Source: Gammaproteobacteria bacterium (GTDB lineage Bacteria; Pseudomonadota; Gammaproteobacteria; SZUA-152). From it: a stretch of 64,000 bases of DNA. The stretch covers positions 1 through 64,000 of the forward strand of contig JAVVEP010000013.1 in NCBI GenBank assembly GCA_032250735.1. Direction: 5' to 3'. Of this stretch, positions 1-64,000 are shown piece after piece. The notes under the pieces were generated by a model. It was not told the origin of the DNA and searched no databases. It saw only the letters and a list, made by a program, of their open reading frames with translations. Made by a program: the position numbers and the translations under genes. Each line of letters opens with the position of its first letter. The first letter of the stretch is position 1.

Positions 1-29
1 CCTTCCTGTTTCAAAATTCCCGGTGGTTT

Positions 30-488
30 TTACCCACTAATTCTGCTGAAGAGCCCTAATTTTGTTGCTACGAAAAATACCGGCGTGACCAGTTGAATCG
101 TTAAATCTTTCTGTAACTCATATTTTTCTGCCGCTTCTAATGCTTTTCTATACCAACGATTACTGTAACCAAGGATTTCTTCATCATCAGGCATAAAATC
201 TACAATTAAGCCATCAAGACGCATACGGCAGTTAATATCGTCTTCCATTGATTCTTTAAAACCGCGAGCTCTAAGTCTCTTTTGAAAATGAATCCATGCT
301 GGATAACCGATTACATGGGTAATTAAATCCACATCGTCAGTATAACGAACGGCTTCTTTAGTAACCTCATCCGTTAACAAAAGTCCCGTTGTGCAACCTC
401 CTAAAAAGGCAACCTCCTGTAGCAAATCATCACCAAGCGCCTTTGCCACCAGCACTAACATTCCTTGCGCCTGATTGTAAGCATTCAT
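30..488 (-). CDS. Nucleotidyltransferase (AbiEii/MenA-like), C-terminally truncated
   Basis: Resembles the nucleotidyltransferase half of AbiE-type systems. The N-terminal catalytic core is visible: Gly-Gly at residues 30-31 (FLGGCTTG), the acidic pair D52-V-D54 in RYTDDVDLI, and a third Asp near 97 in LIVDFMPDD. Members of this group usually continue after an 'ATKL' stretch with a helical C-terminal part. Here the frame stops nine residues after ATKL, so 152 aa is short and the protein is probably broken. The bases just past the stop, at the window edge, look like an IS21-type end. Its start overlaps the stop of the upstream gene by 4 nt, so the two are co-translated. Fold assignment is fairly sure; toxin activity is inference. 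Confidence 0.6.
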   Translation of the reverse strand: MNAYNQAQGMLVLVAKALGDDLLQEVAFLGGCTTGLLLTDEVTKEAVRYTDDVDLITHVIGYPAWIHFQKRLRARGFKESMEDDINCRMRLDGLIVDFMPDDEEILGYSNRWYRKALEAAEKYELQKDLTIQLVTPVFFVATKLGLFSRISG

Positions 489-1120
489 TCCCGTAATCTC
501 TTTTCCAAATCTTCAACAGCAAAAGCGCTTTCACGACCTCCACCTAGGCGAATAGCATCAACCAATGCAAGGAACCCATAAAGGCGAGGATCTTGTTTAA
601 CTGCCATAGGCACAGTCTTATACAATGGCTCAACGGCTTGTCCCTTTTCTTTCCCTATAGCATCAGGCCACACATAAATGTACTCCCCTGCCGTCATCAA
701 TTTACCCTCAAGAACCGGAGCTGCAATCGAGGTCGGGATACCCCTGACTATTGCCGAAGGTCTAGCTGGGTACACATACTTAATTCCATGTGCGATAAAC
801 TCTAAAAGCGCACCAACATTGGCCTTAGGAAATCCGCTTTTTCTGTCCAGCTTGGCCATCCCCACAGAAATACTTCGTTTCAATGAGGCATTCACTTCAG
901 ATTTACTTACCCCGGTTGAGGCTGCAAGACCACGATTAGAATAAGCTTCTGAAAGCAATTGCTCATATCCTTGAGCAAGAAAATTTTCATCCAACTCCCA
1001 GCCCTCCCAGTCATAAACATAACCCTTCGCAGGCTGAACCATTCCACTGTCCAGGTATTCCTTGGACTGCTGATCCAAACTAACCAATTTAAGCAATATG
1101 AAAATATCTTGACTTTTCAT
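485..1120 (-). CDS. Hypothetical partner of the nucleotidyltransferase (possible HTH antitoxin)
   Basis: A 211-aa protein translated just before the nucleotidyltransferase, with an ATGA overlap. The first 90 residues contain a helical segment (about 55-90, LLSEAYSNRGLAASTGVSKSEV) that reads like a winged-helix or helix-turn-helix DNA-binding unit. The middle (about 105-160) is beta-rich. No transmembrane segment or signal peptide. The coupled order, DNA-binding-like protein first and nucleotidyltransferase second, is that of two-gene AbiE-like toxin-antitoxin or abortive-infection modules. I do not recognise the exact family, so the antitoxin role is inferred from context only. Confidence 0.5.
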   Translation of the reverse strand: MKSQDIFILLKLVSLDQQSKEYLDSGMVQPAKGYVYDWEGWELDENFLAQGYEQLLSEAYSNRGLAASTGVSKSEVNASLKRSISVGMAKLDRKSGFPKANVGALLEFIAHGIKYVYPARPSAIVRGIPTSIAAPVLEGKLMTAGEYIYVWPDAIGKEKGQAVEPLYKTVPMAVKQDPRLYGFLALVDAIRLGGGRESAFAVEDLEKRLRE

Positions 1121-1633
1121 AATTAATCAACTCCGTACGTCCTCCGTCCTCAAACAAAGGACAATCCTGACTAACAAGATAGGCATTGTCAAGCTATCAA
1201 TAGGATACGGAATGACTACAACGCTGTGGCCAAAATTACTGGACCACTACAGTTTAAACGGGACTGAAAGCGATGTTAATTGATGGAAAGTGATTGAAAA
1301 ATGTGGCGCAGAACGAGGGATTGATGCGCGCCATCCCTGGCGCCCACCCCGGCGGGGCCGCCTAAAGCGGGCTCAAGCCATCCTCTATCACATTTATTTA
1401 TATAACCATTTACAGGAACCCTGAAATCTCTGGAATTCTTCATTCCACAGGATCCGGTAACATTGACGAATAAACACCCGGAATATCCCAAATCTTCCCC
1501 AAAGTTGCGCAACATTTGAACCGCAGGGACCACTTCATACCCCCTCCAATGCGTTGCAATTACAACAGCCTTTGCTATATTAAAAACAACCTTGTTACTT
1601 TTTGTAACAGCTTGTTCTTCAACGAGGTGTACC
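1121..1633. other. Intergenic region with an IS21-like end remnant
   Basis: About 510 bases without a convincing gene separate the divergent modules on either side. Positions 1226-1250 carry a string (gtggccaaaattactggac and on) that resembles the internal repeats found at ends of IS21-family elements. A similar-looking string lies at 1-40. Positions 1320-1375 are G+C-rich with short inverted repeats. The right end holds the promoter region of the Xre/RES pair. A minus-strand frame at 1276-1635 was judged spurious. The IS assignment rests on recall of family ends, not on a match. Confidence 0.3.
1593..1609. promoter_or_regulatory. Palindromic operator candidate of the Xre/RES pair
   Basis: Perfect 6-bp inverted repeat TGTTAC-ttttt-GTAACA, 25 bp before the antitoxin start codon. 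Xre-type antitoxins usually repress their own operon by binding palindromes at this distance, so it is the likely autoregulatory operator. Binding is inferred. Confidence 0.45.
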
Positions 1634-2044
1634 ATGCTCGCTACTCAACATGCTCAAAAACAGAGAACAACAGAGCGTTCAGAACAGGATCGCACTGAAT
1701 TAGCCAAAATGATCATGAGGCTGTTTGCCCACTGGGAACTCCCAGCAAGGGATCAGCTGGCCTTATTAGGCTTATCACCACGCAACCGCGCCGCACTGGT
1801 TAACTACCGGGCCGGAAAGCCCCTGGCCAACAGCCAGGATTTATTGGAGCGAGTCGGCATCCTCCTGGGTATCCACAAATCCTTACGCTTACTGTTTCCC
1901 CACAATCGCGAATTGGCCTATGCCTGGATGAAGCAGCCCAATAAGGCCTTCGATGGAAAAACACCAACCGATGTGATTACCGACTACGGTTTCGCTGGTT
2001 TATACATGGTACGTGCTTATCTTGATAAAGCACGCGGACAATAA
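1634..2044 (+). CDS. Xre/MbcA/ParS-type antitoxin (DUF2384)
   Basis: 136-aa antitoxin of a RES-type toxin-antitoxin pair. The N-terminal two thirds are helical with an Xre-like fold. The C-terminal part (from about residue 85, [20 protein letters not shown] through [21 protein letters not shown]) is the characteristic DUF2384 toxin-binding domain, with the 'W-(M/L)-x-x-P-N-x-x-F-x-G-x-T-P' signature. The start at 1634 is preferred over the longer frame from 1592 because an AACGAGG ribosome site lies 8 nt upstream. The stop overlaps the toxin start (TAATG), so translation is coupled. It neutralises the neighbouring toxin and probably represses the operon through the palindrome at 1593-1609. 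Confidence 0.85.
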
Positions 2045-2742
2045 TGGACACGCTTTTTGACGGCATTACCATCACGGATTTTCATGATGATACCTTCCGC
2101 AACATTGTCTCCATGCGCGTGTCAGAAAACCTGTTTGATGACATTACCGATACGCCCGAAACTGCCGATTTAGCAACCGCTGTAGAAGTCGGCGCAAAAC
2201 CGCACACACATACTTCACACCAGCCGATCATCGATCGCCCCTTCGAGGAAGCGACCTACCATGAAGCGATTAAGTATCCCTTCGACACCTGGACGAAGAC
2301 ACGATACTCCGATGGTACCTATGGGGTGTGGTACGGAACTGATTCACTGCAAACCAGTATTTATGAAACAGTACACCACTGGCGCAAAGGCTTACTTGAA
2401 GATGCTGGCTGGGAAGATGTTGAAGGCGTAATCAGCGAGCGCAAAGTTTATAACGTGAGAATTGATGCAGGCTTACTTAACTTCCTGCCCAGGCTCGACG
2501 CCTTCCCTTCACTCATAGACCCGGAGCATTACCACTATACCCACCAGATCGGCGCACGCATTAAACATGACGGGCATCCCGGCCTCATCAGTCGATCAGC
2601 CCGCTGTGAGGGTACTGTTTATGCCATCTTTAACGCACGAGTATTATCAAACCCAAGGCCCGCATGCTTTCTCTCCTATCGTATTGAATCCGGGTCGGTA
2701 AGCATTGAGCGCCAGCCAGGTGAAATCATATTGAGAATATAA
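2044..2742 (+). CDS. RES-domain toxin (NAD+-degrading)
   Basis: 232-aa RES-family toxin. The RES domain spans about residues 60-225. Visible family residues are R87-Y88 (TRYSDGTYG), Y97 (VWYGT), E109 (SIYETVHHW) and Ser around 183-185 (LISRSARCEG), which together give the domain its name (Arg-Glu-Ser). Characterised members deplete cellular NAD+ by glycohydrolysis or phosphorolysis. The preceding gene encodes the cognate DUF2384 antitoxin with a one-base overlap. The N-terminal ~60 residues are longer than in minimal RES toxins. A bidirectional terminator follows at about 2839-2857. Function is well supported by family; activity in this host is inferred. Confidence 0.85.
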   Translation: MDTLFDGITITDFHDDTFRNIVSMRVSENLFDDITDTPETADLATAVEVGAKPHTHTSHQPIIDRPFEEATYHEAIKYPFDTWTKTRYSDGTYGVWYGTDSLQTSIYETVHHWRKGLLEDAGWEDVEGVISERKVYNVRIDAGLLNFLPRLDAFPSLIDPEHYHYTHQIGARIKHDGHPGLISRSARCEGTVYAIFNARVLSNPRPACFLSYRIESGSVSIERQPGEIILRI

Positions 2743-2768
2743 TCGTACGCGGCCACCTGCGGCTGTCC

Positions 2769-2831
2769 CGTTTGTCTTTCCTGACAAACGGTTGAACCCG
2801 GGTTCAAATCCAGATCCCGCCCTTCGCCGCA
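2769..2831 (+). other. Perfect hairpin plus tRNA-3'-end-like remnant
   Basis: Positions 2769-2791 form a perfect 9-bp stem (CCGTTTGTC, loop tttcct, GACAAACGG). Next comes the 16-bp palindrome TTGAACCCGGGTTCAA (2792-2807). The bases after it (GGTTCAAATCC ... CGCCGCA) resemble a T-loop and acceptor end, but no full cloverleaf can be drawn. This may be a decayed tRNA fragment or attachment-site relic between the toxin module and the intact tRNA-Ser. Confidence 0.3.
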
Positions 2832-2863
2832 TAAAAAAGGCCCCGACAGGCGGGGCCATTTTT
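2832..2863. terminator. Bidirectional intrinsic terminator
   Basis: Stem GGCCCCG (2839-2845) / CGGGGCC (2851-2857) with loop acagg, preceded by six A and followed by a T-run. It can serve the RES toxin on the plus strand and the tRNA-Ser on the minus strand. Confidence 0.8.
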
Positions 2864-2866
2864 ATG

Positions 2867-2954
2867 TGGCGGAGAGCGAGGGATTCGAACCCCCGGAGGG
2901 TTGCCCCTCAACGGTTTTCAAGACCGCCGCTTTCGGCCGCTCAGCCAGCTCTCC
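2867..2954 (-). tRNA. tRNA-Ser (anticodon UGA)
   Basis: 88-nt class II tRNA including an encoded CCA end. Acceptor arms GGAGAGC and GCTCTCC pair with G as discriminator. The anticodon loop CTTGAAA gives UGA. A long variable arm (TTGAGGGGCAACCCTC region) and the T-loop GGTTCGAATCC are present. It reads UCA-type serine codons. The toxin-antitoxin genes lie against its 3' side, the side at which islands commonly integrate. Confidence 0.95.
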
Positions 2955-3187
2955 GGTTTGATGCATTGTGACCTTGCCGGCGCTGATTGAGACGGGCGGC
3001 CACTTGAAATCGACGTATCCGCCCCCAGTTCAGGCAAGGCCGGCAATCATACTGAATCGACCCGGCTATTGCCAGAGCAATGCAGCGGGTTTGACCCGCA
3101 TATAGACGGAACTTATACTCCCGCACTGGTCAAATTGGACTGAATAACAATACATTAGCACCTACAAACCGTGGAGGTTTACCCCTG

Positions 3188-3859
3188 ATGAATCCGAATC
3201 CTACTGTTATCTCCGGCGCCTCGTCCTCGGCGTTGGCGACCAACAAGCTGATCCGAAATACCTACATGCTGCTGTCGATGACCCTGCTGTTCAGCGTCGT
3301 GACGGCGGGTGCATCGGTGGCCCTGAATCTGCCGCACCCCGGCCTGATCATTACCCTGGTCGGCTATTTCGGTCTGTTGTTCCTGACCCAGAAATTCAGC
3401 AACAGCGCCCTGGGTCTGGGCTTTGTGTTTGCCCTGACCGGCTTTATGGGGCTGACACTCGGCCCTATCATTGGCCACTACCTGAACATGCCTAACGGCA
3501 CGCAGACGGTGATGACGGCGCTGGGCGGTACCGGTGCGATCTTCCTGGGTCTTTCCGGCTATGCGCTGACTACCCGCAAGAACTTCAGCTTCATGGGTGG
3601 TTTCCTGATGGCCGGTATCCTGGTGGCCTTCCTGGCCGGTCTGGGCGCGGTGATCTTTCAGATGCCGATGCTGTCGCTGGCCGTGTCCGCCATGTTCGTG
3701 ATGCTGATGAGCGCCCTGATCCTGTATCAAACCAGCTCGATGATTCACGGCGGCGAGACCAATTACATCATGGCGACGGTGACGCTGTATGTGAGCATCT
3801 ACAACCTGTTTACCAGTCTGCTACATCTGCTGAGCGCCTTCGGTGGTAGTGACGACTAA
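3188..3859 (+). CDS. Bax inhibitor-1/YccA-family membrane protein
   Basis: 223-aa integral membrane protein of the BI-1/YccA/TMBIM family. About seven hydrophobic segments are visible from residue 28 onward. The YccA-like N-terminus (LATNKLIRNTYMLLSMTLLFS) and the C-terminal 'YVSIYNLFTSLLHLLSAFGG' are family hallmarks. In E. coli, YccA is a substrate and modulator of the FtsH membrane protease; other members act as pH-gated ion channels. The start is supported by a GGAGG-like site upstream (3173-3177). It stands alone, ended by a strong terminator at about 3946-3983. Confidence 0.88.
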   Translation: MNPNPTVISGASSSALATNKLIRNTYMLLSMTLLFSVVTAGASVALNLPHPGLIITLVGYFGLLFLTQKFSNSALGLGFVFALTGFMGLTLGPIIGHYLNMPNGTQTVMTALGGTGAIFLGLSGYALTTRKNFSFMGGFLMAGILVAFLAGLGAVIFQMPMLSLAVSAMFVMLMSALILYQTSSMIHGGETNYIMATVTLYVSIYNLFTSLLHLLSAFGGSDD

Positions 3860-3945
3860 AAGCGACGACAGAGAGCGACGACCAAGCGGTCCTGGCTTGC
3901 CTTCTGAGGCGTAGTCAATACAGCACAATAAACAGCCGTTAATAA

Positions 3946-3983
3946 AAAGCCCCGCATCCCTATTCAGGCTGCGGGGCTTTTTT
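3946..3983. terminator. Bidirectional intrinsic terminator
   Basis: Stem AAAGCCCCGCA (3946-3956) / TGCGGGGCTTT (3970-3980) with a T-run after it and an A-run before it. It separates the converging YccA-like gene and the minus-strand hypothetical gene. Confidence 0.85.
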
Positions 3984-4019
3984 ATGCCCTTTACTCAGGC
4001 GCGCTGGCTATGCTTTGGC

Positions 4020-4613
4020 TCAGGCCGGCTTTATCGAAAACACATCCCGCACCACGGGACGGATGCGCTCGACCAGTTCCGGTGCCTCAATATCCATCAC
4101 CTGTTCCAGCACCCACTTGTCGTCACTGATCGCCATGATCTCGGCTACATTTTTTGCCAGATAGCGCAGGAAATCGTAGCCGGGGCCGTCGTCATCAAAT
4201 CCGCATTCGGCATAACTCGCCAGACGGTCGTTGAGCCGGGCAATAAATGCCGCGCGGTAATCACCCGGCCCCAGCAGCTCAAGCTGGTTGGTCTCGATGG
4301 TGGTGGCAATTTCGTTGGCGATACCATTGATGAGCACGGCGCGGTCCTCCTCGGGCACCTCGCCGTAGATCATCCGGTCGGTGATGTGCAGCATAAAGAT
4401 ACAGAACTCGGCGATCACATCAATGGCCTGGGTGTCTTCGCGAAAACGGAAGTTCTGCTTTTCCATGCGCGTGAAAGCCTCCTTGGCCAGCTTCCAGATA
4501 TTGATGGCCACCACGCTGCACAGGTTCGCCTGCGTCTTTTCCCGGGCAGAACCTTCACGATTGCGCGCCGAGCGTTTGGAACGATGCCAACGTGTCTTGA
4601 GTCTTACTGCCAT
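4020..4613 (-). CDS. Conserved hypothetical protein, helical, 197 aa
   Basis: I do not recognise a named family. The first ~28 residues are strongly basic (KTRWHRSKRSARNREGSAREK). The rest is helical and acidic, ending in a C-terminal segment (RIRPVVRDVF). No transmembrane segment, signal peptide or metal motif. Codon use and base composition match the neighbouring core genes, and the long overlapping plus-strand frame looks like its shadow. It is monocistronic, between a terminator and the repeat-bearing gap. Cytoplasmic by appearance; function unknown. Confidence 0.65.
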   Translation of the reverse strand: MAVRLKTRWHRSKRSARNREGSAREKTQANLCSVVAINIWKLAKEAFTRMEKQNFRFREDTQAIDVIAEFCIFMLHITDRMIYGEVPEEDRAVLINGIANEIATTIETNQLELLGPGDYRAAFIARLNDRLASYAECGFDDDGPGYDFLRYLAKNVAEIMAISDDKWVLEQVMDIEAPELVERIRPVVRDVFSIKPA

Positions 4614-4783
4614 ATCTTTCCCCGGTTAATGGATCACTGCGGCTATTGTAAATCCGCGGGCGCAGATAAGGTAGTTTATCGGCCCTCTCATGGTGTCTGC
4701 GGCGCTCATCCCAACCTGCCGGAGGTGGCAAAAAGCCCTATAATTTGGTGGTTTGCAGTCACCCTCAGGCTCGCTAGACTGTA

Positions 4784-4944
4784 ACCTGAGTCCGTGGTTT
4801 AAACGTGGATGCAGGGTGCAAGATATTGGTTTCACAGGGGATCAAAAAATCTTAGCTTCACCCTTAGGTTAAGCGGGCATTTTTTGATCCGCTGTGCAAT
4901 CAAGAGCTTGTGCCAGGCGCCGCGGTTAAGCCACGGATTCAGGT
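4784..4944 (+). repeat. MITE-like palindromic repeat, copy A
   Basis: About 160 bp. The ends form terminal inverted repeats: ACCTGAGTCCGTGGTTTAA at the left and, on the other strand, ACCTGAATCCGTGGCTTAA at the right. An inner 12-bp perfect inverted repeat GGATCAAAAAAT / ATTTTTTGATCC lies at 4839-4850 and 4879-4890. The left and right flanks both read GTA next to the ends, a possible 3-bp target duplication. A second copy lies inverted at 7142-7371. It carries no gene, so it would have to be mobilised in trans. It ends 17 bp before the start codon at 4962. Confidence 0.75.
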
Positions 4945-4961
4945 GTAAGTTGAGGTCACCC

Positions 4962-6059
4962 ATGCTCGATTTAAAAGCACTCACTGAGTCGGTTCAAAAA
5001 AACTGCCATATCTCCGATGCCCAGTACGCCGGGCATTACACCCTGTGTGTCTTCCTGCTGAAGATGCGCGAGTACTATCGCTGGGAGAAGGCGATCCCCC
5101 AGTCCCAATCGCTACCCAAAGAGGCCGTGGGTATCTGGCTGACCCAACGCGAACATGAGTGGGATGCACTGGACTCCCTGCCGCTCTCGGCGATCACCAT
5201 TGGCGACGAGTCATTCGGGCCCTTCGAGTCCGCGGCCATCAATCAACGCCTGAATCCGCTGGGCTATGTCTACAGTGGCGGCATCGGGGTGTTTCATAAA
5301 CCCTATTTTTTCCTGGGCAAACTGGAGAAAAAGGAAACGCAACACGGCATCACCCTGCTGGTATCCTCGGAGGAATATGCCCGCGACCTGGTCGCGCCCC
5401 CGGCCATGTTTCAGGACAACACCGTCTTTATCCGCAAACAGTGTTTGCGACGCGCGATCTGGGAGCGCATAGAGGAATGGCTGTTGAAAAGGCCGGCGGA
5501 GTCACCCGTCGCCCGCACCCTGGCGTGTTATGCCCCGCAAGGCCAGCTCGATGCGATCATCAAAACGGCGGGCGAGTTCTCTCCCGGCGCGCACAGTGAG
5601 GCGATGGAATCGATACTGGACCGGATTACCGAAAACGAGCTGGAATCCGTCTTCCTTCATGAGACTGGCGAGGCCCAGGCACAGCGACTGCTGGGGCCGC
5701 AATGGCAGGCCCTGCTCAGTGAGCTGCCACGTTCACAGGCGGAACTGATCGCCCGCGCGGTGCGCGATCATCTGGCCGACAGCCTCACCACCCTGCCCCG
5801 CCTGCTGGAGACCGAAAACGCGGCCTCCCTGCATTACTATTTCGCCAATTTTACGGGCATGCGCCGGGAACTGTTTCCACAGGCCGTACTGGCCTATCAG
5901 GCATGGGCCGAGTCTGGTAACCTCGAACCCCTCAAACGGCTCGGCCAGCATGGTCCCCAGCGCTGGCTATCATTGGCCCGGCAGATCCTTGCCCTGCACG
6001 ATACACACCGGACTTCGCTGGCCGCGGACATTGAGGCGCTGTTGCTGACGAATCCTTAA
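4962..6059 (+). CDS. Conserved hypothetical protein, 365 aa
   Basis: Large soluble protein without signal peptide or membrane segment. The N-terminus (NCHISDAQYAGHYTLCVFLL, then KMREYYRWEK) looks like a strongly conserved block. I have a weak memory of such proteins being named Sfum_1244-like, not a functional assignment. The C-terminal half (from about 200) is helical and includes SLHYYFANFTGMRRELFPQ. The frame is open from 4809, but those codons lie inside the MITE-like repeat. The ATG at 4962, with TTGAGG upstream, is the credible start. Its position among sulfur-oxidation genes may be meaningful, but function is unknown. Confidence 0.65.
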   Translation: MLDLKALTESVQKNCHISDAQYAGHYTLCVFLLKMREYYRWEKAIPQSQSLPKEAVGIWLTQREHEWDALDSLPLSAITIGDESFGPFESAAINQRLNPLGYVYSGGIGVFHKPYFFLGKLEKKETQHGITLLVSSEEYARDLVAPPAMFQDNTVFIRKQCLRRAIWERIEEWLLKRPAESPVARTLACYAPQGQLDAIIKTAGEFSPGAHSEAMESILDRITENELESVFLHETGEAQAQRLLGPQWQALLSELPRSQAELIARAVRDHLADSLTTLPRLLETENAASLHYYFANFTGMRRELFPQAVLAYQAWAESGNLEPLKRLGQHGPQRWLSLARQILALHDTHRTSLAADIEALLLTNP

Positions 6060-6118
6060 CAGGCTCTTTACCCGCCGTAATCCCAAAACCACTACACCCC
6101 GCAACCCACCACACACCA

Positions 6119-6559
6119 ATGAGTACATCCATGAACGATACAGACCTGGAGTTACAAAGCGGTATCGCCGCCTTCGAAGCCAAAGATTTCACCAGCGCAA
6201 TGCGCCTGCTTTCCACCCTCGCAGACCAGGGCGTCGCGGAGGCGCAATATCGCATGGGCATGATGCTGCAAAACGGCCTGGGCCGCGTCAAGAATACCGA
6301 GGCCGCCATCCGCTGGATGCGCGCCGCCGCCGAGCAGAATCACGCCTACGCACAGCATGGCATGGGGGTGATGTACCTGTACGGGGAAGGGGTCGAAAAG
6401 GATGAGGCTATGGCGGTGCAGTGGTTTCGCCGTGCGGCAGAGCAGGGGCTTCCCGGCGCGCAGATGACCCTGGGCATGATGTACGAAAATGGTCAGGGGG
6501 TGGAAAAGGATGAGCTCGAGGCCCGACGCTGGTACAAGCTGGCGGACGAAAACAGCTAG
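6119..6559 (+). CDS. Sel1-repeat protein
   Basis: 146-aa protein built from three to four Sel1-like repeats (about 36 residues each). The motif A-E-A-Q-Y-x-M-G-x-M-L-Q-x-G-x-G-V recurs at about residues 41, 77 and 113 (AEAQYRMGMM, AYAQHGMGVMY, PGAQMTLGMMY). Such solenoids are protein-protein scaffolds. No signal peptide is seen, so a cytoplasmic location is likely; a separate Sel1 protein at 39695-40411 is exported. The start could be 6119 or 6131; neither has a clear ribosome site. A terminator follows at 6600-6628. Confidence 0.8.
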   Translation: MSTSMNDTDLELQSGIAAFEAKDFTSAMRLLSTLADQGVAEAQYRMGMMLQNGLGRVKNTEAAIRWMRAAAEQNHAYAQHGMGVMYLYGEGVEKDEAMAVQWFRRAAEQGLPGAQMTLGMMYENGQGVEKDELEARRWYKLADENS

Positions 6560-6599
6560 CTGCGCCCAGGTCGATACCAAAATTTCCGCTCAAAAAAAA

Positions 6600-6628
6600 G
6601 GCCACTCAGATTGAGTGGCCCTTTTTTT
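6600..6628. terminator. Intrinsic terminator, probably bidirectional
   Basis: Perfect 9-bp stem GGCCACTCA / TGAGTGGCC (6600-6608 and 6612-6620) with a GAT loop. It is followed by seven T and preceded by eight A, between converging genes. Confidence 0.88.
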
Positions 6629-6660
6629 CGACAACTTTTCGACAGTTGAAACGGTGCGGC

Positions 6661-6858
6661 TTATTTATTTACCCATTCCGAAAAATTGTCACTGTTCTTG
6701 TCTTCGCCATCGGCATAACCGGCTTCGTAGGCGTCATTCACACGCTGCTCTTCCACTTTTGGATTTTGCAGATAACCACTGGCCCAACCAACAATATATT
6801 CACGGGAAACGCTGGCTTTTTCCATTTTATCAATGGCGGCGTAATAGTCTTGGTTCAT
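6661..6858 (-). CDS. Small conserved-looking hypothetical protein, 65 aa
   Basis: Acidic 65-aa protein with a regular pattern (YIVGWASGYLQNP, then AYEAGYADGED) suggesting two short helices. A good GGGAGAAG ribosome site lies 7 nt before the ATG, which supports it over the overlapping plus-strand frames. No cysteine, signal peptide or membrane span. It ends at the shared terminator 6600-6628. Family not recognised; function unknown. Confidence 0.6.
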   Translation of the reverse strand: MNQDYYAAIDKMEKASVSREYIVGWASGYLQNPKVEEQRVNDAYEAGYADGEDKNSDNFSEWVNK

Positions 6859-7141
6859 TCGATTCTTCTCCCGGTCGTTCGTCGTTTGAATTACAGTAAA
6901 TTAGATTATGCTTATGGTACCCTATCGAAACGATTTTGCAATCCGTTTTTCTCACTCCATTCCACCTATACATTCTACCTATAGAGGACGAATGTGAAAA
7001 ACGACACGCTAATTGATTCAGGCCCCCAGTCCAGGGCATTGATTTGACCCGACGCGGCGACAAATTCATACTTTCTACTCGCAGCTATACCGGCATTTTA
7101 GCCTCGAAATCGGCCCGCTACCGAACAAGTTTGTTAACTTT

Positions 7142-7371
7142 AACCTGAATCCGTGGCTTAACCGCGGCGCCTGGCACAAACTCTTGATTGTTCACCACAT
7201 CCATGTGGTTCACCCCTACGGGGCTTACGCGCCAAATCGCTCCTGGCGATTTGGTCCACAGCGGATCAAAAAATGCCCGCTTAACCTAAGGGTGAAGCTA
7301 ATATTTTTTGAAACCCCTGTGGAATCAATATCTTGCACCATGCATCCACGTTTAAACCACAGATCCAGGTT
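7142..7371 (-). repeat. MITE-like palindromic repeat, copy B (inverted, with insertion)
   Basis: Reverse-complement copy of the repeat at 4784-4944, with the same terminal inverted repeats (AACCTGAATCCGTGGCTTAA at the left) and the same inner GGATCAAAAAAT arm. It is interrupted after cttgattg (7190) by about 65 extra bases (about 7191-7255), then resumes with the conserved half. Apart from this repeat, the 660-base gap 6859-7520 shows nothing I can assign. Confidence 0.75.
7191..7255 (+). repeat. Hairpin-rich insertion inside MITE copy B
   Basis: Three consecutive stem-loops absent from copy A: ACCACAT-cc-ATGTGGT (7194-7209), CCCC-ta-cGGGG (about 7213-7223), and CCAAATCGC-tcctg-GCGATTTGG (about 7232-7254). 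The junctions fall exactly in the middle of the shared repeat. Either this is a repeat nested within the repeat, or copy A has lost it. Confidence 0.6.
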
Positions 7372-7520
7372 GAATAAAATCAATAAGATAAAATATAAGG
7401 CTTTCATCCAAGGCCAAGGCGAAAACCCTGCTCTGAATGGGCCTATATCGATCACCCCGGGCCTTACAAACCGGACTCACGATTCCGGCCACCCACGGCC
7501 AGCACCTGCGGAAGGATCAC

Positions 7521-8195
7521 ATGCTACTCCAACTCGACAATATCCTCGATGCCGGCAAACTCAGCAATATCCAGGCGATGCTGGCCAAGGTCAGTTTTAT
7601 CGATGGCAAGCACAGCGCCGGCCTGGCCGCGAGCCGCGTCAAGAACAACCAGGAAATGAAACAGGGCACACAGCAGGCGGAGTATCTCGATCATCTGCTG
7701 ATGGGCAGTCTGGCGGAGAATGCCGATTTTCGTAGCGCCGCCCTGCCCTATCGGGTGGCCCAGCCGGTGTTTGCGCGTTACACCCAGGGTATGCGCTACG
7801 GTAATCATGTGGACGATCCGATCATGGGGGGCGGCGCGGAGAAGTTTCGCACCGATGTCTCCGTCACCGTGTTTCTCAATGAGCCCGAGGACTACGACGG
7901 GGGGGAGTTGATCATCAGTACCTCGTATGGCGAAAAGGCCGTGAAACTGCCGGCAGGGTCTGCGGTGATCTATCCTTCAGCGAGTGTTCACCGGGTGGCG
8001 GAGATTACTCGCGGTGAGCGCCTGGCGGCGATCGTGTGGCTACAGAGCATGGTGCGCGACCCCGCCCAACGTGAATTGCTGTATGAGCTGGATCAGGCCC
8101 GCAACACCCTGTTGGGCCGCGATCCCGATGCACTGGAAACCCAACAGGTCGACCACTCCTACGTGAACTTGTTGCGGATGTGGAGCGAGGTGTAG
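7521..8195 (+). CDS. PKHD-type Fe(II)/2-oxoglutarate hydroxylase (YbiX/PiuC-like)
   Basis: 224-aa member of the PKHD/P4Hc dioxygenase family, nearly the length of E. coli YbiX. It has the iron-binding H-x-D (GNHVDDPIM, about residue 95), the distal His (SASVHRV) and the 2-oxoglutarate Arg (TRGERLAAIVW). Family members hydroxylate unknown substrates and are often linked to iron uptake. The start at 7521 has a GGAAGGA site and gives the family N-terminus MLLQLDNIL; upstream in-frame codons lie outside the family. Single gene, followed by a terminator at 8218-8256. Substrate unknown. Confidence 0.88.
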   Translation: MLLQLDNILDAGKLSNIQAMLAKVSFIDGKHSAGLAASRVKNNQEMKQGTQQAEYLDHLLMGSLAENADFRSAALPYRVAQPVFARYTQGMRYGNHVDDPIMGGGAEKFRTDVSVTVFLNEPEDYDGGELIISTSYGEKAVKLPAGSAVIYPSASVHRVAEITRGERLAAIVWLQSMVRDPAQRELLYELDQARNTLLGRDPDALETQQVDHSYVNLLRMWSEV

Positions 8196-8217
8196 GAGTC
8201 TGTTAAGTATCGCCAAT

Positions 8218-8256
8218 AAAAAAGGCCCGGCATCTGTCGATGACGGGCCTTTTTTA
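8218..8256. terminator. Bidirectional intrinsic terminator
   Basis: Stem AAAAAAGGCCCG...CATC / GATG..CGGGCCTTTTTT with a TGTC loop and one bulge, between the convergent PKHD gene and the DsrC-family gene. A- and T-runs on the two sides suit both directions. Confidence 0.85.
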
Positions 8257-8273
8257 CGCGAGCAGGCTAACAA

Positions 8274-8612
8274 TCAATAGCCACCCTTGCGACGCGATTC
8301 CGGCAGGCCGGCAATACGTCCACCCTGCTTGCTCGGATCCTTGGGAAACAGTTCGTAAATATCTTTCTGCCCAATCTTTTCGTTCCATTTCTCGGACATC
8401 GCCTTGACGATAGCACGGGTATTGGGCTGGTTACCGGCGTTATTGATGTATTCGTCCCGCAAATACTCAATCAGGTCCCAGTGTTTATCCGTGAGTTCAA
8501 CGCCCTCTTCTCTGGCAACATGCTCCGCCAGGGCCTTGCTCCAGTCTTCATGATTGATGAGGTAGCCGCCGGGAGTCGTTTCAATGCTCTTACCGTCAAT
8601 CTCAATAGCCAT
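8274..8612 (-). CDS. Cysteine-free DsrC/TusE-family protein (RspA type)
   Basis: 112-aa DsrC/TusE-family protein with the family fold signature (MAIEIDGKSIETTPGGYL, W in NHEDWSKALAEHVA, LTDKHWDLIEYLRDEY, DIYELFPKDPSKQGGRIAGLP). DsrC carries sulfur on two C-terminal cysteines. This protein has none: the inner one (Cys98 in the dsrC gene here) is Gly98, the tail is ESRRKGGY, and there is no Cys anywhere. Cysteine-less members are called RspA and are thought to be regulatory. It is the last gene of a four-gene minus-strand cluster. It cannot carry sulfur as DsrC does; it may bind partners of DsrC or DNA. An AAAGGAGAG site supports the start. Confidence 0.88.
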   Translation of the reverse strand: MAIEIDGKSIETTPGGYLINHEDWSKALAEHVAREEGVELTDKHWDLIEYLRDEYINNAGNQPNTRAIVKAMSEKWNEKIGQKDIYELFPKDPSKQGGRIAGLPESRRKGGY

Positions 8613-8717
8613 GCTCTTTGCTCTCCTTTATTGGTCAATTGTTGAAAGTTAGTGGGTGTCAATAAATCCGGGGTTAAAGATCAGAGGTTAAAAAACCAGG
8701 GTTAAAAAAACCAGGAA

Positions 8718-9404
8718 TTAATCATTTTGCTTGCGTAGATCATCAATGCCTTTATGCGGAATAAAGAGCCCGCAGCCCAGATGCCGATAGGGGCCTATGC
8801 CCTTCTGCTGCAAGCGCAGGGATTCGTCCACTTCCAGTCCCGCAATCATCAGGCTGCGGGTGCGAATACGGGCATCGGGCGTACCAATAAAGTGTTCTGT
8901 ACCGCACATCATTTTACGCGGTTTGATATCCAGCGCCTGCAGCTGCGCATAGACCCAGTCCAGCACCTGTTCCTCTACCGCCATGTCCTGATCGGTGGCA
9001 ATCGCGCGAGAAAACAGGGTGGTGAGGGTCACCAATGGGCGCTCGGTGGCGGACTTTACTTCCAGGGTATTGCCCGCCACATCCAGCACGGCGCCTTCCA
9101 AGATCTTGGCATCACTGACGCGATGTGCGGGCACACGCAGTTCCAGGCGCGTACGTTTCGACAGATGCAGCAGGGCATTGGGGTCTTCGGGCCTGATCCA
9201 GCCGTTACCAGAGGTGGCAACATTAATGGCATGCAAACCGGCCTCGGGCTCATCCACCAGCCAGGGCAGGCTTGCCTGCACGGCCTGGGACAATGCATAA
9301 ACATGGTCTACCGGCAGGCTGCGGCAGTTCAGGCCGAACACCAGATCCACCACGGCATTATCCGTGTTGACTGTTTGCGGCTGTTCGTCGTCTTGCCAGT
9401 ACAT
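8718..9404 (-). CDS. Orphan Cas6/Cmx6-like protein (type I-MYXAN Cas6 family)
   Basis: 228-aa protein whose layout matches the Cas6/Cmx6 family as I recall it: N-terminal VDLVFGLNCRSLPVDHVYAL and SLPWL; a middle LSKRTRLELRVPAHR block; LEGAVLDVAGNTLEV; RPLVTLTTLFSRAI; and C-terminal LEVDESLRLQQKGIG with GPYRHLGCGLFIPHK, the Gly-rich RNA-binding loop typical of Cas6. Cas6 proteins cut CRISPR repeat RNA. No CRISPR array or other cas gene lies in the window, and the neighbours are an RspA-type DsrC paralogue (about 100 bp downstream) and two unknowns. A role outside CRISPR, perhaps RNA binding linked to sulfur metabolism, is inference. The family call depends on recall of motifs. Confidence 0.65.
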   Translation of the reverse strand: MYWQDDEQPQTVNTDNAVVDLVFGLNCRSLPVDHVYALSQAVQASLPWLVDEPEAGLHAINVATSGNGWIRPEDPNALLHLSKRTRLELRVPAHRVSDAKILEGAVLDVAGNTLEVKSATERPLVTLTTLFSRAIATDQDMAVEEQVLDWVYAQLQALDIKPRKMMCGTEHFIGTPDARIRTRSLMIAGLEVDESLRLQQKGIGPYRHLGCGLFIPHKGIDDLRKQND

Positions 9405-9433
9405 GTCTAACCTTTAATAGATTTCATTGGGTT

Positions 9434-10141
9434 TTACTGGTCAGGCAATGATGCCCAGATCGCATCACGATCCACCCACCAGTCATCCTGCACCAGTACA
9501 TCCACGACATTACGCAATCGTGGCAGAAATTTTTCCGGCTCCTTGAGTTCCAGCTTGTCCAGCCAGTAATCAAATTGCTCCTGCTTTTCCACCTCACTGT
9601 GACGCCGCGCGACGGTTGCCAGCATATGGTTGGTGAATAACAGTAAATTGTCGCGTTGTTTGCCTTCCGATCTCAGATCAACCAGATAGCGTGCAACAAT
9701 CGCGGCCACCGCCGCGCCATCGGAATCCGTCGGCGTTTCATCAATAATGTGTTGCAATAGGGCAACCGACAATTCGACATCAATGGGGAAGGTCACCGCC
9801 AGCCAGACGCCCTGCCCCAGGGCCGCCAGTGAATAGGGTTGATCGGCCAGAAACATGACATTGCAGGCAGCGGCGGCGGATTCCCAGTCCTGCCCGGCAA
9901 CAAACACATCAAAGGCTTCGCGCGCGGTATCAAAGGCCTCTTCACGCCGCGCCAGCTCCACCAGAATTTCGGCGATACGCAGCAATACCGCGGCACGCTG
10001 TACCGGCTGATAGCCTGCCGGCAGCTCCATCAGCTCCTGACGCGCAGTCGCCAGATCATGTTCTAATTGAGGAATCGAGACAGCGGCCTCATCACCACTG
10101 TCCGCATCCCGCATGCCCATATTGTCATCCAGATATTTCAT
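9434..10141 (-). CDS. Hypothetical helical (TPR-like) protein
   Basis: 235-aa acidic, all-helical protein. Residues about 45-105 show paired helices with an A-x-x-L-x-x-x-A-x-x-x-x pattern like tetratricopeptide units (RAAVLLRIAEILVELARRE, then AFDTAREAFDVFVAGQDW, then SAAAACNVMFLAD). No signal peptide. Second gene of the minus-strand cluster, 29 bp before the Cmx6-like gene. I do not recognise the family; a scaffold role is possible. Confidence 0.6.
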   Translation of the reverse strand: MKYLDDNMGMRDADSGDEAAVSIPQLEHDLATARQELMELPAGYQPVQRAAVLLRIAEILVELARREEAFDTAREAFDVFVAGQDWESAAAACNVMFLADQPYSLAALGQGVWLAVTFPIDVELSVALLQHIIDETPTDSDGAAVAAIVARYLVDLRSEGKQRDNLLLFTNHMLATVARRHSEVEKQEQFDYWLDKLELKEPEKFLPRLRNVVDVLVQDDWWVDRDAIWASLPDQ

Positions 10142-10221
10142 AATATTTCTCGCTCACTCAGGCCCGCGCGGCGATCACGGCCTGCCGACTCAATGCACAT
10201 TCGAGGATGCAGGGCATCCCC

Positions 10222-10449
10222 CTAGTCTTCTTCGGTACAGCCTTTATAGGCACCCATCACAGAATGCACGCCGGCAAAGGCGCCTTCTACCTTGTCTTCC
10301 CAGTTGCCGGGCGTATCGGGATAGCTGGGCTTGATATCGATCTTGAGATGGATCTCGCCCTGCTTGGCCTTCTCGTCAATCAGCTGCAGCAACTGTTCAA
10401 ACGATTCGTAGTGTGGATTCTGGATCAATAATTCACTCAGATAAATCAT
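10222..10449 (-). CDS. Small hypothetical protein, 75 aa
   Basis: First gene of the RspA/Cmx6-like cluster. The start MIYLSELLIQNPHYESF at 10449 is preferred to the upstream in-frame ATG at 10494 because of a TTGGGA site 6 nt before it. Short amphipathic helix (SFEQLLQLIDEKAKQ) followed by a beta-like stretch (EIHLKIDIKPSYPDTPGNW) and one Cys near the end (YKGCTEED). No homologue recognised. Confidence 0.55.
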   Translation of the reverse strand: MIYLSELLIQNPHYESFEQLLQLIDEKAKQGEIHLKIDIKPSYPDTPGNWEDKVEGAFAGVHSVMGAYKGCTEED

Positions 10450-10556
10450 CGTGATTCCCAATGTTGATGTTGTCGATGCAAATAAAGGTACCATTTAAAG
10501 CTGATCCGGCGGTTCGCCTACTACATCCGGTTATACCACGTGATCATAGCATTCGG

Positions 10557-11471
10557 TCACAACACTCGATCATAATAACGGGCGCGATACATCAATCGCC
10601 CCGCTTCAGCATCCGCATCATTCTCAAAGGCGCTGCGGGTATGCAGGACATTGTTACTGATAATGCCTTCACCGGCGGCGAGACGCCTTTTAAAACAATA
10701 TGGCGATTGCTCCGTCAACAGCCGCTCGACACATTTTACCGCCGCCTGTGTATCGGCATCGGCTTTCCACACTATGGACCGGGTGCGTGCAGTGTACCGC
10801 ATGTGCAAATGGCCGCTGTGGGGATCCACTGAAAATACCGGCCCGGATTGGGCAGGACGAATTTCGGTGCCGGCCTCGATATTGGCAGGAATGGTCATCA
10901 CGTCCTCCTGCATCAAGGCCGCAACATGGTTCGGGTTTTCATCACGCAGCTGCAGATACAACATCTCATGATCCATCAGGGCATTCTCGCCACCCCGTGC
11001 TGCCGGGCGGGCACAGTGCAAGACCATGGCGTGAATGGTGCGCGATGGCGGATTATAGTAACCGTCGGTATGCCAGCTAATGGCGCGATTACTATAAGGA
11101 ATATATTCATGCTGGCGTGGCTGGGCGGAGACCTGCAGGGCAGAGATGCCGTCATCCTCGGCGTAGAGATTCTGGTCCAGACGCGACAGGCCAAATTGCC
11201 GCCCCATGCGGGCCACCGCCGAGCTGTCCGATATCCGCTCATCGCGAGGCCCTTTGCTCACATAAACCGCCATATTGGCGCGGGCACAGCTCCGGCGCAG
11301 GGCACTGCGCTCGGCGTCGGTCAAGTCAAACGGATCGGCCACCTCCACCACCAGCTGCTCCAGGTCGTGTGGATAAGACGACAATTTCTGCTCACGCCAC
11401 GCGGCATAGGCGCGTTCGTCGCCCAACGCAAAGGGATTTCCATCCATGACGGGATTCAGCTTATCGACCAT
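10557..11471 (-). CDS. TauD/TfdA-family Fe(II)/2-oxoglutarate dioxygenase
   Basis: 304-aa dioxygenase. The iron triad is visible: H-T-D in ISWHTDGYYNPPS (about residue 135), the distal His in NNVLHTRSAF (about 280), and Arg in GRLMYRARYYD for 2-oxoglutarate. Related enzymes hydroxylate taurine, gamma-butyrobetaine or peptide substrates; the substrate cannot be read here. Start 11471 (MVDKLNPVMDG) has an AGG upstream; the frame is open further to 11561 with no ribosome site. It may be the first gene ahead of the 75-aa gene. A 15-bp palindrome lies 33 bp upstream of this start. Confidence 0.8.
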   Translation of the reverse strand: MVDKLNPVMDGNPFALGDERAYAAWREQKLSSYPHDLEQLVVEVADPFDLTDAERSALRRSCARANMAVYVSKGPRDERISDSSAVARMGRQFGLSRLDQNLYAEDDGISALQVSAQPRQHEYIPYSNRAISWHTDGYYNPPSRTIHAMVLHCARPAARGGENALMDHEMLYLQLRDENPNHVAALMQEDVMTIPANIEAGTEIRPAQSGPVFSVDPHSGHLHMRYTARTRSIVWKADADTQAAVKCVERLLTEQSPYCFKRRLAAGEGIISNNVLHTRSAFENDADAEAGRLMYRARYYDRVL

Positions 11472-11503
11472 TTTATTGCAGCCTGTTTTCGACATATTTT
11501 TCA

Positions 11504-11518
11504 ACATATGACATATGT
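11504..11518. promoter_or_regulatory. 15-bp palindrome upstream of the dioxygenase
   Basis: Perfect inverted repeat ACATATG-a-CATATGT, 33-47 bp before the proposed start codon. Spacing and symmetry fit a dimeric repressor operator. The regulator is unknown. Confidence 0.4.
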
Positions 11519-11738
11519 AGTGTGATCCATTAAAGCATCGTCGCCAGGGCGCCGACATCACATCGCCTGACGGGCTTATAACCTACAACGGACCACATCT
11601 TAAAATTACCATATAATCATATTAGCGTCTGTTAATATTTAGAGAAATAGTCTACAGTATCCTGATGGGTGGTTGCATATACCGTTCGAGATGAATGCCG
11701 AAAGGCAACATCAACGAGCATGGGCCATCATTCTGCAA

Positions 11739-11780
11739 CTATAGACAGATAGCTATAGACAGGCAGTTATAGACAGACAG
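11739..11780 (+). repeat. Three tandem 14-bp repeats upstream of dsrA
   Basis: CTATAGACAGATAG, CTATAGACAGGCAG and TTATAGACAGACAG follow each other without a gap. The first ten bases (YTATAGACAG) are almost invariant. They lie about 330 bp before the dsrA start. Iterated sites of this sort are often regulator-binding arrays; a simple replication-slippage repeat is the alternative. Confidence 0.65.
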
Positions 11781-12107
11781 GCGAGGGATAATATCCCGGG
11801 ACATCGCGTTGCGGGCCCGAATTGGCCATGCATACCGGACGGATCTAGCAGGCCGAGGGGTCCCGCGTCCAGCTCCAACAGGGGCAGTATCACCAAAGGG
11901 ATAGCCGCTACGCAAAGTCCCTTCCCCTTCTGGTCAATTTGCACCTTGGCGTCTGTCTCATACACTTCATTGCTACGAAACGAATCATTGTAAGGCGCTC
12001 TCCATGCCGACCAGCGGGTAGAGTGAAGAAAGTAACAGGCGGTGCGTCACCCTGATCGGTACGCAAAATGTCGAACGAGTTTGAATTCAAACGAGGAGAA
12101 CTGGGCC

Positions 12108-13421
12108 ATGGCCGAGCAAACACCGAAGAATCCTGAAGTACACAGCACTTATCTCCCCAAGGAGAAAAAGTCGACCAAACCTTTCCATGACACCCCCATG
12201 ATCGACACGCTGGAATCCGGCCCGTGGCCAAGCTTCGTCACCGGCCTCAAGCGTCTGGCCATGGCAGAGACTCACGGCAACATGATGGTCGACCTGCTGG
12301 GTCAGCTCGAACACTCTTACAATACCCGTCTCGGTTACTGGAAAGGCGGTACCGTGTCCGTACTGGGTTACGGCGGCGGTATCATTCCCCGCTTCACCGA
12401 GCTGATGGGCGAAAATGGCAAGCCCATGTTCCCCGAATCCAAGGAATTCCACACCGTGCGCGTGCAGCCACCCGCCGGTAACCACTACAGCACCACCATG
12501 CTGCGTCAGCTGTCCAACTCCTGGAACAAGTACGGCTCGGGCCTCATCGCCTTCCACGGCCAGACCGGCAACATCATGTTCATCGGTACAACTTCTGACA
12601 ATGTCCAACCCTTCTTTGATGAAATCAATGACTACGGTTGGGATCTCGGCGGCGCCGGCCCTTGCGTCCGTACCGGCATGTCCTGCGTCGGTGCAGCCCG
12701 TTGCGAACAGTCCTGCGCCAATGAACAGAAGATTCACCGGATGCTGGTGAACAACTTCCTTGACGACATGCATCGCCCCGCCCTGCCCTACAAATTCAAA
12801 TTCAAAGTGTCCGGTTGCCCGAATGACTGCATGAACTCCATCCAGCGTTCCGACTTTGCCGTGATCGGTACCTGGCGCGATGACATGAAAGTCGATCAGG
12901 ACGAAGTGAAGAAATTTGTTGCTGCCAAAGGCCGCAAATACGTCATCGACAGCGTAGTGAATATGTGTCCTACCAGCGCCCTGTCACTGAATGACGACGA
13001 CACCCTGGCCGTGGACAACCGCAACTGCGTGCGTTGCATGCACTGCATCAACGTCATGACCCGCGCCCTGTCACCCGGCGACGACCACGGCGTCACCATC
13101 CTGCTGGGCGGCAAACGCACCCTCAAGATCGGCGACACCATGGGTACCGTGCTGATCCCCTTCAAGAAGCTGGAAACCGAAGAGGATTACGAAAGCCTGG
13201 TTGAGCTTACCGAGGAAATCATTGATTTCTGGGCAGAAAACGCCCTGGAGCACGAGCGCGTGGGCGAAACCATCGACCGCATCGGGCTGGTCAACTTCCT
13301 CGAAGGCATCAATGTCGATGTCGATCCCAACATGATCTCCGAGGCACGTCAGAGCAGCTATGTGCGCATGGATACCTGGGACGAAGAAGCCGAGAAGTGG
13401 AAAGAGCGGCAGGCAGGCTAA
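12108..13421 (+). CDS. dsrA: Reverse dissimilatory sulfite reductase, alpha subunit
   Basis: 437 aa, the usual DsrA length. Forms alpha2beta2 with DsrB in the cytoplasm and oxidises DsrC-bound persulfide sulfur to sulfite with six electrons. The sirohaem/[4Fe-4S] ligand pattern is visible: CVGAARC (C193-C199) with CEQSC, then GCPNDC (C237, C241). An inserted ferredoxin domain has MCPTSAL and NCVRCMHC. The start at 12108 (MAEQTPKNPEVHSTY) has a GAGGAG site; the longer open frame from 12042 lacks one. First gene of the cluster. Presence of dsrEFH, dsrL and dsrN makes this the oxidative type. Confidence 0.97.
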   Translation: MAEQTPKNPEVHSTYLPKEKKSTKPFHDTPMIDTLESGPWPSFVTGLKRLAMAETHGNMMVDLLGQLEHSYNTRLGYWKGGTVSVLGYGGGIIPRFTELMGENGKPMFPESKEFHTVRVQPPAGNHYSTTMLRQLSNSWNKYGSGLIAFHGQTGNIMFIGTTSDNVQPFFDEINDYGWDLGGAGPCVRTGMSCVGAARCEQSCANEQKIHRMLVNNFLDDMHRPALPYKFKFKVSGCPNDCMNSIQRSDFAVIGTWRDDMKVDQDEVKKFVAAKGRKYVIDSVVNMCPTSALSLNDDDTLAVDNRNCVRCMHCINVMTRALSPGDDHGVTILLGGKRTLKIGDTMGTVLIPFKKLETEEDYESLVELTEEIIDFWAENALEHERVGETIDRIGLVNFLEGINVDVDPNMISEARQSSYVRMDTWDEEAEKWKERQAG

Positions 13422-13497
13422 CCCCTGGGCTCGCCTGAGCAGACTGTACTTGCACGCTAAACAACGCATCAACAAATTATTTGATTGGAGATAACAG

Positions 13498-14571
13498 ATG
13501 AGCGCAAAACCACGCTTTCCCATCGAGAGTGGTGTACCGGATCCCTTCCAGTACATGCACCCGGCCTATATCAAAAACTACGGCAACTGGGCCTATCATG
13601 ACCGCCCACGCCCTGGCGTACTGCATCATGTCTCTAAAACGGGTGATGAAGTCTGGACCGTGCGCGTGGGCACCCAGCGCCAATTAGGCCCGTACGAGAT
13701 CAACCTGCTGTGTGACATCATCGACAGGCTGGCCGACGGTTATGTCCGTTTCACGATCCGCTCCAACATGGAAGTGACCGTCACCGACGAAGCCAAGGTA
13801 CAGCCCCTGATCGACGCCTTTGAAGACGCCGGTTATCCGGTGGGCGGAACCGGTCCCTCCGTGACCATGATCTCCCACACCCAGGGCTGGTTGCACTGCG
13901 ACATCCCCGGCACCGATGCCTCCGGCGTGGTTAAGGCACTGATGGATGAGCTGTACGAGGAGTTCAAGACGGAAAGCATGCCTAACCGCGTGCACATGAC
14001 CACTTCCTGCTGCCAGATTAACTGCGGCGGCCAGGGCGATATCGCCATCAACGTGCAGCACACCAAGCCACCCAAGATTAACCATGACCTGGTCGCCAAC
14101 GTCTGCGAACGTCCGACGGTGGTGGCGCGATGCCCGGTTGCGGCGATCCGCCCTGCCATGGTCAACGGCAAACCTTCACTGGAAGTGGACGAGAAGAAGT
14201 GCATCTGTTGCGGCGCCTGCTTCCCACCCTGCCCGCCGATGCAGATCAATGACCCGGAACATTCCAAGCTGGCCATCTGGGTGGGCGGTAAACACTCCAA
14301 TGCCCGTAGCAAACCGATGTTCCACAAACTGGTCGCTGCCGGCATCCCCAACAATGCACCCCGTTGGCCTGAAGTGACCGCAGTCGTAAAAAACATTCTT
14401 CATACCTATAAGAATGATGCCAAAGACTGGGAACGTATTGGTGACTGGATCGAACGCATCGGCTGGCCGCGCTTCTTCGAGCTGACCCAGCTGCCGTTCA
14501 CCAAGTTCCATATCGACAACTGGACCGGTGCCCGTAAAACGCTCAATGCCTCGACGCATATCCGTTTCTAA
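13498..14571 (+). CDS. dsrB: Reverse dissimilatory sulfite reductase, beta subunit
   Basis: 357 aa. Starts 76 bp after dsrA with a TGGAG site. Contains the sirohaem-domain motif TTSCCQINCGGQGDIA, a second Cys segment (CERPTVVARCPVAAI) and a ferredoxin domain with CICCGACFPPCPPM. DsrB binds the catalytically active sirohaem in characterised DsrAB and offers the docking groove for the DsrC tail. All expected cysteines appear present. Confidence 0.97.
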   Translation: MSAKPRFPIESGVPDPFQYMHPAYIKNYGNWAYHDRPRPGVLHHVSKTGDEVWTVRVGTQRQLGPYEINLLCDIIDRLADGYVRFTIRSNMEVTVTDEAKVQPLIDAFEDAGYPVGGTGPSVTMISHTQGWLHCDIPGTDASGVVKALMDELYEEFKTESMPNRVHMTTSCCQINCGGQGDIAINVQHTKPPKINHDLVANVCERPTVVARCPVAAIRPAMVNGKPSLEVDEKKCICCGACFPPCPPMQINDPEHSKLAIWVGGKHSNARSKPMFHKLVAAGIPNNAPRWPEVTAVVKNILHTYKNDAKDWERIGDWIERIGWPRFFELTQLPFTKFHIDNWTGARKTLNASTHIRF

Positions 14572-14597
14572 CGTCTACAAGAGGCTAAGCGTAAACT

Positions 14598-14990
14598 ATG
14601 AAATTTTCTGTAATGATCAGCGAAGGCCCGTACACGCATCAGGCGTCGGACACGGCCTATAACTTCACCAAAGCGGCTCTGGAGAATGGACACGAATGTT
14701 TTCGTGTCTTTTTCTACCACGATGGCGTCAACAACGGCACTCGCCTGTCGACGCCGCCAACGGATGATCGTAATGTGATCAACCGCTGGTCGGAACTGGC
14801 CGCAGCGCACAATCTGGATCTGGTGTTATGCGTTGCCGCCGCCCAGCGTCGCGGTATCGCAGATGCCGACGAGGCCAAGCGCAATGGCAAAGATGCCGAC
14901 AACATCGCACCGGGTTTTCGCATTTCCGGCCTGGGCCAGTTAATCGAAGCCGGCATCCAGAGTGACCGTTTGGTCACCTTTGGCGACTAG
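14598..14990 (+). CDS. dsrE: Sulfurtransferase DsrE
   Basis: 130 aa. DsrE is the sulfur-carrying subunit of the DsrE2F2H2 hexamer (TusBCD-like) that passes persulfide to DsrC. The active Cys is at position 78 (DLVLCVAAAQRRGI), the same number as in the Allochromatium protein. The Gly-rich end ISGLGQLIEAG is also kept. Starts 26 bp after dsrB with an AGAGG site. Cytoplasmic. Confidence 0.96.
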   Translation: MKFSVMISEGPYTHQASDTAYNFTKAALENGHECFRVFFYHDGVNNGTRLSTPPTDDRNVINRWSELAAAHNLDLVLCVAAAQRRGIADADEAKRNGKDADNIAPGFRISGLGQLIEAGIQSDRLVTFGD

Positions 14991-15002
14991 GGGAAGTAAG
15001 CA

Positions 15003-15410
15003 ATGTCTGAAACGAAAAAATTTTTATACGTCAATCGTAAGGCTCCCTATGGAACCATTTACGCGCTGGAATCACTGGAAGTGGTGCTGATCGGCGCCGC
15101 CTTTGAACAGGATGTCGCCCTCGCCTTTTTGGACGATGGCGTCTATCAGCTCACCAAAGGCCAGGCTACCGACGAGGTAGGCATGAAGAACTTTTCACCC
15201 ACCTACCGGGCACTGGGCGATTACGACGTCAACAAAATCTATGTGGAGCAAGAGTCCCTGGATGCGCGCGGTCTAAGCCTCGACGACCTGCAAGCTCTGA
15301 CCTATGAAGACGAAGATGACGATTATGCCGAAAAGGATTCCATCAAAGTGGTATCCGCAGCCGAGCTGGCCAAAATCATGGAACAGTCCGACGTCATACT
15401 GAGCTTCTAA
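15003..15410 (+). CDS. dsrF: DsrF, subunit of the DsrEFH sulfurtransferase
   Basis: 135 aa, TusC-like. FLYVNRKAPYGTIYALESLEV and FLDDGVYQL are family signatures. It contains no cysteine, in line with a structural role in the DsrEFH hexamer. Starts 12 bp after dsrE with a GGGGAAG site, so it is translated as part of the same message. Confidence 0.95.
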   Translation: MSETKKFLYVNRKAPYGTIYALESLEVVLIGAAFEQDVALAFLDDGVYQLTKGQATDEVGMKNFSPTYRALGDYDVNKIYVEQESLDARGLSLDDLQALTYEDEDDDYAEKDSIKVVSAAELAKIMEQSDVILSF

Positions 15411-15458
15411 TTCGAGATTGAACGCGAGCTTAAACGAGCTTAAAGAAGGAAGAGATAC

Positions 15459-15767
15459 ATGTCACAGCTACACACGGTAAACAAATCGCCTCTCGATCGC
15501 AATGCGCTGGAATCAGCGATCAGACACGCGACGAAAGGCAACGCCGTCCTCATGATCGAAGATGGCGTTTACGGTGCCATGAAAGGCACACAAAAGTCGG
15601 CAATGGTATCCGATGCAATGGGCGATATTTCTTTTTATGTCATGGGGCCCGACCTCAAGGCGCGAGGAATTGATGAAGGCCGCATTATAGATGGCGTCAA
15701 AGTGGTTGATTATAGCGGTTTTGTAACGTTGGTTGCAGAACACGGCATAACACAATCCTGGCTCTAG
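15459..15767 (+). CDS. dsrH: DsrH, subunit of the DsrEFH sulfurtransferase (no Cys20)
   Basis: 102 aa, TusB-like (AVLMIEDGVYGAMKGTQ, FYVMGPDLKARGI, GFVTLVAEHGITQSWL). The C-terminal W-L is typical. The Cys at position 20 of the Allochromatium protein is Ala20 here (ALESAIRHA), and the protein has no cysteine at all. The hexamer would then rely on DsrE Cys78 alone. An AAGAAGGAAGAG site precedes the start. Confidence 0.94.
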   Translation: MSQLHTVNKSPLDRNALESAIRHATKGNAVLMIEDGVYGAMKGTQKSAMVSDAMGDISFYVMGPDLKARGIDEGRIIDGVKVVDYSGFVTLVAEHGITQSWL

Positions 15768-15830
15768 CATTTTAGTCATTAAGCAAATCCAACCAAAATT
15801 AACTGAAAATAAACTGAAGGAGAGATTAAC

Positions 15831-16163
15831 ATGGCCCTAGAAGTAGCTGGCAAAACCGTCGAGACCGATGAAGAAGGTTACCTGGAAAACCGTGACGAAT
15901 GGGACATGGATGTTGCCAAAGCCATCGCCGCAGCAGAAGGTCTTGAAATGACCGACAGTCACTGGGAAGTGGTGAACTTCCTGCGTGAATATTATGAAGA
16001 ATACCAGATTGCGCCTGCGGTTCGCGTGTTGACCAAGGCCATCGGCAAAAAACTGGGCAAGGACAAAGGCAACAGCAAATATCTGTACGAACTGTACCCT
16101 TACGGCCCTGCCAAGCAGGCATGTAAGATTGCCGGTCTGCCCAAGCCTACCGGTTGCGTGTAA
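15831..16163 (+). CDS. dsrC: Sulfur carrier DsrC with both active cysteines
   Basis: 110 aa. The C-terminal arm QACKIAGLPKPTGCV holds Cys98 and the penultimate Cys109, ten residues apart, as needed for trisulfide chemistry. DsrC takes sulfur from DsrEFH, is oxidised by DsrAB, and is recycled by DsrMK. A strong AAGGAGAG site supports high expression. A 10-bp hairpin at 16195-16223 follows the gene. Contrast with the cysteine-free paralogue at 8274-8612. Confidence 0.97.
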   Translation: MALEVAGKTVETDEEGYLENRDEWDMDVAKAIAAAEGLEMTDSHWEVVNFLREYYEEYQIAPAVRVLTKAIGKKLGKDKGNSKYLYELYPYGPAKQACKIAGLPKPTGCV

Positions 16164-16194
16164 TTACGCAGCACTGAGTTGTTCGCACTATCTG

Positions 16195-16223
16195 ACCGGG
16201 CTGGTTTTATTTGCCAGCCCGGT
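16195..16223 (+). promoter_or_regulatory. Stem-loop between dsrC and dsrM
   Basis: Perfect 10-bp stem ACCGGGCTGG / CCAGCCCGGT with a 9-nt loop, in the 210-bp gap that is the widest in the first half of the dsr cluster. There is no T-run after it. It may act as a partial terminator or a 3'-stabilising hairpin that raises dsrC mRNA over dsrM. Confidence 0.5.
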
Positions 16224-16373
16224 TAGCGAACCACCACACAACAGGTCACGTTACTAAAAATCAGTCTGTTATCGACAATGTTTTGTATCGCGATAGCGCG
16301 CTTATTTTTATTTGCAGCTTGTTAGCAATCAAGATTCATTAATTAAACCCTTTTGTTAACCACAGGTTTACTC

Positions 16374-17090
16374 ATGACGCTTTCAGTGGTTTTTGCCATC
16401 TTGTTTTATGCTGCAGCACTGCTACTAATTGGCGGACTGGCACGCAAAATAATGGTTTATTCGCGCACACCTGCGCCACTCAAGATCCCCACCACACCCG
16501 CCCCCACCACCAAATCCGGCGTGGTCTGGCGCATGACCAAAGAGGTCACGGTCTTTCAAAGTCTGTTCAAGTCCAACAAATGGATCTGGTTGTTCGGCTG
16601 GGTGTTTCATGTCGCCCTGGCCCTGGTGCTACTGCGTCACCTGCGCTATTTCCAGGAACCCGTGTGGACCGTTGTCACCCTGATTCAACCCTTCGGCAAG
16701 TATGCCGCCTTTGCCATGCTGATTGGCCTGGGCGGATTGTGGGCGCGGCGTTTTCTGGTTGACCGCGTTCGCTACATTACCAATCTGTCTGACCACCTGA
16801 TGTTAGCACTGCTAGTGGCCATCGGACTCAGTGGTCTGGGCATCAAGTATCTTGCACACACCGATATCGTTGCGCTGAAGACCTACATGTTAGGGTTGCT
16901 GTATTTCGACCTGCAACCACTCCCCAGCGACGGTTTTGTGTTACTCCATTTGAGTCTGGTGATCATCCTGATGGTGATATTTCCCATCAGCAAACTGCTG
17001 CACGTACCAGGGCTGTTTTTCATGCCAACGCGTAACCAGGTCGATAACCCCCGCGAAGTTCGCCATACGGCGGGCTGGACGGCAGAATAA
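16374..17090 (+). CDS. dsrM: DsrM, membrane haem b subunit of DsrMKJOP
   Basis: 238 aa, NarI-like quinone-interacting membrane protein. Five hydrophobic segments: about 2-22, 73-90, 110-130, 140-160 and 180-205, with His residues in FHVALALVLLRHLRYF and HLSLVI suited to bind b haems. The ATG at 16374 has an AGG 8 nt upstream; an in-frame TTG at 16353 is less likely. Together with DsrK it moves electrons between DsrC thiols and quinones. Confidence 0.94.
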   Translation: MTLSVVFAILFYAAALLLIGGLARKIMVYSRTPAPLKIPTTPAPTTKSGVVWRMTKEVTVFQSLFKSNKWIWLFGWVFHVALALVLLRHLRYFQEPVWTVVTLIQPFGKYAAFAMLIGLGGLWARRFLVDRVRYITNLSDHLMLALLVAIGLSGLGIKYLAHTDIVALKTYMLGLLYFDLQPLPSDGFVLLHLSLVIILMVIFPISKLLHVPGLFFMPTRNQVDNPREVRHTAGWTAE

Positions 17091-17105
17091 AAACGAGGTT
17101 TAAAC

Positions 17106-18608
17106 GTGGCAGCCGACTTCGACACACCCGAGCTATTCAACAATATCGAGATCATCGATACGCCCAAATATGAGGCGGACACGATGGCTCATAGTAGCCC
17201 CTATGTGGCCAAGGCCGTCCACAATGAAAAACTCGGCTTCCCCGGCGAGCTGGTGGATAACTGGGAACAAAAAGCCGTTAGCCGTCTGGGAGAACTGGTG
17301 GATGGCTCACGGGCCCTGCGCACCTTTCTCGACAGCTGCGTGAAGTGCGGCGCCTGCACCGACAAATGCCACTACTACCTCGGCACCAAAGATCCGAAAA
17401 ACATGCCGGTGGCACGCCAGGATCTATTGCGCAGCATTTATCGCCGCTACTACACCGTGTCCGGCAAGTATTTTCCCAAACTGGTGGGCGCGCGCGACAT
17501 GGACAAGAGCGTACTGGACGAATGGTACAGCTACTTCCATCAGTGTTCGCAGTGCCGCCGCTGCTCCGTATTCTGCCCTTACGGCATAGATACCGCAGAA
17601 ATTTCCATGGCCGCACGCGACATCATGGACACGGTGGGCAAAGGCCAGAAATACTGCAATGAAATCCTCGGCAAGCTGCAGACCGTCGGCAATAACCTCG
17701 GCCTGCCAAAACCGGCCCTGCTTGATACGCTGGAAGGCCTGGAAGAGGAAGTGGAGGAAGATACCGGCGTCGCCGTCAAATATCCGTTAGATGTTAAAGG
17801 CGCCGATGTACTGCTGATCACGCCGTCGGCCGACTTCTTCGCCGAACCCCATATTGACGGGCTCATCGGTTACGGCAAGGTCTTCCATCAGGCCGGCATC
17901 AGCTGGACGCTGTCCTCATATGCCTCGGAAGCCGCCAACTTCTCCATGTTCATCGGCAGCGGCGACAACCTCAAGAAGGTTGCCCAGCGTATTCGCGATG
18001 CCGCCGAAGAGCTCGGCGTCAAGCGCATTATCGTCGGCGAGTGTGGCCATGCCTGGCGCGTGGCTTACAGCTTCTGGAATACCCTGATCGGTCCCTTCGA
18101 CTTTCTGGACCCCCGCTATCCTGCACCACAGCACATCGTTGAATTTACCTACGATCTGATTCAGCGCGGCGCATTGAATCTTGACAAGGAGGCCAACGAT
18201 CATCGGCGCATCACCTTCCACGATTCCTGCAATGTGGCGCGCGCCTCACGCATGGGTAACATCCCCGGCGGACAGTTCATTCTGCCGCGCGCATTGATCA
18301 AGGCTTCCGCCAACCACTTTTTTGACATGGCGCCCGAAACCATCCACGAAAACACCTTCTGTTGCGGTGGCGGCGGCGGCCTGTTGACCGACGATCTGCT
18401 GGAGCTGCGCATCAAGGGCGCGATGCCGCGCATGCAGGCCCTGAAGCAGGTGGTGGATGAACACAATGTAAATTCCATGGTCGCCATTTGCGCAATCTGC
18501 AAGGCCCAGTTCAATAAGGCATTGCCGGCGTACCAATTCCCCATGGATATGATTACCAGTTTGCACCAGGTGGTGGGCGACGCCATCCAGCTGGGCACCA
18601 AAGACTAG
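17106..18608 (+). CDS. dsrK: DsrK, HdrD-like catalytic Fe-S subunit
   Basis: 500 aa, starting with GTG (GAGG site 8 nt upstream). Two ferredoxin-type clusters: CVKCGACTDKCHYYLG and QCSQCRRCSVFCPYGI. The C-terminal CCG domains, with FCCGGGGGLLTDD near residue 420, bind the special [4Fe-4S] cluster that handles the DsrC disulfide/trisulfide. Peripheral, on the cytoplasmic side of DsrM, 15 bp downstream of dsrM. Confidence 0.96.
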   Translation: MAADFDTPELFNNIEIIDTPKYEADTMAHSSPYVAKAVHNEKLGFPGELVDNWEQKAVSRLGELVDGSRALRTFLDSCVKCGACTDKCHYYLGTKDPKNMPVARQDLLRSIYRRYYTVSGKYFPKLVGARDMDKSVLDEWYSYFHQCSQCRRCSVFCPYGIDTAEISMAARDIMDTVGKGQKYCNEILGKLQTVGNNLGLPKPALLDTLEGLEEEVEEDTGVAVKYPLDVKGADVLLITPSADFFAEPHIDGLIGYGKVFHQAGISWTLSSYASEAANFSMFIGSGDNLKKVAQRIRDAAEELGVKRIIVGECGHAWRVAYSFWNTLIGPFDFLDPRYPAPQHIVEFTYDLIQRGALNLDKEANDHRRITFHDSCNVARASRMGNIPGGQFILPRALIKASANHFFDMAPETIHENTFCCGGGGGLLTDDLLELRIKGAMPRMQALKQVVDEHNVNSMVAICAICKAQFNKALPAYQFPMDMITSLHQVVGDAIQLGTKD

Positions 18609-18677
18609 ATTTCGACCATTTTATAAACGATAACGATTTGAACCAATCGACACCCAGTGGATTAGGAGACTGACGCT

Positions 18678-20654
18678 ATGGCTACGCCGGCAGACGAAGT
18701 AAAAAAAGACTACACCTTCCGCAAATTTAAGGATGGCGACCATGAGATCACCCGTTGGAGTGAGCAGATCTTTGTTGCCGATCACTCGCACAAATGTCCA
18801 ACCTATGTACACCAGACTCCACCCTGCCAGGGCAGCTGTCCCTCGGGCGAAGACATTCGCGGCTGGCTGAACATTGTACGCGGCATTGAAAAACCCACGG
18901 AAGGAATCGACTGGAAAGAATACGCCTTTCGCCGTTCAACCCAGGCCAATCCCTTCCCGTCGGTCATGGGCCGCGTCTGCCCCGCCCCCTGTCAGGATGG
19001 CTGTAACCGCAACCAGGTTGACGACTTTGTGGGCATCAACGCCGTCGAGCAGTTCATCGGTGACAGCGCGCTGGATGCCGGCCTGAAATTTACACCGGGC
19101 CCGGATACCGGCAAAAAGGTCGCCATCATCGGTGGCGGCCCCTGTGGCCTGGCGGCCGCTTACCAGCTGCGCCTGCGCGGCCATGCCTGCACCATCTTCG
19201 ATGACCACGAAGACCTGGGCGGCATGATGATGTACGGCATTCCAGGGTATCGTACCCCGCGTGACGTGCTGCACGGCGAGATGAATCGCATTATCGAGAT
19301 GGGTGTGGAAACCCGCCTGAAGACCCGCGTGGGTGAAGACATCACCCTGGCCGAACTGGAAAAGCAGTTTGACGCCGTGTTATTCGCCATCGGCGCGCAG
19401 TCCGGTCGTGACCTGCCGGTGGACAACTTTACCGAAGCCAGCAACTGTCTGTCGGGTGTTGCCTTCCTCGCCGCCTTTAACCAAGGCCGCCTGAAAGGCG
19501 TGGCCGGCAAAGTGGTCGTTATCGGTGGTGGCGATACCTCCATCGACGTGGCATCGGTGGCCCGCCGTATCGGTAAGATCACCGATATCCACGAAAATGA
19601 TCGCCCGGAAAACATCATTCTGGGCCAAACGGCTCACGATGTTGTCGGTGTTGCCAACCGTGAAGGCGCCGAGGTTGCACTGCTTTCCCGCCACCCCATC
19701 TCCAGCATGACGGCCGCCAAACATGAAATTGACGATGCGACCCGCGAAGGTGTCGAAATTATCGATTCCATCGACCCGGTCGGCGTCATCATGGGCGCCA
19801 ATGGCCGCGCCACTGCATTGCGCGTGCGCAAGCTGCAGTGGGAAGGCAGCAAGATGACGCCTATCGAAGGCTCTGAATATGATATCGAAGCCGATCTGAT
19901 CGTCTCGGCGATCGGTCAAACCGGCAACCTGAAAGGCATGGAAGAGTTTGGTAACGCGCGCGGCCTGATCGACGCCGATGCAAATTTCCAGGTGCCGAAT
20001 AAACCCGGCTTCTTTGTCGCGGGCGATATCGTGCAGCCGCATTTGCTGACCACGGTGATTGGCCAGGCATCGGTGGCTGTGGAAAGCATCGACCACTACC
20101 TCAACCATAAAAAACAGGGTAAACGTCCGAAGGTTGATGTACATCACTTCGACCTGTTGAACAAGTTGCGCGAAACTCACCACGAACCTGCCCACTTCGA
20201 CCCTGAGGGCGATGCCAAGGTACGCGGTATCGACCGTGGTCTACGCGGTACCTCGGATGCGGATTTTGCGATCCACAATTACGAAGACCGCTCCGCGCAT
20301 CAGATTATTTCCGCTGACAAGCTGTTCCTCGGTCATTTCAAAAACGAAGAACGCCATGTCCGCACCGAAGAGGTGCCGAGCGCCGAAGAGGTGCTGGGTC
20401 ACTTCGAGGAACGCATGAATGCGTTGACGGAAGAGGAAACGATCGCCGAGGCCAAACGCTGCATGAGCTGCGGCATGTGTTTCGAATGCGACAACTGCGT
20501 GATTTACTGCCCGCAGGATGCCGTGTTCAAGGTCGATAAAACACAGTCCACTACGGGTCGTTACGTCGATACCGATTACAACAAATGCATTGGTTGTCAC
20601 ATCTGTGCAGACGTGTGCCCTACCGGCTATATCCAGATGGGCCTTGGTGAATAA
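18678..20654 (+). CDS. dsrL: DsrL, iron-sulfur flavoprotein NAD(P)H:acceptor oxidoreductase
   Basis: 658 aa, related to the small subunit of glutamate synthase. Order: N-terminal Cys-rich helical domain (CPTYVHQTPPCQGSCPSGED, CPAPCQDGCNR), FAD domain (VAIIGGGPCGLAAAY, about 150), NAD(P)H domain (VVVIGGGDTSIDVA, about 277), then a C-terminal two-cluster ferredoxin (CMSCGMCFECDNC, CIGCHICADVCPTGY). It takes electrons from DsrAB-linked sulfur oxidation to NAD(P)+ and is essential in sulfur oxidisers. An AGGAG site precedes the start. Confidence 0.96.
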   Translation: MATPADEVKKDYTFRKFKDGDHEITRWSEQIFVADHSHKCPTYVHQTPPCQGSCPSGEDIRGWLNIVRGIEKPTEGIDWKEYAFRRSTQANPFPSVMGRVCPAPCQDGCNRNQVDDFVGINAVEQFIGDSALDAGLKFTPGPDTGKKVAIIGGGPCGLAAAYQLRLRGHACTIFDDHEDLGGMMMYGIPGYRTPRDVLHGEMNRIIEMGVETRLKTRVGEDITLAELEKQFDAVLFAIGAQSGRDLPVDNFTEASNCLSGVAFLAAFNQGRLKGVAGKVVVIGGGDTSIDVASVARRIGKITDIHENDRPENIILGQTAHDVVGVANREGAEVALLSRHPISSMTAAKHEIDDATREGVEIIDSIDPVGVIMGANGRATALRVRKLQWEGSKMTPIEGSEYDIEADLIVSAIGQTGNLKGMEEFGNARGLIDADANFQVPNKPGFFVAGDIVQPHLLTTVIGQASVAVESIDHYLNHKKQGKRPKVDVHHFDLLNKLRETHHEPAHFDPEGDAKVRGIDRGLRGTSDADFAIHNYEDRSAHQIISADKLFLGHFKNEERHVRTEEVPSAEEVLGHFEERMNALTEEETIAEAKRCMSCGMCFECDNCVIYCPQDAVFKVDKTQSTTGRYVDTDYNKCIGCHICADVCPTGYIQMGLGE

Positions 20655-20693
20655 GGCCTGGATTGAAATACCGATGGCAAATGTACTGGAGTG

Positions 20694-21092
20694 ATGAGCT
20701 TGAAACCTTACTGGCGTCCTTTTATATCGTTGTTTATTTTCGTCACGCTGGCGACACCGGCTCTGGCCGGTGCGCCACGTCCCGATATCCCTGATGCGAT
20801 AAAGGGAGAACAGTGCGTGGAAGACACCGACTTTATGCGCAGGAACCACATGGATGTGTTGCTGCATCAGCGTGACGAGACGATGCATAAGGGTATTCGT
20901 ACCAAAAAGCACAGTCTGAAAGAGTGTTTCACCTGTCACGTGGTAAAAGACGCCAACAACACGCCAGTATCCGTCAGCAACCCAAAACATTTCTGCCGCG
21001 AGTGTCATGACTATGCCGCAGTGAAGGTTGACTGTTTCCAGTGCCACACCTCTGTACCGGGTGGGCGCAAGGCAACGGGGGCAAGATTATGA
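20694..21092 (+). CDS. dsrJ: DsrJ, periplasmic trihaem cytochrome c
   Basis: 132 aa with an N-terminal signal/anchor (RPFISLFIFVTLATPALAGA). Three CxxCH sites: CFTCH, CRECH and CFQCH. The Cys in GEQCVEDTDFMRRNHMD matches the unusual haem ligand Cys known in DsrJ. Part of the DsrMKJOP complex on the periplasmic side. Its stop overlaps the dsrO start (ATGA). GTG at 20691 is an alternative start one codon earlier. Confidence 0.94.
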   Translation: MSLKPYWRPFISLFIFVTLATPALAGAPRPDIPDAIKGEQCVEDTDFMRRNHMDVLLHQRDETMHKGIRTKKHSLKECFTCHVVKDANNTPVSVSNPKHFCRECHDYAAVKVDCFQCHTSVPGGRKATGARL

Positions 21093-21859
21093 GCAATACA
21101 CCGCAACAACAGGCCGGCGAACCGGCGGAGCAGAATCAGATCGACAGCTATCGCCGTAAACTCCTTGGTGGTGGCGCCGCCATTGCGGGCGCTGCAGCCC
21201 TCGGCCCTGGCGTGTTCTTTACCAGCGTGGCACGTGCCAAACCTGCCGACCAGGCGGTCAGCAGTGAGGTGCGCTGGGGTTTCCTGATCGACGCCAACAA
21301 GTGTGCCGATAATTGCGACAAATGTGTCACCGCCTGCAATGACGAGCATAACCTCACCGGCTTCGGGCGTCCCGAAACCGATGCCCAGTGGATTCGCGCC
21401 GTCACCCTGCGTGACCGGAAAACCGGACACACCACCAAGCTACCGATGATGTGCCAGCACTGTGCGCACCCGCCCTGCGTTGACGTCTGCCCCACCGGCG
21501 CCTCCTTCAAGCGGGCCGACGGTATTGTGCTGGTGGACAAGCACATCTGCATTGGTTGCCGCTACTGCATGATGGCCTGCCCCTACAAGGCACGCTCCTT
21601 TGTGCACGAAACCATCACCAACCAGCAGGAATATTCGCCGCGCGGCAAGGGTACCGTCGAAAGCTGCACCCTGTGCGTGCACCGTGTGGACAAGGGCGAG
21701 ATTCCCGCCTGCGCCGAGGCCTGTCCGGAAAAGGCCATTCTGTTCGGGAATCTGAATGATCCCGGCAGCGACATCAGCCAACGCATGGCCACTGAGGCAT
21801 CCACCGAGGTTCGCGGTGATTTGCGCCTGGATCTGGGCGTGCGTTACCAGGGTATTTAA
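21089..21859 (+). CDS. dsrO: DsrO, periplasmic Fe-S protein exported by Tat
   Basis: 256 aa. Twin-arginine signal SYRRKLLGGGAAIAGAAALG, cleaved near ARA. Four [4Fe-4S]-type motifs follow: NKCADNCDKCVTAC, CQHCAHPPCVDVCP, CIGCRYCMMACPYKARSF and CTLCVHRVDKGEIPACAEAC. Like other NrfC/HybA-type subunits, it links the DsrJ cytochrome to the NrfD-like DsrP. The start at 21089, overlapping the dsrJ stop, gives the correct Tat signal. Confidence 0.95.
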   Translation: MSNTPQQQAGEPAEQNQIDSYRRKLLGGGAAIAGAAALGPGVFFTSVARAKPADQAVSSEVRWGFLIDANKCADNCDKCVTACNDEHNLTGFGRPETDAQWIRAVTLRDRKTGHTTKLPMMCQHCAHPPCVDVCPTGASFKRADGIVLVDKHICIGCRYCMMACPYKARSFVHETITNQQEYSPRGKGTVESCTLCVHRVDKGEIPACAEACPEKAILFGNLNDPGSDISQRMATEASTEVRGDLRLDLGVRYQGI

Positions 21860-21959
21860 AGCACAGTGCTAAGGACTAAGAAGGACTAGGTTCAGGCGAT
21901 ACGCAATGGCGTGTGCCGGAATGACGATATGAAAAAGAACCAGTGGTGAGCAAAAACAA

Positions 21960-23177
21960 ATGAAACCAACGACCTTTCGTGAAATTGACGGTACCAGCAA
22001 GGGCTACTACGTCCTGTTAGGCCTGTTGGGCCTGATACTCGCTGCAGGCCTGGGCTCCGCCTACTACATGGAACACAACGGCCACTGGGTCACCGGCATG
22101 AATAACCAGATCGTCTGGGGCATGCCGCACGTGTTCGCGGTGTTCCTGATTGTCGCCGCCTCTGGCGCACTCAACGTCGCATCCATCTCCTCCGTTTTCG
22201 GCAAGACCTCGTACAAACCGCTGGCGCCGCTGTCCGGCCTGCTGGCCATTGCCCTGTTGATCGGCGGCCTGATGGTGCTGGTGCTCGACCTCGGTCGCCC
22301 CGACCGCCTGATCGTGGCCATGACCTACTACAACTTCAAGTCCATCTTTGCCTGGAATATGATCCTGTATAACGGTTTCCTGGCCATTGTGATCATCTAT
22401 CTGTGGACCATGATGCAGCGCAAGATGAACAAATATTCCAAAGTGGCCGGATTTTTTGCCTTTATCTGGCGACTGGCATTGACCATCGGTACCGGCTCCA
22501 TTTTTGGCTTCATCGTGGCCCGCCAATACTATGATGCCGCGATCATGGCCCCCATGTTTGTGGTCATGTCCTTTTCGTTTGGGCTGGCCTTTATGCTGAT
22601 CGTCCTGCTGGCCACCTATCAGTGGACCGGCCGCGAGATCGGTAGCCATATCGTCTCCCGCCTGCAACGTCTGCAGGGCCTGTTTGTCGCAGCAGTATTG
22701 CTGTTTGTGGTGATCTTTCATCTCACCAACCTCTACGCAACCCAGCATCACGGCGTCGAGAATTTCATTCTCGCGGGCGATAATATTTACAGCGGCCTGT
22801 TTTGGGTCGGTTACCTGCTGCTGGGCACCGTGTTTCCATTGATCATCTGTTACGCACCGGCCTTCCGCGCCTCTATCGGCTGGACCGCAGCGGCGGCGGT
22901 CATGGTGATCGCTGGCGGCCTGTCACAGATGTACATGATCATCATCGGCGGACAGGCCTACCCCATGGACCTGTTTCCGGGCAAGGATGTCAGCAGCAGT
23001 TTCTATGACGGTGTGGTGGCCAGCTATGCACCCAGCGCACCGGAAGTCGCCCTGGGTCTGGGCGGCACCGCAGTAACCTTTATCGCGGTGATGATCGCCA
23101 TCAAGGTGCTGCGCTTCCTGCCGCTCAGTCTGGCCAATTCCCAGACCGATCCGCACTATTCAGCAGAGGAAAGATAA
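21960..23177 (+). CDS. dsrP: DsrP, NrfD-like membrane subunit
   Basis: 405 aa with about ten transmembrane segments spread over the full length (first at about 15-35, last at about 365-385). NrfD-family integral membrane quinone-reactive subunit of DsrMKJOP. The start lies 100 bp after dsrO with a weak GGTGAGC site. Completes the transmembrane complex with DsrO and DsrJ. Confidence 0.95.
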   Translation: MKPTTFREIDGTSKGYYVLLGLLGLILAAGLGSAYYMEHNGHWVTGMNNQIVWGMPHVFAVFLIVAASGALNVASISSVFGKTSYKPLAPLSGLLAIALLIGGLMVLVLDLGRPDRLIVAMTYYNFKSIFAWNMILYNGFLAIVIIYLWTMMQRKMNKYSKVAGFFAFIWRLALTIGTGSIFGFIVARQYYDAAIMAPMFVVMSFSFGLAFMLIVLLATYQWTGREIGSHIVSRLQRLQGLFVAAVLLFVVIFHLTNLYATQHHGVENFILAGDNIYSGLFWVGYLLLGTVFPLIICYAPAFRASIGWTAAAAVMVIAGGLSQMYMIIIGGQAYPMDLFPGKDVSSSFYDGVVASYAPSAPEVALGLGGTAVTFIAVMIAIKVLRFLPLSLANSQTDPHYSAEER

Positions 23178-23293
23178 AAGATGAAAGATGAAAGTAACTG
23201 CATAGCAATCATACCTGCAACGGTTCGGAACAATGGCGCCGTTACCGACCTTTCTCTTGTCCCTTTTCTCTTTCCACTTTGCCCTTTCCTCTG

Positions 23294-24295
23294 ATGGCTA
23301 CTGAACATCCCTTCGCACAATATGTCCGCATCCTCGGCAAAGGCAAAAACGGCTCGCGGCCGCTAACCCAGGACGAGGCCTTCGAGGCCTTCCGCATGAT
23401 CCTGGCGGATGAGGTGCACCCCGAACAGCTGGGCGCCTTCCTGATGCTGATGCGGGTCAAGGAAGAAACGCCGGAAGAGCTGGCCGGCTTTATCCGTGCG
23501 GTGAAGCAGACCCTGGTGATCCCCCCGGATGCGCCGGAGGTCCATCTGGACTGGTCCAGCTATGCCGGCAAGCGTCGCCACCTGCCATGGTTTATCCTCT
23601 CCAACCTGCTGCTGGCGCAGAACGGCATCAACATTTTCATGCACGGCGCCAGCGGCCACACCGCCGGGCGCATGTACACCAAGGATGTGCTGAGCGCCCT
23701 GGGGATCGCCCCCTGCACCTCGCTGCAGGAATCGGCCGAGCGTATCCGCGCAACGGGTTTTGCCTATCTTGACCTCGAATACCTCAGCCCCAAACTGCAC
23801 ACGATCATCGAACTGCGGCCCATTCTCGGCCTGCGTTCACCCGTGCATACCATCGCCCGCATGCTCAACCCGTTTGACGCCGAGTACGTGATGCAGGGCA
23901 TCTTCCACCCTGGTTATCGCCCCATGCACCAGGAGGCCGCCCTGCTGCTCAAACAGCCCCACCTGGCGGTCATCAAGGGCGATGGCGGTGAGATCGAGCG
24001 CGACCCGGATACCGCCTGCCTGGTACAAAGCGTGCACCATGGCGAACTGTCCGATGAAGAGTGGCCCGCCCTGTACACCAAGCGCCACGTCAAGGATCCC
24101 GAGCTGGATGTACAGCGCCTGCGCGCCGCCTGGCAGGGTGACGACAGCGACGAATACGGCATTGGTGCGGTCATCGGCACCACCGCCATCGTCCTGAAAA
24201 TGATGGGCCGCGCCCCTGACATCGCCACTGCCGAGGCGCAGGCCAGGGCCCTGTGGGAGGCGCGGGCGAAGGAGAATTTCGGCGCCGCCGCCTGA
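23294..24295 (+). CDS. YbiB/TrpD-like phosphoribosyltransferase-fold protein in the dsr cluster
   Basis: 333 aa with the glycosyltransferase family 3 (anthranilate phosphoribosyltransferase-like) fold: helical N-domain with LTQDEAFEAFRMILADEVHPEQLGAF, then HLPWFILSNLLLAQNG, IFMHGASGHTAGRMYTKDVL and VIKGDGGEIERDPD. The classical KHGN/PRPP loop of TrpD is changed, as in E. coli YbiB, which binds nucleic acid rather than acting in tryptophan synthesis. Genes of this type recur near dsrN in sulfur oxidisers, but its role is unknown. ATG at 23294 is chosen; an in-frame TTG lies 15 nt upstream. Confidence 0.82.
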   Translation: MATEHPFAQYVRILGKGKNGSRPLTQDEAFEAFRMILADEVHPEQLGAFLMLMRVKEETPEELAGFIRAVKQTLVIPPDAPEVHLDWSSYAGKRRHLPWFILSNLLLAQNGINIFMHGASGHTAGRMYTKDVLSALGIAPCTSLQESAERIRATGFAYLDLEYLSPKLHTIIELRPILGLRSPVHTIARMLNPFDAEYVMQGIFHPGYRPMHQEAALLLKQPHLAVIKGDGGEIERDPDTACLVQSVHHGELSDEEWPALYTKRHVKDPELDVQRLRAAWQGDDSDEYGIGAVIGTTAIVLKMMGRAPDIATAEAQARALWEARAKENFGAAA

Positions 24296-24447
24296 GCGCG
24301 GCTTGAAAAGTCCCCGCGCGTTGAAATCCGGTTTACAACCCCCATTTAGCCTGTGTAAGCCCTGGCACGGCGGCAAAGGCCGGCCGGCCTCGCCGGTAGC
24401 CGGGGTCTTTTCCACCGCCTGTTTTCAGCCCTGATCCGTCTGACGCC

Positions 24448-25866
24448 ATGTCCCAACTCTTTATCTCCGCCGCGCACAAATCTTCGGGCAAAACCACGCT
24501 CAGCATCGGCCTGTGCGCCGCCCTGCGTCAGCGCGGACTGCGGGTCCAGCCCTTCAAAAAGGGCCCCGATTACATCGACCCGATGTGGCTGACGCGCGCG
24601 GCCGGCAACGCCTGCTACAACCTGGACTTCCACACCCAGAGCCATGCGGAAATTCTCGCCACCGTGGGCCGCTATCAGCACAGCAGTGATATCAGCCTTA
24701 TCGAAGGCAACAAGGGCCTCTACGACGGGCTCGATCTCGACGGCAGCAACAGCAACGCCGCCCTCGCCACGCTCCTGAAATCGCCGGTCATTCTGGTGAT
24801 CGACGCCCAGGGCATGACCCGCGGCATCGCGCCACTGATCCTGGGCTATCAGCAGTTTGAACCCGACATCAACATCGCCGGGGTGATCCTCAACCAATTA
24901 GGTGGCCGTCGCCACGAGTCCAAACTCCGCGCCGTGATCGAACACTACACCGACGTACCGGTGGTGGGCGCGGTGCAACGTGACCCCCTGCTCAACATCC
25001 AGCAACGGCATCTTGGCCTGATCCCCAGCAACGAGGCGCAGGCGGTGGAACAGCAGATCGATGAGCTGGCCCGGCGGATTGCCGAACAGGTTGACCTCGA
25101 CCGCCTGCAGCACATCGCCCGGCAGGCGCCGCTGCCGGAGCTCCCACCCGCAGCAACACCGCCGTTGCCGACCGTGGATATCCGTATCGGTATCGCCCAG
25201 GATGCCGCCTTTGGTTTTTATTATCCCGACGACCTGCAGGCCTTCCGAGAGGCCGGTGCCGAGCTGATCGGTATTGACACCCTGCACGATGACAGCCTGC
25301 CCGCGATCGATGGCCTGTTCATCGGCGGCGGATTTCCCGAGACTCAGATGCAGGCCCTGGAGACCAATCGCCCCCTGCGCATGGCCATCCGTGACGCCAT
25401 CGAATCCGGCCTGCCGGTGTACGCCGAATGCGGCGGGCTGATGTACCTCTCCCGCAGCCTGCGCTGGGACGACCAGCAGTGCCAAATGGTGGGGGCACTG
25501 GACATGGATATTGTCATGCACCCGCGACCGCAGGGCCGGGGATACGTCAAACTGAAAGAGACCGGCGACGGTCTTTGGGCGGGCGGCCCAATGGCAAAGC
25601 GGGCGACCGCCGATGTAGGGCAGGAAGGAGAACAGGCGGCCGAGGCCATCATCCACGCCCACGAATTCCATTACTCCGCTCCGGGGGCGCTCGCAAAAAA
25701 CACACGTTTCGCCTATCGTGTACTGCGGGGACACGGCGTCGATGGTGAATCCGACGGCATTGTGTACCGCAACGTGCTGGCCAATTACAGCCACATGCGC
25801 AACGTACAGGGCAACCCATGGGTAAAACGCTTTGTCGCGTTTGTGCGCAGCCAGCGCAATAAATAA
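24448..25866 (+). CDS. dsrN: DsrN, cobyrinate a,c-diamide synthase-like amidase of sirohaem
   Basis: 472 aa, CbiA/CobB family. N-terminal ATPase domain with the Walker-like HKSSGKTTLSIGLC at residues 10-23. C-terminal class I glutamine amidotransferase-like domain with the nucleophile Cys in VYAECGGLMYLSRSL and a His in HAHEFHYSA. In dsr clusters it is thought to amidate sirohaem to the siro(haem)amide bound in DsrAB. It would act on the CysG product (cysG at 46488-47891). Confidence 0.93.
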   Translation: MSQLFISAAHKSSGKTTLSIGLCAALRQRGLRVQPFKKGPDYIDPMWLTRAAGNACYNLDFHTQSHAEILATVGRYQHSSDISLIEGNKGLYDGLDLDGSNSNAALATLLKSPVILVIDAQGMTRGIAPLILGYQQFEPDINIAGVILNQLGGRRHESKLRAVIEHYTDVPVVGAVQRDPLLNIQQRHLGLIPSNEAQAVEQQIDELARRIAEQVDLDRLQHIARQAPLPELPPAATPPLPTVDIRIGIAQDAAFGFYYPDDLQAFREAGAELIGIDTLHDDSLPAIDGLFIGGGFPETQMQALETNRPLRMAIRDAIESGLPVYAECGGLMYLSRSLRWDDQQCQMVGALDMDIVMHPRPQGRGYVKLKETGDGLWAGGPMAKRATADVGQEGEQAAEAIIHAHEFHYSAPGALAKNTRFAYRVLRGHGVDGESDGIVYRNVLANYSHMRNVQGNPWVKRFVAFVRSQRNK

Positions 25867-25926
25867 CCGTATCTAGCCCGCAGCATTTTAAAATCCATTC
25901 ACTTTGCAAACCGAGAAAACTGACAC

Positions 25927-26259
25927 ATGGATATTATTAGCTTTTCCCCCGCCGCCATCGCGCAAATAAAAAAGAACGTGCAGGAGGCCGAACATGGCAA
26001 CCTGGCGCTTCGCATTGCCGCCCAAATGACCGCCGATGAAACCGTGCACTACGGCATCGGTTTCGATGAGACCAAGGAGGATGACGTCACCATTGACGGC
26101 GATGGTTTCAGGGTCGTTGTCAGTCCCGACTGCGTTGAACTATTGAATGGCGCACATGTCGATTTTGTTGAGATCGAGGAAGGCAAGCATCACTTCATCT
26201 TCCTTAACCCCAATGATCCCAGCTACAAGCCGCCCACCGAGATAGAGATTACCGAGTAG
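25927..26259 (+). CDS. dsrR: DsrR, A-type carrier-like protein without the cluster cysteines
   Basis: 110 aa with the IscA fold (ISFSPAAIAQIKKNVQEAE, RIAAQMTADETVHYGIGFDE, GFRVVVSPDCVELLNGAHVDFVE). The three cysteines by which IscA binds Fe-S clusters are absent; the single Cys sits in SPDC. DsrR is known from dsr operons and affects dsr gene expression after transcription. 60 bp after dsrN. Confidence 0.92.
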   Translation: MDIISFSPAAIAQIKKNVQEAEHGNLALRIAAQMTADETVHYGIGFDETKEDDVTIDGDGFRVVVSPDCVELLNGAHVDFVEIEEGKHHFIFLNPNDPSYKPPTEIEITE

Positions 26260-26299
26260 GCAATTCACGGTAAAAAGGCAATAGCGGCAACTTCGACAC

Positions 26300-27913
26300 A
26301 TGTCAAACAAAATCACCTCCGATACAGACGCGCAAAAAACCGGGCCGTCATGCCGCGCACTAAATACCAGCGAGCTTTACACCCCGCTCACGGGACTGGC
26401 GATCACTATGCTGGCACTGGTGGCTTGCAGCCTGGGAATCTATTTCTGGCCCGCCCAGAAAGACGGTTTATTTATCCTGCAGATCATCCTCGCCATTTGC
26501 GGCCTGCTGTTCATCACCCACATTGTGCGCTGTGTGAGCACCCGGCTCGTAACGCCGCTGAGCCTGCTTAACGACTGGGCGCAACGCATGTCAAGCGGAG
26601 ACTTCAGCGCACGCCTGCCTAAAATCGAAGGCAGTGAATTTTCCGGCCTGGCAAAAAACATCAACCAGTTGGGAGAGTCGTTACGATCGCTAACGCTCGA
26701 GATGGATGACAAGGTCAAACGCCAGACCATCACCATGCAACGCAAAACACGCTCACTGGAAATCCTCTATGACGTGGCCGCGCGTAGTAACTCCGCAAAG
26801 GATATCGATGAACTACTGATCACCTTTCTCAACACCTTAACCGAAATTGTCTACGCCCACGCGGGCACCGTTCGCCTCGTCACTGACGATCACCAGATGC
26901 GCCTGGTCGGCAGTGTCGGACTGGATGAAGAAAGCATCGAGAAAGTCCGTCTGGTGCCGATTGAACACTGCCTCTGCGCGCAGGAGTTTTCCAAGAACAT
27001 GGTGCTCTGCCAGAATCATTTCAACAACTGCAGAAACGTCGTCAGCGACCTGCTGTTCGCCGGCGACAAGCTCGAAAACATTGCCATCCCCCTGCGCTAC
27101 AACAACCGCACCCTGGGTATTTATAATCTGTTTGTGGAAAAACTCGGCCTTACCGAGCGCGCAGATATCAAGGACATACTCACCAACATTGGTCAACACC
27201 TGAGCATGGCCATTACCAAGTCATACTGGGATGCCGAGTCCCATCGCCTGTCGATCATGCAGGAGCGCACCATGCTGGCCCATGAGCTGCACGACTCGCT
27301 GGCACAGACACTGGCCAGCCTGCGCTTCCGCGTCAGCATGCTGCAGAAAACCCTCGGCCACGGAGAGCCAAAAATCAGCGATGCTGCAGCGGAGGTGGAG
27401 CAGATCAAGTCGGAGCTGGATGACGCCAATTTCGAGCTGCGTGAATTACTGGCGCATTTCCGGATTCGCATGGATGAACGCGGCCTGATCCCGGCGATTG
27501 AAGGGCTCATCGAGCGTTTCCGGAGCCAGGGCCGCATCCAGGTCTTTTTCCAGAATGAGTGCCCTGACCTGCGGCTGCCTCCCGTGCTTGAGGTACACCT
27601 GCTGCATATCATCCAGGAGGCCCTTGCCAACATCCGCAAGCACAGTGCGGCAAAACATGTGCGAATACTGTTAACCTGTTCTGAACACCACCTCATTCAT
27701 CTATTGATAGAGGATGACGGCATGGGTATTGACGCCGAGATCAGCGCTGCCATACCGGGGGAACATGTCGGGCTGACCATTATGCGGGAGCGCGCCCAGC
27801 GTATCGGTGCCGAACTAACCATAGAAAGTGACCCGGGAGAAGGCACACGAATCGAACTGGAGCTGTGCTATGCTGGCAGGCCTGCGGATACAGATAAGTC
27901 GCGGCGTTGGTGA
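26300..27913 (+). CDS. NarX/NreB-type sensor kinase with four-Cys GAF domain
   Basis: 537 aa. Two close transmembrane segments (about 33-51 and 57-76) with almost no periplasmic loop, so the usual NarX ligand domain is missing. Then HAMP (about 77-130), a GAF domain (about 155-310), a HisKA_3 helix with HELHDSLAQTLASLRFRV, and a HATPase with AIEDDGMGI-type motifs. In the GAF, C224, C226, C237 and C244 (CX1CX10CX6C) could bind an Fe-S cluster or sense redox. It lies 40 bp after dsrR and pairs with the next gene. Likely cytoplasmic redox or sulfur sensing; control of dsr is inference. Confidence 0.88.
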   Translation: MSNKITSDTDAQKTGPSCRALNTSELYTPLTGLAITMLALVACSLGIYFWPAQKDGLFILQIILAICGLLFITHIVRCVSTRLVTPLSLLNDWAQRMSSGDFSARLPKIEGSEFSGLAKNINQLGESLRSLTLEMDDKVKRQTITMQRKTRSLEILYDVAARSNSAKDIDELLITFLNTLTEIVYAHAGTVRLVTDDHQMRLVGSVGLDEESIEKVRLVPIEHCLCAQEFSKNMVLCQNHFNNCRNVVSDLLFAGDKLENIAIPLRYNNRTLGIYNLFVEKLGLTERADIKDILTNIGQHLSMAITKSYWDAESHRLSIMQERTMLAHELHDSLAQTLASLRFRVSMLQKTLGHGEPKISDAAAEVEQIKSELDDANFELRELLAHFRIRMDERGLIPAIEGLIERFRSQGRIQVFFQNECPDLRLPPVLEVHLLHIIQEALANIRKHSAAKHVRILLTCSEHHLIHLLIEDDGMGIDAEISAAIPGEHVGLTIMRERAQRIGAELTIESDPGEGTRIELELCYAGRPADTDKSRRW

Positions 27914-27975
27914 ACATGCCCCGCTAAGCTTATGGCAGTATTGATCGGATTTCTGCCGGCACCCTAGCCGGGACA

Positions 27976-28668
27976 ATGGCTGAGACAATGGCTGAGACAA
28001 TGGCTGACAAAATGAAAGTACAGTTGATCGATGACCACACCCTGTTCAGGCTGGGCCTGAAAAACCTGCTGGAGCGCAGCGGCATTGAGGTGGTTGCGGC
28101 GGCCAGCACCGGGCAAGAGGGTCTGGACATGGTGCACGACGCCAATCCGGATGTGATCTTGCTCGACATGCGCATGCCGGACATGGATGGGCTGGAGGTC
28201 CTGCAGAAATTACGCAATGCCGGTGTGACCGCCCCCATCTCCATGCTCACCACCAGCAACGAGGAACGGGACCTGGTGGAATCCCTGCGTAACGGCGCCC
28301 AGGGTTACCTGCTCAAGGACATGGACCCGGAACAGCTGGTGGCCGCCCTGCACGGCATCGTCAAGGGCGAGACCGTCGTTGCGCCGCAACTCGCCGGCAC
28401 CCTGGCGCGGGCACTACAGGGCAATGCCGAGACCGTCGACACCCGGACCCCCCTCTCGGATCTCACCCCGCGGGAAACGGAGATCATTGAGCACCTCGCC
28501 ATCGGCCAAAGCAATAAGGTCATCGCCCGTGAGCTCGGCATCACCGATGGCACGGTCAAGCTGCACGTAAAGGCAATACTACGAAAACTGGGGGTCAGCT
28601 CGCGCGTCGAGGCCGCCGTGATCGCCGTCGAACAGGGACTCGGGCGACGGCGCATTCCTGGCCCATAA
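27976..28668 (+). CDS. NarL/FixJ-family response regulator
   Basis: 230 aa. Receiver domain with phospho-acceptor D64 (VILLDMRMPD), the Thr of SMLTTS and Lys of LLKDMDPE. C-terminal LuxR-type HTH (DLTPRETEIIEHLAIGQSNK, then GITDGTVKLHVKAILRKL). Follows its NarX-like kinase. The 5' end has a 12-bp sequence (acaatggctgag) three times, giving MAETMAETMADKM. The true start could be 27976, 27988, 28000 or 28012; none has a strong ribosome site. Confidence 0.9.
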   Translation: MAETMAETMADKMKVQLIDDHTLFRLGLKNLLERSGIEVVAAASTGQEGLDMVHDANPDVILLDMRMPDMDGLEVLQKLRNAGVTAPISMLTTSNEERDLVESLRNGAQGYLLKDMDPEQLVAALHGIVKGETVVAPQLAGTLARALQGNAETVDTRTPLSDLTPRETEIIEHLAIGQSNKVIARELGITDGTVKLHVKAILRKLGVSSRVEAAVIAVEQGLGRRRIPGP

Positions 28669-28696
28669 ATCCCCACCCACCGAGCACATACCTGCC

Positions 28697-29164
28697 ATGA
28701 AAAGCTACGACGACCTGGTAAATGACTGCCTGCAACGAGTACAGGAAGTATTCCCCTGGGACCTGTCCGATGAACTCGAGGCCGACCGTCCCCTCTTGCT
28801 GATCGACGTCAGCGAGGCCGGGGAATTTTCCCGCGCGCACATTCCAGGCTCCCTCAACGTACCGCGCGGCATCCTCGAATCGGCCTGTGAATACGACTAC
28901 GATGAGACCGTGCCGGAGCTGGCCGGCGGCAGGGCGCGTGAAATTGTGACCATCTGCCGTTCCGGAAGGCGCAGTGCCCTGGCCGCCGACACCCTGTTAC
29001 AGATGGGCTTTGACAAGGTCCGCTCGCTCAAAACCGGACTGCGCGGCTGGAATGACGGGGAATATCCCCTGGTCGATGACCAGCAACGACCCGTGGATCC
29101 CGACCTTGCCGAGACCTATTACACCACCCGGCTGCGGCCTGAGCAGAAAAGACCCAACACCTGA
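28697..29164 (+). CDS. Rhodanese-like sulfurtransferase
   Basis: 155 aa, single rhodanese domain. Active-site loop CRSGRRS (about residue 95, VTICRSGRRSALAADTL), with IDVSEAGEFSRAHIPGSLNVP before it and GLRGWNDGEYPL after it. No signal peptide, so cytoplasmic. Such proteins load persulfide onto carriers such as TusA or DsrE. It lies 28 bp after the NarL-like regulator, so it probably shares its transcript and ties that unit to sulfur trafficking. Confidence 0.88.
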   Translation: MKSYDDLVNDCLQRVQEVFPWDLSDELEADRPLLLIDVSEAGEFSRAHIPGSLNVPRGILESACEYDYDETVPELAGGRAREIVTICRSGRRSALAADTLLQMGFDKVRSLKTGLRGWNDGEYPLVDDQQRPVDPDLAETYYTTRLRPEQKRPNT

Positions 29165-29171
29165 ACGGCGC

Positions 29172-29197
29172 GTGATGGTTTTGTGACAACTTGCGAC
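29172..29197 (+). promoter_or_regulatory. GTGAY direct repeats (11-bp spacing) upstream of OmpR-type regulator
   Basis: GTGAT at 29172 and GTGAC at 29183 are exactly 11 bp apart, and a degenerate GCGAC lies at 29193. The same motif and spacing occur four times at 31576-31613. Direct repeats of one helical turn are the usual binding mode of OmpR/PhoB-type regulators. This copy, 25-50 bp before the regulator gene, suggests autoregulation. Confidence 0.6.
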
Positions 29198-29221
29198 TAG
29201 TATTTCGTCAACAGCCTCCCT

Positions 29222-29935
29222 ATGAGCAAGCCCCCCATGAAACAGTTTCTGGTCGTCGAGGATAATGACGATATCGCCAACCTGGTCTCCCTGCATCTGC
29301 AGGATCTGGGCGCCGAGGTGCAGCTTGCCAGCGATGGCAATGTCGGCCTGTCTCTGGCGCAGAAAAAACGCTTTGATCTCATCATCCTTGACCTCATGCT
29401 ACCCGGTATCGATGGCCTGGAGATCTGTCGTCGGCTGCGCGGTAGCGACAACAACACCCCCATCCTCATGCTGACGGCCAGGAGCGCAGAGCTGGATCGA
29501 ATCGTGGGCCTGGAAATGGGGGCCGATGACTACCTACCCAAACCCTTTAGTGTGCGCGAGCTGGTGGCGCGCGCCAAAGCCATCCTGCGCCGGGTAGAGA
29601 CCCGCAACGCCCCCGGCACATCGACCCAACGTCTACGGGCCGGTGAATTGTCCCTTGATCAGGCCCGGCGAGAGGTCATCATTGCCGGAACGCCTGTCGA
29701 TCTCACCGCCCGCGAATTCGATCTGCTGTGGCACTTCGCCACCCACCCCGGACAGGTCTTCACCCGCAGCCAGTTACTGGACAGCGTATGGGGCTATGGC
29801 CATGAGGGCTATGAACACACCGTCAACTCACACATCAATCGCCTGCGCTCCAAGATCGAGAAAGACTCCTCCTCTCCGCTTTACATTCTCACGGTGTGGG
29901 GTGTCGGATATAAATTCTCCAACCAGCTCGGCTAG
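29222..29935 (+). CDS. OmpR/PhoB-family response regulator
   Basis: 237 aa. Receiver with acidic pocket VVEDNDD and D57 (LIILDLMLPG), Thr in MLTARS and Lys in YLPKPFS. C-terminal winged helix (VDLTAREFDLLWHFATHPG, RSQLLDSVWGYG, TVNSHINRLRSKIE). Start could be 29222 or 29237 (MKQFLVV). Probable cognate kinase 41 bp downstream. Binding sites are proposed at 29172-29197 and 31576-31613. Confidence 0.92.
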   Translation: MSKPPMKQFLVVEDNDDIANLVSLHLQDLGAEVQLASDGNVGLSLAQKKRFDLIILDLMLPGIDGLEICRRLRGSDNNTPILMLTARSAELDRIVGLEMGADDYLPKPFSVRELVARAKAILRRVETRNAPGTSTQRLRAGELSLDQARREVIIAGTPVDLTAREFDLLWHFATHPGQVFTRSQLLDSVWGYGHEGYEHTVNSHINRLRSKIEKDSSSPLYILTVWGVGYKFSNQLG

Positions 29936-29976
29936 ATATGTCAGAAATACACAAAAGGCATAACCAGAGATAACCC

Positions 29977-31530
29977 ATGTTCCGCACCCTCTACAGCCGT
30001 ATCGCCGCCGTGCTCTTTCTGCTGGTAATTATCATTGCCTATGTGGTCTACAGCATGGTGCTGTATTCGGCGGAAATGTATCAACAGGAGTTGACCCAGA
30101 AGCTCAATGCGACACTTGCGGCACACATCGTTGCCGAGGAACCCCTGTTCACCGAACATCACGCCGACGATAACAACGGGCAGATGCTACACGAAACCCG
30201 CATCAACCAGGCGGCCCTGCAATCGCTGTTTCACTGGCTGATGGTGATCAACCCCAGTATTGAGCTGTACCTGCTGGATGCCGGTGGAAAGATACTCGCC
30301 TACTCCGCACCGGAAGGGCATGTAAAACGGCAAGCGGTTTCGCTCGCCCCGATCCAACGCTTTCTCGCCGGCGATGCCACCTATCCCCTGGTCGGCGATG
30401 ACCCGCGTGGCGCGGGAGACAATCCCCGTCAAAAGGTCTTTTCCGCCGCGCCGATCCCGGCAAAGGGCACCCCGCAGCCTGCGGGCTATCTGTATGTCAT
30501 TCTGGAAGGTGAGGCCTTCGACAGCGTGACCGATATGGTGAAGGGCAGCTATATCCTGCGCTTCACCACCACCGGCCTCGGAGCCAGCCTGTTACTGGCC
30601 CTGGCCGCGGGACTAACCGCCTTTGGCCTGTTGACGCGCCGCCTGCGCCGTCTGACGCGCATCATGGCGGAGTATGGCGAAATGGGCAGTGCCTCCAACC
30701 CTCACTCCAGAAATCATCCCTCCACGCGCTATCCCGTCGCCGCACAGGCCAGCGACGAGATCGACCGGCTGGGCTTAAACTTCAACCGAATGGCCGATCG
30801 TATCGACCGCCAGATGGAGACCCTGATGCAGACCGACGCCAAGCGCCGGGAGATGGTGGCCAATGTGTCCCATGATCTGCGCACCCCACTGACCTCACTG
30901 CACGGCTATCTCGAAACACTGTTATTGAAAGACGCATCACTCAGCGCAGCGCAACGCCGGCAATATCTGGAGATTGCCACCGCCCAAAGCACCCGGCTCA
31001 CAAAACTGGTGAGCGATCTGTTCGAACTGGCGAAACTGGACTCCAGCGAAACCGTACTCAGTGTCGAGCCGTTTTCGCTCACCGAGCTGGTGCATGACAT
31101 CGTGCACGAATTCCAGTTAGAGGCGGAAAGCCGCGGCATCAGCATCCAGCTCGATTTCGTCAAGGGCTTGCCCCACGCCTATGGTGATATCGCCCTGATA
31201 CAGCGGGTGCTGGAAAACCTCATTGAAAATGCCCTGCGCTATACCCCCGCAGGTGGCTGCATCACCCTGTCGCTGACCGGCGAGTCCGACAACATTATGA
31301 TCAAGGTGGCCGACACCGGCCAGGGCATCCCGGAAGAGGAGATTGAGCACATCTTTGAGCGCTTTTACCGGCTGGAAAAGAATCGCACCGCCAGCGCAAA
31401 AAATGCCGGACTGGGACTGTCTATTGTCAAACGTATTGTCGACCTGCACGGGAGCCGTATCGAGGCCGCCAGCCGACCGAATCACGGCACCACGTTCAGT
31501 TTTTCCCTGCCGATCTATCAGGCCGGTTAA
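29977..31530 (+). CDS. Membrane sensor histidine kinase (OmpR-regulator partner)
   Basis: 517 aa. Transmembrane segments at about 10-30 and 193-213 enclose a ~160-residue periplasmic sensor domain of PAS/Cache-like size (IELYLLDAGGKILAYSAPEG). HAMP follows (linker TRRLRRLTRIMAEY), then a HisKA box VSHDLRTPLTSLHGYLETL and a HATPase with N, G1 (VADTGQGIPEEEIEHIFERF) and G2 (NAGLGLSIVKRI) boxes. Ligand unknown. Confidence 0.9.
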   Translation: MFRTLYSRIAAVLFLLVIIIAYVVYSMVLYSAEMYQQELTQKLNATLAAHIVAEEPLFTEHHADDNNGQMLHETRINQAALQSLFHWLMVINPSIELYLLDAGGKILAYSAPEGHVKRQAVSLAPIQRFLAGDATYPLVGDDPRGAGDNPRQKVFSAAPIPAKGTPQPAGYLYVILEGEAFDSVTDMVKGSYILRFTTTGLGASLLLALAAGLTAFGLLTRRLRRLTRIMAEYGEMGSASNPHSRNHPSTRYPVAAQASDEIDRLGLNFNRMADRIDRQMETLMQTDAKRREMVANVSHDLRTPLTSLHGYLETLLLKDASLSAAQRRQYLEIATAQSTRLTKLVSDLFELAKLDSSETVLSVEPFSLTELVHDIVHEFQLEAESRGISIQLDFVKGLPHAYGDIALIQRVLENLIENALRYTPAGGCITLSLTGESDNIMIKVADTGQGIPEEEIEHIFERFYRLEKNRTASAKNAGLGLSIVKRIVDLHGSRIEAASRPNHGTTFSFSLPIYQAG

Positions 31531-31575
31531 CCAAACCTCGAGCCACGTCCTACCACCCTGCCTGTTAATCAGCAC

Positions 31576-31613
31576 GTGACCAAATCGTGATGAGTTCGTG
31601 ACGTTCAGGTGAT
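31576..31613 (+). promoter_or_regulatory. Four GTGAY direct repeats at exact 11-bp spacing
   Basis: GTGAC 31576, GTGAT 31587, GTGAC 31598 and GTGAT 31609; a fifth GTGAT at 31622 is off by two bases. This is a textbook layout for tandem binding of an OmpR/PhoB-type regulator, 86-123 bp before the spondin-domain gene. Matches the shorter array before the regulator gene. Confidence 0.7.
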
Positions 31614-31631
31614 CCCTCTCGGTGATGATGT

Positions 31632-31662
31632 GCTGACGACAAACGGGATGTTTGTCGTCAGC
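31632..31662 (+). promoter_or_regulatory. Perfect 13-bp stem-loop in the leader of the spondin gene
   Basis: GCTGACGACAAAC (31632-31644), loop gggat, GTTTGTCGTCAGC (31650-31662). No T-run follows. It may end the kinase transcript, stabilise the 5' leader of the next gene, or serve as an operator. Confidence 0.5.
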
Positions 31663-31698
31663 TTATTACCACACAATTCATCCAGAGGAGAAAATACC

Positions 31699-32370
31699 AT
31701 GAAACTTACAACCGGCTTCTGTCAGTGGGTACTGTTAACCGGCATCGCTTTGAGCGCCGCCAGCGTTCAGGCCGACGATAACAAAGGGATGTATGCCGTC
31801 ACTGTCACCAACTTAACGCGGGGTGAGACATTCACGCCCATCATGGTGGCCACCCATACCGAGGGAACACATGTGTTCACCCTGGGGGAGCCCGCCAGCG
31901 ATGCATTGGCCGCGCTGGCCGAGGGAGGAGATATCGGACCGCTATCGGCCATGCTGACCGGCTCCGGGGCCGCCTATGATGTCGCCACCAATGGCGCCCT
32001 CTTGGCGCCCGGTGCGAGCACGACCATCATGGTCAAGATGCGCCGTGACTTTGACCACCTGACCGTCACGTCGATGATGATCCCCAGCAATGATGCCTTC
32101 ATTGCCGTCAATGGCATAAAGGGTCCCAGGAATCAGCATCGCCCGAGCACGGTCATGTCGCCTGCCTATGATGCCGGCAGCGAGCCGAATGATGAACTGT
32201 GCGCCAACATCCCCGGTCCTGTGTGTGGCGGTGAGGGTGGATCACCCCAGGCGGGTGGTGAAGGTTATGTGCACATTCACGCCGGCATTCAGGGCATTGG
32301 CGATCTGCACAGTGCCGACTACGACTGGCGCAATCCTACGGCCAAAATAGTGATCCGGCGTATGAAATAA
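31699..32370 (+). CDS. Secreted spondin-domain protein
   Basis: 223 aa. Signal peptide with cleavage after VQA (SAASVQA-DDNKG). The mature part matches the spondin_N domain: YAVTVTNLTRGETFTPIMVATH, VFTLGEPASDALAALAEGGD, VKMRRDFDHLTVTSMMIPSNDAF, and a metal-site-like end with YDAGSEPNDE and HIHAGIQGIGDL. Bacterial members are periplasmic or secreted and poorly understood. The start at 31699 has a strong CAGAGGAG site. The four GTGAY repeats upstream make it the likely target of the neighbouring two-component system. Confidence 0.85.
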   Translation: MKLTTGFCQWVLLTGIALSAASVQADDNKGMYAVTVTNLTRGETFTPIMVATHTEGTHVFTLGEPASDALAALAEGGDIGPLSAMLTGSGAAYDVATNGALLAPGASTTIMVKMRRDFDHLTVTSMMIPSNDAFIAVNGIKGPRNQHRPSTVMSPAYDAGSEPNDELCANIPGPVCGGEGGSPQAGGEGYVHIHAGIQGIGDLHSADYDWRNPTAKIVIRRMK

Positions 32371-32576
32371 TCGGTATGGCCTTCTCCTCTCTGTCGAGGG
32401 GAAGGTCTGTTACGCCTGAAGGCGCAATGATCCGACGGGACAAGGTGCGGCGCCGTAGCTGTGGGGAAGACAGCCGGCCGCCTCGCTATCGATAGTTAGG
32501 CCGAGTTTTTTTTCACAGGCTCTCAGACATTCCGCATACCCCCTGTATCGGTTTGGTGTCTTGATCACAGCCGTTT

Positions 32577-33551
32577 TTACTCGCGGGCATTGCGCGCACA
32601 GCGAAAACCCACATCTTCGCTCTGCGTGGTCGGCAAGGCATTACCCCGCATTGCGCTGCGGAAAAAATACGACAGGGAATAGTGTCCCACGCCACCGCCG
32701 CCACCGCGGATCACCTTATACGTCTCACCGAATTCCTCGGTGTGGTAATCGCTGTTTGGATAGGGCTGATACCAGCTGGCCGTCCACTCCCAGACATTAC
32801 CGGCCAGGTCGAACACGCCGTAGACCGACTTGTTGTTGGCATAGGAGCCCACCGGCGCAATCCCGCCCTCCCAGTCGGCGTCATCACCGATATTGGCCTT
32901 GCCCGTGTCCCATTCGTTGCCCCAGGGATATTCATTCCCCTGCGGCCCCCGTGCCGCCTTTTCCCACTCGGCCTCAGTGGGCAGGCGTTTACCCACCCAC
33001 TGGCAATAGCTATCGGCGTCGAACCAGGTCACGCCGGCCACCGGCAGCCGATCCTTGCTGGCCTGATCATCACTCATGGCCTTCAGCAGGGCCGCCCTGC
33101 TCATCGTCCCGGTATCGCGGTCAAACTTGAAGTATTCGGTGGCAATCCAGCGCAGGCTTTCCAGATCGGTAGCCTGCAGGCGTTCCTGCAGCAAGTTATA
33201 ACCATTCTGGGTCCACGGAAAGGGCTCGGCACGGGCGGTGGCCCGCACAAACTGTTTGTACTGGACATTGGTCACTTCATAGGTATCGATAGTGTAAGCC
33301 GGTAGCTCGCGCTGATGCTCGGGATGCTCATCCAGGAACAGCGGCTTGACCAGACCGTACTCCTGTTGTTTGCCTGAGGTATCCGTTTTATTGCTGCCCA
33401 TGATAAACGGCCCGGCCGAAATCAGGCGTTCAGCGGTGACATCCGTCTTGATCGGCGATTTCTGCCCCGAATCGCAGGCACCCAGACCGACCGATATCGC
33501 CAGAAACACCATTTTTCCAATGTTTACAGGGGGTTTGAGATATCGAATCAT
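32577..33551 (-). CDS. Formylglycine-generating-enzyme-like (SUMF1) lipoprotein
   Basis: 324 aa. Lipoprotein signal ending in a lipobox (SVGLGAC-DSG), so membrane-anchored in the periplasm. SUMF1/FGE-sulfatase domain: FIMGSNK, YTIDTYEVTNVQYKQFV, PVAGVTWFDADSYCQWVGKR, LPTEAEWEKAARG, FDLAGNVWEWTASWY, and SEDVGFRCAR. The cysteine pair of true formylglycine enzymes is not evident near VIRGGGGGVGHYSLSYFFRS, so it is probably not a sulfatase activator; binding or structural roles are common in this superfamily. Divergent from the HDOD gene. Confidence 0.85.
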   Translation of the reverse strand: MIRYLKPPVNIGKMVFLAISVGLGACDSGQKSPIKTDVTAERLISAGPFIMGSNKTDTSGKQQEYGLVKPLFLDEHPEHQRELPAYTIDTYEVTNVQYKQFVRATARAEPFPWTQNGYNLLQERLQATDLESLRWIATEYFKFDRDTGTMSRAALLKAMSDDQASKDRLPVAGVTWFDADSYCQWVGKRLPTEAEWEKAARGPQGNEYPWGNEWDTGKANIGDDADWEGGIAPVGSYANNKSVYGVFDLAGNVWEWTASWYQPYPNSDYHTEEFGETYKVIRGGGGGVGHYSLSYFFRSAMRGNALPTTQSEDVGFRCARNARE

Positions 33552-33643
33552 TATCTTCTACAGACCTTTCGCACGTCGGTGATATGAATATTCATTATAT
33601 CCAGGCTCTGAATGTTACCCCAAACATCCATTAAGAAACCGCT

Positions 33644-33661
33644 AATCTTACCGATAAGATT
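33644..33661. promoter_or_regulatory. Inverted repeat in the SUMF1/HDOD divergent region
   Basis: AATCTTA (33644-33650), ccga, TAAGATT (33655-33661), a perfect 7-bp palindrome in the 296-bp gap between two divergent genes. Possible operator. Nothing else clear is seen in the gap. Confidence 0.35.
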
Positions 33662-33847
33662 ACTGATATCAGCTATGGTCAAGGCGTGATTGAAACAGGC
33701 GGTGGTGTAGCACATGCCAGTGCGCCGAAAGAGATTCAGCATAGACAAAAGATTCATGCAAAATCCGGCTTTATTATTTTGTAACGACAGGCTTCACCAA
33801 ACAACAATGCTGTCAACAAGGAATGCCGCAGCGATAGGGGTAATTCC

Positions 33848-34732
33848 ATGTATCTGCACGGGAAAACGGGCTTGCTTACCAACCTGCGCCAACGCATAGA
33901 GGCCACCACCAACCTGCCAACGATGCCGGAAGCGGCACAGGCGTTGCTGCGGCTCAATTCCAATCCCGATGGCAACATCAACGACCTCATCGCCATCATT
34001 GAAACCGATCCCAGCATTGCCGCGCAGGTGATGCGTTACGCCCACTCTGCCTTCTTCGGCTATCGCGGGGATATCCATTCCTTACACCAGGCCATCACCG
34101 CCGTACTCGGCTATAGCCTGACGATCGATATCGCCCTGGGCCTGTCCCTGGGCAAGACCTTTGCCATCCCCAATGCCGGCCCGATGGGGCTGCATGCCTT
34201 TTGGCAACACAGCCTTTACAGCGCGGCATTGGTCGAACGCATGATTCAGATCATGCCGCGTCAGCATCGCCCACTCCCCGGACTGGGTTTTCTGAGCGGT
34301 CTGTTGCACAACTTTGGCGTCCTGCTCATCGCCCATCTGTTCAAGAAAGAGGCCGGCATGTTGCGACAGATCATCGTCGCCAACCCGGATAAATCCGTGG
34401 TTGAACTGGAGCGCCAGATACTGGGGACCGACCACATGGAGGCGGGCGCATGGTTGATGCGCAGCTGGAATCTACAGGCGGAAATTCAGGTCGCCGTTGC
34501 CGAACATCATGATGAGCTCTACAACGATGTGCATGCCGCCTATGCGCGGCTGACCCTGCTCGCCGACCGGCTCCTCAAACGCCACGACATCGGTGACGCC
34601 GAATCGACGGATATCCCCCCCGCCCTGCTCATCAGCCTCGGCATTACCGAGGCGCAGGCGGAAGAGCAACTCAATAACATTATCGCCTCCGCGCAGAGCC
34701 TCAACCTGCTCGCAACACAATTTGCCGCCTGA
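33848..34732 (+). CDS. HDOD-domain signalling protein
   Basis: 294 aa. HDOD domain over about residues 15-215: LPTMPEAAQALLRLNSNPDG, IIETDPSIAAQVMRYAHSAFFG, LHQAITAVLGYSLTIDIALGLSLG, HSLYSAALVE, GLGFLSGLLHNFGVLLI. It lacks the full HD metal pair, as is usual for HDOD. Linked in other bacteria to signalling and c-di-GMP or stress control. It converges on glk. Function unspecified. Confidence 0.88.
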   Translation: MYLHGKTGLLTNLRQRIEATTNLPTMPEAAQALLRLNSNPDGNINDLIAIIETDPSIAAQVMRYAHSAFFGYRGDIHSLHQAITAVLGYSLTIDIALGLSLGKTFAIPNAGPMGLHAFWQHSLYSAALVERMIQIMPRQHRPLPGLGFLSGLLHNFGVLLIAHLFKKEAGMLRQIIVANPDKSVVELERQILGTDHMEAGAWLMRSWNLQAEIQVAVAEHHDELYNDVHAAYARLTLLADRLLKRHDIGDAESTDIPPALLISLGITEAQAEEQLNNIIASAQSLNLLATQFAA

Positions 34733-34773
34733 AAGCCTGCGAAAAAATCCACCGGCGCGATACAGCGCGTCCA

Positions 34774-35823
34774 TCACAGACGACTGGCCACCCGCAACGC
34801 CCCCTTCAACCCGACCTGCGGATTCGTCACCAGCTTCACAGGTATCTTTTTCATCAGTTCGGTCATCGGGCCCTTGTTCTGGAACGCCTGGAGAAAGAGT
34901 GCGCTGTCGAGTCGCGAGCGGATTTTCGGCGCAATGCCCCCCGCAATAAACACGCCCCCCAGCGCCAGACAGGTCAGCGCGAGATTACCGGCCTGGCCAG
35001 CATAGATTGCAACAAACAGATCCAGGGCATGCTCGGCCAGCGGATCCTCTGCCCGCAATGCCGCCTCGCTGACCACTGCTGCCGCATCCCTTTCCGCCAT
35101 GGCCTGAGTGAATGCGCCATTCACCTGGCCGGGATATCTGTCGGCAAAATAATAATACAGGTTCACCAGCCCATGACCGGACAGCACATCCTCGACACAG
35201 ACGCGCCCCGGCTGTTTTGTGAGACCAGGCTGGCGCAATAAAAAGGCGGCCACATCGAGCTGCTCGGCGTTGGCGGGCGCAAACTCGCAATGACCACCCT
35301 CGGAGGCCAGCACATCATAATAACCAGAATCGGCATCCCCCCTCCACAACAGCAGCCCCTGACCCAGCCCGGTGCCGGCACCGATCACCACGCGCGGCAG
35401 GGGGAGCGGCTGTGGGGAGGCCTCTCCCCTCTGCAAGGTGAGCAGTTCATCATCCGTCAACGCCTCCAGACCATAGCCGACCGCCTGAAAATCATTCATC
35501 AGGCGCAACTGCTTGAACGTGAACTGCGCGGCCAGTCTTTTCGTCGACAATACCCAGGGCAGATTGGTCACTTTGGCGAGCGTATCGCCCTGGCTATCGC
35601 GCATCACCGGCCCGGCGACCGCGATGCAGGCGAGGGTCGGTTTTGGCACACCGGCCTGCTGCGCCGCTGCCAGAAAATCCGCGAGTAGTTCATCGAATAC
35701 GGGATAGTCGGCGCTGGAATAATTGCGCTCGTACAAGACGTCCAGCGGTGTGTGCTGTGACGGGCCCGCCGCGATTTGCAGCAGCGTCTTGGTGCCACCG
35801 ATATCACCGGCCAGGAGCGTCAT
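34774..35823 (-). CDS. glk: Glucokinase
   Basis: 349 aa. ATP-dependent phosphorylation of glucose to glucose-6-phosphate. Phosphate-binding loop LLAGDIGGTKTLLQIA at residues 3-18, sugar site AVAGPV and LMNDFQAVGYGLEAL, VVIGAGTGLGQGLLLW and SEGGHCEFAPAN, and LGGVFIAGGIAPK for adenosine. A little longer than the E. coli enzyme (321 aa). Translationally coupled to pgl (4-nt overlap), so both feed the oxidative pentose phosphate/Entner-Doudoroff entry. Confidence 0.93.
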   Translation of the reverse strand: MTLLAGDIGGTKTLLQIAAGPSQHTPLDVLYERNYSSADYPVFDELLADFLAAAQQAGVPKPTLACIAVAGPVMRDSQGDTLAKVTNLPWVLSTKRLAAQFTFKQLRLMNDFQAVGYGLEALTDDELLTLQRGEASPQPLPLPRVVIGAGTGLGQGLLLWRGDADSGYYDVLASEGGHCEFAPANAEQLDVAAFLLRQPGLTKQPGRVCVEDVLSGHGLVNLYYYFADRYPGQVNGAFTQAMAERDAAAVVSEAALRAEDPLAEHALDLFVAIYAGQAGNLALTCLALGGVFIAGGIAPKIRSRLDSALFLQAFQNKGPMTELMKKIPVKLVTNPQVGLKGALRVASRL

Positions 35824-36596
35824 GGGTGAGCATCATCCGCGCTGTTATCGGCGACATCATCGGTAAGCAGACGCGCCGCGGCCCGGTCGAGAAACCACTG
35901 AAGATCCCCCGCTGGCTTGACGCCCTGAACGGGGTAGCGAACCTCATCGGCGGGCAGTCTGGCGATATCGGCCAGTATGCCGGCCTTCGTCGCGCCGACC
36001 ACCAGCATCGCAACATGGCGTGCCGCATTCAGCGTCGGGTAGGTCAGGCTGATTCTCCACACACCCAGCCTGTCAACAAACTGCGCGGCGACAGGCCTTT
36101 TGTGCTCATCCAGAATCTCGGTATCCGGAAACAGGGAGGCCGTGTGACCATCCTCCCCCATTCCCAGCAACACCAGGTCAAACACGGGATTGCCATCGGC
36201 ATCTTTCGCCAACTGCTGTTCAAGCAATCGTGCATAAACCGTCGCATTCTGTTCGGGGGTACGCTCAGGGCTATACATCGGATGGATCTGCGAGGCCGGA
36301 ATGGGCAGCCGGGAAAACAGGGTTTCACGGGCCATTCGGTAATTACTGTCTTCATGCTCCGGTGGCACGCAGCGCTCATCGCCAAAATAGAGATGCACCC
36401 TGTCCCACGCGACGCTATCTTTGACATCGGTTTGCGTCAGTCGGGCATAGAGCTGTCGTGGTGTCCCTCCCCCCGCCAGGGCGACATGAAACGCGCCATG
36501 ATCGGCAATGGATGCCTCGGCAATCTTTTGCCAGTGACGAACCAGGGCGTCCAGCAAGGCATCAGGGGCATCAAAAATATGCACATTACCCTGCAC
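35820..36596 (-). CDS. pgl: 6-phosphogluconolactonase (DevB type)
   Basis: 258 aa. Hydrolyses 6-phosphogluconolactone. Motifs: HVALAGGGTPRQLYARL, VHLYFGDERCVPPEHEDSNYRM, FDLVLLGMGEDGHTASLFP, and VAMLVVGATKA. Start ATG at 36596. Its stop overlaps the glk start; the pair is a small operon. A glucose-6-phosphate dehydrogenase gene is not in the window. Confidence 0.92.
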   Translation of the reverse strand: MQGNVHIFDAPDALLDALVRHWQKIAEASIADHGAFHVALAGGGTPRQLYARLTQTDVKDSVAWDRVHLYFGDERCVPPEHEDSNYRMARETLFSRLPIPASQIHPMYSPERTPEQNATVYARLLEQQLAKDADGNPVFDLVLLGMGEDGHTASLFPDTEILDEHKRPVAAQFVDRLGVWRISLTYPTLNAARHVAMLVVGATKAGILADIARLPADEVRYPVQGVKPAGDLQWFLDRAAARLLTDDVADNSADDAHP

Positions 36597-36650
36597 GGTA
36601 GCCTTCCTTTCTTAATGGCCAATCGGAAAATGGGCTGTTAATCCGCCAAA

Positions 36651-39440
36651 TCAATGGGGAGCACTTCCCGTGACAGGCACATCATCCCGGGCGGATTCAC
36701 TCAGGCTCTCCTTGATGCTGTCATACACCTCACGCAACAGGTCATCATGGCTAAACGCTGCCTTGTTGACGACTCTTGCGCCACTGCCATGCAATAGCGC
36801 CTGCTCGGCATCGGTCAGGTCTTTTCCGCTCACGATCAACACGGGAATATTTCCCCAACGAGGGTTATGGCGCAGCTGGCCGAGAAACTCAAAACCATTC
36901 ATCTCCGGCATAACGAGGTCCAGGATGATCAGCGCCGGTGGGTTTTTGGCGATTTCCGAAAATGCCGACGCCGCCGCAGGCACTGCACAGACGTCCCAGC
37001 CCTCAAGCCTCAACATGTCGCGCAGTGACTCGCGCATCGAATCATTGTCGTCAATCACCAGTAACGGGCCAGCCTGCTGGCTGCGGACACTGCGTTTCAA
37101 CACGGCCCACAGGCGTTCCTTGTCGATGGGTTTGGACAGGTACTCTGTCGCCCCTAACGAATATCCCAGACTGCGATTTTCAACCATGGTCACCAGGATC
37201 ACCGGTATAGCTTTCAGCTCGGGATCACTCTTTAGGATTTTCAGCACAGACCATCCATCCAGCCCCGACATCATGATATCCAGGGTAATCGCATCCGGCT
37301 TAAGCTCGCGGGCCAGGCGCAGTCCCTCTTCACCACTTGCGGCAGCCTGTACCGAAAAGCCTTTCTGCGCGAGAAAATGTGTCATGATCTGCCGCACGGA
37401 TGAATCATCATCAATCACCAGCACCATGCTGACCTTTTCACGCCGATCCGCATGGTTTCCTCCCCGTTCGGCCGAGAAACGATTGCCCGCGGCAACCGCA
37501 TTGGATCGCCAGGACAACTCTTTGGGATCATTACTATTGATGGGTTGCTGGGGCAGGTCCGCACCCTTTTTGACGGGAAGAATAATAGTAAACGTGGAAC
37601 CACCCCCCAGCCTGCTGACCAGCTGGATGCCGCCACCCATCATATTGCACAGATGCTGACTGATCACCAAACCCAGGCCGGTGCCGCCAAACTTGCGTGT
37701 CGTTGAAGGATCAGCCTGGGAAAAGGCCTCGAACAGTTTTTCCTGCTGTTCCTGCGACATGCCAATACCGTGATCCTCGATATCGAAATAGATATCCTCT
37801 TTACCATCCAGCATCTTCCGGCGAACGGTCAGTACCACCTCATCATCACGCGAGAACTTACTGGCATTGCTTAACAGATTAAACAATGACTGGCGAATCT
37901 TGGTGATATCGGCAAATAAATCGCCGATATCCTCCGGGCAGTTCACGCGAAACGTATTATTATTTTTATCAAACAGTGGCTGAATGGTTTCCGCCACGGA
38001 CTGCACCATTTCCCTGACATTAAACCATTCTTCATACAGATCCATCTTGCCGGTCTCGATTTTTGTCAAATCAAGAATGTCGTTAATCAATGATAGAAGA
38101 TGTTTTCCCGCCGAGTGAATCCTTTCAAGATCAGCGGCATTGTCAGGTTTGTTCCGCTCATCGATATCATCCATCAGCATTTCACTGTAGCCAATAATGG
38201 CGTTCAGTGGCGTACGCAACTCATGACTCATATTGGCCAGAAACAGGCTCTTTGATCGGCTCGCCTCCAGCGCTGCATCCCGAGCCGAGGCAAGATCCAG
38301 CGTGCGCTGTTTGACCAGATCCTCCAGGTGGTCACGGTGTTTCTTTAATTCCTTTTCGGCAAATTCACGATCATTGATTTCCTGGCTAAGGTCGGCATTT
38401 CTGGACACCAGGGTATCGTAAAGCTCCTTTAGCTCGTTGGTCATCTGGTTAAAGCCCAGCGCCAGTTCACGAATCTCCCGATTGCCGCTCACGATAACAG
38501 GCTCGCCTAACTGTTTTTTGTCATTGTGAATACTGCGCAGCCGTTCGCCCAGTCTGTACAGGGGGATCAGTGTCGTTTGATTAAGAATACCAATCATGAT
38601 CAGTGCCAGCAGCACACCCACACCCAGCATGATGGCGACATAGACATTACGCGTTGTCGTAAGCTGGGATTCAAATTTGCTGATGTCTCTGACAACCGCC
38701 ACCGTAAAGGCCCGTTCACCCAGCTGCGTTACTGGACTAAAACTCGCCACCACAGCACTGCCCGAGACGCTTTCCTCCGGCCACTGTTTGGATGAATATG
38801 CCGTCAGCCCATCGATGTATGTCATGCGTAGCGGCATACCGAGGCTGGATTCGATTTCTCGCAGTGAATACACCGGATCAGTCACTACCTTTAAATAGCC
38901 CTTGATGGACAGGCCACCGATCGGCACGAGCAGGCTGAGATACGGCCGGTCATTCACTAGACATAGCTCAGAGATCGTTTTCAGGCGCTGCGGCCCCTGA
39001 CGCTGAGCCGCACGGCGCTGTAAGTCAGGACAGCCTGAATCCACCGAACCGCTTTCCGCGACGGCCCTGGAGATACGCATGAAATCCTTGTCGTAAACCG
39101 CCAGGCTTTCCAGCTTAATAATACCGGCAGTGACAAAATACTGATGGAACTGAGACTGCAAATGCTCGTTCAGGCGGGTGGCATCACGCTCCCGAAAGAG
39201 TTTGCGGAAATTGTCTTCTTCCTGCACGGCCTGCCCAAGGTCATGTGAGACACGCAGCAGATCGTTTAACAAGGTATTTACCCGCAGACCGATAATGTCC
39301 TCAAACGCCGTACGCTGGCTGTCGATCGCATGTTCACGATAGGTCTCGGCAATCAATACCGCCAACACAACGCCCAGCACGCCCATCACCAGCACGCTGC
39401 CGACCAGATTGGCCCTCAATGACAACCGATTAAACATCAC
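36651..39440 (-). CDS. Hybrid sensor histidine kinase with two receiver domains
   Basis: 929 aa. Two transmembrane segments (about 9-30 and 271-290) enclose a large periplasmic Cache-like sensor domain. HAMP, coiled coil and HisKA with His406 (NMSHELRTPLNAIIGYSEML) follow, then HATPase (FDIEDHGIGMSQEQQEKLFEAF, GGTGLGLVISQHL). Two receivers come last, at about 672-790 (LVIDDDSSVRQIM, AITLDIMMSG, LSKPIDKE) and 795-910 (LLVIDDNDSMRESL, LIILDLVMPEMNG). No HPt or output domain, so signals must pass to a separate partner. Ligand unknown. Confidence 0.9.
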   Translation of the reverse strand: MMFNRLSLRANLVGSVLVMGVLGVVLAVLIAETYREHAIDSQRTAFEDIIGLRVNTLLNDLLRVSHDLGQAVQEEDNFRKLFRERDATRLNEHLQSQFHQYFVTAGIIKLESLAVYDKDFMRISRAVAESGSVDSGCPDLQRRAAQRQGPQRLKTISELCLVNDRPYLSLLVPIGGLSIKGYLKVVTDPVYSLREIESSLGMPLRMTYIDGLTAYSSKQWPEESVSGSAVVASFSPVTQLGERAFTVAVVRDISKFESQLTTTRNVYVAIMLGVGVLLALIMIGILNQTTLIPLYRLGERLRSIHNDKKQLGEPVIVSGNREIRELALGFNQMTNELKELYDTLVSRNADLSQEINDREFAEKELKKHRDHLEDLVKQRTLDLASARDAALEASRSKSLFLANMSHELRTPLNAIIGYSEMLMDDIDERNKPDNAADLERIHSAGKHLLSLINDILDLTKIETGKMDLYEEWFNVREMVQSVAETIQPLFDKNNNTFRVNCPEDIGDLFADITKIRQSLFNLLSNASKFSRDDEVVLTVRRKMLDGKEDIYFDIEDHGIGMSQEQQEKLFEAFSQADPSTTRKFGGTGLGLVISQHLCNMMGGGIQLVSRLGGGSTFTIILPVKKGADLPQQPINSNDPKELSWRSNAVAAGNRFSAERGGNHADRREKVSMVLVIDDDSSVRQIMTHFLAQKGFSVQAAASGEEGLRLARELKPDAITLDIMMSGLDGWSVLKILKSDPELKAIPVILVTMVENRSLGYSLGATEYLSKPIDKERLWAVLKRSVRSQQAGPLLVIDDNDSMRESLRDMLRLEGWDVCAVPAAASAFSEIAKNPPALIILDLVMPEMNGFEFLGQLRHNPRWGNIPVLIVSGKDLTDAEQALLHGSGARVVNKAAFSHDDLLREVYDSIKESLSESARDDVPVTGSAPH

Positions 39441-39694
39441 ACCTCACGTTTAATTATTCTCACCTACCGTTATATTGGCTGTCTTAGCGCAGCCATAGAC
39501 AAGTCGATACAGATTTATAATAAATAATGATTTAGATTGCTATTTTTCTGCTATTGCCCGGCCACCGTCCCGCCACTTCTGCAACGGAAAAGCATCCTCC
39601 TGCAATGCGATAGCTTATTAAGTGGAACGCTACAGTCTACATCGGCGACAGGCACAAAAAGTTGATTACGGCCAACGGTAAACAACATCAATAC

Positions 39695-40411
39695 TTAGTG
39701 TGATGACCCCTCGGGCACCAGGGGTTCTCTAAATGACCCGTGTGTGGCAGGGGCGCGACCGAATGGCATCACATATTGCTGGAAATATTCGCGGCCGCGT
39801 TGTTTCAGCGCATCCAGCATGGCCGCGCCATTCTCCTGCTCTTTCAGTGCCTCTTCAATGAGATTCTTGTTTTCGAAGGCCGTTTTATAACCCTGGGCAG
39901 CGGCCACATGAAACCATAAATAGGCCTGCTCAATATCCTGTGCTACTCCAAGGCCATTGGCATAAAGGAACCCCAGGTTGATCTGCGCCAGCCCATGCCC
40001 ATGCTCGGCCGCCTTGCGATACCAGACATAGGCGTACTGCGGGTTTGCTTCGACACCCTCACCGGTGTCGTACATATAGCCCAGATAATACTGGGCATCC
40101 GGCACCCCCTGATCGGCCGCGCGCCGAAACCAGGTGTAACTCGCCGCAAGATCCTTCGCCGTCCCCTTACCGGTGCGATACAGCATGCCAAGATTATGCT
40201 GTGCCTCGGCATTGCCTGCCTCCGCCAGGGGGACAAAAAGCCCAAAGGCCCTGGCATAATCCTTGGCCTCTACGGCCTTGAGCCCCGCCTCGATACCCAT
40301 GTCATTCGCTGCCGGCTCGTCCCCGGCATGCACAACACTTAGTGACACCAGTAACGTGGCAACAACAAGGCTGGACCAGCCCATAAAACCAAACCGACGA
40401 AGGAACTGCAT
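39695..40411 (-). CDS. Exported Sel1-repeat protein
   Basis: 238 aa from the start MQFLRRFGFMGW at 40411, which gives a clear signal peptide (SSLVVATLLVSLSVVHA-GDEP); the longer frame from 40477 overlaps the upstream gene. About five Sel1 repeats: AEAQHNLGMLYRTGKG, PDAQYYLGYMYDTGEG, GLAQINLGFLYANGLG and two weaker ones. A periplasmic scaffold is likely. No clear ribosome site, so the exact start is uncertain. Confidence 0.8.
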   Translation of the reverse strand: MQFLRRFGFMGWSSLVVATLLVSLSVVHAGDEPAANDMGIEAGLKAVEAKDYARAFGLFVPLAEAGNAEAQHNLGMLYRTGKGTAKDLAASYTWFRRAADQGVPDAQYYLGYMYDTGEGVEANPQYAYVWYRKAAEHGHGLAQINLGFLYANGLGVAQDIEQAYLWFHVAAAQGYKTAFENKNLIEEALKEQENGAAMLDALKQRGREYFQQYVMPFGRAPATHGSFREPLVPEGSSH

Positions 40412-40446
40412 AGATTGACGAATACCGCGATTGACTGGCTGACTGA

Positions 40447-41001
40447 TTAAACTGCAATGGATTCTGACTTCATCCACTTTTGCAACACACGATTTGGCGC
40501 TGGTGGCTTCAGCCCGCGGGGAAGGCTGATACCAATGGCGTCACACCGAACGCGCAGGGCCTTTCGAAATGCACCTTCATAACCATACTTGCGAACCGAA
40601 AAAGACACATTACGCTGGACCCCTTTTTCCATAAAACGCGCACTCCAGTGCACACGCAGGCTACCTGCCTTGTCTGTGACCGACAGTGTCACACCGACCA
40701 TGCCGCTGGTGCTGCGGCGGTCGACGCTGTGCTCACGTGTTTTACGCATGTGTACCGGCACAATCTTGTGCTTTTTCACCACAGTGTCACGATGTTCCTG
40801 CGCCTTGGCTTTCGCCTTGGCCTTGCCGCCATGCACGCCATCGGAAAACAGCTTGGATTCAACCGGCTTGGAATCCTTATAAACACGCACCCACCAACCA
40901 TGCGTATTACCGTGATCCATGCGGGTGATATAGGTTAACCCCAGCCCAGTCGATTTCTGGGGAGACTTGGTTTTTTTGCTGGTTTTCTTTACCGTAGCCA
41001 C
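40447..41001 (-). CDS. AP2-domain DNA-binding protein
   Basis: 184 aa starting with GTG at 41001, where AAAGGAG lies 8 nt upstream; the frame is open further up but without a start signal. The N-terminus is Lys-rich (VKKTSKKTKSPQK). Residues about 20-80 (YITRMDHGNTHGWWVRVYKD) look like a degenerate integrase-type AP2 unit. Residues about 95-150 (STSGMVGVTLSVTD ... LRVHWSARF ... FSVRKYGYEGAFRKALRVR) match a bacterial AP2 domain. Such domains bind DNA, usually in mobile-element proteins; here it is free-standing. Targets unknown. Confidence 0.7.
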   Translation of the reverse strand: MATVKKTSKKTKSPQKSTGLGLTYITRMDHGNTHGWWVRVYKDSKPVESKLFSDGVHGGKAKAKAKAQEHRDTVVKKHKIVPVHMRKTREHSVDRRSTSGMVGVTLSVTDKAGSLRVHWSARFMEKGVQRNVSFSVRKYGYEGAFRKALRVRCDAIGISLPRGLKPPAPNRVLQKWMKSESIAV

Positions 41002-41146
41002 TTGTCTGACTCCTTTAATATATTTATGAGAAATTGAGCTGCTCTGACACAAATGCAAGCAATTTATCGATACTTTTTTATTAATAGTACTTATTGATAT
41101 TACTTATCGATACTACTTATCGACAACAGGTTCCATACTACGTCTG

Positions 41147-41410
41147 CTATGAATTCTTCGAATCGCTGGCCGATCCACCATTTTTAGCCTCTTCTCGCTT
41201 CCAGTAATCATCACTGACGCGGCAATCCAGAAGCGCCATCGCAGACACCGCGACGATAGATACGATAATGAGGTAATGCGTCAACACCAGATCGCCCACA
41301 TTGAAATAGATAAACCCCGAACAGGCCGCCAACACCGAATAGACAGCCAAACGTATCGGCACAATATAGGATTTGGGCAGCGCACTGCCTTTTCGCTCAT
41401 TACTCGCCAT
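41147..41410 (-). CDS. Small hypothetical membrane protein
   Basis: 87 aa from MASNERKGSALPKSY. Two hydrophobic helices (about 18-36, VPIRLAVYSVLAACSGFIYF, and 42-62, LTHYLIIVSIVAVSAMALL) and a charged tail. A GGGG site precedes the ATG. The frame remains open to 41575 but the extra part does not look like the start of a membrane protein. Family not recognised. Confidence 0.5.
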   Translation of the reverse strand: MASNERKGSALPKSYIVPIRLAVYSVLAACSGFIYFNVGDLVLTHYLIIVSIVAVSAMALLDCRVSDDYWKREEAKNGGSASDSKNS

Positions 41411-41969
41411 TGTTAACCCCACAGCCTCTGCCGCTGTACTGCCTTTGTTGGCAAAAACCACGCAAAATGAAAAAGTAAAAAGCCGTGTTTGTGAATATAG
41501 AGCATCGATAACAAGGTGCAAGCAATTTGGCAATCTTTTTCTAGTTGGCTTTATGCCGGACCAGGATGAAATCAAAGGGAAGCATCATACCACAAAGAGT
41601 ATTTTGTCCGGGAGACTGTCAAACTTTGAGTGTCTAGGCTGAAAAAGCGGTAAATGGGAATTTAGAGGCCCATAACCACCGAAAGTTTCAGCAGACAGGC
41701 CCACTATTTCATCTCAAGTTCCCGTTATTCCATCCCCGCGCGACCATTTTCTCGCACCACACCAGCCCAGTTCGATGGGCCGCTGACAAACAGCAGGCTC
41801 TCAAACCAGATCCCGTCAGGCCCAAAAAAAAAACGCCCGCCCGATTTGTGAGCGCTATCACACGAATAGGCTGGGGGTGATCACCCCAGCCGGCCGATAA
41901 CAGCACTAGAATCGCTATCACCCGACAACACACCCAATGCGGGAATACCCTACCGCCAGGCAAAAAACC
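41411..41969. other. Control region of the DUF1631 gene
   Basis: About 560 bases with no convincing gene. It holds the CRP-like site at 41847-41862 and a 14-bp perfect palindrome GGGGTGATCACCCC at 41874-41887. A second 'cgctatcac' string, as inside the CRP-like site, lies near 41912. The left part is A+T-rich and may contain the promoter of the minus-strand membrane protein. Confidence 0.55.
41847..41862. promoter_or_regulatory. CRP/Vfr-like binding site
   Basis: TGTGA-gcgcta-TCACA, a perfect consensus half-site pair with 6-bp spacing, centred 115 bp upstream of the DUF1631 start. Fits cAMP receptor protein-type activation at a distal position. The regulator itself is not in the window. Confidence 0.6.
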
Positions 41970-44321
41970 ATGTCTATAAACCGCAATATCATTGACTTCG
42001 ATCGCAACCGTCGTTCCAGTGAGCCCCTGCGGGCCATAACCTTGCCGCAGCTGGCCATTTCCGCTCAGCGGACCGCCAGACACCATTTGCGCCAATTGCT
42101 CCCGTACTTTTTTTCCCGCATCGATGACAGCCTGTTCAAACTGGCGGATCAGGCCGGAAACCACCAGCAGCAGACGCTGTATTTCGATGCCATGCGGGAG
42201 GTCCGACTGCAAAACGGGCCCATGCAAAAGACCTATTTTGAGACGCTGGTAAAGGGCTTTGAGGCCGCCCTGTCCCAATCCGCCCCTGAGCATAGGAACC
42301 CCTCCGCCCTGGACCCGATAAGCCTGATGGAGGACGACGAGCTTGAAGAGTCACTGGCCATCAGCAATATGGTCAGCAGCGCCGAAACCCGTACCCGCGA
42401 GGCCCTGTTCGGGCTGACCGCGCGCCTGAATTACCTGATTGAAGATATTGAAATCACCCATGACAACAACCCGCTGCACCCCAGGGTCCTGATTGAGGCC
42501 TTCGTTCCCGCTGCCCAGCTGATGGATGCCGACATCAGTGTGCGGCTGATCATTTACAAGCTGTTTGATAAGTTTGTCGCGCAGCAGATCGGCCCGATCT
42601 ACGATGCCATCAATGCCGACCTGATCGCGGCCGGTGTGCTGCCCCGCATCAAAAGTGAGATCCAGAAATCGGAAAATGCCCCCGCCCGACCGCCGGCAAT
42701 GCCCGCCAGCGCGGCTGCCGGCACGCCCTTCACTGGTGCGGCAAACCTGTCCGCAGGCGGGGCCCAGCCTGCCCACACCGCCCAGGTCGGCAATATATTC
42801 GAGTCCCTGCAGCAGCTGCTGTCCCTGACCCGCGGCGCGCCGATCGGCGGCAGCACTACCGGAGCAGGGCCTGGCGGTTACGATTCCATCCCCCCTAGCA
42901 ACGACACCACGACCTGCGCGCCGCAGGAGGTATTGCACGCCCTGTCCAATCTACAGATCAATAGTGACGCTCTGGTACAGCAGGCCTGGACGCAGCAGCA
43001 ATCCAGCGCCGAGCTCATCAAGGCCTCGGTATTGGCGGCCCTCGGCCAGGGCGGCGATGCCAGCAAACAGATCGGCCAGGCGGACACCGATGTCATCGAT
43101 ATCGTCAGCATGTTGTTTGATTTTATTCTCGATGACCCCAGCCTGCCGGATCATTTCAAGGGCCAGATCGCGCGCCTGCAGATCCCCATGCTCAAGGTTG
43201 CCATCCTCGACAAGCAATTCTTCACCAAAAAGTCACACCCGGCCCGTCAGCTGCTCAATGAGCTGGCCTATGCCGGCAGCGGGCTGGACGATGAGATCCC
43301 CGAGGAGAATGCCGTCTACCAGATGGTCTGTTATGTGGTGAACTCCATCCTCGCCGAATTCGAGGAAAACACCGAGATCTTTATCACCCTGCATACCGAG
43401 TTTGCCGAATTCATCGACAACGAGCGCGCGACCAACAAGCTCGCCGGGGAGATGCTGGAGAATGCCAAAAGCCTGGTCGCCAAAGAGATTCAGCGCCGTG
43501 TGACGGACAACCGCGTCCCGCCGCTGGTCAGCACCCTGCTGATCGATGCCTGGAAAGATGTGCTCACCCACCTCTATTTACGCGACGGCAACAACAGCGT
43601 CGGCTGGAACACCGCCCTGCAGGTCGCGGACGACCTGATCTGGAGCGTGCAGCCAAAACTGATCGTCGGCGAACGCCAGCGGCTCATCAAGGTAATTCCA
43701 CGGCTGCTAAACGGTCTGCGGGATGGCCTGACCCTCATCCGCTTTGACCCTGCCGCCACCGAGCAGCTGTTTGCCGGCCTGGAAACCCTGCATCTGGACA
43801 GCCTGCGCGGCGGCGTGACGACCGATCGGCCGCAGGCGCTACCCGCCTCGACCCACGCCGACATGGACAATGATGATTTTGGCGTCGACATGTCCTCGAT
43901 GCCCGAGTCCGCTGACAATCACGCCGACGAGGAGGACGACATCATCGCGAGAATCATGATCGCCTCCACCCAGGACCGGCCGTGGGAAGACAGCGAGCTC
44001 AATGCCAGCCGCTATGCCGATGAGATCAGGGATATGGCGCTGGGCACGTGGGTCGAGTTTATCGCCGCGGATACCGAACGCCGCAGCCGTGGCAAGCTGG
44101 CCTGGAAATGCGACTTCACCGGCGAATACACCTTTGTGGATCGCAAGTACAAGGTGGTCGCCGATCTCTCCAACCGCAAACTGATCGAGGAATTTGAACT
44201 GGGCCGCGCCAGCTTTGTCGAGGACGTGCCCTTATTCGACCGCGCACTGGATTCCGTCATCAGCGGCATCAAGCACGCACTGGATCGTAATCCCACGGAA
44301 GCGGAACCGCCCGTGCATTAA
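41970..44321 (+). CDS. DUF1631-family protein
   Basis: 783 aa from MSINRNIIDFDR at 41970. Large cytoplasmic helical protein. The N-terminal part (YFDAMREVRLQNGPM, FETLVKGFEAAL) and the long C-terminal part (LMLFDFILDDPSLPDH-like stretch, LLNELAYAGSGLDD, VLTHLYLRDGNNSVGW, GTWVEFIAADTERRSRGKLA) match DUF1631 as I recall it. A low-complexity Ala/Pro/Gly linker sits at about residues 230-300. The C-terminal ~100 residues resemble a PilZ-like beta domain (RGKLAWKCDFTGEYTFVDRK). Function is not established. Confidence 0.85.
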   Translation: MSINRNIIDFDRNRRSSEPLRAITLPQLAISAQRTARHHLRQLLPYFFSRIDDSLFKLADQAGNHQQQTLYFDAMREVRLQNGPMQKTYFETLVKGFEAALSQSAPEHRNPSALDPISLMEDDELEESLAISNMVSSAETRTREALFGLTARLNYLIEDIEITHDNNPLHPRVLIEAFVPAAQLMDADISVRLIIYKLFDKFVAQQIGPIYDAINADLIAAGVLPRIKSEIQKSENAPARPPAMPASAAAGTPFTGAANLSAGGAQPAHTAQVGNIFESLQQLLSLTRGAPIGGSTTGAGPGGYDSIPPSNDTTTCAPQEVLHALSNLQINSDALVQQAWTQQQSSAELIKASVLAALGQGGDASKQIGQADTDVIDIVSMLFDFILDDPSLPDHFKGQIARLQIPMLKVAILDKQFFTKKSHPARQLLNELAYAGSGLDDEIPEENAVYQMVCYVVNSILAEFEENTEIFITLHTEFAEFIDNERATNKLAGEMLENAKSLVAKEIQRRVTDNRVPPLVSTLLIDAWKDVLTHLYLRDGNNSVGWNTALQVADDLIWSVQPKLIVGERQRLIKVIPRLLNGLRDGLTLIRFDPAATEQLFAGLETLHLDSLRGGVTTDRPQALPASTHADMDNDDFGVDMSSMPESADNHADEEDDIIARIMIASTQDRPWEDSELNASRYADEIRDMALGTWVEFIAADTERRSRGKLAWKCDFTGEYTFVDRKYKVVADLSNRKLIEEFELGRASFVEDVPLFDRALDSVISGIKHALDRNPTEAEPPVH

Positions 44322-44431
44322 GCCGTTCAACTTTCCCTGTAGCGCGCCGATAGGGCTACTGTTAGTCAGCCCTGGCGCATAACTGTCACAGCAAGAAAGG
44401 GGGCGACGCCGCTAACGGGAGCCCTCCTTTT

Positions 44432-46009
44432 TTGACCTCGCATAACCACAAGCAACCTTCAGCGGCCGGATTCACCACCGACTATCCGGCCCTTGCGCGG
44501 CTGCGTGAGACCCTGTCCCCGCTCTGCGAAGACAACCCCGTTGCCATGTGCATCACCAACCGAAAGTCCCAGATATTCTACGCCAACCAGGCCTTTCTCG
44601 ATCTTCTGGCCAATCGACCCGCGCTGAATACGATCCAGGGAAAGGCCCTGCACCGACTTTTTCCGCAGGCCTCATGCCGTGCCATCGAGCGCATCGAGAC
44701 TCTCATTGGCGCCAAAAAGAGCCAGTCTCTACACAAAATCCTGCACCTGGGCGCAGCGCCTACGGCGACCGCCATGGCGCTGCGCATCCAGATGCTGCAT
44801 AACCCGGATGACCAGCGCATCGAAGGGGCGCTGATCACCCTACAGCAGGATGCCGACTGGTATAAGGCCCATTTTGAAGAAGAAAAACAGACCTTCACCG
44901 CCCGCATCCGCCAGCTCTCCACCGACCTGATGGACAAGCGCTCCCTGGTCAAAATCATGCTGGAGCGCAGCCCCATTGGCATCGCCCTGCTGGACAACCA
45001 GCGTCGCGTCATCCAGATCAACCGTACGGCGGAAAAAATTCTCGGCATCCCACGCCGCGAGGCCTTCGGTCTTCGATGCAACAACCTGTTTCACTGTTTT
45101 GAACAGGGCCAGCAGTGCCCGCTACTGGACGGCGGACAGGACATCGACCAGCAGGAGACGGCCTGTGCCCAGACGGGAAAGGGCCACCACACCTTCCTGC
45201 GCAGTGCGGTACGCAGTCACGAGCGCGATGAGGACATCATCATTGAGACCTTCATCGACGTCACCGATATGATAGGGGCACGACAGGCCAGGGAAGAGGC
45301 CTATCGCGCCAAGGATGACTTTTTTGCCAAGATGAGCCACGAGCTGCGCACCCCGCTGAACGCGGTAATCGGCTACAGCGAACTGCTGGCGGATGAGGAT
45401 TACCCGCTCAACCCGGAAGAACAGCGGGAGTTTGCCGGTGCGATCCAGCGTGGCGGCTATGACCTGCTGCACCTGGTCGACCAGGTGCTGACCATTTCCA
45501 GGCTAAAGGAAAACAAGCTCGAGAGTGATGCGCAGGATCTACACCCCGGGCAGCTGATGGATGAAGTGGCCATCACCATTCGGCCACTGGCGGACAAAGG
45601 CCACAATCGGTTCTCCATCCGGCATGACGACAGGCTTGGGACCGTCTATGCCGATCCCGAACACCTGCGCGCCATCCTGCTTAACCTGCTCAGCAATGCC
45701 TGCAAGTTCACCAGCCACGGTGAGATCACGCTCAGCACGCAACGCCAGGCAGAGGCAACAAGGGACTGGGTGCTGTTTCGGGTGACGGACACCGGCATCG
45801 GCATAACCGAGGAGCAAGCCGGCAGAATCTTCAACCGCTTCGAACAGGCCGATAACTCCGCCACCCGGAGTTACGGTGGTAGCGGACTGGGGCTTTCGAT
45901 CGCCAGGGACCTGTGCGAGATGATGGGTGGGCAGATTGAGGTGCAGAGCCAGCCTGGCCGGGGGACGACGTTTACCGTTAGACTGCCCGGGCAGCGACCG
46001 ACAGGCTAA
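44432..46009 (+). CDS. PAS-domain cytoplasmic histidine kinase
   Basis: 525 aa, no membrane segment. PAS 1 at about 35-140 (PVAMCITNRKSQIFYANQAF), a short coiled coil, PAS 2 at about 170-285 (SPIGIALLDNQRRVIQINRT), HisKA (KMSHELRTPLNAVIGYSELL), and HATPase (FRVTDTGIGITEEQAGRIFN, GGSGLGLSIARDL). No receiver, so it needs a separate regulator. The start is TTG at 44432 with GGGAG 11 nt upstream; this is uncertain. Cys residues in PAS 2 (CNNLFHCFEQGQQCPLL) might bind a cofactor. Confidence 0.85.
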   Translation: MTSHNHKQPSAAGFTTDYPALARLRETLSPLCEDNPVAMCITNRKSQIFYANQAFLDLLANRPALNTIQGKALHRLFPQASCRAIERIETLIGAKKSQSLHKILHLGAAPTATAMALRIQMLHNPDDQRIEGALITLQQDADWYKAHFEEEKQTFTARIRQLSTDLMDKRSLVKIMLERSPIGIALLDNQRRVIQINRTAEKILGIPRREAFGLRCNNLFHCFEQGQQCPLLDGGQDIDQQETACAQTGKGHHTFLRSAVRSHERDEDIIIETFIDVTDMIGARQAREEAYRAKDDFFAKMSHELRTPLNAVIGYSELLADEDYPLNPEEQREFAGAIQRGGYDLLHLVDQVLTISRLKENKLESDAQDLHPGQLMDEVAITIRPLADKGHNRFSIRHDDRLGTVYADPEHLRAILLNLLSNACKFTSHGEITLSTQRQAEATRDWVLFRVTDTGIGITEEQAGRIFNRFEQADNSATRSYGGSGLGLSIARDLCEMMGGQIEVQSQPGRGTTFTVRLPGQRPTG

Positions 46010-46021
46010 TCAGGACTTTTA

Positions 46022-46070
46022 TATTAACAAGGCACATGGAAAGGATACCTTTCCATGTGCCTTGTTAATA
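46022..46070. repeat. Perfect 23-bp hairpin of the TAACAAG repeat family
   Basis: Arms 46022-46044 and 46048-46070 pair perfectly around ATA. The arm begins TATTAACAAGGCACATGG. No strong T-run follows, though it lies between two converging genes and may end both. It shares TAACAAG, CACATG and GATACC with the longer hairpin at 49381-49519. Confidence 0.75.
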
Positions 46071-46110
46071 CATCCGGCAGGCTTCTGCGCGACTCGATAA
46101 CGGGTACGCA

Positions 46111-46446
46111 CTAAAAGCTGATCACCTTGTCGGCCGCCTTGACCAGGGTATAGAAATTCTGCATGGAGCCCATCTCACAGCCCAGCTCTTCACGCAAAAA
46201 GGGCATGCTGTCTTCGCGATTGTCGCAACACACCCCACAGCCCATCAGCTTGCCGCCAAACTCATCAAAGATGTCGATCTGTTCTTCGATGTCATATTTC
46301 ACCGAGGCCAGGCTCATGCACTCCACGCCCTTGCCCATCAGGAACATCGTCACCTCATCGTCATAACCCAGGCAGGTATTGGCAAAACGCCAGGCATTCC
46401 ACGCCGTCTCGGGATCATTGGAATACAACACCACCAGCACGTTCAT
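46111..46446 (-). CDS. DsrE-family sulfur-relay-like protein
   Basis: 111 aa, DsrE/DsrF-like fold (MNVLVVLYSNDPETAWNAWRFAN, VTMFLMGKGVECMSLAS, NFYTLVKAADKVISF). Cysteines at GVECMS and in GCGVCCDNREDS could carry sulfur. It is distinct from dsrE in the main cluster. Next to cysG, 42 bp downstream of its stop, so the two may be co-transcribed. Role in sulfur transfer is inferred from family. Confidence 0.8.
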   Translation of the reverse strand: MNVLVVLYSNDPETAWNAWRFANTCLGYDDEVTMFLMGKGVECMSLASVKYDIEEQIDIFDEFGGKLMGCGVCCDNREDSMPFLREELGCEMGSMQNFYTLVKAADKVISF

Positions 46447-46487
46447 ACCCTCTCCCCGCTATCCCCAACCCGACAACACGACCCTTT

Positions 46488-47891
46488 TCAGGATTCACCC
46501 ACCGATTTGGCGCCACCAAACCAGGCCAGTTTTTTGTGCAGCGCAACCACCTTACCGACGATGATCAGGGTTGGCGGTTTGATGGTGGTGGCATCCATCA
46601 ACTCCGGCATACTGGCCAGCGTCCCCACCAGCACCTTTTGTTCCCGGGTGGTCGCCTTCTGTACCAGGGCGATCGGCATATCCGCCGGCATACCATGCTC
46701 GATCAGCTTGGCGCACAACGTCTTCACCCCCAGCAGGCCCATGTACACCACCAGGGTCTGATGCGGTTGTGCCAGCATCGGCCAGTTGAGATTCATGCTG
46801 CCATCCTTGAGATGCCCCGTCACGAAGGTGACAGACTGCGCATAGTCACGGTGGGTCAGGGGGATACCGGCATACGATGCCGCGCCCGCCGCAGCGGTGA
46901 TACCCGGCACAATCTGGAAGCGCACCCCCTCCTGCATCAGGGTGTCGATCTCCTCGCCGCCACGCCCAAAGATAAAGGGATCACCGCCCTTCAGGCGCAG
47001 TACGCGCTTGCCCTTCTTGGCGAGGCGGGCCAGCAACAGGTTGATGTCCTCCTGCGGCAGGGTATGTTTGTCACGCTCCTTGCCCACGTATACCAGATCG
47101 GCATCGCGGCGCGCCATATCGAGGATCTCTTCCGACACCAGCCGGTCATACACAATCACGTCCGCCTGCTGCAACAGACGCAGCGCACGGAAGGTGAGCA
47201 GGTCAGGGTCACCCGGACCGGCACCCACCAGGTAGACCTCTCCCCGATCCTCCTCGACCTGGGCGGCATCCACGGCGCTGTGCATCGCCGCCCGGGCCGC
47301 CTCTTCCTTGCCGGCAAAGATCAGTTCGGCAATCGAGCCCTGCGCCACATCTTCCCAGAACCGGCGACGCTTGTTGCCGTCGGTCAGTCTGGATTTCACC
47401 GGGTCACGGAATTCGTTCATCAGCGAGGCAAGCCGGCCGTAGGCCGAGGGGATCAGGGTCTCCAGACGGGCGCGCAGCAGACGCGCCAGCACCGGCGAGG
47501 CGCCGCCGGTAGACACCGCCACCTGCACCGGCGAGCGATCAATAATCGACGGCACGATAAAACTGCACAGTTCCGGCTGATCCACCACGTTGACCGGAAT
47601 GCAGCGGGCGTGGGCCAGTTCGGAAATATGCTGGTTGACGGCCCGGTCATCGGTGCCCGCCACCACCAGTACACAGGCGTCCAGATCGGCGTCCTCGAAG
47701 GGTCGCGCCTCATGGCTGATCTCGCCATTGGCGACACGGTTTTGCAGACTCTCGCACAGCGTGGGTGCGATCACCTGTACCTCGGCACCCGCCCGAAACA
47801 GTAACGACACCTTGCGCGCCGCCACATCACCACCCCCCACGACCAGACAACGCTTGCCATGGAGATCAAAAAAGACGGGGAAATACTGCAT
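46488..47891 (-). CDS. cysG: Sirohaem synthase (multifunctional CysG)
   Basis: 467 aa from MQYFPVFFDLHGKRC, with AAAGG upstream. N-terminal precorrin-2 dehydrogenase/ferrochelatase (VVGGGDVAARKVSLLFRAGA, STGGASPVLARLLRARLE). C-terminal uroporphyrinogen III methyltransferase (VYLVGAGPGDPDLLTFRALR, VYVGKERDKHTLPQEDIN, LRLKGGDPFIFGRGGEE, GIPLTHRDYAQSV). Makes the sirohaem needed by DsrAB. A repeat element lies just upstream (47912-47996). Confidence 0.95.
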   Translation of the reverse strand: MQYFPVFFDLHGKRCLVVGGGDVAARKVSLLFRAGAEVQVIAPTLCESLQNRVANGEISHEARPFEDADLDACVLVVAGTDDRAVNQHISELAHARCIPVNVVDQPELCSFIVPSIIDRSPVQVAVSTGGASPVLARLLRARLETLIPSAYGRLASLMNEFRDPVKSRLTDGNKRRRFWEDVAQGSIAELIFAGKEEAARAAMHSAVDAAQVEEDRGEVYLVGAGPGDPDLLTFRALRLLQQADVIVYDRLVSEEILDMARRDADLVYVGKERDKHTLPQEDINLLLARLAKKGKRVLRLKGGDPFIFGRGGEEIDTLMQEGVRFQIVPGITAAAGAASYAGIPLTHRDYAQSVTFVTGHLKDGSMNLNWPMLAQPHQTLVVYMGLLGVKTLCAKLIEHGMPADMPIALVQKATTREQKVLVGTLASMPELMDATTIKPPTLIIVGKVVALHKKLAWFGGAKSVGES

Positions 47892-47911
47892 AGTTGAACC
47901 TTTAATAATGT

Positions 47912-47996
47912 GTAGGGTGGGCAATGCCCACCAATTTCAACTTACGTTAGGGCCACTCCGGTGGGCAGTGCCTTCACGCCTACGGATGCACCCTAC
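47912..47996. repeat. GTAGGGTGGGC-type dispersed repeat
   Basis: 85-bp element with outer inverted repeats GTAGGGTG (47912-47919) / CACCCTAC (47989-47996) and an inner GTGGGC-aat-GCCCAC palindrome. I recall such elements as common scattered repeats in proteobacteria. It sits 21 bp upstream of the cysG start, within the cysG-serS gap (47892-48039). Confidence 0.65.
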
Positions 47997-48039
47997 TACG
48001 ATTAGTTAGACGACACCGATCTGTTAAAAACCCAAAATA

Positions 48040-49335
<1,296 letters not shown>

Positions 49336-49380
49336 CTATTTTGTTCATGGGCTAAAAACCCGCCGCGCAAGCCAAGCCTG

Positions 49381-49519
49381 TTGTTACTAACAAGTCACAT
49401 GAAGAAGATACCCTTCAATCAAGACCGTCAGCAGCAGGGATGCTGCTGTCGAGCGTACACGGATGTATTCTCAGCGTGTCTTGATTGAAGGGTATCTTCT
49501 TCATGTGACTTAATAACAA
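49381..49519. repeat. Long inverted repeat of the TAACAAG family (34-bp perfect arms)
   Basis: Arms 49392-49425 and 49478-49511 are perfect reverse complements (34 bp), flanked by TTGTTA and TAACAA. The 52-nt centre contains a further 8-bp hairpin (CAGCAGCA / TGCTGCTG, 49430-49449). Arm start AAGTCACATGAAGAAGATAC resembles the 46022-46070 hairpin. MITE- or REP-like; it may also stop transcription from crcB/DUF190. Confidence 0.75.
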
Positions 49520-49541
49520 TTAGCGGATAATCAGTGGTGAA

Positions 49542-49853
49542 TCAATTATCGACCGACAGGTGCACGAGCCAGCTGACGATGTGACCGGCGCCAAGCCGGG
49601 GATAAAGCGACTCGATCATCGCCGCGGCCCTAACGGGTTCGTCAAAAAACTCGATTACCATGGGTAGATCCAGCGACACGTCCAGTAACGATGAGGTGTG
49701 CATCGCGCCCGATGGGCCAAAGCCGGCAATCCCGCGAAACACCGTTACCCCGCGCACGCCGCCCTCATCATGGAGCTGTTTCAATAACGCGTTCAGATGG
49801 GCCTCGGCCTCGGTGAGATACACACGCACCATGGTGACCTCGATGGTTTTCAT
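49542..49853 (-). CDS. DUF190 protein, fluoride-associated
   Basis: 103 aa from MKTIEVTMVRVYLTEAEAHL, with AGGAGAGG upstream. PII-like fold family DUF190 (GVRGVTVFRGIAGFGPSGAMH, DLPMVIEFFDEPVRAAAMIE). Commonly next to crcB; it is thought to regulate or couple to the fluoride channel. 11 bp after crcB. Confidence 0.88.
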   Translation of the reverse strand: MKTIEVTMVRVYLTEAEAHLNALLKQLHDEGGVRGVTVFRGIAGFGPSGAMHTSSLLDVSLDLPMVIEFFDEPVRAAAMIESLYPRLGAGHIVSWLVHLSVDN

Positions 49854-49864
49854 CGCCCTCTCCT

Positions 49865-50236
49865 TCATACCGACCTCCCTGCCAGCACACCCAGCCAGGT
49901 GGCAACCAGACATAAGGAAACACTCAACAGCACATTCAATAATGCCTTAAACACTTCACCCGCCTCCACCAGATTCAGCGTTTCCATGGAGAAGGTGGAG
50001 AAGGTGGTAAACGCGCCCAGCAGGCCGATCAGCAGTGCCGCGCGCCAGTGCGGCCCCAGCGCCAGCTTGTCCACCAGCATCACGTACAGGAATCCCATCA
50101 ACAGGGAACCCAGCACATTGACGGCCAGGGTGCCGTAGGGAAAATTACGCCCCAACAACCCATAAATGCCGTTAGACATCCAGAACCGAAATAATGCACC
50201 GAGCGCACCGCCGATTGCTATTGCCAATACCTGCAT
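49865..50236 (-). CDS. crcB: Fluoride channel CrcB/Fluc
   Basis: 123 aa from MQVLAIAIGGALGALFRFWM. Four transmembrane segments (about 1-20, 35-55, 65-85, 95-118). The fluoride-pore motif GRNFPYGTLAVNVLGS and GLLGAFTTFSTFSMET are both present. Dual-topology dimer exporting fluoride. I saw no fluoride riboswitch before it; the upstream gene is rarA at 50 bp. Confidence 0.93.
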   Translation of the reverse strand: MQVLAIAIGGALGALFRFWMSNGIYGLLGRNFPYGTLAVNVLGSLLMGFLYVMLVDKLALGPHWRAALLIGLLGAFTTFSTFSMETLNLVEAGEVFKALLNVLLSVSLCLVATWLGVLAGRSV

Positions 50237-50286
50237 AGGTTGATCGATTTCCCCGCTCCGGTTTAAACCATTTACTAACAAGGCGA

Positions 50287-51636
50287 TTAGTCCGTCTGCT
50301 GCGGATTTTTATTCAATTGCCGCAGGTAACGCAAACGCTCGCCGATCCTGATTTCCAGGCCACGTTCCACGGGACGATAGTATACCCGCTCGCCCAGGGC
50401 CTCCGGAAAATATTTCTCCCCCGCCGCAAAGCCGTCCGCCTCGTCATGGGCGTAACGATAAGCCTTGCCGTAATCCAGTTCCTTCATCAGTTTGGTGGGC
50501 GCATTGCGCAGGTGCAACGGCACCTCCTGCGAACCCTCCCTGCGGGCATCACCCATCGCCGCATTGAAGGCGGTATACACCGCGTTACTTTTCGGTGCGC
50601 ACGCCAGATACAACACGGCCTGCGCCACGGCCAGTTCGCCCTCGGGGCTGCCGAGACGCTCCAGCACATCCCAGGCATTCAGGGCCAGTTGCAGACCGCG
50701 CGGATCGGCGTTGCCGATATCTTCCGAGGCCATGCGCACCACCCGGCGGGCGACATACAGCGGGTCACAGCCGCCATCCAGCATGCGCGTCATCCAGTAC
50801 AGGGCCGCATCCGGATTGGAACCGCGCACCGATTTATGCAGCGCGGAGATCTGGTCGTAAAAGGCCTCGCCGCCCTTGTCAAATCGGCGCAGGCCACCGG
50901 CCAGCACCTCGTTTAACAGCGCCTCGTGCAGGTGTTCGACGCCATGCTCATCCGCCTCTGCCAGATCGCCGGCGATCTCCAGCAGATTCAAGGCCCGACG
51001 TGCATCACCATCGGCGGCACTCGCCAGGGCGTCACGCTGGGCGTCCTCGACCTGCAAGGCGCGGGCGCCCAAACCGCGTTCCACATCCGCCAGGGCCTGA
51101 TCGATAATGCGGCGTATCTCCGCCACGCTCAGGGATTTGAGCACGTACACCCGCGCCCGCGACAGCAGCGCGTTATTCAGTTCAAACGAGGGATTCTCGG
51201 TGGTGGCGCCGATGAAGGTCACCGTGCCGTCTTCCACAAAGGGCAAAAAGGCATCCTGCTGGGACTTGTTGAAGCGATGCACCTCGTCCACAAACAGCAC
51301 CGTGGCGCGGCCCTGTTCATTACGCAGACGCCTGGCGGAGTCGATGGCGGCGCGGATATCCTTCACCCCGGAGAGCACCGCCGACAGACTAATAAACTCC
51401 GCCGCGGCGCTGCGCGCAATCATCCGCGCCAGGGTGGTCTTGCCGGTACCCGGTGGCCCCCAGAACACCATGGAATGCAGCTTGTCCGACTCGATGGCCA
51501 GCCGCAGCGGTTTGCCCTCGCCGAGCAGATGGGTCTGTCCACAGTATTCCGACAGGTTACGCGGGCGCATGCGATCCGCCAGCGGGTGACTGCGCGGGTC
51601 GTCGTTAATGGCGAAAAGGTCGATAGAGTTTTGCAT
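50287..51636 (-). CDS. rarA: Replication-associated recombination protein A (AAA+)
   Basis: 449 aa. Walker A in [19 protein letters not shown], Walker B in [19 protein letters not shown], sensor 1 in [14 protein letters not shown], and the MgsA/RarA C-terminal tetramerisation region ([20 protein letters not shown]). DnaX-clamp-loader relative, acts at stalled forks. Follows lolA at 71 bp on the same strand. Confidence 0.95.
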
Positions 51637-51707
51637 GTGTCAAATAGCGTCGAAATGCAGGGCCTTGCTAGTGGCGTAAACCGCAAGTAGAAAGTACTGC
51701 CTTGTCT

Positions 51708-52355
51708 CTAACCAGAATCACCCACCACATCCACCCCCTTGGGCGGCACGAAACGGAAACGCTCCTCGGGCAGGCTCACCCCGGTTTGCACATTGGTAAA
51801 GACCAGCCGGGTCTGCTGGCCAAAGCCGTCCACCAGTTCCATGCTCAACAGGTGCTGCGGGCCGAAGCCGAGGCGTATCTCCTTGAAACCGGTGTCCGCC
51901 TGCTTCGGTATCAGACGCACCCACTGCAGCGCATCCTCGCGATCGGTGATCGCACTGACCTCAAAGCGTTCGCTCACATCCCCGGTGCCGCTGAGCAACA
52001 GGGCCGGGGTGTCGCCCAGCGCCGCGTCCATCGGTTTGACGATCACCTGCTCCAGGTCCACATCGTAGATCCACAGGCGCTGACCATCGGCGACAATCTG
52101 CTGCTGGTAGGGCTGGATATAGTCCCAGCGAAACCGGTTCGGCCGCTGCAACAGCAGGGTGCCACTCGACTGCTCGGGCTGGGCAAATGCCGCGGCCTGC
52201 ACGGTCTGCACAAAGTCCGCGCGCATACTGCCCTGCTCGGCAAAAAAGGCCTGCAGGCGCTCAGTGACCGAGGCCGCCGGCAGGGAGAGCGGCAGCAGCA
52301 ATAGACAGCCGAGCAAAAGCGGGCGCAGGGAAAATGTTTTGTGGTTACACATCAT
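51708..52355 (-). CDS. lolA: Outer-membrane lipoprotein carrier LolA
   Basis: 215 aa with a signal peptide (SLRPLLLGCLLLLPLSLPAAS). Mature LolA fold: FAEQGSMRADFVQTVQ, SGTLLLQRPNRFRWDYIQPYQQQIVADG, LWIYDVDLEQVIVKP. Shuttles lipoproteins across the periplasm to LolB. Usual position after ftsK, with a REP-like hairpin in between. The first of two consecutive Met codons was used. Confidence 0.95.
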   Translation of the reverse strand: MMCNHKTFSLRPLLLGCLLLLPLSLPAASVTERLQAFFAEQGSMRADFVQTVQAAAFAQPEQSSGTLLLQRPNRFRWDYIQPYQQQIVADGQRLWIYDVDLEQVIVKPMDAALGDTPALLLSGTGDVSERFEVSAITDREDALQWVRLIPKQADTGFKEIRLGFGPQHLLSMELVDGFGQQTRLVFTNVQTGVSLPEERFRFVPPKGVDVVGDSG

Positions 52356-52419
52356 GATGATTTACTCATTCCTTCCAGACATAGCGGAGACGTTCAACAG
52401 GGACAGATTCGTTCACAAC

Positions 52420-52494
52420 GGGGACAGATCTATTTTTTCGCCAAGGCTGGAGGAGCTGGACGATGATGCTCGATGAAAAAATAGATCTGTCCCC
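52420..52494. repeat. REP-type hairpin (GGGGACAGATCTATTTTTTC)
   Basis: 20-bp perfect arms at 52420-52439 and 52475-52494 with a 35-nt centre. A partial direct copy (gggacagat) precedes it near 52400. This sequence type recurs beside REP-associated (IS200-like) transposases in many bacteria, as I recall. No such transposase is in the window, so it is a solo element. Confidence 0.65.
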
Positions 52495-52529
52495 TGACCG
52501 GTGCGGTCCCCTGACCTGAGGATTAAAAA

Positions 52530-54839
<2,310 letters not shown>

Positions 54840-54903
54840 GGTCGCCTTGTGCCTCGTTCTGGACGATAACGTGGGGGCATAATCGCAAGCCCCTCTTAAT
54901 CGC

Positions 54904-55968
54904 CTATGTTAACCCTTTCAGCGCCGAATGTACGACCTCTCCGTGCCGGAGATTGATGCCGCGCCGCAGCTCGGGGTGTTGTTGCCAGTCCGGCCGGGCC
55001 AGACGGGCGACATAGGGAATCAGCGCCGCCGAGAGCGCCTGTGAGGCGGTACGCGGCACCGCGCCCGGCATGTTGGTGACGCCGAAATGGATCACCCCAT
55101 CCACCACAAAGGTGGGATTGGCGTAGTCCGTGGGGCGGGTGGTTTCGATGCAGCCGCCCTGGTCGACCGAGATATCGATGATCACGCTGCCGGCGCGCAT
55201 CTCGGCCACGGTCTGCGCGCTCACCAACCGGGTCGCCCGCTGACCGGCGATCAACACCGCGCCGATCAGCAGATCCGCCTCCACCACCGCCTGATGCAGG
55301 GCATCGGGATAGGGATAGAGCCCGGTGACATTGTTGCCCAGGGCGCGCATCCGGGCCAGCTTGTCGCGATCGCGATCAAACACCGTGACCTCGGCCCCCA
55401 TCGCGGCGGCCAGCAGCGCGGCACTGCCGCCTGCCACCCCGGCCCCCAGCACCACCACCCGGCCGCGCTCGGCGCCCGGCACGCCACCCAGCAGGATGCC
55501 TTCTCCCCCCTGCGGCTGGTGCAGCAGATGGGCCCCCACCTGCACCGCCACCCGGCCAGCGATATCGCTCATGGGCGCGAGCAGGGGTAACAGACCGGTA
55601 TCGGTCTCCACGGTCTCAAAGGCCACCGCAGTGACCCCGGTCGCCTGCAGGGCGTGCAGCAGGCCGAGGTCTGCCGCGAGGTGCAGATAAGAAAACAGCA
55701 GCTGATCCTTGCGCAACAGCGCCACCTCCACCGGCTGCGGCTCCTTGACCTTGACGATCATCTCCGCCGCGTCATAAACGGCCGCGGCCGTGTCCATCAG
55801 GGTCACGCCCAGGTCCGCATAGGCCTGATCCGGGTAGCCGCTCAGGCGGCCGGCGCCAGCTTCCACCAGCACCTCATGGCCCTGCTCCACCAGCTGTCCG
55901 GCAGCGGCGGGGATCAGGCCCACCCGGCCTTCCAGCACGCGTATCTCTTTGGGTACACCGATTTTCAT
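54904..55968 (-). CDS. ald: Alanine dehydrogenase
   Basis: 354 aa, slightly shorter than the 370-aa norm. Interconverts alanine and pyruvate with NAD+. N-terminal [20 protein letters not shown], substrate Arg-Lys region [12 protein letters not shown] site [21 protein letters not shown], and the closing [20 protein letters not shown]. Divergent from the kinase gene at 56088. Confidence 0.93.
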
Positions 55969-56087
55969 ACCGCATTCCTTGTTGTCATGTTTCGGGCCAG
56001 GCGCAATCCCGTGCAGTATAACCAGAATCCAACGGGCCCTGTAGCAACCGACAGAATCACCTAAAGCACTGCGGGTTTATTGACGAT

Positions 56088-57413
56088 ATGGCAGAAGGCA
56101 GGCCGTTGACCTGCACACATAACAGGATATGGGCTCGCATGCTCCAGCGTTTCCGACATCGCCAGGATACCGAACACGAACAGGCACTGATCCGTGTCGG
56201 CCTGGCCGGCTTCGCGCTGATTTTTCTACTGGTCTCCTATCAGGTGACCGGCAAAACCGAACACCGCACCGAAGTGCTCATCGCCGCCCTGCTGTATCTG
56301 GCCTTCTCCATCGGCCTGGTCGCCGTGCTCTGGTTTCACGCCACACCCTCTCCCAGCCGACGCCTAACCGGAATTATCATCGACATGGGCATTGTCACCT
56401 ATGCCCTGTCGGTCACCGGTGATATTGGCGCACCGCTCTATGGCGGCTATCTGTGGGGCATCATCGCCAACGGCTTTCGCTTCGGCAAAAACTATCTGTA
56501 CGCCGCACAGGCAATAGCCGTGGCGGGATTCTGCTGGGTGATCGCCACCGGGGCGTTTTGGCAACAGTACCCCATGTTCGCCATCGGGCTGCTGATCTGG
56601 TTGATCGTCATCCCGCCCTATATCTCGATTCTGCTGAATCGGCTCAGCGAGGCCGTATCCAAGGCCAAAAAGGCCGACATGGCCAAAAACCACTTTCTGG
56701 CCAATATGAGCCACGAGTTGCGCACACCGCTGAATGCCATTCTGGGTTATAGCGAGATACTGGGCGAGGAGATGCGCGATAGCGGCCAAACCGGACATGC
56801 TCGCGACCTGAAGAATATTCACAATTCCGGCATCCATCTGTTGGGGCTGATCAACGAGGTCCTCGACCTATCGAAGATTGAAGAAGGCCGGATGGATGTG
56901 TTTTATGAAAACATCGACATCCATGAATTGACCCACGATGTCGCCGCTACCATTCGACCGCTGGTGGAAAAGAATGCCAATCAGTTTGAGATTGATGTGG
57001 CCAGCGGGATTACCACCCTGCGCACCGATGTCAACAAGCTCCGCCAGGTGCTGTTCAATCTGCTGAGCAACGCCTGCAAATTTACCCACAACGGACACAT
57101 CCGTCTGGCGGTGAGCCAAAAGACCATGGGGCACGACGAGCAGAGTAAGGAGTACCTGGTCTTCAAGGTGACCGACAGCGGCATCGGCATACGGGCAGAA
57201 AAGATCGAATCCATATTTTTACCGTTCCATCAGGAAAGCCAGGACATCAGCAAGGCATTTGGCGGCACCGGCCTGGGCCTGACCATTAGCAAACGCTTTT
57301 GTGAACTCATGGGCGGCAAGCTGCTGGTGAAAAGCGCCAAGGGTGAAGGCTGCTGCTTCAGCGCAGTGTTACCCATTCCCCCCGCGGAGATCTCAAAGGC
57401 AACATCTCTCTAA
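56088..57413 (+). CDS. Membrane histidine kinase, sensor of membrane type
   Basis: 441 aa. Five or six hydrophobic helices in residues about 38-185 (GLAGFALIFLLVSYQ, TEVLIAALLYLAFSIGLVAVL, GIIIDMGIVTYALS, MFAIGLLIWLIVIPPY), with no extracellular domain. HisKA NMSHELRTPLNAILGYSEIL, HATPase FKVTDSGIGIRAEKIESIFL, GGTGLGLTISKRF. No receiver. The start could also be 56139 (MLQRFRHRQDTEHE). Orphan; partner unknown. Confidence 0.86.
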   Translation: MAEGRPLTCTHNRIWARMLQRFRHRQDTEHEQALIRVGLAGFALIFLLVSYQVTGKTEHRTEVLIAALLYLAFSIGLVAVLWFHATPSPSRRLTGIIIDMGIVTYALSVTGDIGAPLYGGYLWGIIANGFRFGKNYLYAAQAIAVAGFCWVIATGAFWQQYPMFAIGLLIWLIVIPPYISILLNRLSEAVSKAKKADMAKNHFLANMSHELRTPLNAILGYSEILGEEMRDSGQTGHARDLKNIHNSGIHLLGLINEVLDLSKIEEGRMDVFYENIDIHELTHDVAATIRPLVEKNANQFEIDVASGITTLRTDVNKLRQVLFNLLSNACKFTHNGHIRLAVSQKTMGHDEQSKEYLVFKVTDSGIGIRAEKIESIFLPFHQESQDISKAFGGTGLGLTISKRFCELMGGKLLVKSAKGEGCCFSAVLPIPPAEISKATSL

Positions 57414-57584
57414 AACCGGCCCACGCGATCGACGGCCTCTGGCGGCGGGCCATTAATTTTGCCCGCCGCCCTCCCGCTGCGCACGGATTCGTACTATATT
57501 GGCAGTCTGCTGACTGCAAGCCATGCGCCGTTTACGCACGCTGCGACCACCCCGAAATTCACCGTCTTTTGTAGGAGTTTTTAA

Positions 57585-58541
<957 letters not shown>

Positions 58542-58571
58542 GATCGAGAAGCAGCAGGGTCCGCGGGGAAA

Positions 58572-58634
58572 CTCAGAGCCTGTGAAAAAATCGACGGCCG
58601 TAGCGAGGGCGTCGAATTTTTCACAGGCTCTCAG
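58572..58634. repeat. Inverted repeat of GAGCCTGTGAAAAAA type
   Basis: 25-bp arms (58572-58596 and 58610-58634) with two mismatches around a 13-nt loop, between converging trxB and the PilZ gene. The arm motif (TTTTTCACAGGCTCTCAG) recurs as a single arm at 32507-32527, and a related form (AGCCTGCGAAAAAATCCAC) at 34734-34752. Serves as a likely terminator and as a dispersed repeat. Confidence 0.65.
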
Positions 58635-59308
58635 CCCTGTCCGCGAGCGATACGCTGGTAGACAAAGGCATGCACCAACACCGATTGCGCGCGATCAATC
58701 AGACGCAGTTCGACACCGTGATGGAAATAGCGCTGACCGACCTTTTCACCCCGCTCGGTGCGGATATTGCGCACGATGGCCTGCAGGGTCACCTCTTCCA
58801 CCTCATCGGCCACATCAAAACTCATCGACACCAGCAAGCCCTGACCGGTTTCCACCAGGGGGCTTTTGGCGATCAGCAAGGCGCCACTGGTGCTCATGTC
58901 CTGGATGGTCACCGGCTGGGATGGCTGGGCGGCATCGGCCGCAAACGAATCCGCCAGACAGGGATGCACCGTGGCCGGCATATTCAGGTCCACCCGCAGC
59001 GCCTTGCGCACGGTGACCGCCTGCACGTTTCTGGGGAAACTCAAATGCAGATGGGGATACGGCCGGGCAACGGAACAGATCACGGTCACTGAGAAACCCA
59101 CGATCTCATTTCCCGACATCAGGCGCACGATCAGCGACTGCCCCTCACTGATGGGCAGCACGTGTCCGTCCACCATCGGCGTGGTGACCAGCAGGCTCTT
59201 GCCGGCCAGGTAGCCGATTACCTTAACGTAATAGCGTGTGCCCTGATCGGCCGCCACCTGCAGCTGCAAATTATCACCAATATCCAGGGCCAGCTCTTTT
59301 CCAGACAT
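58631..59308 (-). CDS. PilZ-domain protein (YcgR-like)
   Basis: 225 aa. N-terminal flagellar-brake-like beta domain (DNLQLQVAADQGTRYYVKVIGYLA), then a PilZ domain from about residue 105 with RKALRVDLNMPATV and DMSTSGALLIAKSPL, the R-x-x-x-R/D-x-S-x-x-G c-di-GMP signature. The first Arg block reads R-K-A-L-R. Likely binds c-di-GMP to control motility or exopolysaccharide. Confidence 0.88.
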   Translation of the reverse strand: MSGKELALDIGDNLQLQVAADQGTRYYVKVIGYLAGKSLLVTTPMVDGHVLPISEGQSLIVRLMSGNEIVGFSVTVICSVARPYPHLHLSFPRNVQAVTVRKALRVDLNMPATVHPCLADSFAADAAQPSQPVTIQDMSTSGALLIAKSPLVETGQGLLVSMSFDVADEVEEVTLQAIVRNIRTERGEKVGQRYFHHGVELRLIDRAQSVLVHAFVYQRIARGQG

Positions 59309-59386
59309 GCGTTGATCACCCGTTCCGACTAAAATTTATCATTGAATCCGACCCACAAAAGATAAGGCCTCGTATACCGTTTACCT

Positions 59387-60583
59387 ATGTCACCTGTCAA
59401 TTCACCCACCCGCAGCCTCATTATCGGCAGCCTCGACGAAGTCTCAAGCGATTCTTGGAATGCACTATCCGGAACCGATATCCCGTTTCTGCGGCATGAA
59501 TTTCTCAGCGCCCTGGAAAGGCATCACTGCGTGGGGGAATCGACCGGCTGGATTCCGCAACATGTGCTGATCTACCACAATGACAGCTTGCTCGGGGCAA
59601 TGCCGCTGTATCTAAAAACCAATTCCTACGGCGAAATGGTGTTTGACTGGGCCTGGGCGGAAGCCTACCAGCGCAACGGCATGGATTACTACCCCAAGTT
59701 AGTCTCCGCCATCCCCTACACCCCGGCCACCGGCCCACGCCTGCTGATTGCGGCCGCCGCGGAGCGCGAAACGATTGCGGCGCAACTGATACAGGCCGCG
59801 CTGGAACACGCCAGCAATCTCGGGCTATCTTCGGTGCACTGGCTGTTTCCCCACCAACAAAACCGCCAGCAGCTCGAACAACAGGGCCTGCTGATGCGCC
59901 TGGGGTGCCAGTTTCACTGGCACAACCTGCCGGGAGAACAAGGCTATCGGGACTTCGATGACTATCTTGACCGCTTCACCTCCAGCAAGCGTAAAAAGAT
60001 TCGCCGCGAACGACGCCTGGTCACCGAAAGCGGCGTCACCCTGCGCCGACTCTATGGCCATGAACTCAGCGAACAACAATGGCAGTCAGTGCATCGACAC
60101 TACCGTTCCACCTTTGATCGGCTGAGTGGCTATGCAACACTGTCACTGGATTTTTTCCGCGACATCAGCCAGACCCTGCCGCAACAGCTGATCGTCGTCA
60201 TTGCCGAACACCATGGCGACACCGTCGCCAGCGCCATTTGCTATCGGGATGACACCACGCTCTACGGTCGGCACTGGGGATGTGATGCCCATTATCAGAA
60301 CCTGCACTTTGAGGCCTGCTATTACCAGGGGCTGGAATACTGCATTGAACACCAACTACAACGCTTCGACCCCGGCGCCCAGGGCGAGCACAAAATCAGC
60401 CGCGGCTTTCTGCCCACCCCGACCTGGTCGGCGCACTGGATCGCGGACCCCGCCTTCAAAAAGGCGATCAGTGATTTTCTGCACCGCGAGACCCAGGGCA
60501 TGCAACACTATATTCAGGAGCTGGACGAACATTCACCGTTTAGACGTGACGCGGATGTTTCATCCAGCAGCGAACCGCAATAG
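59387..60583 (+). CDS. GNAT-type acyltransferase family protein (DUF482-like)
   Basis: 398 aa. Two GNAT-like folds, related to FemAB/DUF482 proteins. Visible blocks: [92 protein letters not shown] and [20 protein letters not shown]. Known relatives may transfer aminoacyl or acyl groups; none of the exact function is fixed. It stands upstream of aat by 23 bp, so a shared transcript is likely. Confidence 0.85.
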
Positions 60584-60606
60584 CATCGGTATCAGCTGAC
60601 ATAAGG

Positions 60607-61380
60607 ATGCCTATGCAAGCTACCGCCCCCTACTGGATTCAGCCTCACGACACGGGCCTCGAATTCCCCGATGTGCGCCTGGCCCTGGACGAACCGGATG
60701 GCCTGCTCGCGCTCGGCGGTGATCTCAGTACGGCCCGGCTGGCGGCCGCCTACCGCAGGGGCATCTTTCCCTGGTACAGCGACGGCCAGCCGATTATGTG
60801 GTGGTCACCCAACCCCCGCTCGGTCCTGTTTCCACGCGACCTGAAGATCTCCCGCAGCCTGCGCAAGACCCTGCGCAAAAACCGCTTCCAGGTCAGCTTT
60901 GATCGGGCCTTTGCCGAGGTCATCGAGGCCTGTAGCGGCCCCCGCCGACAGGACAACGACCCCGGCACCTGGATCACCGCCGCGATGAAATACGCCTATC
61001 AACAGCTGCACTGGCAGGGGCTCGCCCACTCCGTGGAATGCTGGTGTGATGGCCAACTGGTCGGTGGTCTCTATGGTATCGCCCTGGGACAGGTGTTCTT
61101 CGGCGAGTCCATGTTCAGCCGGCAGGCCGACGCCTCAAAGGTGGCCTTCGTCACCCTGGTGCAACAACTCGCGCGCTGGGGTTTTGCGCTCATCGACTGC
61201 CAGATCCAGTCCCGGCACCTCGACAGCCTGGGCGCACACACCATCAGCCGCGAGGCATTTACCGCACTGCTCGATCAGTATTGCGAGCAGCCGGGCAAGG
61301 CCGGCCTGTGGACCACGGAGAGTCCTGACTCCCCGTTCTCCACCGAGGCGGCAACCACAGCCTCAACCGATGGGCACTGA
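60607..61380 (+). CDS. aat: Leucyl/phenylalanyl-tRNA-protein transferase
   Basis: 257 aa. Adds Leu or Phe to N-terminal Lys/Arg of proteins, creating N-degrons. Signature [21 protein letters not shown], then [40 protein letters not shown] and [21 protein letters not shown]. Overlaps the ate start by 11 nt. Start could also be 60613. Confidence 0.95.
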
Positions 61381-62122
61381 GTCCCCTGGAGTGGCTAAAT
61401 TGCCGGTCGATCTGGCCTTCTTCTCCAGCCCACCGCACGCCTGCGGTTATCTGCCCGGCCAGACGGCGGTCACTGTATTTGCCGACCCCGACGCCGCGAT
61501 GGACAGCGTCAAGTACAGCGCATTGGCGGAAATCGGTTTTCGCCGCAGCGGCAACCACGTCTACAGACCGCATTGCCCTGGCTGCCAGGCCTGCACACCG
61601 GCACGCCTGCCGGTGATGCATTTTCGGCCCAACCGTAACCAGCGCCGCACCTACCAGCGGGCCCCCAATTTTTCCATTACGATCGGCAAACCGGTGTTTC
61701 GCGATGAGGCCTTTGCGCTCTACCAGCAATACGTCAGCCGCCGCCATGCCGGCGGCGGGATGGATGATGCCGATCCGCACCGCTATCTGGAATTTCTCAG
61801 CAGCGACTGGTCGCAGACGGAGTTTGTGGAGTTTCGACATCACGGTCGGTTGATCGCCGTTGCCGTACAGGATGTGCTCGCCCAGGGACTGTCCTCTGTG
61901 TATACCTTTTTTGACCCGGATTTCTCCTCGATCAGCCTTGGGCGCTACGCCCTGCTCTGGCAGATCTCGGAGGCGCGGCGCCGTAACCTGCCGTATCTCT
62001 TCCTCGGCTACTGGATCAGCGACTGCCAGAAGATGTTTTACAAACAGGAGTACAGGCCCCTGGAACTGTTCCTGAAGGGCCACTGGCAGCGCTTTGGGCG
62101 TCACCAGCCCCTGCCTTTCTGA
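61370..62122 (+). CDS. ate: Arginyl(leucyl)-tRNA-protein transferase (Bpt type)
   Basis: 250 aa. Bpt-type bacterial transferase: [58 protein letters not shown] (the Cys pair), [40 protein letters not shown]. Adds Leu (Bpt) to N-terminal acidic residues. Start ATG at 61370 is inside aat; GTG at 61391 is an alternative. With aat and clpA nearby it forms an N-degron block. Confidence 0.93.
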
Positions 62123-62483
62123 GCCTCTTTCTGGACCCCTTCCTGTACCCGATAGACCCACCATAAGGCAGGTTCAACAGCCCCTCCCAACAGCCCCGCC
62201 CAAACCCCGTCTGCCCCGAATATTGCATCCGTTCGCCGAACGACCACCAGCCCGGCGCAATGTGTGAAATATGCGCACTACGTCCAAATAAATTTTCAAG
62301 CCCATCCGGGTCTGGACGATAACTCAAAGTAAGAACACCGAGGCAGAACAGCAACCTAAGACACAAAGTAATAACAGTAACTTGGAACAACTTTATTTTG
62401 AGGCAGTCAGTGCAGGGTTAAGTTGGAAATTTTGACAACTGGGGCTAGTGGTAGCGGTTCCTCACCTATTGAAGGAGCACGTC
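62123..62483. other. Intergenic region after ate
   Basis: 361 bases. I see no gene, repeat or terminator here. A minus-strand frame at 62016-62390 looks random. The right end carries the GAAGGAG ribosome site of the next small gene. Confidence 0.6.
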
Positions 62484-62720
62484 ATGTTGAGCTTTATCTA
62501 TAATGTTAGCCAGCAGTTTGAAAGAGAACACGGGTTCAGCCCGAATACGCTGTATATGAATTACGCCCACCTGGAATGCCTGAAGCAGCAGCTGGACAAT
62601 CCCAATGACTTTGAGGCCGTCACCTCCCTGCTGGGAATGGAACTGGTGCTCGCACAGGAATCGGTGCATCCCTCGGTCGCCTGGCACTCCGAGCCCTGGA
62701 AACAGGCCGTCAACTGCTAA
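62484..62720 (+). CDS. Small conserved hypothetical protein, 78 aa
   Basis: Starts at the ATG 62484, 7 nt after GAAGGAG. Helical protein with MLSFIYNVSQQFEREHGFSP and LYMNYAHLECLKQQLDNPND. Two Cys, no signal peptide. A terminator follows at 62790-62816. Family not recognised. Confidence 0.6.
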   Translation: MLSFIYNVSQQFEREHGFSPNTLYMNYAHLECLKQQLDNPNDFEAVTSLLGMELVLAQESVHPSVAWHSEPWKQAVNC

Positions 62721-62789
62721 CCCGCGTTGCTTACCGCGGTATTGGGTCTGAAACCAAAAGATTTTGCTCCCTCCCCGTAGCAACCACCA

Positions 62790-62816
62790 CAGAGGCCTCG
62801 TGCCTCTGTTTTTTTT
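62790..62816 (+). terminator. Intrinsic terminator of the 78-aa gene
   Basis: Stem CAGAGGC (62790-62796), loop ctcgt, GCCTCTG (62802-62808), followed by eight T. Confidence 0.88.
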
Positions 62817-62966
62817 GGGGGGGTGTGGCGCCGGGGCCTGGCGGACTCAGGTTGCCGGCTTTTACAACCTTTTCCCGACTTTACCCCCGCTTACTTTGAA
62901 TATTTGACCATTTTAGGGCATTATGCCGCGTGGATTTTGCGTGGCTGTCGATCCAGCCCGTCTTTC

Positions 62967-63000
62967 TGATCACTCAGCTGAACATTCAGCTGAGTGATCA
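62967..63000. promoter_or_regulatory. Perfect 16-bp inverted repeat upstream of infA
   Basis: TGATCACTCAGCTGAA, CA, TTCAGCTGAGTGATCA (62967-63000). Centre 154 bp before infA. The rest of the gap 62817-63137 shows no gene. Could be an operator or a cruciform/processing site. No T-run, so not a standard terminator. Confidence 0.45.
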
Positions 63001-63137
63001 TGGAACGATCAATGGCACGCTGACTACGCGCCCGGATCACGCGATTAGCCCCGAACACAGCTCACAAATTTTTGCTATAAAGCAGATCTACGGCGCTGAT
63101 TACAACCGATTACAACTTAAGAGCACAGCAAGAGAAT

Positions 63138-63356
63138 ATGGCAAAAGAAGAAGGCATCGAGATGGAAGGCACGGTAATCGATACGTTACCGAATACCATG
63201 TTTCGCGTGGAATTGGAAAACGGCCACGTGGTCACCGCTCATATCTCCGGAAAAATGCGCAAACACTATATCCGCATCCTCACCGGCGACAAGGTCACTG
63301 TACAACTGACCCCCTACGATCTATCCAAGGGTCGCATCACCTTCCGCGCCCGCTAA
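63138..63356 (+). CDS. infA: Translation initiation factor IF-1
   Basis: 72 aa, exact family length. OB-fold: [60 protein letters not shown] and the RITFRAR end. Binds the ribosomal A site. Converges on clpA, the standard gammaproteobacterial order. The longer frames around it are shadows. Confidence 0.98.
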
Positions 63357-63473
63357 CCCCTTCGCCGGGCGACAGGCGAGACAGCGATCGGTGCAAGGTG
63401 CCTGGGCATGCACTTTGCACCGCACCGAAACCGCAGGGAACCCCCTCGACTGAAGTACCCACTGAAGTACCCA

Positions 63474-64000
63474 CTACAGCACTTCGGTAACAGGTTCCTC
63501 TTCATTGATGGTGAAGGTCAGGCCGGCGCTGTCGGTTGACACCTTGACCAGCCCACCGTTAACCAAACGCCCAAACAGCAGCTCTTCGGCCAGCGGCTTC
63601 TTGATGCGTTCCTTGATCACACGGGCCATCGGACGGGCGCCCATCTTCTCGTCATAGCCATTCTCCGCCAGCCAGACCCGCGCGCTGGTGTCGACCATCA
63701 ACTCCACCTTCTTGTCTTCCAGCTGGGCCTCCAGCTCGAACAGGAACTTATCGACCACGTGCGAAATGGTCACGTGATCCAGCGGCTTGAACGGAATGAT
63801 CGCATCCAGTCGATTGCGGAACTCCGGCGTGAAGGTGCGTTTGATCGCCTCCAGGCTATCCGTGGAATGATCCTGCTGCCGGAAACCAATGGTCGGCCGG
63901 CTCATGGCATCGGCGCCGGCATTGGTGGTCATCACCAGGATCACATTGCGGAAATCCGCCTTGCGGCCGTTGGTGTCGGTCAGCGCACCGTGGTCCATCA
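63474..64000 (-). CDS. clpA: ClpA, ATPase subunit of ClpAP (C-terminal part)
   Basis: The last ~175 residues of ClpA; the gene runs off the right edge. Visible: sensor region ADFRNVILVMTTNAGADAM, FTPEFRNRLDAIIPFKPL (Arg finger), and the D2 small domain ENGYDEKMGARPMARVIKER and KPLAEELLFG. Feeds N-degron and other substrates to ClpP. ClpS would be expected just outside the window. Confidence 0.94.
   Translation of the reverse strand, partial: MDHGALTDTNGRKADFRNVILVMTTNAGADAMSRPTIGFRQQDHSTDSLEAIKRTFTPEFRNRLDAIIPFKPLDHVTISHVVDKFLFELEAQLEDKKVELMVDTSARVWLAENGYDEKMGARPMARVIKERIKKPLAEELLFGRLVNGGLVKVSTDSAGLTFTINEEEPVTEVL

Follow-up and report, generated by a model that had tools for sequence, protein, structure and literature searches.

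A Cas6-family gene and a DsrC look-alike without the terminal cysteine usually accompany dsrA in reverse-Dsr Gammaproteobacteria

Sulfur-oxidising Gammaproteobacteria that use reverse Dsr nearly always carried a gene of the Cas6/Cmx6 family, typically back to back with dsrA, and mostly also a DsrC look-alike that lacks the terminal sulfur-binding cysteine. This association suggests that sulfur oxidation has an accessory or control module that has yet to be described. We studied it in a window of 64,000 nucleotides (the whole stretch of DNA that was analysed) from a Gammaproteobacteria bacterium, and in the loci of its relatives.

Inspection of the open reading frames and the sequence of the window confirmed four genes, g1 to g4, at positions 8274-10449, all on one strand, as the original prediction had stated, namely the minus strand. 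They encode a small conserved protein of 75 aa (g1; 10222-10449), a conserved acidic protein of 235 aa (g2; 9434-10141), a Cas6/Cmx6-family protein of 228 aa (g3; 8718-9404) and a DsrC-family protein of 112 aa without Cys and with the end GLPESRRKGGY (g4; 8274-8612). The intergenic gaps measure 80, 29 and 105 bp; of the range of 29-113 bp given earlier, the minimum stands and the maximum does not. The set lies less than 2 kb from dsrA on the opposite strand, as predicted: dsrA (12108-13421, plus strand; TIGR02064, E = 7.6e-177) is divergent, and its start is 1.66 kb from the start of g1. Between them lies a gene for a TauD-family Fe/2OG dioxygenase (10557-11471, minus strand; PF02668, E = 5e-22), 107 bp upstream of g1. 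It heads the operon here and in relatives, as a fifth gene that the original prediction had overlooked. At the other end, g4 is convergent with a PiuC/YbiX-like PKHD dioxygenase gene kept in many relatives (7521-8195, plus strand; NCBIfam NF003974, E = 2.6e-76). A hairpin GGCCCG...CGGGCC at 8217-8255, with an A-tract before and a T-tract after it (plus-strand scan match at 8233-8247), appears to be a terminator-like site common to both genes. The true DsrC of the dsr operon, with the end PTGCV, is encoded at 15831-16163 on the plus strand (PF04358, E = 2.6e-47).

Co-occurrence with dsrA was studied in 369 genomes of the Gammaproteobacteria in the GTDB sense, i.e. with the betaproteobacteria included. 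PF09559 matched in 118 genomes, one gene each (two rows in G285 were taken for fragments of a single gene), and by our reading dsrA was present in 119 genomes, 112 of them above the curated cut-off. Both genes occurred in 111 genomes, only the g3-type gene in seven, only dsrA in eight and neither in 243 (Fisher test, 7e-75, ignoring shared descent). Hence, the genes are neither scattered nor equally common without dsr, the two outcomes that would have spoken against the original prediction. In 82 of the 111 genomes the two genes lay on the same contig within 10 kb, divergently in all 82 and with a median gap of 1730 bp. Two of the remaining 29 genomes had both genes on the same contig but distant from each other (G131, G345), and 27 had them on separate contigs. 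All seven genomes with only the g3-type gene hold further genes of the same module, and six of them show either a dsrA fragment or, within 0.4 kb on the upstream side of the module, the end of the contig. Two of the eight genomes with only dsrA were inspected; the contig stops within the module in one (G145) and just upstream of dsrA in the other (G228). In the window's own taxonomic order, the g3-type gene was found in 19 of 24 genomes, and in 15 of 15 when only genomes of at least 90% completeness and no more than 5% contamination were counted. The remaining module genes mostly adjoin it.

Among the best 80 of at least 500 confirmed g3-type loci from named organisms were Allochromatium palmeri, Thiogranum, Thiohalobacter, Parabeggiatoa, Acidiferrobacterales and many other Gammaproteobacteria. 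We counted neighbours in the 48 of these 80 loci where the sequence extends beyond the g3-type gene by at least 5 kb on its upstream side and 3 kb on its downstream side. They comprised a DsrC-like gene in 46 loci, g1 in 45, dsrA in 44, TauD in 43, the PKHD dioxygenase in 34 and g2 in only 24. The predicted genes are thus kept together with dsr beyond chance, and g2 is an optional member. The NCBIfam model TIGR02807, which catches the g3-type gene, bears the name 'type I-MYXAN CRISPR-associated protein Cas6/Cmx6', but in the sampled Gammaproteobacteria the gene instead marks reverse-Dsr sulfur oxidation.

A wider sample of 398 Pseudomonadota genomes contained dsrA (E of 1e-60 or better) in 53 genomes. 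PF09559 was matched in all five dsrA genomes of the window's class versus none of the 48 others, and therefore the g3-type gene does not belong to the Dsr pathway in general. Eight dsrA loci outside the class were inspected. Four of them, of the alpha type, carry TauD and g1 in divergent orientation to dsrA, without a g3-type or DsrC-like gene. Three have no module genes, save a weak g2 match in one, and the last has none on its short upstream end. Within the class, four members that we take to be betaproteobacteria show another layout: dsrA is followed divergently by the g3-type gene, a DsrC-like gene (end GKGGY), another gene of unknown function and TauD. One of these four loci carries a double TusA. 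Two Allochromatium loci (L139, L218; Chromatiaceae) have g1, g2 and g3, while TauD is absent there. These layouts imply that the g3-type and KGGY genes form a class-specific core, that TauD with g1 is separable, and that g2 is optional.

The g3 protein matched PF09559 (Cas6; E = 1.2e-56, 192 bits, cut-off 26.7) and, also above the cut-off, TIGR02807 (cas6_cmx6; E = 4.1e-32). Its AlphaFold model (pLDDT 88.6) gave 45 Foldseek matches at E of 0.001 or better, all of them Cas6-type proteins or CRISPR complexes. In VIA-align, the model reached Z 24.4 with 8fcj_B (rmsd 2.1 over 198 residues) and Z 17.4 with 5yi6_A. As modelled, g3 has a true Cas6 fold, in agreement with the earlier Cmx6-like call. 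Nineteen residues are invariant in all 63 gammaproteobacterial proteins (W3, H34, W48, N67, G68, W69, R71, P72, S82, R84, R90, L102, R133, G168, Q199, G202, G210, G212 and F214), and K164 is present in 62 of them. G202, G210 and G212 are the glycines of the G-rich loop. H34, which we take from its position in solved Cas6 proteins as a possible catalytic His, also occurs in all six cyanobacterial plasmid relatives; one betaproteobacterium (L180) has Tyr at this position. The invariant N67, G68, W69, R71 and P72 belong to an SGNGWxRP loop that, among the aligned sequences, is confined to the gamma type and missing from the CRISPR and beta relatives, and that has low confidence in the AlphaFold model. 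The g3 proteins are acidic (median pI 6.0, core 6.6), and three betaproteobacterial proteins have computed values of 5.7-6.9, as compared to 9.3-9.6 for the six cyanobacterial relatives; the basic segment ahead of the conserved C-terminal part is shortened relative to the latter. Such a charge argues against RNA binding of the kind usual for Cas6. Of the features that bear on RNA binding or cleavage, H34 and the G-rich loop are retained, but the protein is acidic.

No cas3, cmx8 or other cas gene was found alongside g3, whose neighbours are module genes, dsr and dioxygenases, while five of the six cyanobacterial plasmid relatives adjoin cas3. The window genome has one cas1 match, on a separate contig. 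Because 38 of the 72 tested carriers of a g3-type gene had no cas1 match, g3 is not part of a CRISPR system. A search of viral contigs for g3 relatives gave 28 pattern matches, none of which was confirmed. On a Gloeobacter plasmid, a Cas6/Cmx6 gene (L228, 3974-4765) stands beside a gene of the PAPS-reductase family and a cupin gene, without annotated cas neighbours, and is possibly another non-CRISPR Cas6.

The g4 protein matched the DsrC family (PF04358; E = 1.2e-32, 112.9 bits, cut-off 24.9) and contains no Cys at all, which bears out the prediction of a Cys-free DsrC look-alike. All 96 full-length DsrC-like rows end in KGGY, versus PTGCV/I in all 58 DsrC rows. Cys is lacking in 84 of the 96 rows, and the other 12 have one Cys elsewhere; in the betaproteobacterial protein of L179 it adjoins the conserved KQG that precedes the arm. 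The alignment of DsrC-like proteins with DsrC has 22 columns that are at least 90% identical in both, and it shows a two-residue insertion and the replacement of C109 by Gly. Judged by these alignments, the g4 type is a DsrC that lacks the C-terminal persulfide-carrying Cys and has an invariant KGGY end. The window genome has six DsrC-family genes. One of them encodes a separate protein (L002; end GLPRPKGCS) that we read as probably TusE-like, and g4 therefore need not serve tRNA thiolation. The KGGY pattern had no match in the viral contigs searched.

Neither g1 nor g2 matched any Pfam or NCBIfam family or any solved structure significantly. The model of g1 (pLDDT 80) had no Foldseek match at E of 0.001 or better, and its gene usually adjoins TauD. 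The proposed TPR-like nature of g2 found no support: the protein of the window had no Pfam match, and among its 33 relatives three TPR models were matched weakly, by one member each. Weak matches to Cse2 (PF09485) in four of the 33 members, with a best E of 0.016, were taken as chance. The g2 proteins are strongly acidic (median pI 4.4). The TauD gene, with its PF02668 match and its divergence from dsrA in relatives, is the gene upstream of dsr that the literature calls dsrQ (Lenk et al. 2012, cited after PMC7596348).

In a genome that we take to be Allochromatium vinosum DSM 180 (G773), five DsrC-family genes occupy places that match Alvin_0028, 0345, 0732, 1256 and 1508 in order. By inference from this gene order, the KGGY gene of A. 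vinosum is Alvin_1508. It is unlinked to the dsr locus, yet has been retained. According to the relevant parts of PMC11267869, Alvin_1508 has a log2 fold change of -2.92 on pyrite, compared to -4.72 for dsrA and -4.45 for dsrB, while the three other DsrC homologues (Alvin_0028, 0345 and 0732) rise. These parts hold no mention, by their likely numbers, of the A. vinosum module genes next to dsrA. Co-expression of the KGGY gene with dsrA is equally compatible with an assembly factor and with a regulator.

RNA targets were sought by folding the dsrC-dsrM, dsrA-dsrB and dsrH-dsrC spacers, with z-scores against 20 mononucleotide shuffles. A strong dsrC-dsrM hairpin (z under -3) occurred in 39 of 71 class loci and in two of five alpha-type loci without a g3-type gene, and the sequence of its stem is variable; in the window its region is 16163-16353. 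With its variable stem and its presence also without a g3-type gene, this hairpin was rejected as a target of g3. Rfam gave no match in the window from 6000 to 24000, and no array-like repeats were found near g3.

Several known systems resemble parts of this gene set. The Cas6/Cmx6 proteins of type I-MYXAN and I-B CRISPR (8fcj_B) share with g3 the fold, the Gly-rich loop and the His of the DH motif, the latter two as judged from six cyanobacterial plasmid relatives, to which g3 has 25-29% identity. Unlike them, g3 stands beside dsrA, needs no cas genes, is acidic, has a shorter basic segment and, in the gammaproteobacteria, carries the SGNGWxRP loop. To the DsrC/TusE/DsvC carriers (PF04358), g4 is homologous over its whole length, C-terminal arm included. 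It differs from them by the missing C-terminal Cys, the two-residue insertion and the KGGY end; in the g4 of the window the other arm Cys is also gone, and the betaproteobacterial L179 has a Cys there. Venceslau and colleagues reportedly described in 2014 a class of Cys-free DsrC homologues, RspA, for which a regulatory role is said to have been proposed. The KGGY type would share membership of the DsrC family and the lack of arm cysteines with RspA. The TauD gene resembles dsrQ in being divergent from dsrA; in contrast, the relevant parts of PMC7596348 name the TauD gene only and not g1, g3 or g4, and TauD also occurs without g3 and g4. In the open-licence literature we found no report of g3-type and KGGY genes with dsr, and the parts considered of texts that combine Cas6 and dsr terms were ordinary CRISPR descriptions or tables, in which we recognised no dsr-linked Cas6-like gene. 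TauD beside dsr (dsrQ) is already known.

We tentatively favour a dsr-dedicated module of gamma- and betaproteobacterial sulfur oxidisers, in which a non-CRISPR Cas6-fold protein and a DsrC paralogue without the sulfur-carrying Cys act together, with an RNA step probably included. With the DsrC core and arm retained, g4 would dock at DsrC sites (DsrAB, DsrEFH or DsrK) and would be unable to carry sulfur at the end of the arm; it might therefore be a placeholder, a brake or a sensor of free docking sites. The g3 protein would be the partner of g4 and pass the signal on, most likely by binding RNA, perhaps the dsr transcript, via the retained Gly-rich loop and His. TauD/dsrQ with g1 would be a sub-unit of its own, separable from the rest and part of the operon in many oxidisers. 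The docking half of this mechanism draws on homology, whereas the signalling half draws on fold and conserved residues, is weakened by the charge of g3, and possibly involves RNA. The alpha-type oxidisers, which manage without a g3-type gene, count against the favoured module, as do the Tyr in place of H34 in L180 and the failure of the spacer folding and the Rfam search to reveal a conserved RNA target. Should the gene prove functional, a CRISPR RNA-processing fold would have been put to use in a central energy pathway, and A. vinosum would give direct genetic access to rDsr control or assembly. A more specific version, in which an exapted CRISPR RNA-processing protein has become a Cas6-derived RNA binder that, with a KGGY-armed DsrC mimic, reads the rDsr sulfur load and sets the processing of the dsr transcript, seems doubtful to us.

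Nearly as likely as a control or assembly module possibly acting through RNA is a protein-only scaffold, still a tentative reading, in which the Cas6 fold has turned to protein binding, and g3 and g4, joined by g2 in the loci that have it, help in assembling or protecting rDsrAB or its partners without RNA. The acidity of g3 versus its basic relatives, the gamma-specific SGNGWxRP loop of low model confidence, the strong acidity of g2 and the joint change of g4 and dsrA in the published pyrite data (PMC11267869, in part) agree with such a scaffold; the G-rich loop and H34 shared with CRISPR relatives and kept in all 63 gammaproteobacterial proteins, and the (near-)invariant R71, R84, R90, R133 and K164, do not. 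It is unlikely that the operon serves oxygenolytic sulfite release from sulfonates by TauD/DsrQ, with the other genes as helpers. TauD does head the operon in 43 of the 48 loci, and DsrQ has been proposed for sulfonate breakdown (relevant parts of PMC7596348), but the two Allochromatium loci keep g1, g2 and g3 without a local TauD, TauD and g1 are present in the four alpha-type loci where g3 and g4 are missing, and the best solved relative, TmpA (E = 4e-4), is no sulfonate enzyme. Mere hitchhiking with dsr, by linkage and shared descent of genes with unrelated functions, we consider rather improbable. The co-occurrence test ignores descent, and the correlation between dsrA distances and g3 distances is only moderate (r = 0.65, versus 0.90 for dsrA and dsrB); against this, the g3-type gene is kept next to dsrA in genomes of 1.0-1.1 Mb (G062, G164, G276, G308, G371), and A. 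vinosum has kept the KGGY gene despite the lack of linkage. Highly improbable is an orphan CRISPR Cas6 that processes arrays in trans: the curated TIGR02807 cut-off is passed and the window genome has its cas1 match on another contig, but about half of the tested carriers (38 of 72) have none, g3 is linked to dsrA rather than to cas genes, no array-like repeats lie nearby, and the protein is acidic.

Some further features of the dsr loci were observed. After g1 in alpha-type dsr loci, a small protein (APY...IREG.R.T) is encoded at 1481-1696 (minus strand) in L223, 1339-1563 (minus strand) in L222 and about 13370-13620 (plus strand) in L220, and its counterparts in L170 and L179 lie just upstream of the frame of the g3-type gene or are read into it. 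Upstream of dsrA, in 63 regions (L074-L152 plus the window), the repeat TATCCC-N-GGGATA occurred in 25 regions (shuffled mean 0.17) and TAGACT in 46 (shuffled mean 4.9), the latter being absent there from the window. TAGACT follows the repeat at a spacing of exactly 56 nt in 14 of 18 cases, and the two are probably an activator site and the -10 element of the dsr promoter. Three genes of the window are kin of additional dsr-linked genes of unknown function that share one cluster in the compact genome G164 (L171): those for a 65 aa EEQRV protein (6661-6858, minus strand), a 190 aa protein (4038-4607, minus strand) and a glycosyl-transferase-3/AnPRT-like protein (23279-24295, plus strand). In L171, an additional Fe/2OG oxygenase gene (PF13640; 10951-11517, plus strand) lies near the module, and up to three such enzymes occur around dsr.

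Follow-up and report, generated by a model that had tools for sequence, protein, structure and literature searches.

A CRISPR-free Cas6-family protein tied to the reverse Dsr pathway in Gammaproteobacteria

Results

An orphan Cas6-family gene in a string divergent from the dsr genes

The window, i.e., the whole 64-kb stretch of DNA that we analysed, contains dsr genes on the forward strand and, divergent from them on the reverse strand, a string of genes that includes cas6x, as we call the orphan Cas6-family gene and its product (Table 1). The initial annotation had placed a Cas6/Cmx6-like protein here, with a DsrC paralogue and two unknowns as its neighbors on the same strand, and we found this arrangement as described. 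The smaller of the two unknowns, p63, is listed as an ORF that reaches 10494, and a conserved Met at 10449 is its likely start. A gene related to the TauD-like gene at the head of the string is present in some relatives.

Table 1. Features of the cas6x and dsr region of the window
Feature	Position	Strand	Remarks
Bidirectional terminator-like palindrome	8218..8255		AAAAAAGGCCCG...CGGGCCTTTTTT; closes the gene string
DsrC-family paralogue (PF04358)	8274..8612	-	Without both functional cysteines; usually downstream of cas6x
cas6x (orphan Cas6-family protein)	8718..9404	-	228 aa, ATG start
235-aa protein, no known family	9434..10141	-	Between p63 and cas6x in many, not all lineages
p63, small conserved partner	10222..10449	-	75 aa in the window, ~63 aa in the majority of genomes
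TauD-family dioxygenase-like gene	10557..11561	-	First gene of the divergent string; start codon uncertain
dsrA	12108..13421	+	Divergent from the cas6x gene string
dsrB	13498..14571	+	By order, length and similarity
dsrE, dsrF, dsrH	14598..15767	+	By order and length
dsrC proper	15831..16163	+	Both C-terminal cysteines, C98 and C109
Strong hairpin, dsrC-dsrM gap	16193..16226	+	Considered as a Cas6x target, unsupported

Sequence and predicted fold of cas6x

Cas6 is the enzyme that cuts CRISPR RNA. In profile searches, cas6x was matched significantly by Pfam PF09559 Cas6 (1.2e-56, 192 bits), by NCBIfam TIGR02807 cas6_cmx6 (111.7 bits; cutoff 98.85) and by six Cas6 models of PADLOC (<1e-16). The C terminus carries GIGPYRHLGCGLFIPHKGID in the ORF translation, and the Gly-rich loop that the initial annotation had pointed out is present there as GIGPYRHLGCGLF. 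The protein further has a clade-specific NGWxRP insert and a C-terminal PHKGID tail. An AlphaFold2 model built from 39 relatives (mean pLDDT 86) displayed two RRM-like domains and the C-terminal Gly-rich loop. Comparison of this model with solved Cas6 structures, which the initial annotation had proposed as a check, returned the Cas6 of a type I-B CAST as the best match (8fcj/8fcu; Z 23.8, rmsd 2.0, 193 residues), followed by Pyrococcus Cas6 and other Cas6 structures.

A histidine, H34, directly precedes helix 1 (residues 35-45) in the model. It is invariant in the 39-row alignment, its conservation rounds to 1.00 in a larger set (n = 118), and it is also present in 7 of 7 full-length CRISPR relatives; from its position we presume that H34 is the catalytic residue, although the CAST relative has Asn there. 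Residues R90, L102, Q199, G202, and G204 are common to orphans and CRISPR relatives, and W69, R71, P72, R84, E144, G168, R183, H217, and K218 are for the most part confined to the orphan clade, with R84, E144, and K218 being both clade-specific and near-invariant among the orphans. Pairwise dN/dS of cas6x ranged from 0.09 to 0.43 (mostly 0.1-0.3), indicating that the gene is under purifying selection. Because of these ratios, and because residues are invariant across many families, we rejected the reading that cas6x is a CRISPR remnant.

cas6x stands apart from CRISPR arrays, cas operons and CRISPR Cas6 proteins

To look for arrays, we searched 153 sequences, which total 1.74 Mb and include the window, for exact 23-mers that recur at CRISPR spacing. 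This exact-repeat scan, which a degenerate array could escape, detected no CRISPR-type repeat array within the 64-kb window, in agreement with the initial annotation, and no array at any orphan locus scanned. Arrays were recovered by the same scan in 5 of 8 CRISPR-type loci (L104, L125, L127, L129, and L131) and in none of the other three (L126, L130, and L132; no cas1 annotated in the stretches examined), nor was any detected at a Gloeobacter locus (L124). Where a CRISPR operon would offer cas3, cas5, cas7, cas8 or cas1, cas6x adjoins p63, the DsrC-like gene and dsr genes, in contrast to L104 and L125, in which Cas6 lies beside cas genes. In a midpoint-rooted tree that joined 63 orphans with 8 sequences from CRISPR or CAST systems and a single odd sequence of Gloeobacter, all orphans fell on one side of a branch with support of 99/78, found in 98% of bootstrap trees. 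The orphan Cas6 proteins are thus one clade apart from CRISPR Cas6, the comparison being with only 8 CRISPR-linked sequences, mostly cyanobacterial. By sequence and fold, cas6x is a true member of the Cas6 family, yet, with no array detected, no cas operon and no place in the CRISPR clade, it is not a CRISPR-Cas component.

The genome from which the window comes (3.43 Mb in 61 contigs, 99% complete) has only one PF09559 gene. It has one Cas1 (L003:3-899), which looked I-F-like by eye and lies so close to the edge of contig C35 that the contig break hides the rest of the locus. No Csy4/Cas6f was found in this genome, and no CRISPR-like array was found in the 20 kb of contig C35 examined. The same contig carries two arrays of 13-bp tandem repeats (L003:967-1096 and 6382-6508).

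Two of the comparison loci merit description. L104 (G374:C12:1-20000) is a real gammaproteobacterial CRISPR system with cas3, cas4-cas1, Cas6/Cmx6 and a short array, and its repeat core, TCAACGCCTTTCGGCATC, is common to cyanobacterial I-MYXAN repeats. The Gloeobacter locus, on plasmid pGMOR1 of Gloeobacter morelensis, holds a gene annotated as Cas6/Cmx6 (L124:8974-9765) with no cas gene among its annotated neighbors, which include PAPS-reductase-family and methyltransferase genes; it is possibly another non-CRISPR setting. We also considered carriage of cas6x by phages and rejected it, as none was present in the phages or viral contigs searched.

cas6x co-occurs with dsrA

A scan of species genomes returned 66 close relatives of cas6x, all with proteobacterial titles and many from Chromatiaceae. 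Within the order to which the window belongs, all 15 near-complete genomes have exactly one copy of cas6x, and 9 of the 15 have Cas1; across the class, too, almost all positive genomes have a single copy. Among 370 Gammaproteobacteria genomes with completeness of at least 90%, 128 carry the Cas6 gene (PF09559), 125 a strong dsrA and 150 Cas1, so that the phenomenon is larger than an observation in a single window. Cas6 and dsrA occur together in 122 genomes, Cas6 alone in 6, dsrA alone in 3, and neither in 239 (Fisher P 5e-86, a value that ignores kinship and so overstates the evidence). The corresponding counts for Cas6 and Cas1 are 61, 67, 89, and 153 (P 0.046, marginal), i.e., 67 of the 128 carriers are without Cas1. 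The claim that cas6x is an orphan, independent of CRISPR and recruited in sulfur oxidisers, which the initial annotation had drawn from one locus, is therefore strongly supported across 370 genomes.

The few discordant genomes were inspected individually. One of those with Cas6 only is the genome of the CRISPR system described above, which has no dsrA or dsrB above cutoff and serves as a positive control. Another (G081) has the usual gene string and a fragment of dsrB at a contig end; in three (G132, G284, and G299) cas6x is accompanied by p63 or the DsrC-like gene and lies on a short contig or close to the end of one, and in the last (G102) the gene sits on a 3.5-kb contig. In these last four genomes, dsr may truly be lacking or may only have been left out of the assembly. 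In all three genomes with dsrA only, dsrA is <2 kb from a contig end, and in one of them (G128) the stretch with p63 and the 235-aa gene is cut by the contig edge. Drawing 199 genomes from the phylum yielded only one further carrier, again of class Gammaproteobacteria, with dsrBA divergent and adjacent.

Gene order around dsr, and loci at which it is broken

Quantification of gene order revealed that 94 of 129 Cas6 places are on the same contig as dsrA; 91 of these 94 lie within 10 kb of it, and all 91 are divergent from it. A divergent lineage retains the order dsrA, cas6x and the DsrC-like gene. In three single-contig chromosomes, cas6x and dsrA are 41, 256, and 517 kb apart with both genes kept, and dsrA, cas6x, and p63 are at three separate places; in several other genomes cas6x and dsrA are on different long contigs. 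Retention of cas6x when it is unlinked from dsrA argues against mere hitchhiking. The neighbors of unlinked copies are suggestive only: in one lineage with small genomes (L113-L116, 4 copies) cas6x is divergent from rnc-era-recO and adjoins a thioredoxin-like gene, in another it directly follows a gene for a SpoU-family rRNA methylase, and two other copies adjoin genes for sulfur or sulfite transport.

Partner genes

The small protein p63 has no Pfam match at cutoff and no fold match in the PDB, the latter of which does not prove a new fold. When we searched the same 370 genomes with a 39-row alignment, p63 was found in 114, of which 113 have cas6x, the exception being G128, cut by the contig end; 15 Cas6 carriers gave no p63, among them the genome with the CRISPR system. 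At individual loci, p63 is upstream of cas6x in 90 of 108 with enough flank, an uneven sample in which at least five of the misses are false (L050, L054, L057, L119, and L169).

The DsrC-like gene is a looser companion, downstream of cas6x in 73 of 107 loci with enough flank and missing from the rest (uneven sample). The link to sulfur that the initial annotation had suggested therefore stands through the reverse Dsr pathway and p63, and is weaker for the DsrC paralogue, adjacent in about two thirds of loci. Of 59 aligned DsrC-like sequences, 52 carry Gly where the last cysteine would be; in the remaining 7 both cysteines are present, so that these look like true DsrC. The cysteine-free paralogue we take to be RspA-like, i.e., akin to RspA of the literature. 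The 235-aa gene was present at 75 of 136 loci (uneven sample). In other lineages, 33 loci carry a conserved ORF of ~64 aa that lacks a Pfam match, on the same strand and 3' of the Cas6-like or DsrC-like gene (e.g., L159:6905-7099 and L160:5875-6069, and 31 other loci).

Search for an RNA target

The repeat core of the sister CRISPR systems (GTGNTCAACGCCTNNNGGCATC) gave mismatch counts at orphan loci equal to those of shuffled controls, and genome-wide it gave 11 near matches against 3 in the control, none exact, i.e., weakly above control. A target resembling the sister CRISPR repeats was thus rejected, the orphan loci being no richer in the repeat core than expected by chance. When intercistronic gaps were folded, unusual stability was found for dsrC-dsrM (median z -2.2) and dsrA-dsrB (median z -1.8), compared with median z values of -0.8 to +0.4 for five other gaps. 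Strong hairpins occupy these two gaps at many loci (L133-L152), and their sequence differs between close relatives. Because stems differ even within a genus, we do not claim these hairpins as Cas6x targets; some of the stems resemble dispersed palindromes, and the hairpins may be ordinary mRNA-stabilising elements or such palindromes. The RNA-binding or RNA-processing role raised by the initial annotation accordingly fits the fold, the invariant histidine and the arginines, but these searches yielded no RNA target for it.

Discussion

That a CRISPR-free Cas6-family protein is tied to the reverse Dsr pathway by co-occurrence, by position, and by a small partner is well supported. We propose that cas6x was recruited away from CRISPR and now serves the reverse (oxidative) Dsr pathway of Gammaproteobacteria as a conserved accessory, one that would act on RNA, and we assign this reading a probability of roughly 0.55. 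Fold prediction and conservation make RNA binding likely, and H34 makes RNA cleavage plausible. In such a role the two RRM-like domains and the conserved arginines of cas6x would bind a hairpin or a short RNA motif, and the protein would probably cleave the bound RNA, since the presumed catalytic H34 is invariant; against cleavage it may be said that catalysis is deduced from one invariant position, at which the solved CAST relative has Asn. The protein would act with p63 and often also with the cysteine-free DsrC-like protein, and its role would be one of maturation or control at the RNA level, in connection with sulfur oxidation. More tentatively, and at slightly less than even odds, a Cas6 ribonuclease together with a new protein of ~63 aa could be an obligatory RNA-processing part of reverse Dsr.

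The closest competitor, which we consider rather unlikely, is that cas6x is a Cas6-fold RNA binder devoid of nuclease activity, which might, for example, regulate the dsr or cas6x genes at the level of translation or stability, or by autoregulation. Fold and linkage fit this reading equally, the Asn of the CAST relative speaks for it, and divergence from dsrA is typical of local regulators; yet the histidine is kept in essentially all orphans over a large divergence, which is unexpected if catalysis was lost, and cas6x is retained where it is unlinked from dsr. Since TusE/DsrC-family proteins serve tRNA thiolation, cas6x might instead act on a stable RNA (tRNA or rRNA) in connection with the sulfur relay, which seems improbable to us. 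The DsrC-like protein is indeed a common downstream neighbor, and unlinked copies of cas6x adjoin rnc (RNase III) in one lineage and follow the SpoU-family gene in another, but other unlinked copies adjoin the sulfur or sulfite transport genes, and the DsrC-like neighbor is without cysteines and missing from about a third of loci.

The linkage to dsr could also reflect a non-RNA, structural role, with cas6x having no present RNA function and instead supporting the structure or assembly of Dsr proteins or p63. Its tightest association is, after all, with a small protein and a metabolic pathway, but the histidine, the Gly-rich loop, and the arginines are among its most conserved parts, and we judge this slightly less probable still than action on a stable RNA. 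Least credible is that cas6x acts as an ordinary Cas6 can and processes, in trans, the crRNA of arrays at other sites in the genome. It retains the Cas6 profile, fold, and histidine, and the genome of the window has the contig-edge Cas1 and no Csy4; nevertheless, the association with Cas1 is marginal against that with dsrA, the orphan loci are without arrays and their proteins form a separate clade, and for the carriers that are without Cas1 such processing is implausible.

Profile libraries call these proteins CRISPR-associated Cas6, so that CRISPR-free genomes are credited with a cas gene, and a partner that nearly always accompanies reverse Dsr in Gammaproteobacteria has gone unnoticed behind the Cas6 label; full-text searches of open-licence papers returned no description of a CRISPR-free Cas6. 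Thus, a large group of CRISPR-annotated proteins probably has another job, likeliest RNA work linked to sulfur metabolism. If the proposed role is true, energy metabolism can recruit an enzyme of CRISPR RNA processing, and RNA-level control is added to a pathway known for enzymes and sulfur carriers; if the obligatory role is true, an enzyme that once belonged to CRISPR is required by a core biogeochemical pathway. Allochromatium vinosum is a genetic model, and in two other members of its genus, A. palmeri (L005) and A. humboldtianum (L006), cas6x adjoins dsrA; the question is therefore testable.

Among known systems, the DsrC/TusE family (PF04358) includes the DsrC-like neighbor, yet the adjacent copies are without both functional cysteines. 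The nearest solved structure to cas6x is the type I-B CAST Cas6 (8fcj/8fcu), which works in Cascade-guided transposition and, unlike cas6x, carries Asn in place of the histidine; next to orphan cas6x we saw neither TniQ nor cas genes. The nearest family is Cas6/Cmx6 of type I-MYXAN (an I-B variant; TIGR02807/PF09559), with which cas6x has in common the profile, the two-RRM fold, the position of the histidine and the Gly-rich loop GxGxxxxxGCGxF. Unlike I-MYXAN Cas6/Cmx6, cas6x is without array and cas operon, forms its own clade, has the NGWxRP insert, R84, E144, G168, and the PHK tail, and is linked to dsr and p63. A precedent for a Cas family member outside CRISPR loci is solo-Cas4 (PMC5704561), a nuclease of another family.
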